From NCBI RefSeq assembly GCF_932294415.1, contig NC_065538.1, positions 11,662,330 through 11,726,329 on the forward strand: a stretch of 64,000 nt of DNA. The letters run 5' to 3'. Every line of letters starts with the position of its first letter. Position 1 is the stretch's first letter. This document shows, in pieces, positions 1 through 64,000 of this stretch. The notes beneath the pieces are model-generated. The model saw only the letters and a list, made by a program, of their open reading frames with translations. It made no database searches and was not told where the DNA came from. The translations under genes were made by a program, and so were the position numbers. This DNA comes from Quercus robur (Eukaryota > Streptophyta > Magnoliopsida > Fagales > Fagaceae).

Positions 1-240
1 TTAGTGATTTATGAATAAACAAAGAGTAGAGCCCGCCTTCACCCAAAAAAGATGTAGAGCCCACATGAAAGTTCAAAGATGCCAATTACGCCTACGTAGC
101 GTAGCCCACGAGATTCTTATGCCCAAAGACTTAACGCAAAGTTTATCATATAAATTATGGATTTAAATATGAAAAACTTCCAACTTCTCGATTCTCAAAA
201 AAAAAAAAAAAGAAAAAAAGAAAAAAGACTTCCAACTTCC

Positions 241-249
241 CTATATAAA
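241..249 (+). promoter_or_regulatory. TATA box of the first RLP gene
   Basis: CTATATAAAG lies about 90 bases before the ATG at 340. The leader between (about 318-339) resembles that of the second RLP gene (31479-31501): both contain AAACGAAAGT, TTCACAA and ATTTCTCAATGG. The shared leader supports both start codons and shows that the genes are duplicates that kept their proximal promoter. Confidence 0.6.
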
Positions 250-718
250 GGCAATGGACTTATAACTCTCTTGTATTGGGTACTTACACAGAAGTTGGTT
301 TAGTTATAAACGAAAGTAGGTGTTTCACAAAATTTCTCAATGGGGTGGCCTTTAGTGAAGTCTTTGCTGTGGGCTTTACTACTCTTTGTTCAAATTTATG
401 AGCATAGAGCTTGTATTGAGGAAGAGAGGGTGAGTCTCCTAGAATTGAAAGCATTTCTAAAATCCCACACTAATCATACCGAGCCCCTTCTTCCAACATG
501 GGTTTATGAGGCAAAGAGTGAGTGTTGTAGTTGGGAGCAGGTCAACTGTAGCACCACCACTGGTCACGTGATCAATCTCACTCTCTCCAATATACACCAC
601 TATTCTTTTGTGTGGGAGGAGACTTGGTTCCTAAACATGTCCCTGTTGCAGCCTTTTAAAGAGCTAAGAAGTCTTGATATATCTCACAACAGAATTGCTG
701 GTTGGTTGGGAAATGAAG

Positions 719-3700
719 GTACGTGAGCCTTTGCTTCTACTATCATACGGTCCACTCCAAAAACACACACACTCATTTATGCTTAATATAGGAAAGGCAT
801 GGGATCATGGTAATTAGATTTGATTACATATCCCAAATCAAATTAAAAATATTATAGTTGGACGACTTCTCTCAGTTTGACTAATGAAATTTATTTTAGA
901 GGAGTCGTCATTTTAATCATTAGATTAGATATAATTTCTCATTCATAGATACAATGATTATGAACCAAAATTTTAAACTAATAAGGAAATCATTTTTCCT
1001 ATCAAAAAATTATTTTGGCTGATTTTGTTAGAGCATGGGAATGGCCACTGTAATATTCGTTAGCTAGCAGTTGAAGTTATAAATTTAAGAAGGTAATGAC
1101 AGATTATTCTTAATTGATAAATTGGTCCTCTTAATAAAAAAGCATTACAAGCCTACAAAGCTCTAGCAGTTGCACATTATATTTAACTACTGTGTATGTA
1201 GCTCCGTGTATATGCAAAGTATAATTAAAAATAATAACAATTATACTGTTTAAATTATATCTTTTTCTAGAAGATGTTCAAATTTTACCTGACATTAGCT
1301 TGCACTTTTTTTTTTACCATACATTTCTAAAATATATAATAATTTCTCATATTCTATATAAAATATCTATATATATATATATATATATTTTAAATGAGAA
1401 ACTCAATCAGTTTTAAACTCCTCAATTTTTGAACCTAATAATCTACTTGTCATAAATATTTAAAACTTAGGTGGATACTTGACAGAAAATTGGATTCTAA
1501 TAAAAATCTACTCTATAATATAATTAAATTTTGACTCTACCATTTTTATGCTTAATAATTCACTTATACAAAATTAAAAATTGAATAAGATACGTTGCTC
1601 AAAATTAGAATTCAATTAAAATTTTATTGAATTTTCTCTGGCTTTGGCTATTAGTATATATAGACATTGATGAAAGAAAATTCTCTAATAAAAAACAAAT
1701 TGAAAATTAGAGTCGGACATCATTTTTGTTGGACCTTAGTCCAAGTAATGAATCATCATTGTGTCAGCTATTTTTGCAGCATTGACAGTTCAACTGGGAC
1801 AGCGCTCTATCCTATTCGCTTATTATTGTTTTCTTGGATGTTTATACCATGTTTGACACATGCAAAGCCAAGTATTGTATCTGGTGTTAATGCTAAATTT
1901 TCATTTTTCATCTTTTTTTATAGATAATTTAGAACATGATTGTATGTAACTTTCATAAGAGGTGTTTTTATTGAGTTTTAGTGATCATACTTGCACCAAA
2001 ATCTTGATTTAATATTTAATATTAATTGTAATTGCTTTTTTTCATTTGTATTTCTTTGTTTCGATCATGGTTTTAAAAATCGGACCGGGGGTTTTTGCCT
2101 CTGGTTCTCGGTTTTTGACTGGTTTTCCTAATTATTCTTTGTTATTTCCGGTTTTTACTAGACTGGTTTAACATTCGATTCTTGGTTAAACCGGTCGGTC
2201 TGGTCAAGTCTTTAAAACAATGGTTTACATACTAGGTGTGCACAAGAGAATAACTAATTGCTAAGACTATTTAATTTAATAATCAGCTCAATACCAAATC
2301 AAAATTCGTTGATTGAAGATTTTAATTAAATGCTAAAACAAAATCCATTAACTAACCACTAAGACCATTTTCAAATGTATTTGCTTTGTTTGAATATGTT
2401 AATTAAATATTTTGACAAATTAGCCTCAAAATTCAAAAATAGATCCGAATTCAGATTTTAATTGAAGATTTGGGGGATATGAATTAGTGAGAATGATTCC
2501 AAATGCAGTGGTTTTGGGGTTAGATATAACATCAAAACTCTACTTTTCTTTTACCTTGTTTTAACTATCATGGTTGGAAAAATCCCACTATATTTTATCT
2601 ATAGCATATTTGTTTATAATACTAAAAGATAAAGAATTTAAAAAAAATTAACGAAAAGGAATTTCTTCTTTATTTGTTATAATATATAGAGAACAAAAAA
2701 TTTCATATTATCAAAATTTTGAACAAAAACGAATGAACACAACATTTTCACTAGTTACAAAAAGAAACAATATGAATATAAAAAAATAATTAAAAAAAAA
2801 AACTCTTTTCTTTTGGTTGGTTTTTCAAAGGGTAAGATAAACGAATTTTTAAAAATTAATAGTTCAATATGAAAATTACAATCTATGAAAGTTTAAAAAT
2901 TAATAGTTTCATAAGAGGTGTTAATTTTTCGTTTAAATATTCTTATGAAAAAATACCATGTTATAATACTTTGTTATATTATAGCATTTTATTTTAAAAA
3001 ATCATGCCAAGTACGGGTCAAAAGCTAGTTATATGTAACATGTGAATATTACTGCTTTCTATATTTAAAAAAAAAAAAAAAGAATATCCACATTTTGACA
3101 TGGGGTATATAGGGGGGAGATTGGTGTACCAAATTCATCCCTTCTGAAATTCAAATCTTTTAGTTATATTGTTGAAGTCCCTATGTGGTAATAACAGATA
3201 ACAGCTTTGAGTTTGATTCATATGCTTATATATAAAAGTAATTTTGAACAGTAAGTTGTCAACATATATTCTTTTAAAATACAATTGATAATCTAATTTG
3301 AATTTCACATTGTAGCTTTTGAAGTGATCTCTACCCCCCAACCCAAAAAAAAAAAAAGAAAAAAAAGAAAGAAAAGGAAGTGATATTGAGAATCTTATTA
3401 AGGGGAAGAGGAGAATGAGATTTTTGAAAAACTTATAATACAGTACACACTCAAAAAGCCTCAACGCTTAAAAGGGTAGTATAAGGCTTTCAATGTGGGA
3501 ACTTACCTAGTTAATATTTTTTTGATAGATAAATACACGGGTAGAGAGAAAAGATTTTTTGAAAAACTTACAATACGGTACACACCACAAAATGACTTAA
3601 ACTCTTTTTTGGTTTTTTTAAAAGTCAAAAGGACCTAACTCTTTGAACGTGTAATACAAATATTTATGTATTGAATAATTGCTTTACACATAGTATTTAA

Positions 3701-4326
3701 TTTATTGCTTTTACTTGTGTGTTATGATCAACAAACCAGTTCTCAGGAACACGAAATGAAGACAATGACTTCCAATCGTTACAAAAAGTTAATAAATAAA
3801 TTGCATTTTATATCATTCATCACTTGTATTTTCTTAACAAATAAATGTTTGTAAAATTATATTGTAAATTGTTACATATTTTAATATTTTCCCTTGCTCA
3901 TGCTTTCTCACTAATTGATAATTGCTACTTTTACCGGTGCTTTATCTTTTCTTTAACAGCTACTACCAACATGGCAACACCTATAACGTTTGGGCTTTTG
4001 ACATAGACTTGGCCTCTGGCTTCATAAATAAGAAAGGCATATACAATTGCCAAAAATTCATATTTATATGATAAAAGCACAATCATAAAACTTCGCACTA
4101 ATCCAAAAAACAAAAAGGATGGATAGGGGTGTGTGGTAATGACTGTTCCAGAAAACATATTTGATTCTTTATAGCTCAATTAATCAATGCATTTTTTTTT
4201 CTTGTTTTTCAATTATTGTGCTAATGCATAACATGATGTGACACTTTTTCCTTTTTTTTTTTTTTTTTGAGAATGACTTTCTGCATTTCGTTGATAAATT
4301 TAACAATGGATTTTTTTTTTTTTCAG
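719..4326 (+). other. Intron 1 of RLP gene 1 (3.6 kb), no exon seen
   Basis: AT-rich intron from G|GTACGTGAG to a T-rich acceptor. It has an (AT)n run at 1367-1387, an unplaced repeat rich in CCGGTT/GGTTTT at about 2068-2215, and a dispersed ~45-base pair of direct repeats (TTGAAAAACTTA followed by ATAC) at about 3425 and 3553. The two extra LRR exons found in intron 1 of RLP gene 2 were not found here. Confidence 0.5.
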
Positions 4327-4989
4327 AATCTGATTGCTTGTCTAAACTGAGAAAGCTAACACACTTAAATTTAGCGTGGAACGACTTCGACAATAAAATT
4401 TTAAGATTCTTGGGTGCCCTCCCAGTTCTTAAATCTTTGGATTTAAGTTTCAATAGTCTCCGGCCTCTTTCTAGCAAAGGTACGTGTATATCTGAATTTT
4501 TTCTTCGCAAGAATACTCTGAAGAACTTTACACAAAACTGAAATCTAATAACCAATATTTACCTTTATCAGAATTTACTCTAATAAATGTTTGTAAAATT
4601 ATATTGTAAATTGTTACATATTTTATTATTTTCCCTTGCTCATGCTTTCTCACTAATTGATAATTGCTACTTTTACCGGTGCTTTATCTTTTCTTTAACA
4701 GCTACTACCAACATGGCAACAGCTATAACGTTTGGGCTTTTGACATAGACTTGGTCTCTGGCTTCATAAATAAGAAAGGCATATACAATTGCCAAAAATT
4801 CATATTTATATGATAAGAGCACAATCATAAAACTTCGCACTAATCCAAAAAACAAAAAGGATGGATAGGGGTGTGTGGTAATGACTGTTCCAGAAAACAT
4901 ATTTGATTCTTTATAGCTCAATTAATCAATGCATTTTTTTCTTGTTTTTCAATTATTGTGCTAATGCATAACATGATGTGACACTTTTT

Positions 4990-5023
<34 letters not shown>

Positions 5024-5281
5024 CAGAATCTGATTTCTTGTCTAAACTGAGAAAGCTAACACACTTAAATTTAGCGGAGAACGACTTTGACAATAAAATT
5101 TTAAGATCCTTAGGTGCCCTCCCAGTTCTTAAATCTTTGGATTTAAGTTGGAATAATCTCTGGCCTCTTTCTAGCAAAGGTACGTGTATATCTGAATTTT
5201 CTTCGCAAGAATACCATGAAAAAGTTTACACAAAACTGAAATCTAATAACCAATATTTACCTTTATCAAAATTTACTCTCT
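3839..5281 (+). repeat. ~740-bp tandem duplication carrying an LRR exon
   Basis: Unit A (about 3839-4580) and unit B (about 4581-5281) are near-identical. Both start at ATAAATGTTTGTAAAATTAT (3841 and 4583, offset 742). Each carries intron sequence plus one 153-base exon (4327-4479; 5027-5179) with its own T-tract, CAG acceptor and AAAG|GTACGT donor. Unit A has about 45 extra bases just before its acceptor. Because both exons are phase 1-1 and 51 codons long, the duplication adds about two LRRs without a frameshift. Confidence 0.85.
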
Positions 5282-5997
5282 GTGTTAAAAGGCACAAAAT
5301 TCTTCAGTGCAATAACTAATCATTTCGATATATACAAATGATAGTAGTAGTATGCCTTCAATATTCAAAGAGCATTTTAACCGAAATTTGTGTCCATTCC
5401 AATATAGAAGTGTTTAGTTCTACTAGATCTTTCTTCTATACTATTAGTTTCAAGCTTATATATGAAATTTTGAATATCTCTTCACCGGTGATGTAGAACT
5501 GGTTTATCTAAGCAACTTGGAGGTCCTTATCTTGCATTATTGTAGCCTTAATGGAAGCCTACCATTCAAGGGTAAACATTCCAACATCTATTTTTATTGA
5601 TTTTCCCTCAATTAATCTCCTTAATGGAAGCTATTTTAAATATTTTATCCTAACATACTGTCATCAATTTTCCTGGTAGATATGGCAAATTTCAGCAATT
5701 TGGAAATTTTAGATTTGAGTAGAAATGATTTCACTGGAAGCATTACTCCATATATCGGAGCGTTTTCTTCTCTCAAGGCTATATCATTATCTTATAATAG
5801 ACTCAATGGAACTTTAGACACTCCAGGTGAGAATCTACTATGAAATCAGTCATTTACAATTTTGATTAGGAGTGTGAGAACAATTGAAAGAGAATGGTTA
5901 ATAATTTGATATAGATCAATCCTTATTTCCTGCAACTTGGAAGCATGACATTTGACCATCCACTTTTTCTGAATGTAGAAATTATTATACCCCCTCT

Positions 5998-6049
5998 TCC
6001 CCACCACACCCCCCCCCCCCCCCCCCAAAAAAAAAAAAAAAAAAAAAAT
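5998..6049. repeat. Poly-C / poly-A tract
   Basis: A run of about 19 C followed by about 20 A in the last intron of RLP gene 1. Homopolymer lengths here may be unreliable in the assembly. Confidence 0.8.
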
Positions 6050-6666
6050 CTTTTTAATCCCACAGGACCGACTCTAGTCACTCTACCCTTTGTTAATTCA
6101 TAATTGAGCCAATTTGCCCAAGGCAGCCGTATAGAATAAGGTCCCATAATTTTGGCCCTATAGTAGTACAATATTATATTAGGTAACAATTTTAAATAAA
6201 TTGTCACATAATTATTATTATTATTATTTTTTTTTGAAAAGTGACAAAGCTTAGCCACTCTTTTTCTATTTCACATCTAAACTTATCTCCTACCTAAAAT
6301 CAATTATAACAAAAAAATTAGGAGCATTACACATAATATCAATAATAAATAAGTTTTTAACAAAACTTGAATACAATTCTTCTCAAAGGAAAAAAAAATT
6401 GAATACAAAAATTTAATTAGTAATTTTACATCTAAAAAAAAATAGTAACAAATTTGCAGTAAAAACTTATAATATAGAAATTTATATAAATAATATTAAA
6501 TTGATATCGAAATATAAGAAAATATTTGACTTAAAATTGTCGTCTTAAGCTTCAAATCTTATTGAGGCAATAGCATGATTTCGTATATTAATTAGGTTGT
6601 GTTGTTGATTCTTTCGATGGCACAAGTTTAGGATAGACGCCACTAATCTTTTATTGCTTTTGATAG

Positions 6667-8083
6667 AGTTTTGTGCGCTGAAGAAACTTGAAGAGATAGA
6701 GCTTGCTGGTAATGGCTTCGAAGGGATGCTTCCTCCATGCCTAAACAATTTGACATCTCTTCGGGACTTAGATATATCTAACAACCAGTTTAGTGGAAAT
6801 TTGTCTTCATCTCCAATAGCCAGCCTGACATCCCTTGAGCGCATTGATCTGAGTTATAATCATTTTGAAGAATCATTCTCATTCAGCTTGTTTGCTAATC
6901 ACTCCAAGCTTAAGGTGATTCAATTTTTGAGTGATAACAACAAACTCGACATAGAGACTGAGAATCACAGTTGGGACCCTCTGTTTCAATTAAAGGGCCT
7001 AGTACTGTCTAATTGTAATCTCAACAAGCTTACTGGCAACTTTCCTAAGTTTCTCTTAGGCCAACATGAATTGGAAGTCATTGATATCTCTTACAGTAAA
7101 TTGAATGGAAGCTTCCCCATATGGTTGCTTGAAAACAATACTAGACTACAAAGGTTAACCCTTCAAGGTAACTCTTTCACGGGCGAGTTTCATTTGCCAT
7201 CAAATCACTACATGAATCTTCGTTGGTTGGATCTCTCAAACAATCACTTTGATGGGAAACTTCAAGAAAATATCGGAAAGTGGATTCCAAAATTAGAACA
7301 TCTAAATTTATCCCGAAATGGATTTGAAGGTAATTTTCCATCCTCAATAGTTGACATGAGTAATTTGCTGATTTTGGACTTGTCCTTTAATAATTTTTTT
7401 GGAGAGGTACCAATGGATTTGGTTGCCAATTGCACTTTCTTGCGTATTTTGAGGTTATCTAATAATAACTTTCACGGTGAAATTTTCTCAAAGCACCTCA
7501 ACCTATCCTTAGCTACTTTAGAATTGCAAAATAATAATTTCACCGGCACTCTTCCAGTGGTACCCCTAAAGATCTCGTGGGTCCTAAATATTAGCAACAA
7601 CCACATGACAGGTGCAATTCCAATATGGATAGTGACCTATAGTACAACACCAGGATCGGTTGTTGATCTGAGTAACAACTTTTTTGAAGGTCAGATTCCA
7701 TGTGGACTACCTTCATCTAGTATAATAAACCTTTCTCATAACTTGCTTTCAGGATTGTTACCTTCTTGCTTGAATCTACGGTATGTTAGGCACTTGTTAT
7801 TGCAAGGGAACAAACTCACAGGGTCATTACCAAAAGCTATTCTCAATTCATCATCTCTTGTGACATTGGACATTAGAGATAATCGCTTTATCGGCAGCAT
7901 CCCTGATGAAATTGATGGACTTTCCAACTTAAAAGTGCTTTCGTTAAGTGGCAATCATTTTAGTGGTGTGATTTCAAAGCAGTTGTGTCGGTTAAAAAGG
8001 ATAGGCATAATGGATCTTTCTAATAACTCTTTTTCAGGGACAATACCATATTGCTTTAACAACATATCCTTTGGGAAGCTAGC
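6667..8083 (+). CDS. RLP gene 1, main LRR exon, part before the insertion
   Basis: The acceptor is TTTTGATAG at 6658-6666. The exon opens with EFCALKKLEEIEL and runs through an unbroken LRR array with many LDLSNN/LDISNN cores and N-glycosylation sequons (NLS, NNS). It aligns along its length with 38351-39830 of the second RLP gene. The frame is open up to FGKLA, where the LTR begins. Readthrough adds about 50 residues of transposon-encoded sequence before the stop at 8246. Confidence 0.75.
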
Positions 8084-9364
8084 TGATGATACCGAAAAAT
8101 CGTCAGTGAGCTACACGGCACTCACGTGCTCGAAACAACGCCTGCACAACACAAAAAGAGAAGACCTCGCAGAGAGCACCGGTGTGGTGCCGGCCAAATA
8201 CCCTCCGAAGGTCAAGTTAGAACTTCTCACAACTCTAAAGTGTTAGAGAGGGTAAATTATGCGTACCTTGGTTAGTGAGGGTATTGGGGTTTTTATAGTG
8301 GTAGAGGGTTGACCTCTCCTTATTGGATTAGAAGTCTTTTCCTTATAGGAGTCTCTTTAGACGTATTTTGCGAGATCATTTCCTTGTAGGAGTCTTTTTA
8401 TTTAACACCAAGCGTGGGGCGCAAGATATTTCTTTATATATGCAAACGTGGAGACCAAGCAAGGCCACGTTAGGGACGTCAACTTCGCCTACTCCCTCGT
8501 CGGGGTCGTCAGCCTCGTTAGGGTCGTCAGTTTCGCCTACTCCCTTGTTAGGGTCGTCAGCCTCGTCAGGGTCGTCAGCTTCGCCTACTCCCTCGTCGGG
8601 GTCGTCAGCCTCGTCAGGGTCGTCAGCTTCGCCTACCCCTCGTCAGGGTCGTCAGCTTCGCCTACCCCTCGTCGGGGTCGTCAGCTTCGCCTACTCCCTC
8701 GTCGAGGTCGTCAGCCTCGTTAGGGTCGTCAGCTTCGCATACTCCCTCGTTAGGGTCGTCAGCCTCGTCAGGGTCGTCCGTTTCGCCTACTCCCTTGTCG
8801 AGGTCGTCAGCCTCGTCAGGGTCGTCAGCTTCGCCTACCCCCTCGTTGGGGTCGTCAGCTTCGCCTACTCCCTCGTCAAGGTCGTCAGCTTCGCCTACCC
8901 TTCGTCGGGGTCGTCAGCTTCGCCTACTCCCTCGTCGAGGTCGTCAGCCTCGTTAGGGTCGTCAGCTTCGCCTACTCCTTCGTTAGGGTCGTCAGCCTCG
9001 TCAGGGTCGTCAGCTTCACCTACACCCTCGTCGGGGTCGTCAGCTTCGCCTACTCCCTTGTCGAGGTCGTCAGCCTCGTCAGGGTCGTCAGCTTCGCCTA
9101 CTCCCTCGTTAGGGTCGTTAGCCTCGTCAGGGTCGTCAGCTTCACCTACACCCTCGTCGGGGTCGTCAGCTTCGCCTACTCCCCTTCAGCTTAGTAGTGT
9201 CAGCTTTGCATTTATGCCAAGTTAACCCCGTCTTCCTAAAGCTGTAGACGTCCTAAAGCTGTTCGACTGCCATTTATGACAAGTGAGGCCGACGGGTCTA
9301 TTTTGAACGTCGCTTCATGATATTATATTCATGAATATTCACATTCACAATTTTACCCTTATCA
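8084..9364. mobile_element. Solo LTR (1,281 bp) inserted in an RLP exon
   Basis: Begins TGATGATACC and ends CCCTTATCA, the TG...CA pattern of an LTR with short inverted ends (TGAT/ATCA). It is flanked by a perfect 5-bp target duplication CTAGC at 8079-8083 and 9365-9369. Inside are a GC-rich 5' part, a TATA-like TTTATATATGC near 8433 and a long GTCAGC minisatellite. No internal retroelement domain is present, so it is a solo LTR or a very small non-autonomous element. A Ty3-type origin is my guess from general look. Removing the element plus one CTAGC joins the host frame exactly. Confidence 0.8.
8476..9190. repeat. GC-rich minisatellite inside the solo LTR
   Basis: Interspersed 30-bp units (GTCAGCTTCGCCTACTCCCT core) and 18-bp units (GTCAGCCTCGTCAGGGTC), often paired as a 48-bp composite. 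Both lengths are multiples of three, so open frames rich in Ser/Ala/Pro or Val/Ser/Leu appear in two frames by arithmetic. I do not treat these as genes. Confidence 0.9.
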
Positions 9365-9369
9365 CTAGC

Positions 9370-10162
9370 CGCTAGGGATTTTGTCACAGAGGGCTATTTT
9401 CTTTGGATTGACTCTTTTATCCTATCATATAACTCTCTTCTAAATGGGGATCTTCCAATTCAAGCGCCATCTGGGTTATTCTATGTACAAGTTAAGATTG
9501 AGATTGTGACGAAATATAGGCTTGATTTGTACCGGGGTCGCATCCTTGATATGATGTCTGTATTGGATTTGTCATTAAACAAGCTAATAGGTGAAATCCC
9601 GCCAAAACTAGGACAGTTATCTTCCATTCGTGGACTAAACTTGTCTCATAATCACTTGACAGGTCCTATTCCAAAAACTTTCTCAAATTTGACTTTGTTA
9701 GAGAGCTTAGATCTTTCTCATAACAATTTGAGTGGGGAAATTCCTTCAACATTGATTGATTTGAACTCCCTGGAAATTTTCGATGTGTCTCACAATAACC
9801 TATCAGGTAAACTTCCAGATTTTAAAGCACAATTTGGAACATTTGAAAATAGTAGCTATGAAGGAAATCCATTTCTTTGCGGTCCACCACTACAGAAAAG
9901 TTGCACTGAGCAAGATGAGTCACCTCAATCACCACAAAAATCTTCAAAGGCAAGTGGGGGAAAACGTTATGAAGCTGATCTTCTGTTCTTCTATGCAAGT
10001 TTTTGGGTATCATACATTATTTTCTTTTTGGGTGTGATCAGTATTCTTTATATTAATCCTCATTGGCGGCAACGATGCTTTAACTTGGTTGAGGATCGAA
10101 TGTACTGGTGTTACCATTTTGCTCTAAATTCTCTAAAGCTGCTAAACCGTACGTGTCATTAG
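9370..10162 (+). CDS. RLP gene 1, C-terminal part after the insertion
   Basis: Continues the same exon after the LTR. It encodes the end of the island domain (IEIVTKYR then a Tyr/Gly-rich stretch), three to four last LRRs (LNLSHNHLTGPIPK, LDLSHNNLSGEIPS), the Cys-bearing cap (NPFLCGPPLQKSC), an acidic/Ser-rich spacer, a single membrane helix at about 9990-10053 and a short cytoplasmic tail ending at TAG. No start or promoter of its own is seen, so it is not an independent gene. Confidence 0.75.
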
Positions 10163-12134
10163 ATGTACTCTATTTACATAGAAATCGTTGGTGATAGTAT
10201 TGATAAATACCTTTGTGTATGTGTATGTTTGGTTATGAATAATAGTTATCATGCTCTATTATGGAGGAGTTCACTTGCACTTTTTCATTTGTCTTGAAAT
10301 TCTTGTCACTAGCCAATATTATAATTTCATTTTAAAATAATATGTGGAATGTTTTTTATATGGCACATGTATGGAATTTATTTTGTTGTATAAAATATCA
10401 TTTACATTTTGAAAAATAGTTACAATTATATTATATTTCAGGAGGAAAGAAAAAAAACGCATACAATATAAATTGGAAGAATTATTATATGATTATTTTG
10501 TTGATATATTAAGATACGACATACCACTTCAATGAGTTAACAATTATTTAAGTAATAGCCCTATGGCCTAATGATTGCGGCATGGTTCTTTGAAAACGAT
10601 TATACAATTTTTCATGGAGTGATTAACCAACATTTTCAGTTAAACTAAACAATAAAAATTGGGCCAAGAGTTTTGTAACTCAATTAGTTGCCACTTCTTG
10701 GTGTTTCTACATTATATATATATATATATATATATGCTCAAAATAAAATAAAATACATTTTGATCCCTAGAGTTTATCTATAGAGCACTTTTATTCCCTA
10801 AAGTTTCAAATGAGTATGATTCATTCCCCAAAGTTTCATAAATCAGTACTATTAACTCCTGTTATTTTTTGTGCCTACAAGTACTTTAACAAAATAATGG
10901 CAAAACTTTTTTTAAATGATATGACACATTTTTAACCAAAACATTTTACTTAGAATGAGTCTAAGAGGGCAACCCATTTTTATTTGGATTTTGCCACAAA
11001 TTAATTCTAGTCCTTCCAAAATCTTTGTTTTGAAGGAGAGAACATAAAATAAATCTCTGTTTTCCAAGAGCAAAGATGTGATACCTGACTTAATTCCAAC
11101 TTGTGATACTCGAAAACAAGCATACTTAATTTCAACTTGTGATTGCCAAAAACAAGCGTACTTAATTCCAACTTATAATAGTATTTGCATGAGGTATGCT
11201 AAAATAGCATAAAACTCAAAATATAACTAATGAAGCCCAAAATCAATCACATCAGATCATGAACTAGTTATGCAAAATAGGATTTTGCTACTGTGCTTGT
11301 CCAAATTTAGGAGGAACTGTAACATATGCAAATCTATTTTTATTATTTCTTTGCATATCTTGATTCTTGAGGGGAATAAAAATAGTGGATGGTCATTGTT
11401 GTTGTTGTGTGAGGAAAAAGAAAAATGAATAAAAAAAATTAAGAAAATTTGATATTTTAATGAAATAAAGTATATAATAAATAGTCAAATGTGAGTGTTT
11501 TAAAAAATGATTGGCTAAAATAAAGTAGGTTTTTATTTTAAAATAAGATGTAACTTTTGTATATGCTGGTATGAATGCTCTAAGAACCACTAATATGGAG
11601 ATTTTTCTCACAATTTGTTGGTGTAGTAAATCAACAATTTTAGGACCACAATTTTTACCATACCTTTACTTATAACTATCTTATATGGTTGATTGTGAGC
11701 AATGGAGAAAAAATTATTGGCATATATGAAAGTGAAAAACAGCTAATTATAGTCTATCACATAGAATAATTGCGAGAAAGATTGTGGTCCTAAAATAAAT
11801 TTACTTAATTATTAACGGTAAACATAGTGACCTTTTGGCAAAGATTATTTTTGCAAACATATTTTATTATTTAGCTTATTTTTGCTACTATTCATGGGTC
11901 TTATTGCACATTTTGGTACTATTCATGGATCTCATTGCACTTTTTGGTACTATTCATGGATTTCACTGTACTATTTAAGTTTACTTTTACCTTCATCTAT
12001 AATAATTTTAGTAAAAAATTTTCAGTTTAAATAAAATAAGCGAATTTCAAACAAACCCATAGAATGCCTGTTAGAATAGCCTTTTTACATTAGAACACCC
12101 AGTTTTATTTTTTTCATTGGGGGTGGGGGGAGGG
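10163..12134. other. Intergenic, 3' of RLP gene 1
   Basis: AT-rich and no gene seen. It contains (AT)n at 10711-10734, a dispersed-repeat-like stretch with 'CCCTAAAGTTTCA' motifs at about 10750-10930, and a ~31-bp tandem repeat at about 11887-11975 (TACTATTCATGGATCTCATT core, three copies). The latter leads to a MITE-like end TTCAAACAAACCCATAGAAT at about 12046-12065. Confidence 0.5.
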
Positions 12135-12755
12135 GTAGACATGGCAAAACGGGTCAGAATTTTCTGACCTGACTCGTTTGACCCGCAACCTGATTTACCC
12201 GTTTAAAAATGACACGTTTCGACCCGCGATCCAATTGACCCCACACGACCCGCCCATTTTGCCACGTCTACCAACGTTGAGTAGGTTGAGATTGAGGTAT
12301 GATTCTTATAAAATATTTACTTATTCTTCTTTACTTAATATGTTATGTATTTCATTATAGTTTGTCATTCTTTACTTGCCACCTTCATTTTCTCTTCCTA
12401 CTTTAAACAAATCGAAGATTATATCAAGATTAGCTTCTAGACAGCTGGAACAAGAGTTGCACCAAATTTGGGTATCAAGTCAAGTGTTTAGTGGTAATTG
12501 GTAACAATATCACCAGTGAGAATATTAATCACAGTTAAGGAACTCATAAACAATTGATAGATTGCATCTATTTCAAAAAAAAAAAAAAAAAAAAAAACTT
12601 GTTTCAAAAATATGGGTCAACTCGACCCGACTCGCGACCCGACTCGACCCGCGACCCGATTGACCCGCAACCCAATTGACCCGTTTAAAAATGACCCGTT
12701 TTGACCAGCAAACTCGATTGACCTGACCCACCCCGCCCGTTTTGCCACGTTTAGG
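12135..12755. mobile_element. hAT-like non-autonomous element or composite
   Basis: The left end GTAGACATGGCAAAACGGG pairs with the right end TTTTGCCACGTTTAG as inverted termini. A further copy of the right end (TTTTGCCACGTCTAC) lies at 12257-12271, so a short element may be nested. The interior is rich in GACCCG repeats. GGCAAAACGGG ends are typical of plant hAT MITEs. No clear 8-bp target duplication was found, so the limits are approximate. Confidence 0.45.
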
Positions 12756-13669
12756 GAAGGGGGATTGGCATTTGGAAAAGATTTTATTCCACCTTAATTG
12801 GTACTTTGATTTTTTTTTTTTTTTTTTGAGAAAATTGGTACTTTGATTGGGTAAGAGGGTTCATGATTTTCAAGTGATTAATAACAAGTATTACATTTTT
12901 TTTAGGTGATTTTGTGTTATGATATTTGATCCAGTCCATTAAAACCCATCATGCTAAAATTGAAAGCACTTGTTTATAGCGAATATTCTGATATTGACTA
13001 TGCAATTGAAATCGAGGTAGGGACTTAGAGCATCTGTAGCAGATGTTGCAAAAATTATGTCATTTTATCACACCAAAGGCTTACTTTATTATTTTATCAC
13101 ATCATTTTACAATATCTCATTTATAAATGTTTTATCATTCAATCCTATATATAAAATAATATTTATTATACATTAAAATAATATATTATCCCCTCCCCCA
13201 TTATCATCAACAACAGCAACAACAATCCACACCGCAGATCAATTGCCATAGCCCACAACCACCGACCACCCCCACAGATCAACCACCGACCACCAATATC
13301 AGCCACTACTACCAAAAAAAAAAAAAAAAAACTAAAACAAACACTACAACCAATATCTGCCCCTACACCAAAAATTAAAACTACTAACCACCAAAAAAGA
13401 GAGAGAGATCGGCAAGATTGGAGCGGCGATGACGATTGGCGATGACGATGGTGACGATTGGAGTGGCCTCGCCCATGCCGCTTGCGCCAAAATACCCATG
13501 AACACCAACCAATCTTAACACCAATTCAGCCCAAGCCAAAATACCCATCACTCGCAACCAATTCAACCTAAGCCCCAACCGATTCAAGCCACGACTCCAC
13601 CACTGAAACACCAACTACCACCGGAACTGAAACCCAAATGACTAAAGAGGGAGAGACGACTAAAACCCA

Positions 13670-13855
13670 AAACCGATCTCAAACACAATCTCCACCGTGA
13701 CCTATACCCTAACCTGATCTCCACTGTGACTCAAAACCGATCTCAAACGCAATCTCCACCGTGACCCAAAACCGATCTCAAACACAATCTCCACCGTGAC
13801 CGATACCCTAACCTAATCTCCACCGTGACCCAAACCCAATCTCCATCGTGAAACC
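13670..13855. repeat. Tandem repeat with 64- and 35-bp units
   Basis: AACCGATCTCAAACACAATC starts each unit, followed by CTCCACCGTGACC, at about 13670, 13734 and 13769. Long units add ATACCCTAACCT. This is inside the TIR element above. Confidence 0.75.
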
Positions 13856-14124
13856 CAGCCAACACCCAAACGACCACCACCAATCCGAACCAAGCAACCA
13901 CTGAAACAACCCACCACTTTAAACCCAGTAACCACCAATTTCAACTTGTGATAATGTCCATCTTGCCATGGAGCTTATTGTTTGAAGATGTGGAGTGTGT
14001 CATTTTGTTCTTTCTCTGTTGGGGGAGGAGTTGCGTTTGATGTGAGAAGAGAGAAAAAATCAAGACCAGAAGTGAAAGGAGAGAGAAAGTCGAATAAAAA
14101 ACAATATTTTGGTTTACCATTTAT

Positions 14125-14158
14125 GTTCGTATCGTTGCAAATTTGCAACGATACGGAC
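14125..14158. repeat. Near-perfect 34-bp hairpin
   Basis: GTTCGTATCGTTGCAAA is followed at once by TTTGCAACGATACGGAC, 17-bp arms with a single mismatch and no loop. The wider flanks are also partly palindromic: both strands read the same short peptide. This looks like a foldback centre of the element. Confidence 0.85.
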
Positions 14159-14278
14159 AAAAATGGTATAATTTTGTCATATATACAACATTTGATAGGA
14201 GGTGTTTTTTGTGTTTGGTGTGACAAATGTGCCAAATATTTAGCATTTGACACATTTACCACATCTCCTGTGGGTGCT

Positions 14279-17200
14279 TTAAGATAATGGGAAATAGAGA
14301 GAGGCAGACAGCTACTGTGTCAGACGGTATTGCATGGGGCAAAGCTCTTTCTCAGAAGCTTATTTTGGATAATTTATTTATATAAAGTTTATCAAAAAAA
14401 TTATAATTTTTAATAATTTTTATATTAAATTTATTAGAAAATATTAAAAGTTATTTTAGTTCAAACTAAATAAATAAAAGTTAGATTATTTTAATATATA
14501 TAGGTAAAAATCCAAAACTAACTATTTAAATTTCAATTTTTATCATTTCAGTGTTTTAAGTTTTAATTTTTGTCAGTTATGTATTCTTTTAAGCTTCTGT
14601 TGGTTTTTTCCACTTACTCATCAAAACGACGCAATTTTGAACTTTTATTTTTTATATTTCGTAATTAAAAAAAGTGAAACTGTTATTAAAAAAGAAAAAG
14701 AAAACGGCAGCTTAGGGGGAACGACGTCGTGCCCATGCTGCTGCTGAAAACAAAAATATTCACAAGCAGCTTCGTTCACAAACCTTGTTGGCTTTGCAGA
14801 GAGCTTAGAGAGACAACAAACTTGCTCTACTTGTACACCACACCCAAACAAAAATGGTTTGTACTTCTTCTCTTTCGATGTTGTCGTTTTTTGTTGGTTT
14901 TTTTTTTTTTTTTTTTTTAAATAAAATTTATTTTAAGGGTATGAAATTGGCTAATGAATATTGTGGGTTTTGTTCACTGTCCAAATGGGTTTTAAGGGGT
15001 TCTATTCGTTTGGGATTTGGTTATTTCAAATAGGTTCTTTTGGGTGTTGAAGATATGTTAGAATCCGGATTTGGGTGTTCAAATATGTAGATTATGTGTA
15101 TGGTTTTTTTTGATCTCTTTGCAAAGCCACTAAAGTTTTCTGATCGAAGCTGCTGGTGAATATATTTTGTTTTCAGGGGCAGCAGGGGAACGATTCCCCT
15201 TAGCTCCCTTTTAAAAAAAAAAAAAAAAAAACATTTTCACTTTTTTAATTACAAAATTGAAACTTAGTGGACTGAAATAACAAAACTAAAACTGAGAGAG
15301 GACTGAAATGACAAAACTAAAACTTAGAGGACTGGAGTCATTTGCTCGGCGTTACAAGTTTCTCTGGCCTATGCTTTTTGCTGTCAACCTTGCTGTTGGA
15401 GGTCCCGTTCCTTTTCTTATTCATCAGCTTTGTAATTCACTATTTATCTTAATTTCCTATACATTTATGTATGTGGGTGTTTATTAGTATACAAAGTGAT
15501 TAAATTTATAAAATGATGTAATAGGTTTTGAGAAATTTCAGCTTAAAAGAATGGTTTTTTAAGATTATTGATTGCTTTTCTTGATATTGTTTGTTGATGG
15601 GTATTCTGTTGTTAGGATAGGGATTATGGTTTTAGCATCATTTTATAAGGATTCCTTGATACAATCAATCATAGGGGGTGTTTTCTGATTAATGGTTTTG
15701 GAGAGAAGTGAATGTGATTAATGGAATTTGGTGTTCCAAGGTTGAGCTTGTGTGGGATTTATGATTCTTTCTAGTTGAGAAATTTTGTGAGAATATGTTG
15801 ACTCTAGCCTCTATGGATTTAGATCTTAATTGTTTATGTGACATCTAATTACTAAAGTTCTTGCTCTTTGCTTCTCCTGTGCACTAAAGAATCTAGAAAT
15901 GCCATATAAGGCTAATACACTGTTCTATTTTTCTGACAAGTAAATTATATATTTATATATACTGTTCGGAAATAAACGTTTTATGTCTTGTGTGGGGTTT
16001 ATGATTCTCCTTTTCTTCTACCCAAGCACAAAGGGGGTTTATAAAAAGCTTATGTCTGGTCCCCAAAACCCTCCCCTCCCAGTTAGTTGAAGTAGAGGCA
16101 AGATCACTACTTGAATACCATGTGGTTACTTAAACTTTTAGTTTGCTACAGGTTTCGGTCCATGCATGTTTATAAAAGGATGCATATTCCTTCATTTTGG
16201 AAATCCTGGAGCTTTTTGTTGATGAAATTTCTTCTTGTTTTGTTAAAATGGTAGTAACTGCAATAGCTCAAGGCATTCTTCATTGTACTAGTACAGCTTG
16301 CCTAATCAGAGTAATGTTTTTGGCTATTTATCATTAATCTTATAGCCAATGACCAAGTAAAAGACTTATTTGTCTATCTTTCTAAGTGACAAACCATAAT
16401 CGCAATCCTTTTCCTTCTAGCATAATTGGTATTGATTATTGTGATGCGGAAAAATACTTAAACATAATCATTACAAACGGTGGGAGAAAAAAATACGCAC
16501 AGAATGCAATTCTTGCATAATTTTTAACTGGCCAGCTAAAGCTCTACTACTTGATATGATTAAAATCATATACCTGTAATCTTTGGCTTTATCCATGTCT
16601 ATGATAAGGCAATGAGCAAAATGTTGAATAGACAAAGTATCAATTTCTTTGGGTGTACATGGTATCTTGCATACTGTAACAATAAGTACACTGGAGTCAT
16701 TCAAATGGCTCATTAGGAGCTTATAATAATATAGGTGAGTGGCAACATATTCTATTTGCTCAAACTCACTCACCTACTTAACTAATCCCTGAACAAATAT
16801 TGATGGCTTTATAATTAGGCGTAAGGAGGCCCACCACTCATCTCTCTTAGACCCTGCAAAAGTGGTATCTTTGTGCACTATGTACAATCTTTTTAATCTA
16901 TAGGACCTACATATGGTGATCATTTTTAATATCTTGTTTGTGTCTTAGTCAGGTTTGAGAAAGAAAAACCTGGAGTATACAAGAATACTTCAGGGGTAGT
17001 AAATCTGGTTTCGTTAAATTTACATGGAAATTGACTGAGTGGTCTGATAAAGGAAATATATTATTTGCATGTTATGGTCTTATATAGTTTGAGAGGTATT
17101 CATTACTGCTTTGTGGTCAAACTTTCTCTTTCATCCACTCTCTGTTTCTGTGTAGATTTTCTATATAAGTTGATAGTTTTTAATATATATATATATATAT

Positions 17201-18115
17201 ATAAGATAGACAATTGTATTTTCATTTTGCTTTGCCCTAAAGTAGTGAAAGAATGCACACAATGTTCTTGTTCTTATTTGACTTAGTCCAAAAAGAAATT
17301 GTTGTTACTGCATTTGTTGATGGAGGCAGTAGCGGTCTTCGTTTGAGGATATAGCAGGCATTCTATAATGTGGAGCTCTTGTCATTCAAGCTTCAGCAAG
17401 ATGCTAGGACTCTCACATGTAACCTTTTACCTGTTGGATCATTTAAGCCTTTTTAATTCTATCTTACATCTTGTTAACACAATATTATGTTTCTTCTATC
17501 TTGGCAGAAATTTTTTATTTAATTTTTGATGTTTGGTATGGTGGATAAGGCTAGGTCTTTTACATGGGAACTCCCACCAACTGGATCATATAAGTTTTTC
17601 TGAATTTTATCTTACAGCCGACGTTATGTTAAGTACATTTTTTATGGTGGAAAACATTTTCTACATTTTCCAACATTTGGAATAATATGGTTCTCGTCTT
17701 TAAAGCTTCAACTGAAGGTTGCTAAGGCTCTTACATGGGCCCTTTTACCTATTGGATTGTTTAAACTTTTTGAATTATATTGTATAGTTCTTTGACATAA
17801 TATTATGTTTCATTTATTTTGATAGAAACTACAAATATAGACTTTTACACATAGATTTCTTTTACAGATATCACTGTTGGAGTTTAACCTGAGTATTAAT
17901 TTTGTCTTTGAATTTTTGATTTCAACAAACAACACCTTGTACATTAGGTTTGTAACAAATCAATGCATTTGATGGTGTTTTTTGTTAGGCTTTAATTGAA
18001 AATACTAATAACAAGTAGGCCTGATTTCTATTTTGTTCTTGTATAATCTAATTTCTTTAAGATCTCAACATATGGGATTTGATGCAGACATTTTACTGAT
18101 AGGTTTGATTTTCCA
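14279..18115. other. Gene-poor stretch upstream of the helicase pseudogene
   Basis: No gene is supported. About 14700-14900 is less AT-rich and could be an old 5' region. 15255-15340 holds three copies of a ~33-bp repeat (GACTGAAATGACAAAACTAA core). A 100-codon frame on the minus strand at 16471-16773 matches nothing I recognise. (AT)n lies at 17183-17202. Confidence 0.4.
17210..17320. repeat. Direct repeat, left copy, flanking the helicase pseudogene
   Basis: About 110 bases starting ACAATTGTATTTTCATTTTG recur at 19885-19994 in the same orientation with scattered differences. The two copies bracket the helicase remnant. Confidence 0.75.
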
Positions 18116-19735
18116 GATTGGTTAATTTGCTGGAGGATATCATGGATGGCAGCCGAATATTGATCTTCATGACTACCAAGGAAGGATGTGATCAGGTCAC
18201 CCAGCAGCTTTATGTGGATGGTTGGCAAGCTCTTTCAATTAATGGAGATAAAAGTCAAGCAGAAAGGGATTGGGTCCTCTCAGAGTTTAAAGCTGGCAGG
18301 AGTTCTATTATGACTGCAACAGATGTTGCAGCTTGCGATTTGGGAATGGAGATAAAGCTTTAATGCTTGTTCAAAGACTTGATAGAAATTCATTTTTAGT
18401 ACAGGAAATTGTGTTGGTAAACAATAACTAATAGCACTCATCATCACCATTATCAACTCATTTTGGAAAGAAATCATTATCTAGATATTCTTGTTGTCCC
18501 TCTTTTAAGGGTCTATTTGGATAAAACTTATTTTGCTGAAACTGAAAACTGAAAACACTGTAGCAAAATAATTTTTAAATGTGTGAATAGTGCCGTGGGA
18601 CTCATTTTTAATGAAAAAGTTGTAGAAAAGTGAAGTTTGTGGGTCTCCTGAACAGTGCACGGGACCCACTGATAGGTGAAAAGTCAAAAATTTTGGCTAC
18701 TGTTCATGTACAGTGCATGAACAGTAGTCGTTTCAGCTAAAAACGCATGGAAAAAAAAAAAAAACAAAAAAATACAACAGGCACCAAAACGCAATGCAAA
18801 CGAAAACGCCATTTATCCAAACCGCACCTAAGTCTTCTTTTAATTTTATCAGGTTTATAGAGAACATTTTTTAGTATTGATCATGTTTTTCATTGATTAA
18901 ACAGATGCGAGCCATTTCACTCATCTCTTTGCTGCATATGTTGGAGATCCACCTTTATTTCTTGTTTGCACTCATTTGTTATATTTTCTACTCTGATGCT
19001 GCTACTTGGTCATTTTGAAAGATTCATGTTTTTTAGTTATTGCTTTGCTATATTTAGCGTTCTCTAATTGTCTCTTGAACATCATTTTTATCTAAGTTGG
19101 TGTTATTTGTCACGTGGATTCTGCTTGTATGTCTGTTGGGCCACTTGTTTTCATGTCTATGGAAATTGCCCTTGAACACTTATTTTCAGCTACAGCAGCA
19201 CTCGTGCATGCAGCAATGTATTAAGGACTTAAGGTCATAGGTTCTCTGATCTAAATGAGATTCTGATGTGAGAGGTTGTTATCCTGCTGCATTTCTTATG
19301 ACTTGTGATGTGCCTTGGTTTTGGGGCTGATGTGAAGGACATGAATTATGTGATCAATTATGACTTCCAGGGGTATATTCACCGCATTGGTCGAACTGGA
19401 AGGGCTGGGGCAAAAGGAACTGCATTAACTTTCTTCACAGCTGGAAACACCATATTTGCTAAGGAACTCATCTGCATACTTGAAGAAGCTGGATAGAAGG
19501 TCAGTCCTGAATTAGCTGCAGTGCGGCATGGTGCACCTCCTCCCCCTTAGATTAGTTTTGACTAGTTTGAATACTCTTAGGTGGTGTTTATATGCATTTG
19601 TGTGTACTTGGTTACTGAAATCAATTGTTTCAGTGAATATCAATCAATTAGGTCATGGGGGTTTTCGAGATTGTGGGATTGGTTATGGTGGTGGTCGCAC
19701 GCTGTATTTTGTGGGAAACATTAGCATGTATGATT
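18116..19735 (+). pseudogene. DEAD-box RNA helicase fragment (RH20/RH30-like), C-terminal part
   Basis: 18116-18350 encodes the start of the helicase C-terminal domain: [38 protein letters not shown] and MTATDVAA. About 19325-19560 continues with YVINYDF, then [15 protein letters not shown] (motif VI), FFTAGN and [12 protein letters not shown]. 19645-19715 adds a Gly/Arg-like tail (GHGGFRD). These match plant DBP2-type DEAD-box proteins in order. Damage: ARGLD-type residues are changed to ACDLG, a few residues are lost between YDF and HRIGR, and a TAG stop lies at 19494-19496. No N-terminal DEAD domain is found upstream. An intron separates the parts, so this is a copied gene piece, not a retrocopy. 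Confidence 0.8.
18509..18828. mobile_element. Tourist-like MITE, copy 1
   Basis: 320 bp flanked by TAA (18506-18508 and 18829-18831). Ends are GGGTCTATTTGGATAAA and, inverted, GGTGCGGTTTGGATAAA. The interior shares CAAAATAATTTTTAAATGTG, GGGACTCATTTTTAATG-like and ACTGTTCA motifs with the element at 32628-32941, which lies in the opposite orientation. It is inserted in the intron of the helicase pseudogene. Confidence 0.75.
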
Positions 19736-19884
19736 AGTAAATAGGAGTTAAAATGTCTTTTCTCGTTTCAACTTTAATTTATGTTGATTTTTTGTTCAAT
19801 TACGTAGAGGACTAACTATAGTTAGTGGTGGACTGTAAGATAAAACATCTATTTATATCATAAAGGTTTTGAGGAAGATGATAA

Positions 19885-19994
19885 ACAATTGTATTTTCAT
19901 TTTGCTTTGCCCTAAAGTAGTGAAAGTATGCGCAAAATGTTCTTGTCCTTAATTAACTTGGCCAAAATAGAAATTGTTGTGGCTGCTTTTGTCC
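19885..19994. repeat. Direct repeat, right copy, flanking the helicase pseudogene
   Basis: Second copy of the ~110-base segment at 17210-17320, sharing TTGCTTTGCCCTAAAGTAG and GAAATTGTTGT. It abuts a copia remnant on its right. Confidence 0.75.
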
Positions 19995-20009
19995 TTATTT
20001 AGTGGGGAT

Positions 20010-20235
20010 AAATACATTTTTCTAGTTTTATATGTAGATGACATTTTACTTGCAATTAGTGATTTGAGTTTGCTAAATGAGAGAAAATAGTCTCTCTCAA
20101 TATTTTGAGATGAAGGATTTTGGACAACCTTTTTGTGTCATTAGCATTGCCATTTCAGAGATAGATCACAAAGAAAGTTAGGATTGTCTCAAAAGGCCTA
20201 CATTGAAAGTACTCACAGAGGGAGTACAATACATT
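20010..20235 (+). pseudogene. Ty1/copia reverse transcriptase fragment
   Basis: One frame reads LVLYVDDILLAISDLSLLNE, with the RT active-site YVDD at 20031-20042. It is followed after a frame change by LSQYFEMKDFG and then LGLSQKAYIE. This is the order of copia RT just after the catalytic loop. It has stops and frameshifts and neither LTR nor integrase was seen nearby. Confidence 0.75.
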
Positions 20236-21771
20236 GTAATACATAGAAGTACTTGTTAAGAGTATTACCGCCATGATTCATGTATTGGATTGTTTATTTG
20301 AGTGAGAGCATTTCACAACAAGATGGCATAGGTAATATCTTTATATTAGTATGACTATCACTCATCAAGTTATTTAAATGTCATGTGGGCCAAATGGGAG
20401 AATGTAAGATTATCTCTATTAGGAGGCTTATGGTCGGCATAAAATTTACTCTAATTGATTAATTACAATATATATAGATTTATTTTAGAGTGATAGATAA
20501 AGACCCATCTTTTCGGAGTGTATTTGTTATCACCACTAAAAATGTCACTTAGTGAATAGATGTTATTTAGTAAATAAACACTTTAAAGTAACTCTCAATT
20601 AAACATTTTGATGGAAGGAATATACATTAAAAGAGAACAAACATTAAATTGGAAGTCCCTAGAATAGCCTTTAAAAGTTTCTATCAAAGAGTTTTTAAGG
20701 CATTGGCCATAGACTAGAAAAATTCATTCACAACTCATTCTTTTGCAATGTGATTTTCTTTACAAATCATTTGAATAACATGACCAGAGGTATTTTATTT
20801 TTCTTCGACTGTTTTAGATTTCTTACATCCAATTGATGCTTACAGTCATTGTGTTGGGAGGTGTTGGTCATTCTAATCTTTTTCTTACTTGCTTTAATTG
20901 TGGGTAATTATGCAAGATGGGTTTTGATTTTGTGTGATTTTGTAAATTAATTTGAGTGGAATTAATTCTGTACCATCTTCCAAGAGAGGGTTACATTTAG
21001 CTTCCCATCTCTTCATTTTCAATCTTAATTTTATGTAAAATGTATTAGTAGAATTTTTAACTACTGTCAATCTTTTCAACTGAAAATCCTATACTTTGAC
21101 TCAATGGTTGAAATGCTTTTTTGAACTCGCCATCATAATAGTTGTGTCGGCATAGTGGTGAGCTGGGTAATTAGAGTTATGGATTCAAAAATTTATTATT
21201 TTGTAATTATAATTAACTAATTATTATGTTTTGTTACTTCTATTTTCTTAATGTAAAAAGAGGAGAAATTTCACTTGAAATTTTTTTTTTTGAAAAATTT
21301 CAATTAATAGTATTAATTTATAGTTTAATTAATTAATTTTGTTATTAAATAAGTATAAATTAAATTGCTTATTAAATCACCAATTTGACCACTTAATAAA
21401 TCAGACAAAAAAATGAGAAACCATGTTCTTATTTATTTTCCTAAAAAAAGGTTCTTATTTCTTATTCTTTGTATGATCCGATCTTTAAATTCTTGCTATG
21501 GGAATAGATGAAATTGGGGAAAAATCGATGAGCATAACAAAAACACTAAAAAGATTACTCTTCTTTTATTTATTTATTTATTTTTATCAATATTAATATA
21601 GGTGTACTAATAATTTATTATTGTGTAAGAGTTGTATGTAACATATTTGTCACATGCGAATAGATTTTTCCTTAAAAAAAAAATGCAAATAGATTTATGA
21701 AACCTATGGCGTAAGGAACGCCATCTCATACAGAATTTGTTTATTGCATTGAAAAAAAAAAATCTAATTCT
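20236..21771. other. AT-rich stretch, nothing recognised
   Basis: No exon, RNA gene or clear transposon end seen on either strand; only short homopolymers. Confidence 0.4.
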
Positions 21772-21992
21772 TGAGTAATGCGACAGATACAAGCTATTTT
21801 ATAACATTTTTACAAAATGTTAACATGATCAACTTTTTATTGGTTTTTATCTAGCTCACACGGCTAACCTCTTATTGGTTTTCATTTAGACCCATTATTA
21901 ATATCATTTTATTTATTTATCAATAATCACTCATCACATCAATAGTTTGTAAAATTTTTTGTAAAATAATTTATATTTCTAACATTATTCAA
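21772..21992. mobile_element. Short MITE, first copy
   Basis: The ends CTTGAGTAATG and, inverted, CTTGAATAATG are similar. The interior (TTTTTATTGGTTTTTATC, CCATTATTAATATCA, CAATAATCACTCATCACAT) recurs inverted at 22160-22350 and more distantly at 33502-33662. Confidence 0.6.
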
Positions 21993-22159
21993 GACACAAT
22001 TATCTTTAGTTTGTTAACACTACTTACCTTTTATAAACACCTATTGTGCTTCACAGTAAAGAAAGCATCAGTTGCTTAATTCTTTTGTATTGATTGGCAC
22101 CGCAATAATGAGTCTCATTTAATATATAAAAAAATAATAAAAAAATTTAAAAAAAAAAA

Positions 22160-22350
22160 AACTTAAGAATAATGTTAGAGATACAAATTATTTTCAAAAA
22201 AATTTATAAACTGCTGATGTGGTGAGTGATTATTGATAAATAAAAAAGTGATATTAATGGTGGGCCTGGATCAAAACCAATAAGAGGTTGGCCACGTCAA
22301 TATTTTGTAAAAATGTTAAATAGTTTGTGTTTGTAGCATTACTTATTGTG
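22160..22350. mobile_element. Short MITE, second copy, inverted
   Basis: Reverse-complement relative of 21772-21992: GTGGTGAGTGATTATTGAT, GTGATATTAATGGTGGGCC and AACCAATAAGAGGTTGGCC. The pair forms an imperfect inverted repeat with a ~170-bp spacer. Confidence 0.6.
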
Positions 22351-23051
22351 CCTTTAGATCAGCATTTTTATTGTTATCAAAGAGGAAAAAAAATATTTTT
22401 ATTTGTTTATCAACTTATTTATTTGTGTGATTAAAAAAAAAAAAAAAACCTATTTAATTTGTAAGTAGAATTATATGTTTATTTGTAATTTAGACAAATA
22501 AGAAAAAAAAAATCTATTTCCCTTGGATTCCATGTACTTGGACTAATAGGTTTGGGGAAATAACTTAGGGTACGTTTGTTTTGGTGGTAAATGCTTTCAG
22601 GAAATCATTTTCCCCCTGACCCACATGTTTGGCAACTACGGAAAATAGAATTTTCTGGAAAATCATTTCCTTTGACCAGAAATTTACTCCTTTGACCTGG
22701 AAATGATTTTACACTTTCATTTTCACTTCAAACCATTTCCGAGTCACGCGCAAAAGAGAGAGAGAGAGCGAGAGAAAGAAGAGAGCTCAACCAGCCACTC
22801 ACACCGATCCAACTCACTCCGGGTCATGCCGAGCTTAGCCAGTCGAGCCTCTCCCTCACGGTAGTCCGATCACCGAGCCAAACGCAGACCCACAGTGAGT
22901 GAGAGCTCAACCACAAACTCACACCAATCCAGCCACTCACACCGATCCAGCTCACTTCGGGACACGCCGAACTCAGCCAGTCAATCCTTTCCTTCACGGT
23001 AGTTCGATCACCGAGCCAAACACAGACCCACGGTGAGTTTTCCTTCTCCGG

Positions 23052-23110
23052 TTGACCGTTTTACACCTCCGATCCACACACCTCACCTCACCTCACCTCA
23101 CCTCTGATCC
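23052..23110. repeat. Short CTCAC tandem tract and (AT)n
   Basis: CACCTCACCTCACCTCACC at about 23080-23103 in the 5' region of the Harbinger element. (AT)n follows at 23202-23222. The preceding 22740-23050 segment holds (AG)n and two related CAACTCAC/CCGATCCA-rich blocks. Confidence 0.6.
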
Positions 23111-23566
23111 ACACACAAGTCCGATTCACATCCCCTCAAACTCAGATATGCCAAAATCCACAACCCATCCTCTCGACCCACCTCCCGGATCCGATCTTAG
23201 CATTATATATATATATATATATTTATTTATTTATATAAATATTTATATAATTATTTACTTTTTTATTTATTAATTTTTTTAATTATCCATTTTTTATTTA
23301 AACTGTGTATTATTCATGGATGTTTAAGGGGATCAATGTTTTTGCCATGCTTTTGGGTAGAATTTGGCTTGATGGGTTATGCATATGAAATTTTGGAGCT
23401 TGACTCATGATTGGGTTTAGGGTGATCAATGTTTTTGTTGTGCTTTTGTTTAGAATTTGACTAGTTGGGTTATGCGTATGAAATTTTGGAGCTTGACCCA
23501 TGATTGGTTTTTGCTGTGATTTTTTTTAGAATTTGGCTAGTTGGGTTATGTGTAGAACTTTTGCTG

Positions 23567-23603
<37 letters not shown>

Positions 23604-23957
23604 TTGGCTAGTTGGGTTATGTGTAGAAATTTTGGAGCTTGACCCATGATTGGTGTTATTATTTTCTTGCAGTAGAATATGTATGTGTTTAAACCTTAAT
23701 TGAAGGTGCATTGGGTATATAGGTGATTGTAAATAGAATGCAATGTGATGGTATTGTCATGATATCAATGTGCAGTTATCAATGTGATGGTATTGTGATA
23801 GTGTAAATATTGATTGTAAATAGAATGCAATGTGATTTGGTACTCGTTATCAATGTGGTTTGGATATTTTCTGGTTGTGGCTGTTTTCATTTACTATGTA
23901 ATCAATAGCATGCTTGTTTACATACCTCTTAGATCATAGTGTTTGTGATTTTGTTAG

Positions 23958-25314
23958 ATGAAGAAAAAAACCAAAGCTGCAATTCTTGCCTCAGTTGCAT
24001 CTGTCCTCCTTGTGGGGGTTGCATTGTTAAGGAAATTGTTGCGTAGACGTAGACGACTGCCTAGGGCGCCTTATGTTAATCATGCCGCCGAGAGAGAGGA
24101 ATACATAAATAGTGTTCTGCATGGAATTGAGAGACATTGTGTGAATCAACTTAGGATGAAGCCTATAACTTTCCACCACTTATGTCACATCCTTACTGAG
24201 GGGGAGCACGTACGCCCAACTATTCACATGTCTGTTACGGAGCAAGTGTTCATTTTCTTACACATTATTGGTCATAATGTGAGATTTCATGTAATGGGTA
24301 GTCGGATCTATAGATCAACTGAGACTGTTCATAGATACTTTAAGGTCGTCCTTAGGGGGGTCCTGAAATTATATAGATCTCTAATAAAACTGCGTAGCGA
24401 AGATATACCCCCAGAGATAAGGAATAGCAGAAGGTTTTACCCATATTTTAAGGTAAATATTATGACTTGTGTATTTTTGTAAATTGTGAAGATTTGTGTA
24501 ATTTTAAACCATTATGTCTGTCGAAAATTAGGATTGTGTTGGAGCAATAGATGGTACACATATTCGTGCATTTGTGCTACCTGAAATACAAGGAAGATTT
24601 CGTGGTCGCAAAGATGGAACCACGCAAAATGTGTTAGTTGCCATTAGTTTTGACTTAAAGTTCACTTATGTATTGGCTGGATGGGAAGGTAGTGCACATG
24701 ATTCACGTGTGTTAAATGATGCATTTGCTAGGCCAGGGGGATTTTCAATTCCCGATGGTATTATACGATTACTTCACATTTTTGGTTTATTAGTTTAATA
24801 AATATTGTGCGTTTTCCTAAGCATAATAGTGATTTGATTTTATTTTTTAATATATGTAGGTAAATATTATCTTAGTGATGCTAGGTATGGTAATAAAAAT
24901 GGAATATTGTCACCTTATTGGAGTGTGCGATATCACTTGAAAGAGTTTAGTGATCGTCCTCCTGAGAATGAGCAAGAATTGTTCAATCTCCAACACTCTT
25001 CATTGAGAACTACCATTGAGCGAGGGTTTGGAGTGTTGAGGAAACGTTTTCGAATGTTGGATGCAGAACCATTTTGGTCTTTCCCAACCCAAGTGAAAGT
25101 AGTGTTAGCATGTTGTGTAGTTCATAATCACATTATGGGGGTTGAACCAAATGACCATATTATGGAAGATGCAATAAACCAAGTAGAGTCTAGTGACCAC
25201 CAACAAGAAACACAATCACATCGGGAGTCCGTTGAAGACAGTAGATCGTGGAATGCTAAAAGAGATGAGATATTCCATGCTATGTGGTATGATTATACCA
25301 GGAGTGGAGAGTAG
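23958..25314 (+). CDS. Harbinger (HARBI1-like) DDE transposase
   Basis: Cut-and-paste transposase of PIF/Harbinger elements. Three exons: 23958-24452, 24532-24757 and 24860-25314, giving 391 codons with matching phases (0 then 1). The N-terminus has a hydrophobic stretch and an Arg-rich run, then a helix-turn-helix-like region (FHHLCHIL). The DDE nuclease fold shows DCVGAIDGTHI (first Asp), GWEGSAHDSRV (second Asp) and SLRTTIERGFGVLRKRF (Glu). The usual VDAGY before the third block reads SDARY. Splice sites are normal (AAG|GTAAAT, TTAG|GATTG, GATG|GTATT, GTAG|GTAAA). No stop or frameshift was seen, so it may still be functional. The start is the first ATG after a TTAG acceptor-like site; a 5' non-coding exon is possible. 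Confidence 0.85.
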
Positions 25315-25606
25315 TACTTTATTTAGATTTCTATGATTGTAATATGTGTTTTTTCTTTCTGTTTTTTGTAAAGACAATGTATTTACTATAGACTGTTGGT
25401 GTAATGAAAAAGTATTTTCAACATTACATTGTTATTTGATGGTATTACATTGTCATTTCCAGTGTTAGCATGTTTCATTCTGTTGTGCACATTTATAAGT
25501 GTAGTTGTATGTGTGTTTGATTTGTTGTTCATGTTCCGAGCGTAATTACTAAATGCTACTCTCATTTTTAAATGCTACTCTCACTATACTATTTTCATAT
25601 GTAATA
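25315..25606. other. Spacer between the two Harbinger genes
   Basis: AT-rich spacer, no extra gene seen. Confidence 0.4.
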
Positions 25607-26810
25607 ATGTCAAAGGGCAAAGAGAAAGTTAGTAGCAGTAAGCAATTTAGGTGGCTGCCGCCCTTGCATGAAATGATGCTTAGGATACTTGCAGAGGAGG
25701 CTGCAAAGGGCAATAAGCCCTCTAGTACTTTCAAGGCTGGCTCCTTTGCTCTTGTAGCGAAGGAGATAACGGCCCAATTCGAGGTTGAGTGCCACCCGTC
25801 CTATGTTGACAATCAGATGTGAACTCTAAGGACCATGTGATCCACTATTCAGACTCTTAGAAAGAAGAGTGGATTTGGTTGGGATGATAATCTAAAAATG
25901 ATAACATGCGACGTTAAGACATACCAAGAAGAAGTCATGGTATGGCTTCCAACTATATTTTCTTAATATAGATGATAATATATGTTTTTGCCTTTTATAT
26001 GAAATTTATAGTGTCATTCTTTTTAGGATTTCATTGCTTTTATAAGGTTTTTCAAATATAACTTTCATGTGCGGATCTATTGTAAAATCTGGGCTTAGCA
26101 TTTGTACATTGTATTTTCTGTTGTACTTATATTCAAAATCATAAGTTATGTCTCCTGTTCCCTAACAGATTTTTTTGTTTATCATTGACCTAAAACATTT
26201 AATGGCATCTATATTGAATTGAATATTGAATTTATGAGTGAAGTGATTATTGCATTGTTATTATACGTTCCTTTCTTCCTTACAGGCGCATCGAAAGCAT
26301 GTGGAGTATCTAAACAAAAAAATTGAGGTGTATGATGAATTAGCGATTGTTGTGGGGAAGGACACAGCCACGGGTGGCTTTTCTAGGTCCTATGTGGGTA
26401 TTGAGAATGAGCCAGACAATGGGGACAGCGCTGAGTTTGTTGCAGACAATGTGGAGGAAGGTGTGGTCGAGAAAGGGAAGAATGCAGTCGAGTCATCCAC
26501 CACTGGGTCGAGAATTTCCAAGTCCCGCAAAAGAGGGCGTGCACCTTCTAATGCTGATGATAGTGTGCTGACTGATCTGTCTGATCAGCTGAAGGAAATA
26601 GCTATGGCTCTGAAAGAAATCAATCGAGGCCCGGTGGATTACACAGCTCTTTATAATGAGGTCATGGCTATGATGGCGGATGGGTATAGCGAAGACATGT
26701 TTGCAACTGCATTTGACCATCTTTGTGAAACTGAGAAGACAGCACGGGGATTTCTAGCCAAGAATGCTAGGTTGAGGAAGCTGTGGTTGGATGGTTTTTT
26801 GTTCTCATAA
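25607..26810 (+). pseudogene. Myb/SANT-like accessory protein of the Harbinger element, two in-frame TGA stops
   Basis: DNA-binding partner that, in this transposon group, helps the transposase reach the ends and the nucleus. Exon 1 from ATG 25607 encodes FRWLPPLHEMMLRILAEEA and later, in the same frame, KKSGFGWDDNLKMI and TYQEEV up to a donor at 25938-25943. TGA codons at 25820-25822 and 25838-25840 interrupt it where Arg and Trp would fit the family. Exon 2 (about 26286-26810) is open: AHRKHVEYLNKKIEVYDEL, a basic KSRKRGR nuclear-signal-like run, a helical stretch and a short C-terminus. The frame is otherwise intact, so loss is recent. Confidence 0.75.
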
Positions 26811-27235
26811 ATTTGACTTGCCTATTTCATGTTGACTGTGATGGTAGATTTAGGAATTAACTTTTGTTGCAGTACTAGTATTGACCTACCATTGTATTAT
26901 ATATGTAGTCTTTTGTATTATTGGAAAGATACAATTGTCCAGATTATGTATTTGTACTGTTCAGATACCACGAATAGGTATCATTTTTGTACACCATGGA
27001 GGTGTAATGCCAATGGTGAATAATTGATGTGGCTGTTTTTATATAAATATTATGGGTATATTCAAATGATTATTTTTTATGTTGAAATGGATGATTATTT
27101 TTGTACTGTTACAGATATGTCTAGGCAATGTATGTGCTTGAATTTGAATGATTACTTTTGATGTTGAAGTAAATGATTAGTTTTGTACTGTTACAGGTTT
27201 GTCTAAATAATGCAGGTGCTTGAATTTGTAATGCA

Positions 27236-27475
27236 TTTCATATTTTCCGTAAAATGATCCACAAACCAAACATGGGAATTGATTTTCCGTAAAAACGAAT
27301 TCCATTTTTCGTAAAATGTTTGACCGAACCAAACATGGGAATTGATTTTCCGTAAAACGGAAAGCATTTTCCGTAAAATGTTTGAACGAATCAAACACCA
27401 GAATTGATTTTCCGTAAAATGAATTCCGAGACAGCCAAACAGCCTGAATACATTTTTCTTTTCCGGAAATTAGCA
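27236..27475. repeat. Subterminal tandem repeats of the Harbinger element
   Basis: Three to four ~60-bp units with ATTGATTTTCCGTAAAA, GCATTTTCCGTAAAATG and GAACCAAACATGGG. They make an artefactual minus-strand frame that repeats the same peptide. They resemble transposase-binding subterminal repeats. Confidence 0.7.
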
Positions 27476-27529
27476 TTTTCGGAAAATATTTATTTTCCGG
27501 AAAACATTTTACAGGAACTAAACACACCC

Positions 27530-28195
27530 TTGGTAATAGTGCATGGGGGAAATAGCACTGGAGTAATAGGTTTGGTGGAGCATTCCCAATAAGAGAGCTA
27601 AAAAATATAGTTTTTAGTAACTCAAAATACTAATTTATCTATTTTAACATTCCACTTTATAATATACCCAACATCAAAAGTTTTATTTTAACATGCAACA
27701 AATTAAAATAATATAAACAACACAATAAAATAATATATCTAACACAATAAATAACAATCACAACCATCAACACATTAAAATGTTTTTTTTTTTTTTTTTA
27801 ACACCATATACTATTTATTTATTTATTTTTTTTAAGTTTTAAGCTACAATGAGCTGCTATCTACAACAACTCATTGTAGCTTATACTCAATTTTTTTTGA
27901 GTTTACTCCTTTGATGTACAACACATTTTGAGAGTATTGGTTGCTAAATTAACTTTTTAGTTAGTTTAGCAACCTTACAAAGTATAACTCTCTCCCCAGT
28001 TTTCTCCTAATTTTGGGATAAAAACATTTTGGTAGGTTCAAGGAGAAAACACCCGGACCCCACTACATTTTTTTTCATCTTTCCTTCCCAACCAAACATC
28101 CATTAAAACTTCTTTTTTTCCACTTTTCTCTCACAAAATTTCCATCCTCCCTAAAATCTCTCCAAACAAACATACCCTTAGTAACATGGTCTAGA
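27530..28195. other. MITE-like remnants right of the Harbinger element
   Basis: GAGCATTCCCAATAAGAG at about 27577 looks like a MITE end. Two foldbacks follow: AAGCTACAATGAG...CTCATTGTAGCTT at about 27841-27882 and GGTTGCTAAATTAAC...GTTAGTTTAGCAACC at about 27939-27973. AAACAAACATACCCTTA at about 28165-28181 looks like another element's right end. Boundaries are not resolved. Confidence 0.35.
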
Positions 28196-29262
28196 GGAGT
28201 TACTAGTACCTCATCCATAGTGTGGTGGAGTTATACTCTAAGATGTGATTGGTGAACAAGTCGTGTATTGTGTCTGAATTTTTTTGCAAAGAATTAAAAA
28301 GGAAAAACAAATGGTGCAATTCTAATAGACTAGTGGGAGTTTTGAATTGAATAAACTTGAAAGTTAGAGAAATAAATTGAATGAATGTGAAATTGGAGGA
28401 CTGAAATGAATTTTAATCAAATTAGGTGATGTAATTTGTAATTTAGGCAAATATTAAATACTGAGTTCCGACAAATAAAGAGAATGTGATAGAAATGGCG
28501 CAAATAGTATTTGAGTTGTAACAGATTTTTTCACAAATACGTGTTAACACTCAGAAATATTCTTTCTTAAACTTTAGGGTTTTAATATATAAGATTTTGT
28601 TATCAAACTGCCCCTACTCACATATTCTATATCTTTGAAAAAGTGGAGTCACTTGAACTGCATGTAATTAATAGAAATTCAACATAATCAACAAACGTTC
28701 TCTATTATCTTTTAACGTCTTGAATAAATGTAATGCAAGAACTTAAATAATCTTTTTAATGATTGCTGTTTGGTCCCACAACCACAAATACAATTCAAGA
28801 CAATGGCCGAAGAAATTGATAAATAGTCTTGGTCATGGGGATGTAGGAACCCAGAAACAGGCCACGTGAAATCTGATTCTCTGTACTCGTTCGTTTCAAT
28901 GGCCAATTTGGTCATAGGAGTTTGATAAACAAAAGCTTGGTCATGGGAACCTAGAAGCAGGACCCATGGAATGTGTTATACATGCTCAGCATTTTCAAAC
29001 TGACTTTTATGTTTTATACACACGAAACTGATTGTCAGTCGAATCAAGATTCAAAATGCTTTTGTGTTTTTGTTTTTTTATGAGCTGGAGCTTAATTGTA
29101 GAGTTAAGGTTGCTCTCGTAAAAGTTATTATGATTTTTTTTAGTTCTTATAACTCAACTAACACTTCCTATTATTTTCAATAGAAATGTCCAATATTTAA
29201 ATTATTATTCCTTAACTGTTGAATTATATGCTAAAAAAATCACTCTTAATAGAACGTTTGAG

Positions 29263-29293
<31 letters not shown>

Positions 29294-31440
29294 TTAAAGC
29301 CCAGTATTTATAAAATATGAAGTGTAATTATAAAGGTGTTTTTTATTTTTTGAAAAACTCTTAATTTAGCTTTACCTAGCTATAAAGCTAAAGGACCCTT
29401 TAATTATCTTCAGCAAAATTATCAAATGTTCAAAATTTTGTAATAAAAAAAGTTTCAAGGTTTTTAAACCATTTTTCCAATAGTGCGTAAACACTATTTT
29501 TTCTTGTAGTTAGTAATAGAGCTTTTGTGCTATAGAACTTCAATTGAAAAGTTTATTTTATTTATTTTTTTTAGCATTTTACGTATATAGCAATCATTAT
29601 TGAAATTGCTGATTTCATACCATATCGATCGATACAAGTTGATAATTTTCATACGACATTTTAGTTTTAGTTTTAGTTTTTGTAGCAAGATACTATTTGC
29701 CACAATTGTTACCCATCTAGAGATGACATATACTACTATAATTGATGAACCACCGCTTTCAAATGAACCCAGAAACTTCTACTACTCACAATTCCATGTG
29801 TTATGGCAAAAGTTGTTTTCTCTTACCAGCCATTTCAAATTTTCAACCCGTACCAATTTCACCACTTTTTCTTCTTTCTTTTTTCTCCGTCAATTGCGTT
29901 TCCGATTCTATTTCTTCTTCATCCCAAATTCCCAATGCTCACCACTCCAAACACGTGAACTTCTTTTTCTTTCTATTTAGTTCTTTGTCAAATGGTTGGT
30001 TGGTGTGTGTGAATGTGTACCGTTTTTCAACCTTGTTTCAATCAAGTCTATGCGTAACATTATCTAGATACGTTGATTGATTAGGCCACATATATAATAG
30101 GCCAATATATGATATATCATTGGCCAGCATATTTGTTTGGGATGTGTTTGCTTAGTTTGCATAAAATCTGTTAATAAATTACTAATCTGTCATCAAACAA
30201 TCATCCCCTTTATTATGTTGATGAAATCCACTAATCACATTTATTGTTGTGAAAGTTAATAGAACTCATGTAATAATATTTTTAATAGTTTTAGCATTTC
30301 CCCGGTATATAGCTGAATTCCAAAAATGGCATATTGGTATTGATTGTTGGATACAGTTTTTCTCCATACAAGTTTGAAATAAAATTCTTCCAACCCACTA
30401 CCTGGCATTTACTTGTAGTCATATGAATTTTTTTAAGACGAAGTTTAACTACAAACTTGATTATAGATATTTGCTCAAAAAAAAAAAAAACCTTGATTAT
30501 AGATAATGACTACAACTACATTTAATATCTTTTTATTGGATATAAATTTTGAGAAATTCATCATTGGATTACATTTTTTTTTTCTTATATCTTTCATGTT
30601 TACAAATTTCCAGAATATCAAATAACAGTAGTTATATTATCAATAAAATGTTTAAAGTTTAAGTTTTTGTACTCCTTTCAAAAAAAAAAAAAAAAAGTTT
30701 TTGTACTCTAAAATTATGCATAAAAGGAAGTTTATGAATCGTATAGCAAATAACATAAAATTGTCACGAAATTTAACATGCATATTAAGAACATAAAAAA
30801 TTGTAATCCAACCATTAGATTGTTAAAATACGTAGTCATGTTATTTTTTTTAGTGGAAGTTGTAATCATTGGCTAGATTCAAGTTTATAGCCAAACTTTC
30901 TGACTTTGTCCATTTTTTAACAAGTCATGTGACTCGCTGACTTCCTTAAATAATATAAATTAATATTTTTATATATTGTGACACAATAAATTGGAAGAGA
31001 TTCCCTCAAATTGATTTGGAGGTACTTAATTGTTATTTTTATATTTCGTTCCCTTATCCAACTGAAATGACCTTCTATACGTTGTTCACAACTTCCATCA
31101 AATATCTAGTTCGAATGAAAAAACCCAAATTGAGAGTGATTCTAAGAGCTATATGAACGCTATCATGAATAAAGAAGCTGTTGACACTTGATAAACTTCG
31201 TTGCCGACATTCAAGATTTAATTTCGAATCAAAGCAATGTGAACTTTTGATGTTGGGCTTAGGCTTCCCTACTTTTGCAAAGTCAATTCAGAAGGATTGC
31301 CTGGGTCTTGCTTGACTAGGGAGATTCCTTCTCTTTTTCTTAGGATGTTTAGCTGTTTTGTTTCAAACTGTAACCCTTAGAAATAAGAGGATCAAAGTAT
31401 AAGTTCAATAAACCTCAAGGAGGGTTTTCTAATTTCTCTT
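28196..31440. other. Gene-poor stretch upstream of RLP gene 2
   Basis: AT-rich, many homopolymers (for example about 23 A at 29270-29292). Frames of 110-126 codons at 29600-30080 are low in information and match nothing known to me. No supported gene. Confidence 0.4.
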
Positions 31441-31448
31441 AACTTTTC

Positions 31449-31456
31449 TATATAAG
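31449..31456 (+). promoter_or_regulatory. TATA box of RLP gene 2
   Basis: TATATAAG lies 53 bases before the ATG at 31502, followed by the leader shared with RLP gene 1 (AAACGAAAGT, then TTCACAA). The short spacing suggests a leader of only about 20-25 bases. Confidence 0.6.
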
Positions 31457-31501
31457 AAGATTTAGCTAGAAACGAAAGTTGGTGCTTCACAATATTTCTC
31501 A

Positions 31502-33091
31502 ATGGAGTGGCCTTTAATGAGGTCTTTGCTATGGGTTTTAGTACTTGTTGCTCACATCCACGAGAGCAAAGGTTGTATTGAGGAAGAGAGGATGAGTTTG
31601 CTAGAATTGAAGGCCTTTTTGAAATTCAGTACTAATTATATCAAACCTGTTCTTCCATCATGGGTTAATGAGGCGAAGAGTGAGTGTTGTGGTTGGGAGC
31701 GGGTCATGTGTAACGCCACCACAGGCCACGTGATTGAGCTCTACCTCTCCAATGTAAACCAAGGAACTCACATCCATTCTGATAATGAATCTAATTATTA
31801 TCCAGAAAATTGGTTCCTAAACGGCTCTCTGTTGCTGACTTTCAAGGAGCTAAGAATTCTTGATCTATCTCATAATGGAATTGGTGGTTGGCTAGGAAAT
31901 GAAGGTATGTGAGCTTTTTCTCTACTTTCAAAACCACCCCCCACCCCCCTCCCCCACCCCCCCCTCTCCAAAAAAAAAAAAAAAAAAATGCTAGAAGAAG
32001 AAGAAGAAACATTATTTTTAGTGTTTTGATTCTAACACATTTTTTTATCGACTTTTATATGTTAAAATGTGGATATTTTCATAACAATTGTGAATATGAG
32101 TGTGAATAGTAGATACAAACGAGTGTGAAAATATTTTTTTCCCCTATCATTATGACATGTTAAAAAGATGCCTTTATAGAACCTCTTCACTTTTCCCTCC
32201 AATCCAAAATTAAAAATTAAAAAAAAAATAAAATCTTTGAGCTATTCATGTCTTGTTAAGGATAAAGGGTAATGCACAATAGATTTGAGTCAAATGGATT
32301 ATCTCTAATTTGAATGGATTTCGAGATTTCAATTTACTCAAATTATAAATTTTCCAAACTTAATCCTGCCAAAATAGACTATTCTTCTTTCTTTCTTTCT
32401 TTCTTTCTTTTTATTTAAGTCAAACTGATCTTTACCATTCTTCTTTCTTTCTTTATTTTTATTTTGGTTGAAATACGAAATAATCAATTGAATATGAAAA
32501 GAAATATACGCACTGTTATGGAAAAAAAAAATTATTCTTATATTCCATGACATTAATGGCCATGGTTGTTATATATATACTGAGGGTACATATGTATTTG
32601 ATGGTTTAAAACACCCATATATATTTAGTGTGTATTGGGATTCCAAGTCTGTGTTTCCAAGCTGCGTTTTGTTCCTTTTTTTTTTTTTTTTTTTTTTGGT
32701 TTTCACGCGTTTTGGAGTATTGCGGTTACTGTTCAATGAACAGTAACCGCAAATGTTGACTTTCTGCAGTGAACAGTGCACATATGCACTGTTCACAGAC
32801 CCACAAATTTCATTTTTTATCAATTTTTTCATTAAAAATGGGTCCCACAGCACTATTCACACATTTAAAAATTATTTTGCTACAGTGTTTTCAGTTTTCA
32901 GTTTTCAGTTTTAGCAAAATAAGTTCTATCCAAACACACTCTTAGTAGGAAAAATATGTTGAAAGAGTGTGGGTGGTATCTTCTACAACGCCGTGTGAGT
33001 GTCTCCACACGTGTACCAAACACAAGGGTGTTTTAAACTCGGACTTAGGCCTACCCATCCCACCAAGTGGTGTGAGACTCGAACACAAGCG

Positions 33092-33127
<36 letters not shown>

Positions 33128-36100
33128 TGAGAAGCAACACATGGATGAACGAGTGGACGTGATATGCATTATCAAGTTTAGCCTTAGCTACCACTAGCTA
33201 GGCCAATTAGGCAGTCGCCTAAGGCCCCAAAGGGGAACAAGACTCCCAAATTTTTAACCAATAGAGATATTTTTATACTTATAAAAGTATTAATTAGGCC
33301 CCAAATATTAGCCAATAGATTATAAAATAGTAACACAATGAACACAACAAAATGTTATAATAGTTTCACAATATTTCTAAATTAGCATGCCAATTCACAC
33401 ATTGGCTCACTATAATCTCTAATTAATTTATTTTTTTTCCTATGCTAATTTAGAAATATTGTGAAATTGGTGTGTCCATAGCATTACTCAAAAGAATTTG
33501 TTTAAAATAATGTTACATTCACAATATTTTCACAACAAATCTTATGTGGCAGTTTGTTATTGATTGGTAAAAAAGTAATGTCAATGGTGAGTCCAAATTA
33601 GATCCAATAACAAATGACCACCTAGGGTTTTTTGTGAAATTATTGCAAATATAGCACAATCTTAATTGTTTATCAAAGACAAAAACTGTTGAGGGGGGGG
33701 GGGGGGGGATTTAGCGAAGTGTAGGTGGAATGATGTCCACTAAAGGATTCTCTAGATAATTTGTGACTAGAAATGAGCACAATATAATAATAAAAAATGG
33801 TAAAAATCTCAAAAATTACTAAAAACAATTTCCAAACAAATTATTTAAAAATTTAGCTAAACAACTCACATATGAACAAGAAATTTATTAAAAAATATTT
33901 TCATCTAAACAAATTAGAAGAATAGATTTTAAGTAAAAATAATAATCTTAATTGAATTTAAATATATAAAATGCCTCAATTTAAACATCTTCTTAGGCTC
34001 CAAAATTCCTTAGGGTGCCCCTGTCATTAGTTGCCAAGTTGCCAGATAAACAATTTCGTTTGTGACATATTCACCTGACAGATTATACCATTTGTTACAC
34101 TCGCTTGGATACAATTTCAAGTGTAATTTTTTTTTTTCAACAACATATTCGCCTGTATAATTCATACTTAGGTAGTATTAGCCTAATATAGGTAGCTTTA
34201 TTAGAAATAAATAATGCAAAAAAGTTGTCAAGTGTCTTATACCTCAACTATCATTTCAAAACACTCATGGTTCAAAATTTAAATCCCCCTAGAACTCCTT
34301 GTAACTATCAAATAATAATAATAATAATAAACAACAGGTAGCATTGTGCCCTCTTAATTCATTGCCCTTTGCTAAATAGTTGGTCCTTGCTTTCGTTCAT
34401 TTCTTTACGCTCTTTATGTGGCCTTACAAACCCTGAGTCTGTACGTCTTGCTTGGCCATGTGGAGCATAATTTGTATTTGACCTGGTTTGTGAACTGACT
34501 CGACTTGAAAGTATTATGGTTTTAAATTGCATTTTTTAAGAAGCTTAGTCTACAGAATGGGGGCTTGGGCCAACAAGCCCATTTTGGACCCATTTTTTGG
34601 ATTATTTATTTGACCCTTCATATTAGGGTTTATTATATTTTAAACTTTACACATTGCTTCACAGGTTCTAAGAATTAACTTAAATTCCTAACATTTCTTG
34701 GTGGCGATAGTATTAATTGAAAATTTATACCCACCTCAAGATTTTTGTAAATATATATGCCCCTACATAGATACGATTATGAAGTGGTTTCAAAAGTTTT
34801 TTTTTTTAATTTATTTTTATATAAGATAGAAATTTGATTCTAGCATAATCTAAGTGTATATATGTGTAAAGTCTTAGAAACTTAAACCCCGGTCCTTGCC
34901 TCTCCTTATCCCACACAAACTTTATACTTGTAAAATGACAATCACATCAAGGGTGCATGGTGGTGTGGTTTCAGAAGTTGAATTGTCTGTATATTTTTCT
35001 TAGGGTTTTAGACCCTAGTTGTCTAAGATTTTATCAAAATCTTAGCCAAATAGTTAATTAAATTAATAATGCATTAGATTAGAATCAATTAAACATTAAA
35101 CAAGCACAAATCACATGAACACCAAGAATAATGACCCAAGAAAACCTTTGAAATTGTGGTTTCAAAGTAAAAACCTGGAGAGGATTTGACTTAAACAATC
35201 CTCAAGTCGACATATCCATTAAATAGAATCGAAGTTTATATAATAGACTTAACCATAAATTTACTGCTACCTCATGTTGTACTTACTGGCATGACCACAC
35301 GTAGCTCTGAATTCACAGACTCTTCTATTCCGAACTGTTGCACACAATCTCTTTTGTTTGTAACTTTGAAATCTCCACTCAAAGGTTTTAGATCAGTAAC
35401 TGTGGTTAACTGATTTCACTATGGCTTCATATAGATCTGCATTATGGTAGTAGCAACACCATGTTGATCTTTCTTTATGTGCTCTTGAACTCTCACGGGT
35501 TGAATAAATGGAGGCTTAGATCTACTTTGAAAGTCTCAAGTATAGTGAGATTGAGAGAAAATTGGATATACAAACCCTAGCCGCACATACAGTGATCTCT
35601 CTCTAAAAAGCCTCTCTAGGGATAGCTTATGATGTCCTTTAAATAGCACAACAAACGAATTATGAATTAGGCTTGAAACAACCAAATTATGATATTTTTC
35701 ATGTTTCAGATTTTTGCTAATATTGCAATCTCGATCAATCGAGCTAGGTGTCGAACTTGTAATCTAAAATCTAGATCGATCGAGCCAAGTGTTGAGCTAG
35801 GTGTCAAATTGACAAAAACTTGTTTTCCTGCTTTGAACTTAATTCTTTCTTGATATGAACTTGTGTCTTTGTCTACTATAAAATACACCTTTAACACACT
35901 CAAGACTAAAAAAAAACACTATAAATGAATTACATTTGATCACGGTTGCCAACTACAAAAATATGGACTCTACATTTAGTACAGGTTCAAAAAGCTTGTC
36001 AAGATTGGGGAACTTGGAGACATTAAATCTTGCTGACAACGGCTTCAACAAGAGCTTTATCAAATCATTGAGTGCAATCAAATCCCTTAAGAATCTGAAT

Positions 36101-39100
36101 CTTAGTTGGAATTGGCAGGGACTGGAAGGATCCTTTCCTGCCCAAGGCATGTCTGTTTTTCATATTACTTTACAGAATCTGTAATAAATTCCAATCAATT
36201 TAGTTTTCCTAAAATTCTCTTTTTTACAGAATTATCAGCTTTGGAAAACTTGGAGAAGTTGGATTTAAGTTCTAACCTACTTAATGGCTCTATAACAACC
36301 CAAGGTAATAAAGAGTACCATTGGAAATTTTGATAGCTTCATGGCCACTTAACACTGTCTCTCTCATTTATTAAAAACAAAAACTGCTTAAGGGAATAGC
36401 ATGATATGGCACTCATTTATTAAAAACTCTCTAGAAGAACTGTTTTCTCGTATTGGAATTGCAGTGCTGATGAATTGCATGATATGGCACTCTTTTTCTA
36501 TTGTGTTCTTGGATTTAACAATTGGTTGTATACTTTCTTCAGAATGGAATTATATGTCTAAATTGAGGAAGCTAATGCACATAGATTTAAGTTGGAATGT
36601 CTTTGAAAAGGACATTTTAAGATTCTTGGGTGGTGCACTCCCAGATCTTAAATCTGTTGACCTGAGTCACAATGAAATGCAAGGGCCTCTTTCTAGCAAA
36701 GGTGCGTACATATATTTTTAAAATATCTCAAAATTTTCAGTTTAAAATTTTCTTTACCAAAAATACCATGACAAAACTTAAACAAAATTGAAATCTCATC
36801 ATCCTTGTTTGCCTCATGAACATTTATTTTCTTCATGTTAAAAACAAAAAGAAGGCAAAGAATGCTTTTAGTTAATACTTCAAGTCTTCAATGCAATACA
36901 AAAATGCTTTTGGTATATGCTAATTATACCAATAGTATTAGTATGTCTTCAATATTCAATATGCGTTTTAAAATGAAAAATTTTCTCCATATAAAATGTG
37001 TTTGGTAGTTCTAGATCTTTCCCTCTATACTTTTACGTTCAACCTTTAATATGACTATTGTAATTCTCTTCACCTTTGCTGTAGAGCTGATTAATCTAAA
37101 TAATTTGGAGGTACTCATTGTGCGAGAGAATCAACTTAATGGAAGCCTACCATTCAAGGGTAAAAAATTCCATCATCCATTTTAAAAACCTAAAATAATT
37201 TGCTTGTGAGAAGGAATGTCTTTTAGTATCAACCAGTATGTCATTTTAATTAAAGATTCACTCTTGACAGATATGACAAATTTCAATAGTTTGGAGATTT
37301 TAGATATGAGTGGTAATGCGTTTACTGGAATTCTTTCTCCATATATTGGGGCACTACCATCTCTCAAGGCTATATCAGTATCTCAAAATAAACTCAATGG
37401 GCCTTTGCAATTGCATACTAAAGGTAAGAATCTACTATGAAATCTAGCATATTTATACTTTGTTAGTGCTGTTACCTATATTTATCTAAAATTGATTAGG
37501 AGCGTAAGAACAAGTGAAGAAGAATGGTTGATATAGAATTATTTACATTGATTGCAACTTTATAGCACAATGGATGACTATTCACTTTTTCCAGACATTG
37601 AAATATTTTTGTTAGGTTTTAGATTGAAAATATCCATAAAAATGTAATCTTATTTGAATTTGTAATATGTCATCAAGAGTTCAAAATTTCAAGTCCAAGA
37701 AGCAGTTCAAAGAACAAAAAATTGAAGGAGTTTCAAAAAAAAAAAAACAAAATATTGAAGAATTTGATAGCTCTTCGATCAATGCTTGATCGATCAAACA
37801 AGTGTCTTTAATAATTTACAGCCTTTCGATCACAACTCAATTGATCGAAAGAAGATTCTCGACACTTCCTTGACAGCGTTTGGTTGATCAAGAATCGTGG
37901 TACATATTTTGACTCAGTGTTTCCTTGTCTTTCATGCCAAATATAAGGCACTTATAGCACAACTACAACCAAGGTTTTAGAGAGATCAAGCCATGTGCTA
38001 CCATTGGGCGGATCAAGAGCTAAAGACATAAATTCATTCTCGTAGTGGTTTTTCATTTTAGGCTTCTCCATTGGTTTCCACTTCGTCACTATACTTCTTT
38101 ATTCTTTACTTTACTATTTATTGCTTTACATTGGCAATATGTTTGCTCATGGTAACTAACATGTGATAACCCTGCATACACAATTTGGTTAACTGGCTTA
38201 AATAGTTTAATCTACTACTTAATAATCTAGGGGGTCAAAACAGTCTTTTTCAGATGCTATTACCATAAATTAATTAAATTGTCTTGTTATTATGTTGGCA
38301 CATAATTAGGATGGACACTATTAATTGTTTTTTTTTTTTTTTTGGCACAGATTTAGGTATGTTGAAGAAACTTGAAGAGTTAGATCTTTCTGATAATAAC
38401 TTTGAAGGGATCCTCCCTCCGTGCCTAGGCAGATTGACATCTCTTAGGTTTTTAGATATATCTAAGAACCAATTCAGTGGAAATGTTCCTTCATTTGTGA
38501 TAGCCAGCTTGACATCCCTAGAGTACATTGATCTTAGTTATAATCGTTTTGAGGGTTTATTCTCATTCAGCTCACTTGCTAATCACTCTAAGCTTAAGGT
38601 GGTTCGATTTAAAGGTGAAAACTATAGGGTCGAAGACGATAACAAATTTGTGAGTGAAAGCAACAAACTTGTGATAGAAACTGAAAATCCTAGTTGGGAA
38701 CCTTCATTTCAGTTAAAGGTGCTACTATTGCCAAATTGTAATCTGAATAACTTCTCCTCCAATGTTCCTAAATTTCTCTTTTACCAACGAGAATTGGAAT
38801 TGGTCGATATCTCTCACAATAGGTTGAAGGGAAGCTTCCCCAATTGGTTGATTGAAAATAATACTAGACTACAATTACTAAATCTTCGGGACAATTATTT
38901 TGGGGGTCCATTTAATCTACCAACAGATCACTACAAGAATCTTTCTTGGTTGGATTTTTCTTACAATAATTTTGATGGGCAGCTCCAAGAAAATATTGGG
39001 AAGATTTTAAACTTACAATATCTAAATATATCTCAAAATCATTTTGAAGGTAATCTCCCGTCCTCAATTGGTGACATGAGTAATTTGGAGAAATTGGATT

Positions 39101-40629
39101 TGTCCAATAATAATTTTTCGGGAGAGGTACCAATGAAATTGGTTGCCAATTGCACCTCCCTGGTAGTTTTGAAGTTATCTAATAATGAATTTCAAGGTGA
39201 AATTTTCTCAAAGAGGTTCCAGTTTTTTAACAATAGCTTACGTGTTTTGGAATTGAACAACAATCATTTCAAAGGTACCCTTCTAGATAAAGTATCACCA
39301 ACTGGTTGTTACTTAGGGATCCTTGATATTAGCAACAATGGCTTCTCAGGTTTAATTCCCAACTGGCTAGGAAATATGCAGTTCCTTTGGTCTCTTGACA
39401 TGAGTAATAATTTTTTTGAAGGTCAAATTCCATGTGAAATGCATGCATATATTTTAGTAGACCTTTCTCATAACTGGCTTTCAGGATTGTCACCATCTTG
39501 TGCCGATTTATCCATCATTCAGCATCTATTTTTGCAAGGGAACAGACTCACAGGACAAATACCAAAAGTTACTTTTAGTGTTTCATTTCATCTTGTGACA
39601 TTGGACATTAGAGATAACCTATTTTCTGGGAGAATCCCTTATGAAGTTGGCGAGCTTTCAAATTTGAGAATACTGTTGTTGAGTGGCAACAATTTTAGTG
39701 GTGCGATTCCAAAGCAACTATGCTGGTTAAAGAATTTAAAGATTATGGATCTTTCAAAGAACTATCTTTCTGGAACAATACCACACTGCTTTCGCAACAT
39801 AACCTTTGGGAAGTTAAATGAAATTGAGGCTTTTGATGGTCTTCCCCAACCAAATTCCACTTTTTTGGAGTTCAGACATATAACTATCCCATATCAAGGT
39901 ATCTTAAATAGGTATTTTAAAATTCACGAGGTAGAACAAAAAGCTGCTGCTGATTTTGGAATTGAGTTTGTGACGAAATATAGGTCTTACTTCTACAAGG
40001 GTGGCATACTTGATATCATGTCTGGATTGGATTTGTCATTCAACAAGTTAACAGGTGAAATCCCTCTAGAGTTAGGACAACTATCTCCAATTCTTGCACT
40101 AAACTTGTCTTACAATCAGTTGACGGGTTTCATACCAACAACATTCTCAAATTTAACCCATTTAGAGAGCTTGGACCTTTCTCACAATAATTTAAGTGGA
40201 GAAATTCCTTCAATATTGATTGATCTACACTTTTTAGAAGTTTTCAATGTGGCTTGCAACAACTTATCAGGAAAACTTCCAGATATGAAAGGACAGTTTG
40301 CAACATTTCAAAATAGCAGCTATGAAGGAAATGCATTTCTTTGCGGTCCACCACTAGAGAAAAGTTGCACCAGGGTTGATAGTTCACCGCCATTACCAAG
40401 AAAATCTTTAACTACAAGTAAAGGGAAATGGTGTGAAGTAGATCCTTTAGTCTTCTCCACAAGTTTTTGGGTATCATACGTAATTTTTTTTATTGGTGTA
40501 TCTTGTATTCTCTATATTAATCCTTATTGGCGACAATGGTGCTTCAATCTAATTGAGTATCATATGTATAGGTGTTATTATTTTGCAGTTAATATGCTGA
40601 GAAGGCAATTAAACTATATTTGTCATTAG
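31502..40629 (+). CDS. LRR receptor-like protein (RLP) gene 2, apparently intact
   Basis: Cell-surface LRR receptor without kinase, acting at the plasma membrane with partner kinases; the ligand is unknown. Exons 31502-31904, 35985-36146, 36230-36304, 36543-36701, 37085-37159, 37271-37423 and 38351-40629 total 3,306 bases (1,101 residues). Every intron is phase 1. Residues 1 to about 24 form a signal peptide ending near SKG|CIEEER. An LRRNT cap follows (SECCGWERVMCN). Then come a long LRR array with LDLS/LDIS cores, an island region at about 830-895 (EFVTKYRSYFYKGG), four final LRRs (LDLSHNNLSGEIPS), the cap NAFLCGPPLEKSC, a membrane helix at about 1043-1066 (SFWVSYVIFFIGVSCILYI) and a ~35-residue tail. 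No stop or frameshift found. Intron 2 appears to start with GC. It resembles RLP14/15 or 'cuscuta receptor 1-like' annotations. Confidence 0.85.
32628..32941. mobile_element. Tourist-like MITE, copy 2 (opposite orientation to copy 1)
   Basis: 314 bp flanked by TTA at 32625-32627 and 32942-32944. The right end CTATCCAAACACACTC corresponds to the left end of copy 1 at 18509, and it shares AAAATTATTTTGCTACAGTG, AATGGGTCCCAC and ACTGTTCA motifs with it. It contains a strong internal foldback (GCGGTTACTGTTC / GAACAGTAACCGC) at about 32722-32751. Confidence 0.75.
33093..33127. repeat. (TTA)n microsatellite
   Basis: About eleven TTA units in intron 1 of RLP gene 2; gives spurious poly-Leu and poly-Asn frames. 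Confidence 0.9.
33200..34035. mobile_element. Possible decayed TIR element
   Basis: GCCTAAGGCCCCAAAGGGG near the left and, inverted, GGGGCACCCTAAGGAATTTT near the right could be diverged ends. A copy of the short MITE family (33502-33662: ACAATATTTTCACAAC, ATTGATTGGTAAAAAAGTAA, GTCAATGGTGAGTCC) sits inside. Assignment is weak. Confidence 0.3.
34990..35925 (-). mobile_element. LTR-like fragment in intron 1 of RLP gene 2
   Basis: Shares with 42285-43090, in the same orientation, AAAACCTGG, GGATTTGAC or AAGATTTGACC, CCTCAAG, TGCTACCTCATG and GATCGATCGAG-type motifs. Read on the minus strand it ends like 38220-38245 (CTAGGG then GTC(T)AAAAC). This is the pattern of an LTR family with diverged copies. 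No target duplication was resolved. Confidence 0.45.
36147..36229 (+). other. Intron 2 of RLP gene 2 with a GC donor
   Basis: The exon ends GCCCAAG and continues GCATGT; the phase-1 junction used by all other introns of the gene falls exactly on this GC. The acceptor is TTTTTACAG. AG|GC is the known rare GC-AG class, so this is a plausible functional intron. Confidence 0.6.
37615..38248 (+). mobile_element. LTR-like fragment in the last intron of RLP gene 2
   Basis: Begins TGTTAGGTTTTAG and ends near GGGGTCAAAACA, so TG...CA-like. It contains GATCGATCAAAC and TCAATTGATCGAAAG motifs of the LTR-like family at 34990 and 42285, but in the opposite orientation. No clear 5-bp duplication found. 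Confidence 0.45.
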
Positions 40630-42284
40630 ATATACTTGATTTCCGTAGACTTTTTCAATGGAATTAATTATGGAGACTTAAGTGTGTATTTTTTTTTTTT
40701 CTTTTGAGAAAAGACTTAAGTGTGTATTTAGTTATGAATAATGGTTATCATTCTTTCATATAAAACAAAGTTTTCACTTACACTTTCAATCTGTATTGTA
40801 ATTCTTTATTTCTTATAACTAGCTAATACCATGTGAGATGGCAGGGGTATGACATAATTTCACTTTGAAAAAATTAGTAGGAAGTTTTAATTGACCATAT
40901 GTAATACTCATTTTTTGGCGTATGATACTATTAAGGTATGGGGAACTAGTTTTAATTGTACAAAATATTCTCTAAAAAAGAATGGGTGATTGTCTCATAT
41001 TACTTAATAGTGTGTTGTGTGTAGTATAACTTACTTCACTCTCTCTTAAAAGTTACCAAAACTTTTAAGTGGATTTTGTGGTATGCCTTAATTCCTTTGT
41101 GTTAGAACTCATTTCCCTCTCTGTGTGTGTGTTTGTTTCTCAAAAAGAAAAAAAATGTACAATATATGATTAAGGAAAAGTAAAATAGCTAGATAATGTA
41201 ATGTGTTAAAAATAATATAATTATTATTTAATTGATAAATCAAGAATAATAAATTGTGAAAAATCTGTTTTGAGCCATAACTGTTCTAATTATAATAATT
41301 GAATATCACTTAGATGTAACATCAATTATTACTGCTGCGAATTCACAATATAGTAAATCAAATAGTCATGTGTACAGGGTAATTCTACAGTTACCCCATT
41401 TTGTGTTGATTGGGTAAATTTTGGGTGCAATATTATATTAACTCTTTTGATGTGACTACAAAAAGTTTCCCAAGGAATACGCAAATAGTTTTCTTGGGAC
41501 TACAAAAAAGTAGCCCACACACATACACACACACATATATATATATATAGATGACTTATAAATTTGATTTGTTTTAACTTTTAAAAAAAAATGCTCATAA
41601 ATATAAAATCATTCAAACTCTCTCTTCCTCTAATTTTATATATAGTGACAGATATATGATTATGTTTTCTATGATTTCTTTATATTTGACTCATCGTTTT
41701 CTATTCTAAATTAACTCATATGGCACAAAATTAAAAAATTTCGATTAGATGGAACACATGCCATAAAATTAAACTTTAATTGAAATCCAATTTTTACACT
41801 GAACTAATTAACTTGATTCAAAATTTTAAAAATTTTGATTAAATGGGACTATATATATATGACTTATAAACTTGAATTGTTTTTAGTTCTAAAAAAAAAA
41901 AAAAAAAAAAAACCCTCATAATTAAATATAAAATCATTCAAAAATTATGTTTTTAATGGTTTACTTATATTGGACTCCTCGTTTTTTATACTAAATTAAT
42001 TCATTTGGTACAAAAATTAAAAAACTTAGATTAGATGGGACACATGTCCCAAAATTAAACTCTAATTGAAATCCAAGTTTTACATTGAATTAACTCATTT
42101 GGCACAAAAATTTAAAAATTTAGATTCGATGGGACACGTGCGCAAAATTAGATTCTAATTGAATTTCAATTTGAAATCTAATTAGATTTTCTCTATGTTT
42201 TACCTATTATTATTATATATAGATATATAGATAAGGATATGATGAACCTCTAAGAGGTTTTTTCTGATTTGGAAGTTAAGTAAA
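40630..42284. other. Intergenic 3' of RLP gene 2
   Basis: AT-rich and no gene seen. It contains (CA)n/(TA)n at 41518-41550 and a segment with repeated ATTAAACT(T/C)TAATTGAAATCC blocks at about 41700-42180 (three related ~110-200-bp copies), an unassigned dispersed or tandem repeat. Confidence 0.45.
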
Positions 42285-43090
42285 ATTGTTTGTTCGTTTA
42301 GACCCCTTAAACCAAATTGTTTAACATAATTAATTAACCAATTTAATTACTAGGTTTATTATTTAGATCTAGGTTAAACAAGCATATATCATTTCATGCA
42401 TACAAGCAGAAAAGTAAATAACACCACGATATGATGATCCAAAAAAACCGATGAAACGAACCATTTCAAGGTAAAAACCTGGGGAAGATTTGACCTAATT
42501 ATCCTCAAGGTAAAATAAATCCACTATAAGATAATTGAATTTTTTACAATCAAATTTAACCCTAAATCTATTGCTACCTCATGATACGATCACGTGCAAA
42601 CTTCGAATCCATGGACTCATTCTCTTCTTAGATTTATAGCAACACAAGCACCCTTGCTTGTGACTTTGAGATCCCACTCAACGATTTCAAGTCACCATCA
42701 GTAATGATCTTGATGCAACAACTATGTTCTACCAACACTTGATTGTAGATCTTGTTTCAGTAGATTCTTGTGTAGTTAGAAGGCACAAAACCTCTTAGAT
42801 CTCACAAAGAGTAATACACAAGTCTTCTAAAAGTCTGAAAAATGTGGCTAGGGTTTCCCTTTTATATGTGTAGAAGTTAGAATGAAACCTTAAACGTTTT
42901 CGTGGGCTTGGGCCTGTTTTAAAAATTTGTAGAATTTCTATTCCTGTGATTTTCGATCGATTGATTCTAATTTCTCGATCGGTCGAGCAAGACAGAAACT
43001 CTCTTCCTTTTTTTGTAGCCAGCTAGACTTGGAACTTGAAACCAACACTTTTAAGCATTGTCTAACACCTAGACTAGACATATTTTGTTC
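42285..43090 (-). mobile_element. LTR-like fragment, third copy
   Basis: Same family as 34990-35925: AAAAACCTGGGGAAGATTTG, CTATTGCTACCTCATGA, GACTTTGAGATCCCACTCAA and TTTCGATCGATTGATT. The minus strand is the sense by comparison with 37615-38248. No coding part is attached. Confidence 0.45.
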
Positions 43091-43100
43091 TTGATTTAAT

Positions 43101-43625
43101 CACTATAAAAAACGTGAGCTATAGCCGCGTTTTTTTTAGCAGCATTTGTAAAAACGCAGCTAAAGTGGGCTATAGCCGCATTTTAAGTAAACGTGGCTTA
43201 AAATGTCAGTCAATAGCCACGTGTTTAAAACGCAGCTATAGAATACGTCTACAGCCGCGTTTTTACGTGTTTATAGCCGCATTTTTTGGTTAGGAGCTAT
43301 TGCCGCGTTTTAAACATGCGGCTATAGGACCTCTCTATTTTATTATTATTATTTTTTTAATTTGAACTATGTCTGCGTGTTTAAAAGGCAGCTTTAGTTG
43401 CCTATAGCCGCGTTTTGTAAACGCGGCTATAAATTTAGGCTATAGACGCAAGTTAAAAACGCGACTTTAGGGTTTGTATAAATAGTATAACAAAAAACTG
43501 ATTAGCCCTTTTGTTGTAAACGTGGCTGTAAATTTAGTCTATAACCGCAGTTTAAAAACGCAACTTTAGGGTTTGTATAAATAGTATAACAAAAAACTGA
43601 TCAGCCCTTTTGTTCTGAAACGCTG
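43101..43625. mobile_element. CACTA-like element end with subterminal repeats
   Basis: Starts CACTATAAAAAACG, a CACTA TIR form, and is packed with GCTATAGCCGCG motifs in both orientations, as in CACTA subterminal regions. The last ~190 bp are a ~99-bp direct repeat (TTTAGGGTTTGTATAAATAG at about 43466 and 43565). No closing TAGTG end or transposase was found, so it is truncated. Confidence 0.6.
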
Positions 43626-43897
43626 ACCTCTAGCTCCCACCGCACATTAGATCTCCCATCACACATCGGCCCTCACCCTCCACATCAACCCCTACCCTCC
43701 ACCAAGGGCAGACCTACATTAGGGCAGAGGGGGGCCATGGCCCCCCACCCCCCACCCAAAAAAAAAAAAAAATAATAATAATAATATATGCATATAAGCT
43801 AAAAATTTAAATTTTGCCCCTAATACTCCCCCCCCCCCCCCCCCCGCCCCTACCCACATTAAAAAAAAATTTTATACAAAAAATTAAGATTTGTCCT
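43626..43897. other. C-rich spacer with palindrome
   Basis: C-rich blocks, the palindrome GGGGGGCCATGGCCCCCC at 43726-43743, an A-run, (ATA)n and a C-run at about 43830-43846. No gene. Confidence 0.5.
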
Positions 43898-43920
43898 TAT
43901 ATATATATATATATATATAT
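43898..43920. repeat. (TA)n tract at the left border of the viral cluster
   Basis: About 11 TA units directly abut the first base of the X-domain fragment at 43921. Endogenous caulimovirids (florendoviruses) are reported to lie often beside TA repeats. Confidence 0.9.
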
Positions 43921-44563
43921 GATCTTGTTTTAGAAAATAACTTTGCTTCAAAAAATGACATTGTTTCAAAAATTGAGGCTTTTGAAAGCCATCCTATTAA
44001 CTACCCAAATATCACAAATGAACCCAATACTAGTCAACTCTTTAGCAAAGAGGACATCCATTCAATGGATAAAAAGACTATTATGGGCACTGATTACGCA
44101 AGATTGAGTCTTAAGACCCAATCTTTGTTGAAAAGTGCTATTGCCAACTTGCCAACAGACATACAATCTCGTATTCTGGAAAGCAAGGCTATGTTTAAGT
44201 CTTCTGACTTATGGTTCGAACATTTCAAGATACTTGTTACAACTGTTATTCCTTATCCTGCTAATTCAGATGATTTTAGTGACATTCTTCAACAAGCTGA
44301 TTAGAAAGAACACTTTGGGAGTAGTTTCAGAGTGTATGAAAAGAAACACCCGTTTCCCGACCTTCTAGTCAATTATGATAATGGTTCAGATGATGTTAAA
44401 AGGAGTCCTAACTGGCTCTCCCAAATGTTTGAGTATGGCTTTATTAGGCTCATAAGACTAACAAGCCATGACCAAACCAGCCAGCTCCCACAAATCAGTC
44501 AGACTGCTATTAAAAAATTTGAAAGTCCTTTTGTTTCGATCAGATGCTGGATCACACCATATT
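43921..44563 (+). pseudogene. Partial copy of the X domain (viral-type element)
   Basis: Truncated at its 5' side by the (TA)n tract and at its 3' side by a jump into a terminal-repeat end. It encodes the middle of the unrecognised X domain (KEDIHSMDKKTIMGTDYARL, EKKHPFPDLLVNYD, PNWLSQMFEYGFIRL). It has a TAG stop at 44302-44304 where the other copies keep an open codon, and a frame change nearby. It is closer to the minus-strand copy than to the plus-strand copy. Confidence 0.75.
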
Positions 44564-44735
44564 TTTGAACTATTGTTCTCATTTACTTTGAGTTATATTC
44601 ATATATACTTGGCTGGTTCTACCGCTTTATAATTGTTCTTACTTTCAAGTTATTTACTTTTCAAGTTACTTACATTATTTTCTTTCCAATATTACTGTGC
44701 TTCCGTCTCTCTTCCCATCAACTGTGCGTCCCCTT
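44564..44735 (+). repeat. Remnant of the 5' terminal repeat, element 1
   Basis: Only the last ~170 bases of the ~860-bp repeat: TTGAACTATTGTTCTC through TTCCCATCAACTGTGCGTCC. The upstream part is deleted and replaced by the X fragment. Confidence 0.7.
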
Positions 44736-44744
44736 CCCCCTTTA

Positions 44745-44757
44745 TGGTATCAGAGCC
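44745..44757 (+). other. Primer-binding site, tRNA-iMet type (element 1)
   Basis: TGGTATCAGAGCC, the sequence complementary to the 3' end of plant initiator tRNA-Met and used by caulimovirids and many plant LTR elements. It lies about 285 bases before the movement-protein ATG. The mirror site of element 2 is at 59243-59255. Confidence 0.8.
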
Positions 44758-45027
44758 ACTCTTTTCTAGCTGGTGGTAGTGTTGTTGTGTCTTTGTTTCT
44801 TGTCCGTGTCTACCCGAATGCTTGATATTCCGTTGTTGTGTTCCCTTCTTACCGTCGTTGGTGCTACCCTAGTCGTAAAGTGAATTCCTAGAACCTAAAT
44901 GTAAGGCCCGTTTGAGCCAAGAGAGGGCATGTAGGGCATGAGAGGTATAAGGTTGGTTAGGGTATGTGTTACGAAATGCAATGGTTGTGAGAAAAACATG
45001 TTAACTGAGTGTTGAACCTAGGATAGT

Positions 45028-46110
45028 ATGGATAAGTTGTGGAGATCCAACTCCTCTATCAGCTCCTGGACTAGTTGTCCTCTTGATATTGTAAATGAAG
45101 AAGATCACACGATTGATGATAATGAGTTTATCCCTGATTTTCATCATTGCAATATTCCTAAAGTTGATACTAAAACTATTTATAAAACTAGTTTTTTTGA
45201 AAGTACTTTTCATTCTGCTTACAAAGTTAGAACTGTTGAACAAATTTTCTCTATTTCGATAGTTCATGAAAAATGCCGTTTGTTCACTAAAAAGAATATT
45301 AATGACTTTCTTGCTGCTAAAAAATTCAGTTATTTGCATATTAGCATGGTTCAAGTTGCTATTAAACCACTTACCCGAAAGGGTATTGATACTTCTGTTC
45401 TCATGTGTTTAAGAGATGCTAGATTTAAGATTTTCAAAGATAGCATTCTTGGTATGATTACTGCTTTTATGTATGATGGTCCTGTTTTTTTTAACTGTTA
45501 TACTGATCTTACTCTTGCTTTGGATGATCCTAATATTATTAAAGCTTTGACATTGAATATTGCTTCATCTGGTTATCACATGGAAGAGGGTAGTAAGCCT
45601 TTTGCTTTGATCTATCGCATTTATTATAAACTAATGGGTACTCAAATGAATCCTTGTGCTATGATTCCTAGAGAACCTTCGGGTAAAACCATGTTAATTC
45701 AATGTTCAACTCCTGATGCTAAAATTCAAGTTCCAAAAATGATTCAATGGCAAGATGTTAAACTTCCTAATGATTGGTTGTTGGAACAAGAAACCCCTCC
45801 TGCTAAACCTGTTTTTGATGAACTTGATCTTACTCATATTCAACAATTTCTTGATTGTACTGTTAAAATAAGTTTTCAAAACAATCCACCTTTGAGGATC
45901 AACGAAGGAAGACATTCCTTTGCTAGATCTGAAAATATTTCAAAAAGAGATCAAGAGATCAATGATTTTTTGAAAAAGAATTTGGAAAAATCCTCTGATT
46001 TAAAGCTAAAAGGTATTTCAAGTGATAAATCTCAAGTTAGCTCTGTTTACAATTCTACTAAACCTGAAACTTCCTCTCTGTTTACTATTCTACTAAACCT
46101 GAAACTTCCT
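45028..46110 (+). pseudogene. Viral movement protein (30K type), element 1
   Basis: Cell-to-cell movement protein that modifies plasmodesmata in plant viruses. The frame from ATG 45028 is open and carries the 30K-core features: SYLHISMVQVAIKPLTRKG, then VLMCLRDARF, and further on a conserved YDGPVFFNCY-like block and LTLNIA. The minus-strand element shows the same order. The frame then runs into the capsid-like linker, where a 35-bp tandem duplication (46041-46110) shifts it, so no full polyprotein can be made. Confidence 0.75.
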
Positions 46111-48040
46111 CTCCATTTAGTAGAACTACTAATGAAGATGAGGAAGACTCTGTTTCCATTACTCCATCCGACTTTGATTCTCCCCCTATTGAAAATCCTT
46201 CTGTTTACCAAAATAAATTACGAGTTTTGTCTATTTTGGATGAACACTTTGAGGTTGATTTGGTTTCTTTGTATGATGAATTTATGCTTGCAAAAAACAG
46301 AACCAAAAGAAAATATTTCCAAAATAATTTTGCTCAGTCTGAAAAAGACCGTGTTAAAAGAAAATGGTTGGAAAAGATGAATCAATTGAAAAAACATATT
46401 TTGTTTTTTGATTTTCTTGGAAACCATTATGTTTCAGAAGATGAGGTTTCAAAACAACATTTAAATGTGATAAAGAAATCAAATTTTGTTAAAATAGATA
46501 AAACCATTATTAGGTCTAGTCATCCTCCTCTTGACTCAATTTTGATAACTACTAAGAAAGATGAAGTGACAAAGGAGGAAGTGAAGGCCTCCCCTTTCAA
46601 AATTGCTGATGATAAAACTCTCATTGTTAGTCTTATTGAACAAAACAATTTTACTAATCAATCCTTGCATATTATTGGTCAACAGCTTGACCGTATTGAA
46701 GAAAAAATTGTTGAAAAATATGTTTCTGAAAAATCTGTTCCTGTTAAAACTGAAAAACCTTTGATTGATTTACCCAGTCAAAAAGAAAAAGTTATGTTTA
46801 AAACTTCTCAGCCTAAGACTCTTGAAATTGTTGAAAAAATGCTTTCTGATTTAAAAGTTAAAACTAAGGGTACTTCTACAAGCACTCCAACTGCTCGAAC
46901 TATTTCCAAAAAAGAAATTGTTTCTGAAGAAAATACAGATTCTAATACTGTTTCTTCTATTTCTGCAAAAAGAATCTTTGATGTTGATTTCCCAGAAATT
47001 AAAAGATTTGTTGGAAACTCCAAACCCATGTCTTTTACTAAAAACTGGTATTCAAAACCCACTCCTCCTGATATGCAGTTTGAAGAGAGATTTTTTCAAA
47101 CACAGTTTTCTGTTTCTGCTGATAAGCTTTATGAATGGAATATTGATGGTTTGTCTGAACAAGAAATCATCAATAAAATGAGTCATATGTCTATGGTTGG
47201 TATTGCTTATCAAAATAACCATAATCTTGATCAACCCAAAATTGTTAATTTGCTTGTTACTGGTTTTTCTGGTACTCTTCCTGGATGGTGGGATTCATAC
47301 ATCACTGAAGAATCCAGAGAGTCTATTAAACATGCTGTTAAAAAGAATGATGAAGGCTTGCCTATTTTTGATGAAAGTATTGGTTGTGGTATTCCTAATG
47401 GTGTCAATACCTTGATTTATACTATTCTCAAACACTTTGTTGGTACTCCATCCAATATTTCATCTCGTGTTTCTGATTATTTGAATAATTTGAGTTGTCC
47501 AACTATGTCTGATTACAGATGGTATCAAGATGTTTTTACTTCCAGAGTGATGCTTCGGAAAGATTGTCATAAGCCTTATTGGAAAGAAAAGTTTATTGAC
47601 GGTCTACCTCCTATCTTTGCTCATAAGGTAAAACAAGAGTTAATGGATAAAAATGATTCTATTGATTATGATAATTTAACCTATGGTGATATTTTCAGTA
47701 CTATTAAAAAAATTGGTATCAATATGTGTAATGATGAAAAATGGTTAAAACATCAATTAAAAAATAAAATAAAAGCTAAATATGAAATGGGAAATTTTTG
47801 TGAACAATATGGTTTGCCTCCTATTGCTCCTTCTAGGTAAAAAGGTAAAAAGCATGATAAAAGCCATAAAAAATATAAAAAATACAGAAATAACTTTGTT
47901 AAACCTAATGATTTTTATGCTAAGAAGAAAAATGTTTCTAAAAAACATGTTAAACAGAGATCAAGTAAAGGTAAATGTTTTAACTGTAGTAAACCTGGAC
48001 ACTTCAGCAAAGACTGTAAGGAAAAACCTGGTAAGTTAAA
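46111..48040 (+). pseudogene. Capsid/Gag-like domain with CCHC zinc knuckle, element 1
   Basis: The frame opened by the duplication runs from about 46111 to a TAA at 47838-47840. It has a charged Lys/Glu-rich linker, then a globular part with SFTKNWYSKPTPPDMQFEE, NLLVTGFSGTLPGWWDSY and YWKEKFIDGLPPIFAHKV, typical of the caulimovirid capsid/Gag-like fold with its conserved WW. After the TAA the same frame continues through a basic stretch and a zinc knuckle CFNCSKPGHFSKDC (47976-48016). The TAA replaces a CAA seen in element 2. Confidence 0.75.
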
Positions 48041-49153
48041 AAACAAATTGAACATGCTAAATATTGATGATAAAAAGCAAGAAGAATTATTCAGAATCCT
48101 TGAATCAAACAACTCATCTGATTCTTTGGAAGATGATCTTTCTTCTTCATCTAGATCCTGCTATCAATCTGCTGATGATTCTTCTGATTCTCCTAATATT
48201 AAAATTGATTGTAGAGATTCTTGTTGCAATGTTATAAAAACTATTAATGCTCTCACCAAGAGTGAAGAAGATGAAAAATTAATAATTCAACTAATAAATC
48301 AAATTCAAGACCCTGAACTACAAAAAGAATATTTGGATAGGTTTAAAAAAAAATGATAAGAGATGAAACTAGTAAAAAACCAAAATCTACTATAAGCTTT
48401 GAAGAAACTTTGGAAAGATTTAATAAAAAGAAATCTAAAGAACTAACTGTTAATGATCTCCAACATGAAATTCATATTGTTAAACAAGAGATAAATGAAT
48501 TAAAACATGAATTTAAAAGCATGAAAAGTGAAAACAATAATCTTAAACAAGAATTGATAATGTTAAAAATTGATAAAGATCTTAATAAATCCGATAATAA
48601 ACAAAATAAGCACAATGATGGATATGATTCCAGTCAACAGGCTCTTCTTTTTTATAAAGGTATTCCTGATACTTTCATTGATCCTCAACTTGTTTTTGTT
48701 AATAAAATACTTCCTCCAAAATGGTTTACAAAAGTTAAAATTGTTGTTTCTCCTTATTATCATTTCACTGTTATTGCTATGATTGATTTTGGTGCAGATA
48801 TGAATTGTATCCAAGAAGGATTAATTCCTTCAAAATATTTTGAAAAATCTACTGAAAGATTGGTTTCTGCTAATGGTTCTCAAATGAAAATTAAATATGA
48901 ATTGAATAATGCTCATGTGTGCCATGATAATGTTTATTTTAAGATTCCTTCTTTTCTTGTCAAAAATATGACTGATAAAGTGATTCTTGGTCTGCCATTT
49001 ATTAATGCTTTGTATCCCTTTCTTGTTGAACATGATGAAATTACTACTAATCCATTTGGACAGAAAGTAAAATTCAAATTTGCTTCAAAGTTTGAAATTG
49101 ATATTGATAATTTGTCTTATAAGAAAGATTCTCCCATGAATGAACTTATTTAA
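48041..49153 (+). pseudogene. Coiled coil and retropepsin-like aspartic protease, element 1
   Basis: Ser/Asp-rich linker, then a one-base loss in an A-run at about 48346-48355 that ends one frame and starts the next (ATG 48353). Heptad-rich segment (EIHIVKQEINELKHEFKSMK), then the retropepsin core: DFGAD at 48785-48799 in place of the usual D-S/T-G-A, and the later VILGLPFI, matching the Ile-Leu-Gly motif of retropepsins. TAA at 49151-49153 replaces CAA of element 2. The protease is catalytically doubtful. Confidence 0.7.
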
Positions 49154-51075
49154 GAACTAGTGATGAGTTCTTATCAAAATTTCACTGATGATTTTAAAGG
49201 TAATTTTCATAGTACCAAAATGTTAAATACTATCCATTATCCTAACATTATCAATGATTCTTTGCAGGAATCGAACAATGATGCGTGGATAAATACCACT
49301 AATAAGTGGGATAATAATAATAATATTCATATTTATACCACTAATAAGTGGATTATTATGTAAAAGAAAAATAAGGGAAAAGCTCCTACACAGGACTATT
49401 CTCTAATTGCAATGCATGAAGGTGCATCTTCTAGGATAAAATCCAGCGGATCAACATCCCTTCAGGGATATGTCCCAGCTGAAATGACATATTCCAGTGG
49501 TGATATGATAATTGCTTTATAGGAAGTCTTATCTAGGTCCTTACAATTTCATAATGGAGTCTATAGTGAATTACCAGATTCCATAAAATATATTATTGAT
49601 AATCTCTATACTGCTTTTACCAGAAAGAATCGTTCCTTGTTTGAAACAACCCTCCAAGCTCTCGAAATCCACCTTGTTAATCTTACTGCTCAGAATGAAG
49701 CTTATATAAGCTATGCTAACCTTATTTCAGAAAAAATCCTTACTTCGAAAAATGACCTTATTTCAAACCGTGTTCTAGGAAATGCTATTATTTCAGAAAA
49801 TGAGGCTTTTAGAAGCCATCTTGCTGACCATCCAAATATTCCAATTGATTCTTACATTAGTCAACTCTTTGGCAAAGAGGATATCCATTCAAAGGATAAA
49901 ATAACTATAATGGGCATTGACTATGCTAGATTGAGTCTTAAGACCCAATCTATGATAAGAAGTGCTTTTGCCAACTTGCCATCAGATATACAATCTCATA
50001 TTCTAAGAAGCAAGGCTATGTTTAGGTCTTTCGACCTATGGTTCAAATGTTTTAAGGAGCTTGTCACAGCCACTATTCCTGATCCTGATGAATTGGATGA
50101 AGGTGATAATGTCTTTATTCAGCTTGATTTGGAAGAACACTTTGGGAGTACTCTCAGTGTATATGAAAAGAAACACCCATTTCCTGGCCTTTTGATAAAT
50201 TATGATGATGGTGCAATTGTTGCTAATGATTCAGATGATGATGATGACAGGGACCCTAACTGGCTTTCACAAATGTTTGAATATTGCTTTATCAGATCTA
50301 TAAAATTAAGAAGCCATTATCAAGCCAGCCAACTCCCAGAAATTATTCAGGATGCTATTAAAGAACTTAACAGTCTTTTTGCTTCCATCAGGTGTTGGAG
50401 TACGTTGCTTCCATGGGAAAGAGATAACTGGATGAACGTCCAGCCTTCAAAGCATCTCATTCTCATTAATGGTCACACTCACCAAGGACCATGGTTTGAA
50501 GGAAATTCTCAATTATCTTTTGATAATCCTCGTGGTCTTGCAAAATGTTGGAGAAATTATTTTAATAACCAGATTATTAATGTTGCTCAAAATTTATGGA
50601 AAAATTATCATCTCATGGGATGCACAGATAGGATTTCTGTCTTTGGTCCCAGACCATATTCTGATGGCATTGCTCATTTGTGAATTGTTGATCATTGTAA
50701 TCCAAGGAGTCTTCTCATCCCAAGTAAAACTCTAACATTTGAGCCAATTTTATATTGTGGATTCTGTAACCAATACGCTATTTACCATTAGCATGCATGT
50801 GATTCTCTACAAGGTCATTTTGATCCTTTTGATGGTTATCCATTCGATGCTCCCTCTACTGATTGATGAGGTCACTACTGTTACAAGACTGGTGCTAATT
50901 TCTTTGCCCGACTTGTGCAAAAGCCAAAATATTTTATTATCCTTCAAATATGTTGCGAAAAATCCGGAACTGATTCATGATACTCCGGATTCTATGGAGG
51001 ATTTTGATTCTCCCATTTTTCTAGCCTACACAACGGCCAAAACTATTACAATATTCAAAATGCGTCTGAAAAGCC
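49154..51075 (+). pseudogene. Unrecognised X domain downstream of the protease, element 1
   Basis: This takes the place where RT-RNase H would follow. 49154-49636 has three more stops. From 49637 to 50683 the frame is open for 348 codons: helical N-terminal part, DYARLSLKTQSMIRSAFANL, an acidic Asp-run, DPNWLSQMFEYCFIRSIKL, then WERDNWMNVQPSKHLILING and ISVFGPRPY. After a TGA it continues toward a CGFC pair (50756-50767). I do not recognise the family. It is neither RT, RNase H, integrase nor a clear translational transactivator. Confidence 0.65.
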
Positions 51076-51094
51076 ACAAGCCATGATGATATAT

Positions 51095-51109
51095 GATGAG
51101 ATGAGAAGA
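51095..51109 (+). other. Polypurine-like tract before the terminal repeat
   Basis: A purine-rich stretch (GATGAGATGAGAAGA, one T in each half) immediately precedes TGCATCTGAC. The same arrangement is seen in element 2 (GAAGAGACGAGAAGA then TGCATCTGAC). This is where plus-strand priming would occur. Confidence 0.5.
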
Positions 51110-51913
51110 TGCATCTGACAAAGGCTTCATTTATGCCAACAAAAATATCACATTGAAGTCTTTTAAGAAAAGAAGTGAGAATCTACATACATGGTGGCAT
51201 GCATGATATTCCTTTTGCCCTTTTGCCATGCTTCTCCTAACAATGTTGGACCAAGTAAAAGACAAAAAGATTCAGAAGTTTTTAATTCAAAAAATGGAAA
51301 AAACACTATTAATTTTTACTGTTCACGGATTACTGTTCACAGATTATTGTTACTGACACTGTTCACTTTTACTGTTTATGATACTGTTCACTCCGAAATT
51401 TTGCCTACTTAAGGGGGGTTGTCCCTTAAATTTCAGGGTTTTTTCAAGTCAAGTTTTAGTTCTGATTTCTCTTCCCTTAGAACTAGCCTTCTTAGAGATA
51501 GAACTCACCCTACTTCCACTACTACTACCTTGTTCATCCTTGTTCACTACAAACTTTGTAATCTTACAAATCTTGTAACTAGGACTAGTTCAAGCTTTGT
51601 AACTGTTAACCTGTAACTGTTGAGATCTTGTATTCACTATTACTACTGTAAGTGTTTATCCTACTTTCAATAACAGGTATTTTCAATTAGTTTTATGTTC
51701 ATTATTCTACTTGTTGCTACCGCCACCTTAGACGGATTACAGCCATAACGGACGGTCCTAAATTGCTTTCATTTACTTTGAACTATTGTTCTCACTTACT
51801 TTGAGTTATTTTCATATATACTTGCTAGTTCTACCGCCTTATAATTGTTCTTACTTTCAAGATTATTGTTCTTACTTTCAGGTTATTTACTTTTTAAGTT
51901 ACTTACATTATTT
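51110..51913 (+). repeat. 3' terminal repeat of element 1 (truncated)
   Basis: Homologous to 59264-60125 and 52107-52926. Starts TGCATCTGACAAAGGC. It contains several ACTGTTCAC copies, a TATA-like CTACTTAAG at 51405-51413 and a T/C-rich leader. It stops at ACTTACATTATTT, about 75 bases short of the full end, where it meets an inverted capsid fragment. Confidence 0.75.
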
Positions 51914-52106
51914 GATAGGCAATACCAACCATAGACATGTGACTCATTTTATTGATGATTTCTTGTTCAGACAAACCATCAATATTCCATTCATAAAGCT
52001 TATCAGCAGAAACAGAAAACTGTGTTTGAAAAGATCTCTCTTCAAACTGCATATCAGGAGGAGTGGGTTTTGAATACCAGTTTTTAGTAAAAGACATGGG
52101 TTTGGA
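51914..52106 (-). pseudogene. Capsid-domain fragment between the two elements
   Basis: A 193-bp minus-strand piece equal to about 47020-47210 of element 1 (SFTKNWYSKPTPPDMQFEE through NKMSHMSMVGIAYQ). Both ends fall inside element sequence, joined to terminal repeats pointing toward it from each side. It forms the spacer of the large inverted repeat. Confidence 0.8.
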
Positions 52107-52926
52107 AGGGGATGCACAGTTGATGGGAAGAGACAGAAGTACAGTAATATTGTAAAGAAAATAATGTAAGTAACTTGAAAAGTAAATAACTTGAAAGTAA
52201 GAACAATAATTTTGAAAGTAAGAGCAATTATAAGGCGGTAGAACCAGCCAATATATGTGAAAATAACTCAAAGTAAATGAGAACAATAGTTCAAAGTAAA
52301 TGAAAGCAATTTAGAACCGTCCAGTATGGCGATAATCCGTTCAAGGTGGCGGTAGCAACAAGCAAAGTAATGAACATAGAACTGAAAATACTTGTTATTA
52401 AAAGTAGGATAAACACTTACAGTAGTGGTAGTGAATACAAGATCTCAACAGTATAAGTTAACAGTTACAAAACTTGAACTAGTCCTAGTTACAAGGTTTG
52501 TAGGATTACAAAGTTTGTAGTGAACAAGGATGAACAAGGTAGTAGTAGTGGAAGTAGGGTGAGTTCTCTCTCTAAGAAGGCTAGTTCTAAGGGAAGAGAA
52601 ATCAGAACTAAAACTTGACTTGAAAAACCCTGAAATTTAAGGGAAAACCCCCCCTTAAATAGGGAAAATTTCGGAATGAACAGTGTCATGAACAGTGTCA
52701 GTGAACAGTAATCCGTGAATAGTATTTTTTCCACTTTTTGAATTAAAAACTTCTGAACTTTTTGTCTTTTACTTGGTCCAACATTGTCAGGAGAAGCATG
52801 GCAAAAGGGCAAAAGGAACATCATGCATGCCACCATGTACGTGGATTCTCACTTCTTTTCTTAAAAGACTTCAATGTGATTTTTTTTTTTTTTTTTTTGG
52901 CATAAATGAAGCCTTTGTCAGATGCA
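52107..52926 (-). repeat. 3' terminal repeat of element 2
   Basis: 820 bp, reverse complement of the repeat at 51110-51913. TATA-like CTATTTAAG (minus) at about 52654-52662. Interrupted by a ~20-T run at 52880-52898. Its inner end abuts the capsid fragment. Confidence 0.75.
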
Positions 52927-52949
52927 TCTTCTCGTCTCTTCATATATCA

Positions 52950-54410
52950 TCATGGCTTGTGGCTTTCGAGACACATTTTGAATATTGTAATAGTTTTGAC
53001 CATTGTGCAGGCTAGACAAATAGGGGAATCAAAATCTTCCGCAGAATTTGGAGTATCATGAATCAATTCTGGATTTTCTGAAACATGTTTGAAGGACAAT
53101 AAAATATTTTGGCTTTTGTGCAAGCCAGACAAATGAAATAGCACCAGTCTTGCAATAGTAGTAACCTCAGGAATAAACTCATCAATCAGTGGAAGTAGCA
53201 TCTGATGGGTAGTCATCATAAGGTTCCCATGGAGGATCATCATTACATTCATGCTCATGATAGAGAACATATTGGTTACAAAATCCACAGTATAAAAGTG
53301 GCTCAAACTCTGGAGTTTTTCCTGGAGTGAGAAAACTTCTTGGATTACAGTGATCTTGTTATCCGCAAATGAGGAATGGCATTAGCATAAGGTCTCGGAC
53401 CAAAAACAGAAATTCTATCTGAATTCCCCATAAAGTGATAATTCTTCCATAAATTTTGAGCAACCCCACGAATTTGATTGTTAAAATAATTACTCCAGCA
53501 GTCTACAAGAGCCCAAGGATTTTTAAAGGATAAATAAGAGTCTCCTTCATACCATTGCCCTTGGTGCGTGTATCCATTAATGAGAATGAGATGTTTTGAG
53601 GGCTGGACATTCATCCAGTTATCTCTTTCCCATTGAGGCAAAGTGCTCCAGCATCTGATCGAAACAAAAGGACTTTCAAATTTTTTAATAGCAGTCTAAA
53701 TGATTTGTGGGAGCTGGCTGGTTTGGTCATGGCTTGTTAGTCTTATAAGCCTAATAAAGCCATACTCAAACATTTGGGAGAGCCAGTTAGGACTCCTCTT
53801 AACATCATCTGAACCATCATCATAATTGACTAGAAGGCCGGGAAATGGGTGTTTCTTTTCATCTACTCTGAAACTACTCCCAAAGTGTTCTTTCCAATCA
53901 GCTTGTTGAAGAATGTCACTAAAATCATCTGAATTAGCAGGATCAGGAATAACAATTGTAATAAGTATCTTGAAATGTTCAAACCATAAGTCAGAAGACT
54001 TAAACATAGCCTTGCTTTCTAGAATACGAGATTGTATGTTTGTTGGCAAGTTGGCAATAGCACTTTTCAACAAAGATTGGATCCTAAGACTCAATCTTGC
54101 CTAATCAGTGCCCATAATAGTCTTTTTATCCATTGAATGGATGTCCTCTTTGCCAAAGAGTTGACTAGTATTGGGTTCATCTGTGATATTTGGGTGGTTA
54201 ACAGGATGGCTTTCAAAAGCCTCAATTTTTGAAACAATGTCATTTTTGAAGCAAAGTTATTTTCTAAAACAAGATCATTTTCTGAAATAGGGTTAACTTG
54301 GTGGCTCACATAAGCTTCATTTTGAGCAATAAGGTTAACAAGATGGATTTCAAGGCTTTTGAGGGTTTTTTGGAAAAGATCATGGTGGTTTCTAATAAAA
54401 GCAAATTAAA
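52950..54410 (-). pseudogene. X domain, element 2
   Basis: Same domain as 49154-51075. Fragments: 54309-54091 with a frameshift, 54094-53696 open, 53641-53345 open, then a C-terminal part. It keeps KEDIHSMDKKTIMG, SNWLSQ-like PNWLSQMFEYGFIRL and WERDNWMNVQPSKHLILING. The C-terminal part has a CGFC pair (about 53279-53293) followed by an H-E-H-E-C cluster, so it may bind zinc. Stops include one before 53696 and one near 54107. Confidence 0.65.
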
Positions 54411-55395
54411 GGCTATCAAGGATGAATTTAATAGAATTTGGTAATTCTGAACAGGTTCCATTGTGGAATTGTAAATTTCTTGACAAAACTTCTTTTAAAG
54501 CAATTAGCATATCACCATTGGAATATGTCACCATTGCTGGGACATCTCCTTGAAGGGATGTTGATCCACTGCGTTTTACCCCAGAAGATGCGCCTTCATG
54601 CATTTTAAAAGGTTGTCCCACTGGGAACCCTTTATTTTGAGAATAGTCTTGTATAGGAACTTTTCCCTTGTTTTTCTTCTCCATAATAATCCACTTACTA
54701 GTGGTATAAATATGAATATTATTATTATTAGTATCCCACTTATTAGTGGTGTTTATCCGCGCATCATTATCCGATTCCTGCAAAGAATCATTGATAATGT
54801 TAGGATAATGGATAGTATTTAACATTTTGGTACTATGAAAATTACCTTTAAAATCATCAGTGAAATATTGGTAAGAACTCATCACTAGTTCTTGAATAAG
54901 TTCACTCATGGGAGAATCTTTTTTATAAGACAGATTATTAATATCAATTTCAAACTTTGAAGCAAATTTGAATTTTACTTTCTGTCCAGATGGATCAGTA
55001 GTAATTCCATCATGTTCAACAAGAAAGGGATACAAAGCATTAATAAATGGCAGACCAAGAATCACTTTATCAGTCATATTTTTGACAAGAATAGAAGGAA
55101 TCTTGAACAAGCATTATCATGGCACACATGAGCATTATTCAATTCATACTTAATTTTCATTTGAGAACCATTAGCAGAAACCAATCTTTCTGTAGATTTT
55201 TCAAAATATTTTGAAAGAATTAATCCTTCTTGGATATAGTTCATATCTGCACTAGAATCAATCATAGCAATAACAGTGAAATGATAATCAGGAGAAATAA
55301 CAATTTTAACTTTTGTAAACCATTTTGGAGGAAGTATTTTATTAACAAAAGCAAGTTGAGGATAAATGCAAGTATCAGGAATACCTTTATCAGAA
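54411..55395 (-). pseudogene. Retropepsin-like protease and downstream linker, element 2
   Basis: Active-site motif reads DSSAD (about 55247-55261), with the Gly changed, whereas element 1 has Phe at the second position. VILGLPFI follows in a shifted frame. After the protease the frame runs without RT motifs through a TNKW/TSKW-containing linker (54406-55110) straight toward X, ending in TAA at 54406-54408. Confidence 0.7.
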
Positions 55396-58360
55396 AGAAG
55401 AGCCTATTGACTGGATTCATCTCCATCGTTGTGCTCATTTTGTTTATCTTGTTCATTATCGGATTTATCTTTATCAATTTTTAACATTATCAATTCTTGT
55501 TTGAGATTATTGTTGTCACTTTTCATGCTTTTAAATTCATGTCTTAGTTCATCCATCTCTTGTTTAACAATATTAATTTCATGTTGGAGATCATTAATAG
55601 TTAGTTCTTTAAATTTCTTTTTATTAAATCTTTCTAAAGTTTCTTCAAAGCTTATAGTAGATTTTGGTTTTTTACTAGTTTCATCTTTTATCAAATTTTT
55701 CTTAAACCTATCCAAATATTCTTTTTGTAGTTCAAGGTTTTGAATTTGATTTATTAGTTGAATTATTATTGTTTCATCTTCTTCACTCTTGGTGAGAGCA
55801 TTAATAATTTTTATAACATTGCAACAAGAATCTTTACAACCAATTTTAATATTAGGAGAATTAGAAGAATCATCAGCAGATTGATAGTAAGAATCAGATG
55901 AAGAAGAATTCCAAAGAATCAGACGAGTTGTTTGATTCAAGGATTCTGAATAACTCTTCTTGCCCTTTATCATCAATATTTAGCATGTTAAATTTGTTTT
56001 TCAACTTATCGGGTTTTTCTTTACAATCTTTACTGAAGTGTCCAGATTTACCACAGTTAAAACATTTACCTTTACCTGATCTTTGTTTAACATATTTTTT
56101 AGAAACATTTTTCTTAGCATAAAATTCATTAGGTTTAATAAAGTTATTTCTGTGTTTTTTTATATTTTTTATGGCTTTTATCATCTTTTTTACTTTTTTG
56201 CCTAGAAGGAGCAATAGGAGGCAAACCATATTGTTCACAGAAATTTCTCATTTCATATTTAGCTTTTCTTTTATTCTTTAATTGGTGTTTTAGCAATTTT
56301 TCATCATTACACATATTGATACCAAGTTTTTTAATAGTACTGAAAATATCACCATAAGTCAAATTATCATAATTAATAGAATCATTTTTACTCATTAATT
56401 CTTGTTTTACCTTATGAGCAAAGATAGGAGGCAAACCATCAATAAACTTTTCTTTCCAATAAGGCTTATGACAATCTTTCCGGAGCATCACTCTGGAAGT
56501 AAAAACATCTTGATATCATCTGTAATCAGACATAGTAGGACAACTCAAATTATTCAAATAATTAGAAACACGAGATGAAATATTGGATGGAGTACTAACA
56601 AAATGTTTGAGAATAGTATAGATCAAGGTATTAACACCATCAGGAATACCACGACCAATACTTTCATCAAAAATAGGCAAACCTTCATCATTCTTTTTAA
56701 CAGCATGTTTAATAGACTCTCTGGTTTCTTCAGTGATGTATGAATCCCACCATCCAGGAAGAGTACCAGAAAAACCAGTAACAAATGGATTAACTATTTC
56801 AGGTTGATCAAGATCATGATTATTTTGATAAGCAATACCAACCATAGACATGTGACTCATTTTATTGATGATTTCTTGTTCAGGCAAACTGTCAATATTC
56901 CATTCATAAAGCTTATCAGTAGAAACAGAAAACTATGTTTGAAAATATCTCTCTTCAAACTGCATATTAGGAGGAGTGGGTTTTGAATACCAGTTTTTAG
57001 TAAAAGACATGGGTTTGGAGTTTCCAACAAATCTTTTAATTTCTGGGAAATCGTTATAAAAGATTCTTTTTGCAGAAATAGAAGAAACAGTATCAGAACT
57101 GTATTTTCTTCAGAAACAACTTCTTTTTTGGAAATAGTTCGAGCAGTTGGAGTACTTGTAAAAGTACCCTTCGTTTTAACTTTTAAATTTGAAAGCATTT
57201 TTTCAACAATTTCAAGAGTCTTAGACTGAGAAGTTTTAAACATAACTTTTTCTCTTTGACTGGGTAAATCAATCAAAGGTTTCTCAATTTTAACAGGAAC
57301 ATATTTTTCAGAAACAGGTTTTTCAACAATTTTTTCTTCAATATGGTCAAGCTGTTGACCAATAATATGCAAGGATTGATTAGTAAAATTGTTTTGTTCA
57401 ATAAGACTAACAATGAGAGTTTTATCATCAGCAATTTTGAAAGGGGAGGCCTTCACTTCCTCTTTTGTCACTTCATCTTTCTTAGTAGTTATCAAAATTG
57501 AGTCAAGAGGAGGATGACTAGACCTAATAATGGTTTTATCAATTTTAAAAAAATTTGATTTCTTTATCACATTTAAATGTTGTTTTGAAACCTCATTTTC
57601 TGAAACATAATGGTTTTCAAGAAAATCAAAAAACAAAATATGTTTTTTCAATTGATTCATCTTTTCCAACCATTTTCTTTTAACACGGTCTTTTTTAGAC
57701 TGAGCAAAATTATTTTGGAAATATTTTCTTTTGGTTCTGTTTTTTGCAAGCATAAATTCATCATACAAAGAAACCAAATCAACTTCAAAGGGTTCATTCA
57801 AAATAGTCAAAACTCGTAATTGATTTTGATAAACAGGAGGATTTTGAATAGAGGGAGAATCAAAGTCAGATGGAGTAACAAAAACAGAGTCTTCTTCATC
57901 ATTAACAGCAACATTGTCATAAGGAGAGGAAGATTCAGCTTTAGTAGAATAGAAAGGAGTGCTAACTTGTGAATTACCACTGGAAACTCCTTTTAGCTTT
58001 AAATCAGAGGATTTTTCCAAATTCTTTTTCAAAAAATCATTGATCTCACGATCTCTTTTTGAAATACTTTCAGATCTAGCAAAGGAATGTCTTCTTTCGT
58101 TGATCCTCAAAGGTGAATTGTTTTGAAAACTTATTTTAACAGTACCATTAAGATATTGTTGGATATGAGTAAGATCAAGTTCATCAAAAACAGGTTTAGC
58201 AGTAGAGGTTTCTTGTTCCAACAACCAATCATTAGGAAGTTTAACATCTTGCCATTGAATCATTTTTGGAACTTGAATTTTAGCATCAGGAGTTGAACAT
58301 TGAATTAACATGGTTTTACCCGAAGGTTCTCTAGGAATCATAGCACAAGGATTCATTTAT
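55396..58360 (-). pseudogene. Capsid-like domain, CCHC knuckle and coiled coil, element 2
   Basis: 58356-56857 holds the end of the movement protein, the charged linker and the start of the capsid domain, with a one-base loss near 57095. 56887-56516 and 56491-56144 hold the capsid core, separated by TGA replacing a Trp codon. 56238-55894 has the knuckle CFNCGKSGHFSKDC. 55976-55404 has the Ser-rich linker and heptads ending at TAG. The breaks differ from those of element 1. Confidence 0.7.
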
Positions 58361-58974
58361 GTACCCATTAGTTTATAATAAATGCGATAGATCAAAGCAA
58401 AAGGCTTACTACCCTCTTCCATGTGATAAACAGATCAAGCAATATTCAATGTCAAAGTTTTAACAATATTAGGACCATCCAAAGCAAGAGTAAGATCAGG
58501 ATAACAGTTAAAATAAATAGGACCATCATACATAGAAGCAGTGATCATACCAAGAATGCTATCTTTGAAAATCTTAAATCTAGCATCTCTTAAGCACATA
58601 AGAATAGAAGCATTAATACCCTTTCGGGTAAGTGGTTTAATAGCAACTTGAACCATACCAATATGCAAATAACTGAATTTTTTAGCAGCAAGGAAGTCAT
58701 TAATGTTCTTTTTAGTGAACAAACAACATTTTTCATGAACTATCAAAATAGAGAAAATTTGTTCAACAGTTCTAGCTTTGTAAGCAGAATGAAAAATACT
58801 TTCAACAAAACTAGTTTTATAAATAGTTTTAGTATCAACTTTAGGAATAGTCCAATTACGAAAATCAGGGATCAACTCATTATAATCAATAGTGTGATCT
58901 TCTTCATTTACAATACCAGGAGGACAACTAGTCCTAGAGCTAATAGAGGAGTTGGATCTCCACAATCTATTCAT
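58361..58974 (-). pseudogene. Viral movement protein (30K type), element 2
   Basis: Starts at ATG 58974-58972, open to a TGA at 58435-58437; a further TAA lies just before the ATG at 58356. It retains SYLHIGMVQVAIKPLTRKG and CLRDARFKIFKDSI. It differs from element 1 at scattered positions, mostly conservative. Confidence 0.75.
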
Positions 58975-59242
58975 ACTATCCTAGGTTCAACACTCAGTTA
59001 TCATGTTTTTCTCACAACCATTGCATTTCGTAACACATACCCTAACCAACATTATACTCTCACGCCCTACACGCCCTCTCTTAGCTCAAATGGCCTTACA
59101 GTTAGGTTCTAGGAATTCACTTTACGACTAGGGTGGCGCCAACGACGGTAAGAAGGGAACACAACAACAGAATATCAAGCGTTCAGGTAGATATGGACAA
59201 GAAACAAAGACACAACAACACTATCACCGGCTAGAAAAGAGT

Positions 59243-59255
59243 GGCTCTGATACCA
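59243..59255 (-). other. Primer-binding site, tRNA-iMet type (element 2)
   Basis: GGCTCTGATACCA on the + strand, i.e. TGGTATCAGAGCC read on the element strand, lying about 9 bases inside the terminal repeat and about 270 bases before the movement-protein ATG. Confidence 0.8.
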
Positions 59256-59263
59256 TAAAGGTC

Positions 59264-60125
59264 GAAGGGGACGCACAGTTGATGGGAAGAGAGACGGAAG
59301 CACAGTAATATTGGAAAGAAAATAATGTAAGTAACTTGAAAAGTAAATAACTTGAAAGTAAGAACAATAATCTTGAAAGTAAGAACAATTATAAGGCGGT
59401 AGAACCAACCAAGTATATATGAAAATAACTCAAAGTAAATGAGAACAATAGTTCAAAGTAAATGAAAGCAATTTAGAATCGTCCGGTATGGCGGTAATCC
59501 GTCCAAGGTGGCGGTAGTAACAAGTAGAATAATGAACATAAAATTAACTGAAAATACTTGTTATTGAAAGTAGGATAAACACTTACAGTAGTAGTAGTGA
59601 ATACAAGATCTCAACAGTTACAGGTTAACAATTACAAAACTTGAACTGGCTCTAGTTACAAGGTTTGTAAGATTACAAAGTTTGTAGTGAACAAGGATGA
59701 ATAAGGTAGTAGTAGTGGAAGTAGGGTGAGTTCTCTCTCTAAGAAGGCTAGTTCTAAGGGAAGAGAAATCAGAACTAAAACTTGACTTGAAAAAATCCTG
59801 AAATTTAAGGGACAACCCCCCTTAAATAGGCAAAATTTCGGAGTAAACAGTGTCATGAACAGTAAAAGTGAACAGTGTCAGTGAACAGTAATCTGTGAAT
59901 AGTAATCCGTGAACAGTAAAAGTGAATAGTATTTTTTCCACTTTTTGAATTAAAAACTTCTGAATCTTTTTGTCTTTTACTTAGTCCAACATTATCAGGA
60001 GAAGCATGGTAAAAGGGCAAAAGGAACATCATGCATGCCACCATGTACGTAGATTCTCACTTCTTTTCTAAAAAGACTTCAATATGATATTTTTGTTGGC
60101 ATAAATGAAGCCTTTGTCAGACACA
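59264..60125 (-). repeat. 5' terminal repeat of element 2 (~862 bp)
   Basis: Full-length copy starting TGTGTCTGACAAAGGC (minus) and ending just before the primer site. Promoter-like part: several ACTGTTCAC/ACTATTCAC boxes (59850-59935) and a TATA-like CCTATTTAAG at 59821-59830 (minus). Downstream T/C-rich leader. The outer edge coincides with the base that follows the purine tract in the internal copy. Confidence 0.75.
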
Positions 60126-60884
60126 TCTTATATATTTGTCTCTACTCCTCTTAAATCGTTGTGTTTTGCCTTTGTCTAGTTTAGTATTGTCACAACCTTT
60201 TTGTTACTATGTATTGGTGTGGTCCAACAACTAGGTTGATGTGGTGCATGTTTACATGACCTTATTAGAGCAAGTCTGAACTGCACCTAGTAGTGCCGGG
60301 ATTTTTGGGGTAGCGTGGTTCTAAAAGTAGCTTGCTTTTGTATGTTTGTATATTTCATTGCATACAAATTTATGAAATGGTATGACTTAGAAGCTAATTG
60401 TAATTATTAGGATACGATTTGTAATATGCGGTTAAATTAACTCATATTTATGAATTCAGTATGGCTTGATCTTTCAAATTCTTCTTGGATTCTTTCATGG
60501 TCAGATGGGAGCTCCAATATCCTTAGCGGCTGTAGTGTTGGTTTTTTCTTACCCTCTTTAACTTTTTTGGGCACGGTTGCCAATTGGTCAAGTTATTCCA
60601 TACCATACAGTGAAAATAAAGTCATGCTCTATTTGGAATGTTTGTATCTGATCTCATGTTAGGCCCTTTGTTTTATTTGTCTTGCAAATATGATGTCATT
60701 AATTGGGTAAATATCTCAGATTCTATTTATGGTGTTGATCATATAACTTTCTAGTCTATATCCAGTTTACATGTGATAAAAGCTTTACTTACTCTGTAGA
60801 AATTGTGTTATTGTTTCAAATATTTAGTTTTCTGCAGTTTATCATTCTCTAATGTGTTGGCCTGATTGTCTTTCTTTCATGCAG
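60126..60884. other. Right flank of the viral cluster
   Basis: TATATATTTG follows the element edge. No gene is supported; a 70-codon frame at 60450-60662 is not recognised. Confidence 0.4.
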
Positions 60885-61012
60885 AGGATCACATTCAATT
60901 GAGTCCGTATCTGTCCTATGTCAGTGGGGCATTGGCGGGGTGTGCAGCTACTGTTGGATCATATCCATTTGATCTTCTACGATCCATATTAGCTTCATAG
61001 GCTGAACAGAAG
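60885..61012 (+). pseudogene. Exon of a mitochondrial thiamine-diphosphate carrier-like protein, with a stop
   Basis: Flanked by a CATGCAG acceptor and AAG|GTATAG donor. Encodes [20 protein letters not shown] then [13 protein letters not shown]. The PFDLLR block is the PX[D/E]XX[K/R] signature of mitochondrial carriers, and the whole fits plant mitochondrial thiamine pyrophosphate carriers. A TAG at 60998-61000 stops the frame four codons before the donor. No neighbouring carrier exon was recognised within the window, so it is an isolated or decayed exon. Confidence 0.65.
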
Positions 61013-62371
61013 GTATAGAATTTAATTACATGCATGAAGTGATCTCATTTTGTGTTCAAACTGAATTTCTTTCGGCTTATAATATGACTTTTTTGAGGCC
61101 ATTCTGTGATCTTTGAAGCCATGCAATGCATAAAACATTGTTGCATTGTATTATTTTTAACACACTCTTGCACGTGCTACGTGTTGTGTTACTAGCAAAC
61201 TTTTATATCAATCTTGGGCATTTTTCATGGATTTTTTAAATATATATACACACACATTCCAAAAAAAAGTGGAAAAAAGAGGGAAGAAGAGATTTGAGCT
61301 AGTGACCTCCGCTTCATGAGGTGTGGTCCTAGCCGATTGTACTAGTCCTTGGGGTTGTGCATTCTTCATGGCTTTACCATTAATAAAAAATGAGAACGAG
61401 GGTCACACACATTCATTTCATTAAGCTTTTTTTAAGGACAATACTTTACTAAGAAACATTATTATAGATAAAAGATCTTGTGGTTTGGGGCTAAGATATG
61501 CTTTTAGTGCTTTCAATACTTTATATTTGACATACGTATATTAACTAAAGACTTAGGGGAATTTGTGTTGAGCATAGACTTTTCCATAACTAGAAATCCT
61601 AAGGTTTTAGTTTCCCATCAAAGGGGGAACTATTAGGGAAGTATTTGGCCTTCACAGTTTTAGACAGAACAGAATTGGGTTGGCTGGATAGTCTCCAACC
61701 TGTTTGGCTAATATAACTTTTTTCAAGGAGGATGCTTTCCTCATGCCTAGTCCTCCACCCCTTTTGGCTGACACAAAGCTTCCTAATTCAGTAGGTGAAG
61801 TTTCCTTTTGTCATTTTAATGCCCCCACCAAAAATTACAAAGGGTTCTATCCAAAGCTCTTCAAACAAACTCAGGGACCTTAAAACATAAAAAGATGTAT
61901 AGGGGTAGGGAATTTAGGACAGATTTTATTAAGGTTAATCTACTCGCTTGAGTAAGAAGCTTAGCTTTCCATCCTTGAAGCTTCAAGTTCACTTTATCTA
62001 AGAGAGTTTGAAATTGGAAAGATTTATTCCTTCTGTGTTCATATAAGCTTGTTTTCTTCCGCCATAGAATACACCCGTCAAGTGTGCCAAGAGTGCATAC
62101 ACAGTAAACAGTGACTCAAAACAACCCGTAAACAATCTTGCAAACAAACAAGCAACTTTATACAGTGTTCTTAAAGGAAAGGCAAAAGAACAAAAATAAA
62201 CTTTATTCTAAAGTGGCATAGTTTTATTCTTATGAAAATGAGAAAATGAAAAGAGGTTCTACTGCTTTCGGTAATTTTTAAGTAAAATTTTTTTGGAGTA
62301 ATAACTCGGTGCTAGAGAACTGTCTTATTTTTTAATTTTGTTTTCAATTTTTGTTTTTGTTTTTTGTGTTT

Positions 62372-62402
<31 letters not shown>

Positions 62403-64000
62403 TGGGGGGTATACAAATCTTAAAGCCCAACTTCAGCCCAACTTATTTAAGCCTCCTGAGTCCTGAGGGTCTCGAGCACTAACCAAAACACGTGTATGGT
62501 AAGGCCATTTTTGTAAACAGCATATTCTATTTTACATTTTTTTAGCCTTTTGCCTCTAAATAGTTTCACTCAGGCCTGAATAGTGTCTTCAAGATAGTTA
62601 TGTTACACGTACTATTGTTACTTGAAAATCATAGGAGAAATATATGGATTAGGCAGTAAAGCTTTTATTTATTTATATAGCCTTAGGATTATCAATGTGT
62701 GCACCTGCCTTTTTTCCTCATTTTGTGGCACCTTACTTGATGAGTATCTGACGCTGACATTGTGATATCATATCAGAGGAAAACAGAGAGAGAAAGCTCA
62801 AAAATTTCAACTGTGGTCTTCTGGGTTTGTGTATTGATTCGGGTGCCGAAAACTGAATTTTTTTGGACTGTTTGGAATTGTTTGGCTGGAACCAGTTTTC
62901 ATTTTCTTCCAGGAAATCAATTTGTTAACTGTAAGTCATTGATTTCACTTCGCCTCTTTGCTTCTCTATTTATTTATTTTCGTAACTGCTTCTAACTTAG
63001 TTACGTAGCACTTCTTTGGAACTTGAACTGGGTCCCCCATATATTTGTAGTGTTTGTGATTTCTTGAGTATTTATTATGTAGCTCACTAGGATGCCTTAG
63101 AACTTTATGAAGGTAGGGCAGAAGTATTACTGCCAGCAGTAATATGTGTTTATGTTTATATCAATTAAAACTGTCTTATGAGTCTTGGAAGCTTCAATGA
63201 TGAGATAGTTCATTAATTTAAATTTGTGAAAATGGTGCTTCCAGGTTTTGCTTATTGAGATTTTTTTTTTTTTTTTTTTTTAATATTTTAGGAAGTATGT
63301 TGCTTGATATTACCCCTTTGTATGTTTCTGTCCAGAAATTATAGGGCTCATAATGCCTTTGCAACTGTTCAGCTAAATATCTATTTGCTGTTTCGTAAAC
63401 ATTCCTAAATATGTAGTAGATGTTTGCTAAAACTTCCTTGTCCAAATTTTCAGTAGACATCATATCAAAAGAACCTCATTTTTTGGGAAGATGGGTTTGT
63501 CTCAAGCTATTTCATTTGAACTTATCTTTAGGAATGACAAATTTCTAGTGAATTAAATTTTATTTTATCTCGTTTTTAGGAAATTCAAATTCTAAACTTG
63601 TTTTGAGGAAAGACGAGTTTAGGACTAATGAACTTGTCTTTACAATAGACGATTTCAACTTGGAGAGCACAAAAGAACATTATATGCATGAGGTTTTTTT
63701 TTTTTTTTTAATTAATTAATTTATATTTTATTAATCAGATTTTATTGATAAAGAAAACGAGAACTCTATGTTCACGATGGTCAACGCACAGTATCATAAA
63801 CAATTACAATCAAATAAAAAAGAGAAACTAATAGAATGCTGGAAATAAAAAAATGGTAGTAAAGTGAATAAATTCCAGATTTTAAGAAAACAAATGTGTA
63901 ACAGCCTTGTAGACAAGCATATCTGCAAGCAATTACAAACTCATTTTCCTTTTCTTTTCTTTTTAATGCAGGCTGTTCAATTTCTCTGGCACTCTCGTGA
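61013..64000. other. Right end of the window, nothing firmly recognised
   Basis: AT-rich with a T-run then G-run at about 62370-62402 and a T-run at 63261-63282. Frames at 62762-62995 and 63218-63463 (minus) match nothing I know. GCAG near 63969-63972 followed by GCTGTTCAATTTC could be an exon start cut by the window end. Confidence 0.35.

What the first reader, a model, noticed from the sequence alone, without database searches (positions are those of the whole stretch)
43921..60125. Two RT-less retroelements carrying a viral movement protein, capsid, protease and a shared unknown domain
Both elements run movement protein, capsid-like, CCHC, coiled coil, retropepsin and then X, with no RT or RNase H. 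Independent copies lacking the same module suggest the family was amplified in this form, using RT in trans. A bipartite genome has been proposed for some endogenous florendoviruses (Caulimoviridae); this could be the RT-less half of such a virus, or a non-autonomous LTR element that took viral genes. Seen: domain order and absence. Known: caulimovirid gene order. Inferred: trans dependence.
Basis: partly seen in the sequence, partly recalled or inferred. Interest (0 to 1): 0.88.

Follow-up and report, generated by a model that had tools for sequence, protein, structure and literature searches.

The report
RT-less half of a two-part virus
The window holds fossil copies of a plant DNA virus segment that lost its polymerase gene; the same tree genome carries a partner segment that has the polymerase but a ruined capsid zinc knuckle, which suggests that the two parts needed each other.

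Summary
Confirmed and explained. At 43,920-60,129 lies one compound insertion of an endogenous caulimovirid: two head-on copies with movement protein, capsid, CCHC knuckle, coiled coil, retropepsin and domain X, and no RT or RNase H. The host genome (Fagaceae, probably an oak) holds many such "B" copies; at least nine have one unbroken frame of about 1,900 codons running capsid to X, with no room for RT. It also holds an RT-bearing partner "A": MP, capsid, protease, RT, RNase H, plus an ORF2 ("Y") not detectably related to X. A and B sit together (36 of 68 A copies within 20 kb of B, against 1 of 60 for another RT lineage), share leader, MP and intergenic region (95-99% in the two arrays read) and look complementary: CCHC is intact in 0 of 17 informative A copies and 7 of 8 B copies; capsid-core dN/dS is 0.72 in A, about 0.10 in B. 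7 of 22 ends stop at the tRNA primer site and 11 of 22 run into TA repeats, so these are not LTR elements. Split caulimovirids are published for grape, grasses and beet; this is a new, well-preserved variant. X remains unexplained.

The parts
43898..43919 (.). (TA)11 microsatellite directly abutting the left end of the insertion
43920..44555 (+). X fragment, 96% identical to X of copy 2; joined to a partial intergenic region (internal deletion)
44564..44737 (+). partial intergenic region upstream of the primer site, copy 1
44745..44758 (+). tRNA-Met primer binding site TGGTATCAGAGCCA, copy 1
45022..46067 (+). movement protein (PF01107), copy 1
46068..47840 (+). capsid region: DUF7588, DUF7746, Caulimovir_coat_dom, copy 1
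47841..48356 (+). CCHC zinc knuckle CFNCSKPGHFSKDC, copy 1
48347..49153 (+). coiled coil and retropepsin, copy 1 (active site D-F-G, broken)
49523..50683 (+). domain X, copy 1 (no Pfam family; named relatives all Lithocarpus, the rest unnamed contigs)
51106..51924 (+). intergenic region, copy 1 (94% to that of copy 2)
51911..52106 (-). stray inverted capsid fragment joining the two copies (98% to 47019-47214)
52105..52930 (-). downstream intergenic region, copy 2; its match ends 8 nt short of where the primer site would begin (59264 against 59255 in the upstream repeat)
53345..54405 (-). domain X, copy 2 (broken into pieces)
54406..55403 (-). retropepsin and X N-terminus, copy 2 (active site D-S-S, broken)
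55894..56247 (-). CCHC zinc knuckle CFNCGKSGHFSKDC, copy 2
56516..58356 (-). capsid region, copy 2 (broken frame)
58435..58980 (-). movement protein, copy 2
59242..59255 (-). tRNA-Met primer binding site, copy 2
59264..60129 (-). upstream intergenic region, copy 2; right end of the insertion, then ATATAT

Best explanation
The window holds two dead copies of genome part B of a split caulimovirid (plant pararetrovirus). B encodes one polyprotein, movement protein-capsid-CCHC-protease-X, and no RT or RNase H. Part A, in the same host genome, encodes movement protein-capsid-protease-RT-RNase H plus ORF2 (Y), but its capsid zinc knuckle is destroyed and its capsid is under weak constraint. Both share the tRNA-Met primer site, leader and intergenic region. 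Most likely mechanism: both parts were transcribed from the shared intergenic promoter in the same cells; capsid with a working CCHC knuckle from B packaged both RNAs; RT-RNase H from A copied both (inferred). Shared regions were kept alike by recombination during co-infection (inferred from A-B identity). Linear DNA ends at the primer-site discontinuity were caught in breaks at TA repeats, singly or as A-B arrays (ends shown; repair mechanism inferred).
For: Architecture: 38 of 39 same-strand capsid-X pairs within 8 kb lie 1,665-1,757 bp apart; 11 of 74 scored capsid copies sit in a frame of at least 1,850 codons with no stop in the match, and 9 of these 11 have an X row with the same frame length. 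Partner A. Co-location: 36 of 68 A copies within 20 kb of B, 1 of 60 for the other RT lineage, about 0.6% expected. Shared sequence: leader 98.6%, MP 98.3% between A and the neighbouring B in one array; intergenic A-B 95.0 and 95.9% within locus, 92.1-92.9% across loci, A-A between subgroups 84-85%. Complementary loss: CCHC intact in 0 of 17 informative A copies, 7 of 8 B copies. dN/dS A-A (one pair): MP 0.20, capsid 0.71-0.72, knuckle region 2.28, protease 0.18, RT-RNase H 0.05, Y 0.21; B-B medians: capsid core 0.10, knuckle 0.17, MP 0.26, X 0.35; capsid core A against B P=6e-5 with L001-L007, 0.015 with L001-L003. Ends at the primer site in (TA)n.
Against: No expression, particle or replication evidence. 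dN/dS in A rests on one pair of copies (L069, L070), whose dS runs from 0.05 (knuckle) and 0.09 (capsid) to 0.34 (RT) and 1.45 (Y), so regions have different histories and low-dS regions carry relatively more neutral change after integration; the fairer yardstick is MP (dS 0.13, ratio 0.20; against capsid N part P=0.006, against knuckle P=0.0005). B's own capsid N part (0.39) and protease (0.38) are not tightly kept. Intergenic identity across loci within one kind (A-A 95.7%, B-B 95.1%) equals that between A and B within a locus, so partner-specific homogenisation is not shown there. A keeps DUF7588, DUF7746 and coat domain, so some capsid function may remain. Only 20 A copies were read at the knuckle. 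Counts are lower bounds because only the best candidates are scored. Another caulimovirid lineage in this genome has CCHC upstream of RT (8 of 30 loci as cut) and could have helped either part. Virus genus was not tested with reference viruses.
Confidence: 0.8

Rival explanations
1. B is a one-sided satellite or defective genome of an autonomous caulimovirid: it uses RT in trans and gives nothing back.
For: Shared intergenic region and co-location need only that B used A's enzymes. Chen et al. 2017 propose such a commensal pair in rice. Another RT lineage in the genome keeps CCHC in at least 8 of 30 loci. A still has most capsid domains.
Against: A has lost its CCHC and its capsid evolves under weak constraint (0.72), while B's capsid core is tightly kept (about 0.10). 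A pure parasite would not need a conserved capsid.
Confidence: 0.14
2. A non-autonomous LTR retrotransposon that captured viral movement and capsid genes.
For: Repeated ends next to an exact tRNA-Met primer site look like LTRs.
Against: Ends lie at the primer site or at other points, half of them in (TA)n; the window insertion has no target duplication; one unit-length A copy starts and stops at the primer site (L070); the array read has a single intergenic region between units; all recognised coding domains and the partner are caulimovirid; no integrase was found in the pieces of A scanned.
Confidence: 0.02
3. The window copies are simple deletion products made after integration in the host.
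For: Both window copies are rearranged and frame-broken.
Against: The same capsid-X spacing recurs in 38 of 39 pairs across chromosomes, with unbroken frames in at least nine, and X is not listed beside RT.
Confidence: 0.02

Closest known systems
Florendovirus components A and B (Geering et al. 2014, PMC4241990; passages read)
   Same: Component B is MP-CP-AP without RT plus a C-terminal extension; A and B share MP (>87%) and intergenic region (>90%); compound insertions; (TA)n flanks.
   Different: There the B extension is reported homologous to A's ORF2; here X and Y show no detectable homology. There A (grape) has the capsid domain partly or wholly deleted; here A keeps the capsid domains with in-frame deletions and has lost the zinc knuckle. 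Fagaceae is not in the passages read.
ePVCVL / ePVCVL2 and eRTBVL2 of grasses (Chen et al. 2017, PMC5491270; abstract, parts of Results, passages read)
   Same: RT-less partner MP-CP-PR with an unknown domain (SFKTE) where RT/RH would be; RT-bearing partner without CP or, in the non-Oryza group, a CP-like region without zinc finger; shared intergenic regions homogenised by recombination.
   Different: Different host order; unbroken frames in several copies and a per-domain selection contrast measured here. X's most conserved motif SLKTQ resembles SFKTE, but homology could not be tested.
Apparently one-part caulimovirids of Castanea and Quercus lobata (NCBI proteins P0123, P0239, P0240, P0254)
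   Same: Same kind of capsid, knuckle and protease, protease directly followed by RT.
   Different: CCHC and RT start in one protein, unlike A or B.

Membership tests
Caulimoviridae (endogenous) | 30K movement protein, caulimovirid coat domain with CCHC, retropepsin | tested here: met
Caulimoviridae (endogenous) | RT and RNase H | tested here: not met
   absent from B; present in partner A with YIDD
Caulimoviridae (endogenous) | tRNA-Met primer site and intergenic region in a circular or concatemeric genome | tested here: met
Bipartite florendovirus, component B | MP-CP-AP polyprotein, RT missing, C-terminal extension | tested here: met
Bipartite florendovirus, component B | extension homologous to ORF2 of component A | tested here: not met
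   X against Y: blastp E 6.4; hhalign probability 0.2% and 0.1%; no usable fold (X model mean pLDDT 39; Y not folded)
Bipartite florendovirus, component B | intergenic region >90% and MP >87% nt identical to an A component | tested here: met
   intergenic 95.0 and 95.9% in two arrays, MP 98.3% in one; the window copies themselves reach only 84% intergenic, with 93% MP, to the A copies read
Florendovirus (genus) | position within the florendovirus clade in AP-RT-RH1 trees | not tested
   no reference florendovirus sequences on hand; the RT tree holds public plant proteins only
Florendovirus (genus) | insertion bias to (TA)n | tested here: met
   11 of 22 ends, background 1.8%
LTR retrotransposon | LTR ends and target-site duplication, integrase | tested here: not met
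   duplications examined at the window only

The most novel reading that the evidence does not exclude
An obligately two-part pararetrovirus of Fagaceae whose RT-less part carries an unrelated, constrained protein X in place of RT-RNase H and ORF2, caught while A's capsid was decaying because B had taken over packaging. X may be a eudicot relative of the grass SFKTE domain, which would mean that RT-less parts in distant plants share a common accessory protein.
Probability: 0.3. Interest if true: 0.8.

Novelty: new variant of a known kind. Interest (0 to 1): 0.62.

Why it matters
Whether retro-transcribing viruses can have divided genomes rests on a few sets of fossils. Here several copies of both parts keep intact frames, the two parts lie together in arrays, and selection can be read domain by domain: the capsid core is guarded in one part and loosened in the other, while the polymerase is guarded where it exists. 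That makes mutual dependence testable from sequence alone, and older RT-bearing copies with the longer knuckle region (L083, L088) may show the one-part ancestor.

Tried and rejected
Led nowhere: IMG/VR scans with capsid, A's RT-RNase H and the X alignment gave no relative; PDB sequence searches gave none for the capsid and only one chance-level match (E 0.8) for X; PHROGs gave one chance-level match (E 0.07) for the capsid and none for X; Pfam on X and Y gave nothing below E 0.28. The AlphaFold model of X (job, collected) is unusable: mean pLDDT 39.1, pTM 0.26, mostly short helices; I ran no fold search with it. The job for Y was never accepted. The protein comparison hit between the X and Y alignments lies in capsid columns carried along by long members and was discarded; trimmed profiles show no match. 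In one search the A-A values for capsid core and Y were out of frame; both were redone. The B-B capsid core was out of frame and empty; it was redone.

Considered and rejected: LTR element, deletion products, X as a hidden RT (no RT match in the window; no Pfam family; not examined further).

Rows left out: of 150 RT rows (A-like; other lineage) were used (a third lineage at 74-76%, and fragments) were left out, chosen by eye from identity and match range; of 110 X rows three tail fragments were left out; of 146 rows, 81 were given, six partial rows of 85-94% identity being left out together with the other lineages; of 111 Y rows 108 were used. Of the 3' ends, L020/L022 and L032/L033 share flanks, so the 11 of 22 are about 9 of 20 independent ends and the binomial value is too small by that much; L002 and L004 also share flanks.
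Full report
WHAT IS THERE. The finding is real. Copy 1 (+, 44,564-51,924) and copy 2 (-, 52,105-60,129) each run movement protein, capsid (DUF7588, DUF7746, Caulimovir_coat_dom), CCHC, coiled coil, retropepsin, X. RT, RNase H and ORF2 of a related RT-bearing element give no significant match in the window. They are one compound insertion, with an X fragment at the left and an inverted capsid fragment between the copies, set against a TA microsatellite. Both copies are broken.

THE HOST GENOME. The window lies in a 785.7 Mb plant assembly. An RT piece of a Quercus lobata protein is up to 99% identical to host copies and the named X relatives among the 120 listed of 122 are all Lithocarpus, so the host is a member of Fagaceae, probably an oak (inference). 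The capsid finds 1,063 candidates (74 scored), X 909 (107 scored, 110 matches). Of the 74 capsid rows, 11 sit in a frame of at least 1,850 codons without a stop in the match; for 9 of these the X row has the same frame length. Capsid and X are 1,665-1,757 bp apart in 38 of 39 same-strand pairs (one at 824). The RT-less form was therefore amplified as such.

THE PARTNER. An RT query found two main groups of copies. One, 76-81% identical to the query, includes frames of 1,580-1,650 codons; 8 of the 81 A rows used have at least 1,580 codons and no stop in the match. Two copies were read (L069, L070): MP (89% aa identical to the window), capsid with in-frame deletions, protease (D-S-G), RT (YIDD), RNase H, then ORF2 of 446/442 codons, here called Y. 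Y lies downstream of RT in 69 of 81 A copies and has relatives in Castanea, Prunus, Salix and legumes. X is not listed closer than 7.3 kb downstream of A's RT (68 copies). X and Y are not detectably homologous.

PAIRING. 36 of 68 A copies lie within 20 kb of a listed B copy, against 1 of 60 copies of another RT lineage; listed B copies put about 0.6% of the genome within that distance. In the one junction read (L069), A is followed head to tail by B with a single intergenic region and primer site between them. There A and its neighbour B are 98.6% (leader) and 98.3% (MP) identical, more than A to A of another subgroup (95.6, 95.5%) or either to the window's B (91-93%). Intergenic regions: within-locus A-B 95.0 and 95.9%, cross-locus A-B 92.1 and 92.9%; but cross-locus A-A of the same subgroup 95.7% and B-B 95.1% are as high; A-A across subgroups 84-85%, young B to window B 86-87%. 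So A and B of one generation are closer than A to A or B to B of different generations, as expected of partners that recombine; with two loci, partner-specific matching in the intergenic region is not shown. A Lithocarpus gene model (P0236) carries Y, capsid and X in one prediction, a lead that the pairing exists there.

DIVISION OF LABOUR. At the zinc knuckle 20 A copies were read: 14 have lost the CCHC pattern by substitution and small deletions, most in an open frame; one has the whole segment deleted in frame (L084); two older ones keep the longer segment but not an intact CCHC (L083, L088); three were uninformative (L078, L086, L087). Seven of eight B copies have an intact CCHC, as have both window copies. 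dN/dS between the two A copies: MP 0.20, capsid N part 0.71, capsid core 0.72, knuckle region 2.28 (19 non-synonymous, 2 synonymous), protease 0.18, RT-RNase H 0.05, Y 0.21. Between B copies without stops (medians): capsid N part 0.39 (15 pairs), capsid core 0.10 (10 pairs), knuckle 0.17 (6 pairs), protease 0.38 (21 pairs), MP 0.26 (28 pairs), X 0.35 (21 pairs). The A regions differ in dS (0.05-1.45), a sign of recombination, so neutral change after integration weighs more in capsid (0.09) than in RT (0.34); but MP (0.13) has similar dS and keeps 0.20, so late decay alone does not explain the contrast. The straightforward reading is that B supplied the working capsid and A the enzymes. It rests on one A pair.

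INTEGRATION. Of 30 X loci, 22 show a 3' viral/host boundary; 11 of the 22 have (TA)4 or more at the boundary, background 1.8%; two pairs share flanks. Seven of the 22 stop at or within TTTATGGTAT, the start of the primer site. L070 begins and ends at the primer site inside TA repeats, and L002 and L004, which share flanks, begin there. This fits linear viral DNA opened at the primer-site discontinuity and joined at TA repeats; the discontinuity is recalled knowledge of caulimovirids, the joining mechanism is inferred. Geering et al. report (TA)n flanks for florendoviruses and propose end joining; I saw no mention of the primer-site end in the passages read.

NOVELTY. Split caulimovirids are published: florendovirus components A and B in grape, rice and sorghum (PMC4241990, passages), sugar beet (cited in PMC10377300, passage), and complementary non-autonomous pararetroviruses of grasses (PMC5491270, abstract, part of Results, passages). 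For Fagaceae, one search found no paper and one forest-virome review (PMC8399312); the 12 of 18 passages shown name an episomal badnavirus of chestnut and no endogenous caulimovirid of oak. PMC5766536 and PMC9719215 do not name Quercus in their main text. Subscription papers were not searched. New here, as far as these searches go: the Fagaceae system, an A part that keeps capsid domains but has lost its knuckle, an accessory X unrelated by sequence to A's ORF2, and a selection contrast by domain. X's strongly conserved motif SLKT(Q) resembles the SFKTE motif of the grass RT-less viruses; this is a lead, not a test.

Noticed in passing
G000:C5:12331089-12336579 and C5:12543571-12549061: Pair of similar loci with a nearly full-length capsid (query 4-590) and RT 1,190 bp apart and part of Y further on: a possible one-part ancestor.
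   Followed up: partly
Pfam PF24496 (DUF7588) and PF24925 (DUF7746): These two families of unknown function lie in the N-terminal and central parts of the capsid region of endogenous caulimovirids, in Castanea, Carya, Prunus, Rhododendron and legumes among others.
   Followed up: partly
window 49411-51145 against 52891-54604: The two window copies carry different X alleles (77-87% identical) on otherwise 92-96% identical backbones; Y in the partner likewise has a near type and a type of about 55-60% identity, so the 3' genes seem to be exchanged by recombination.
   Followed up: partly
G000, 60 RT rows at 81-99% identity: A second caulimovirid lineage, nearly identical to a Quercus lobata protein, is abundant in the genome and does not associate with B (1 of 60 within 20 kb).
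   Followed up: partly
L010, L011, L012, L013, L015, L020, L022, L070: Viral ends at the start of the tRNA primer site, in most of them followed directly by TA repeats.
   Followed up: yes
window 6609-10162 and 38278-40629: Leucine-rich-repeat reading frames; the first pair is separated by a GC-rich tandem array at 8464-9183.
   Followed up: no
window 43415-43623: 99-bp tandem repeat, two copies, 0.3 kb left of the insertion.
   Followed up: no
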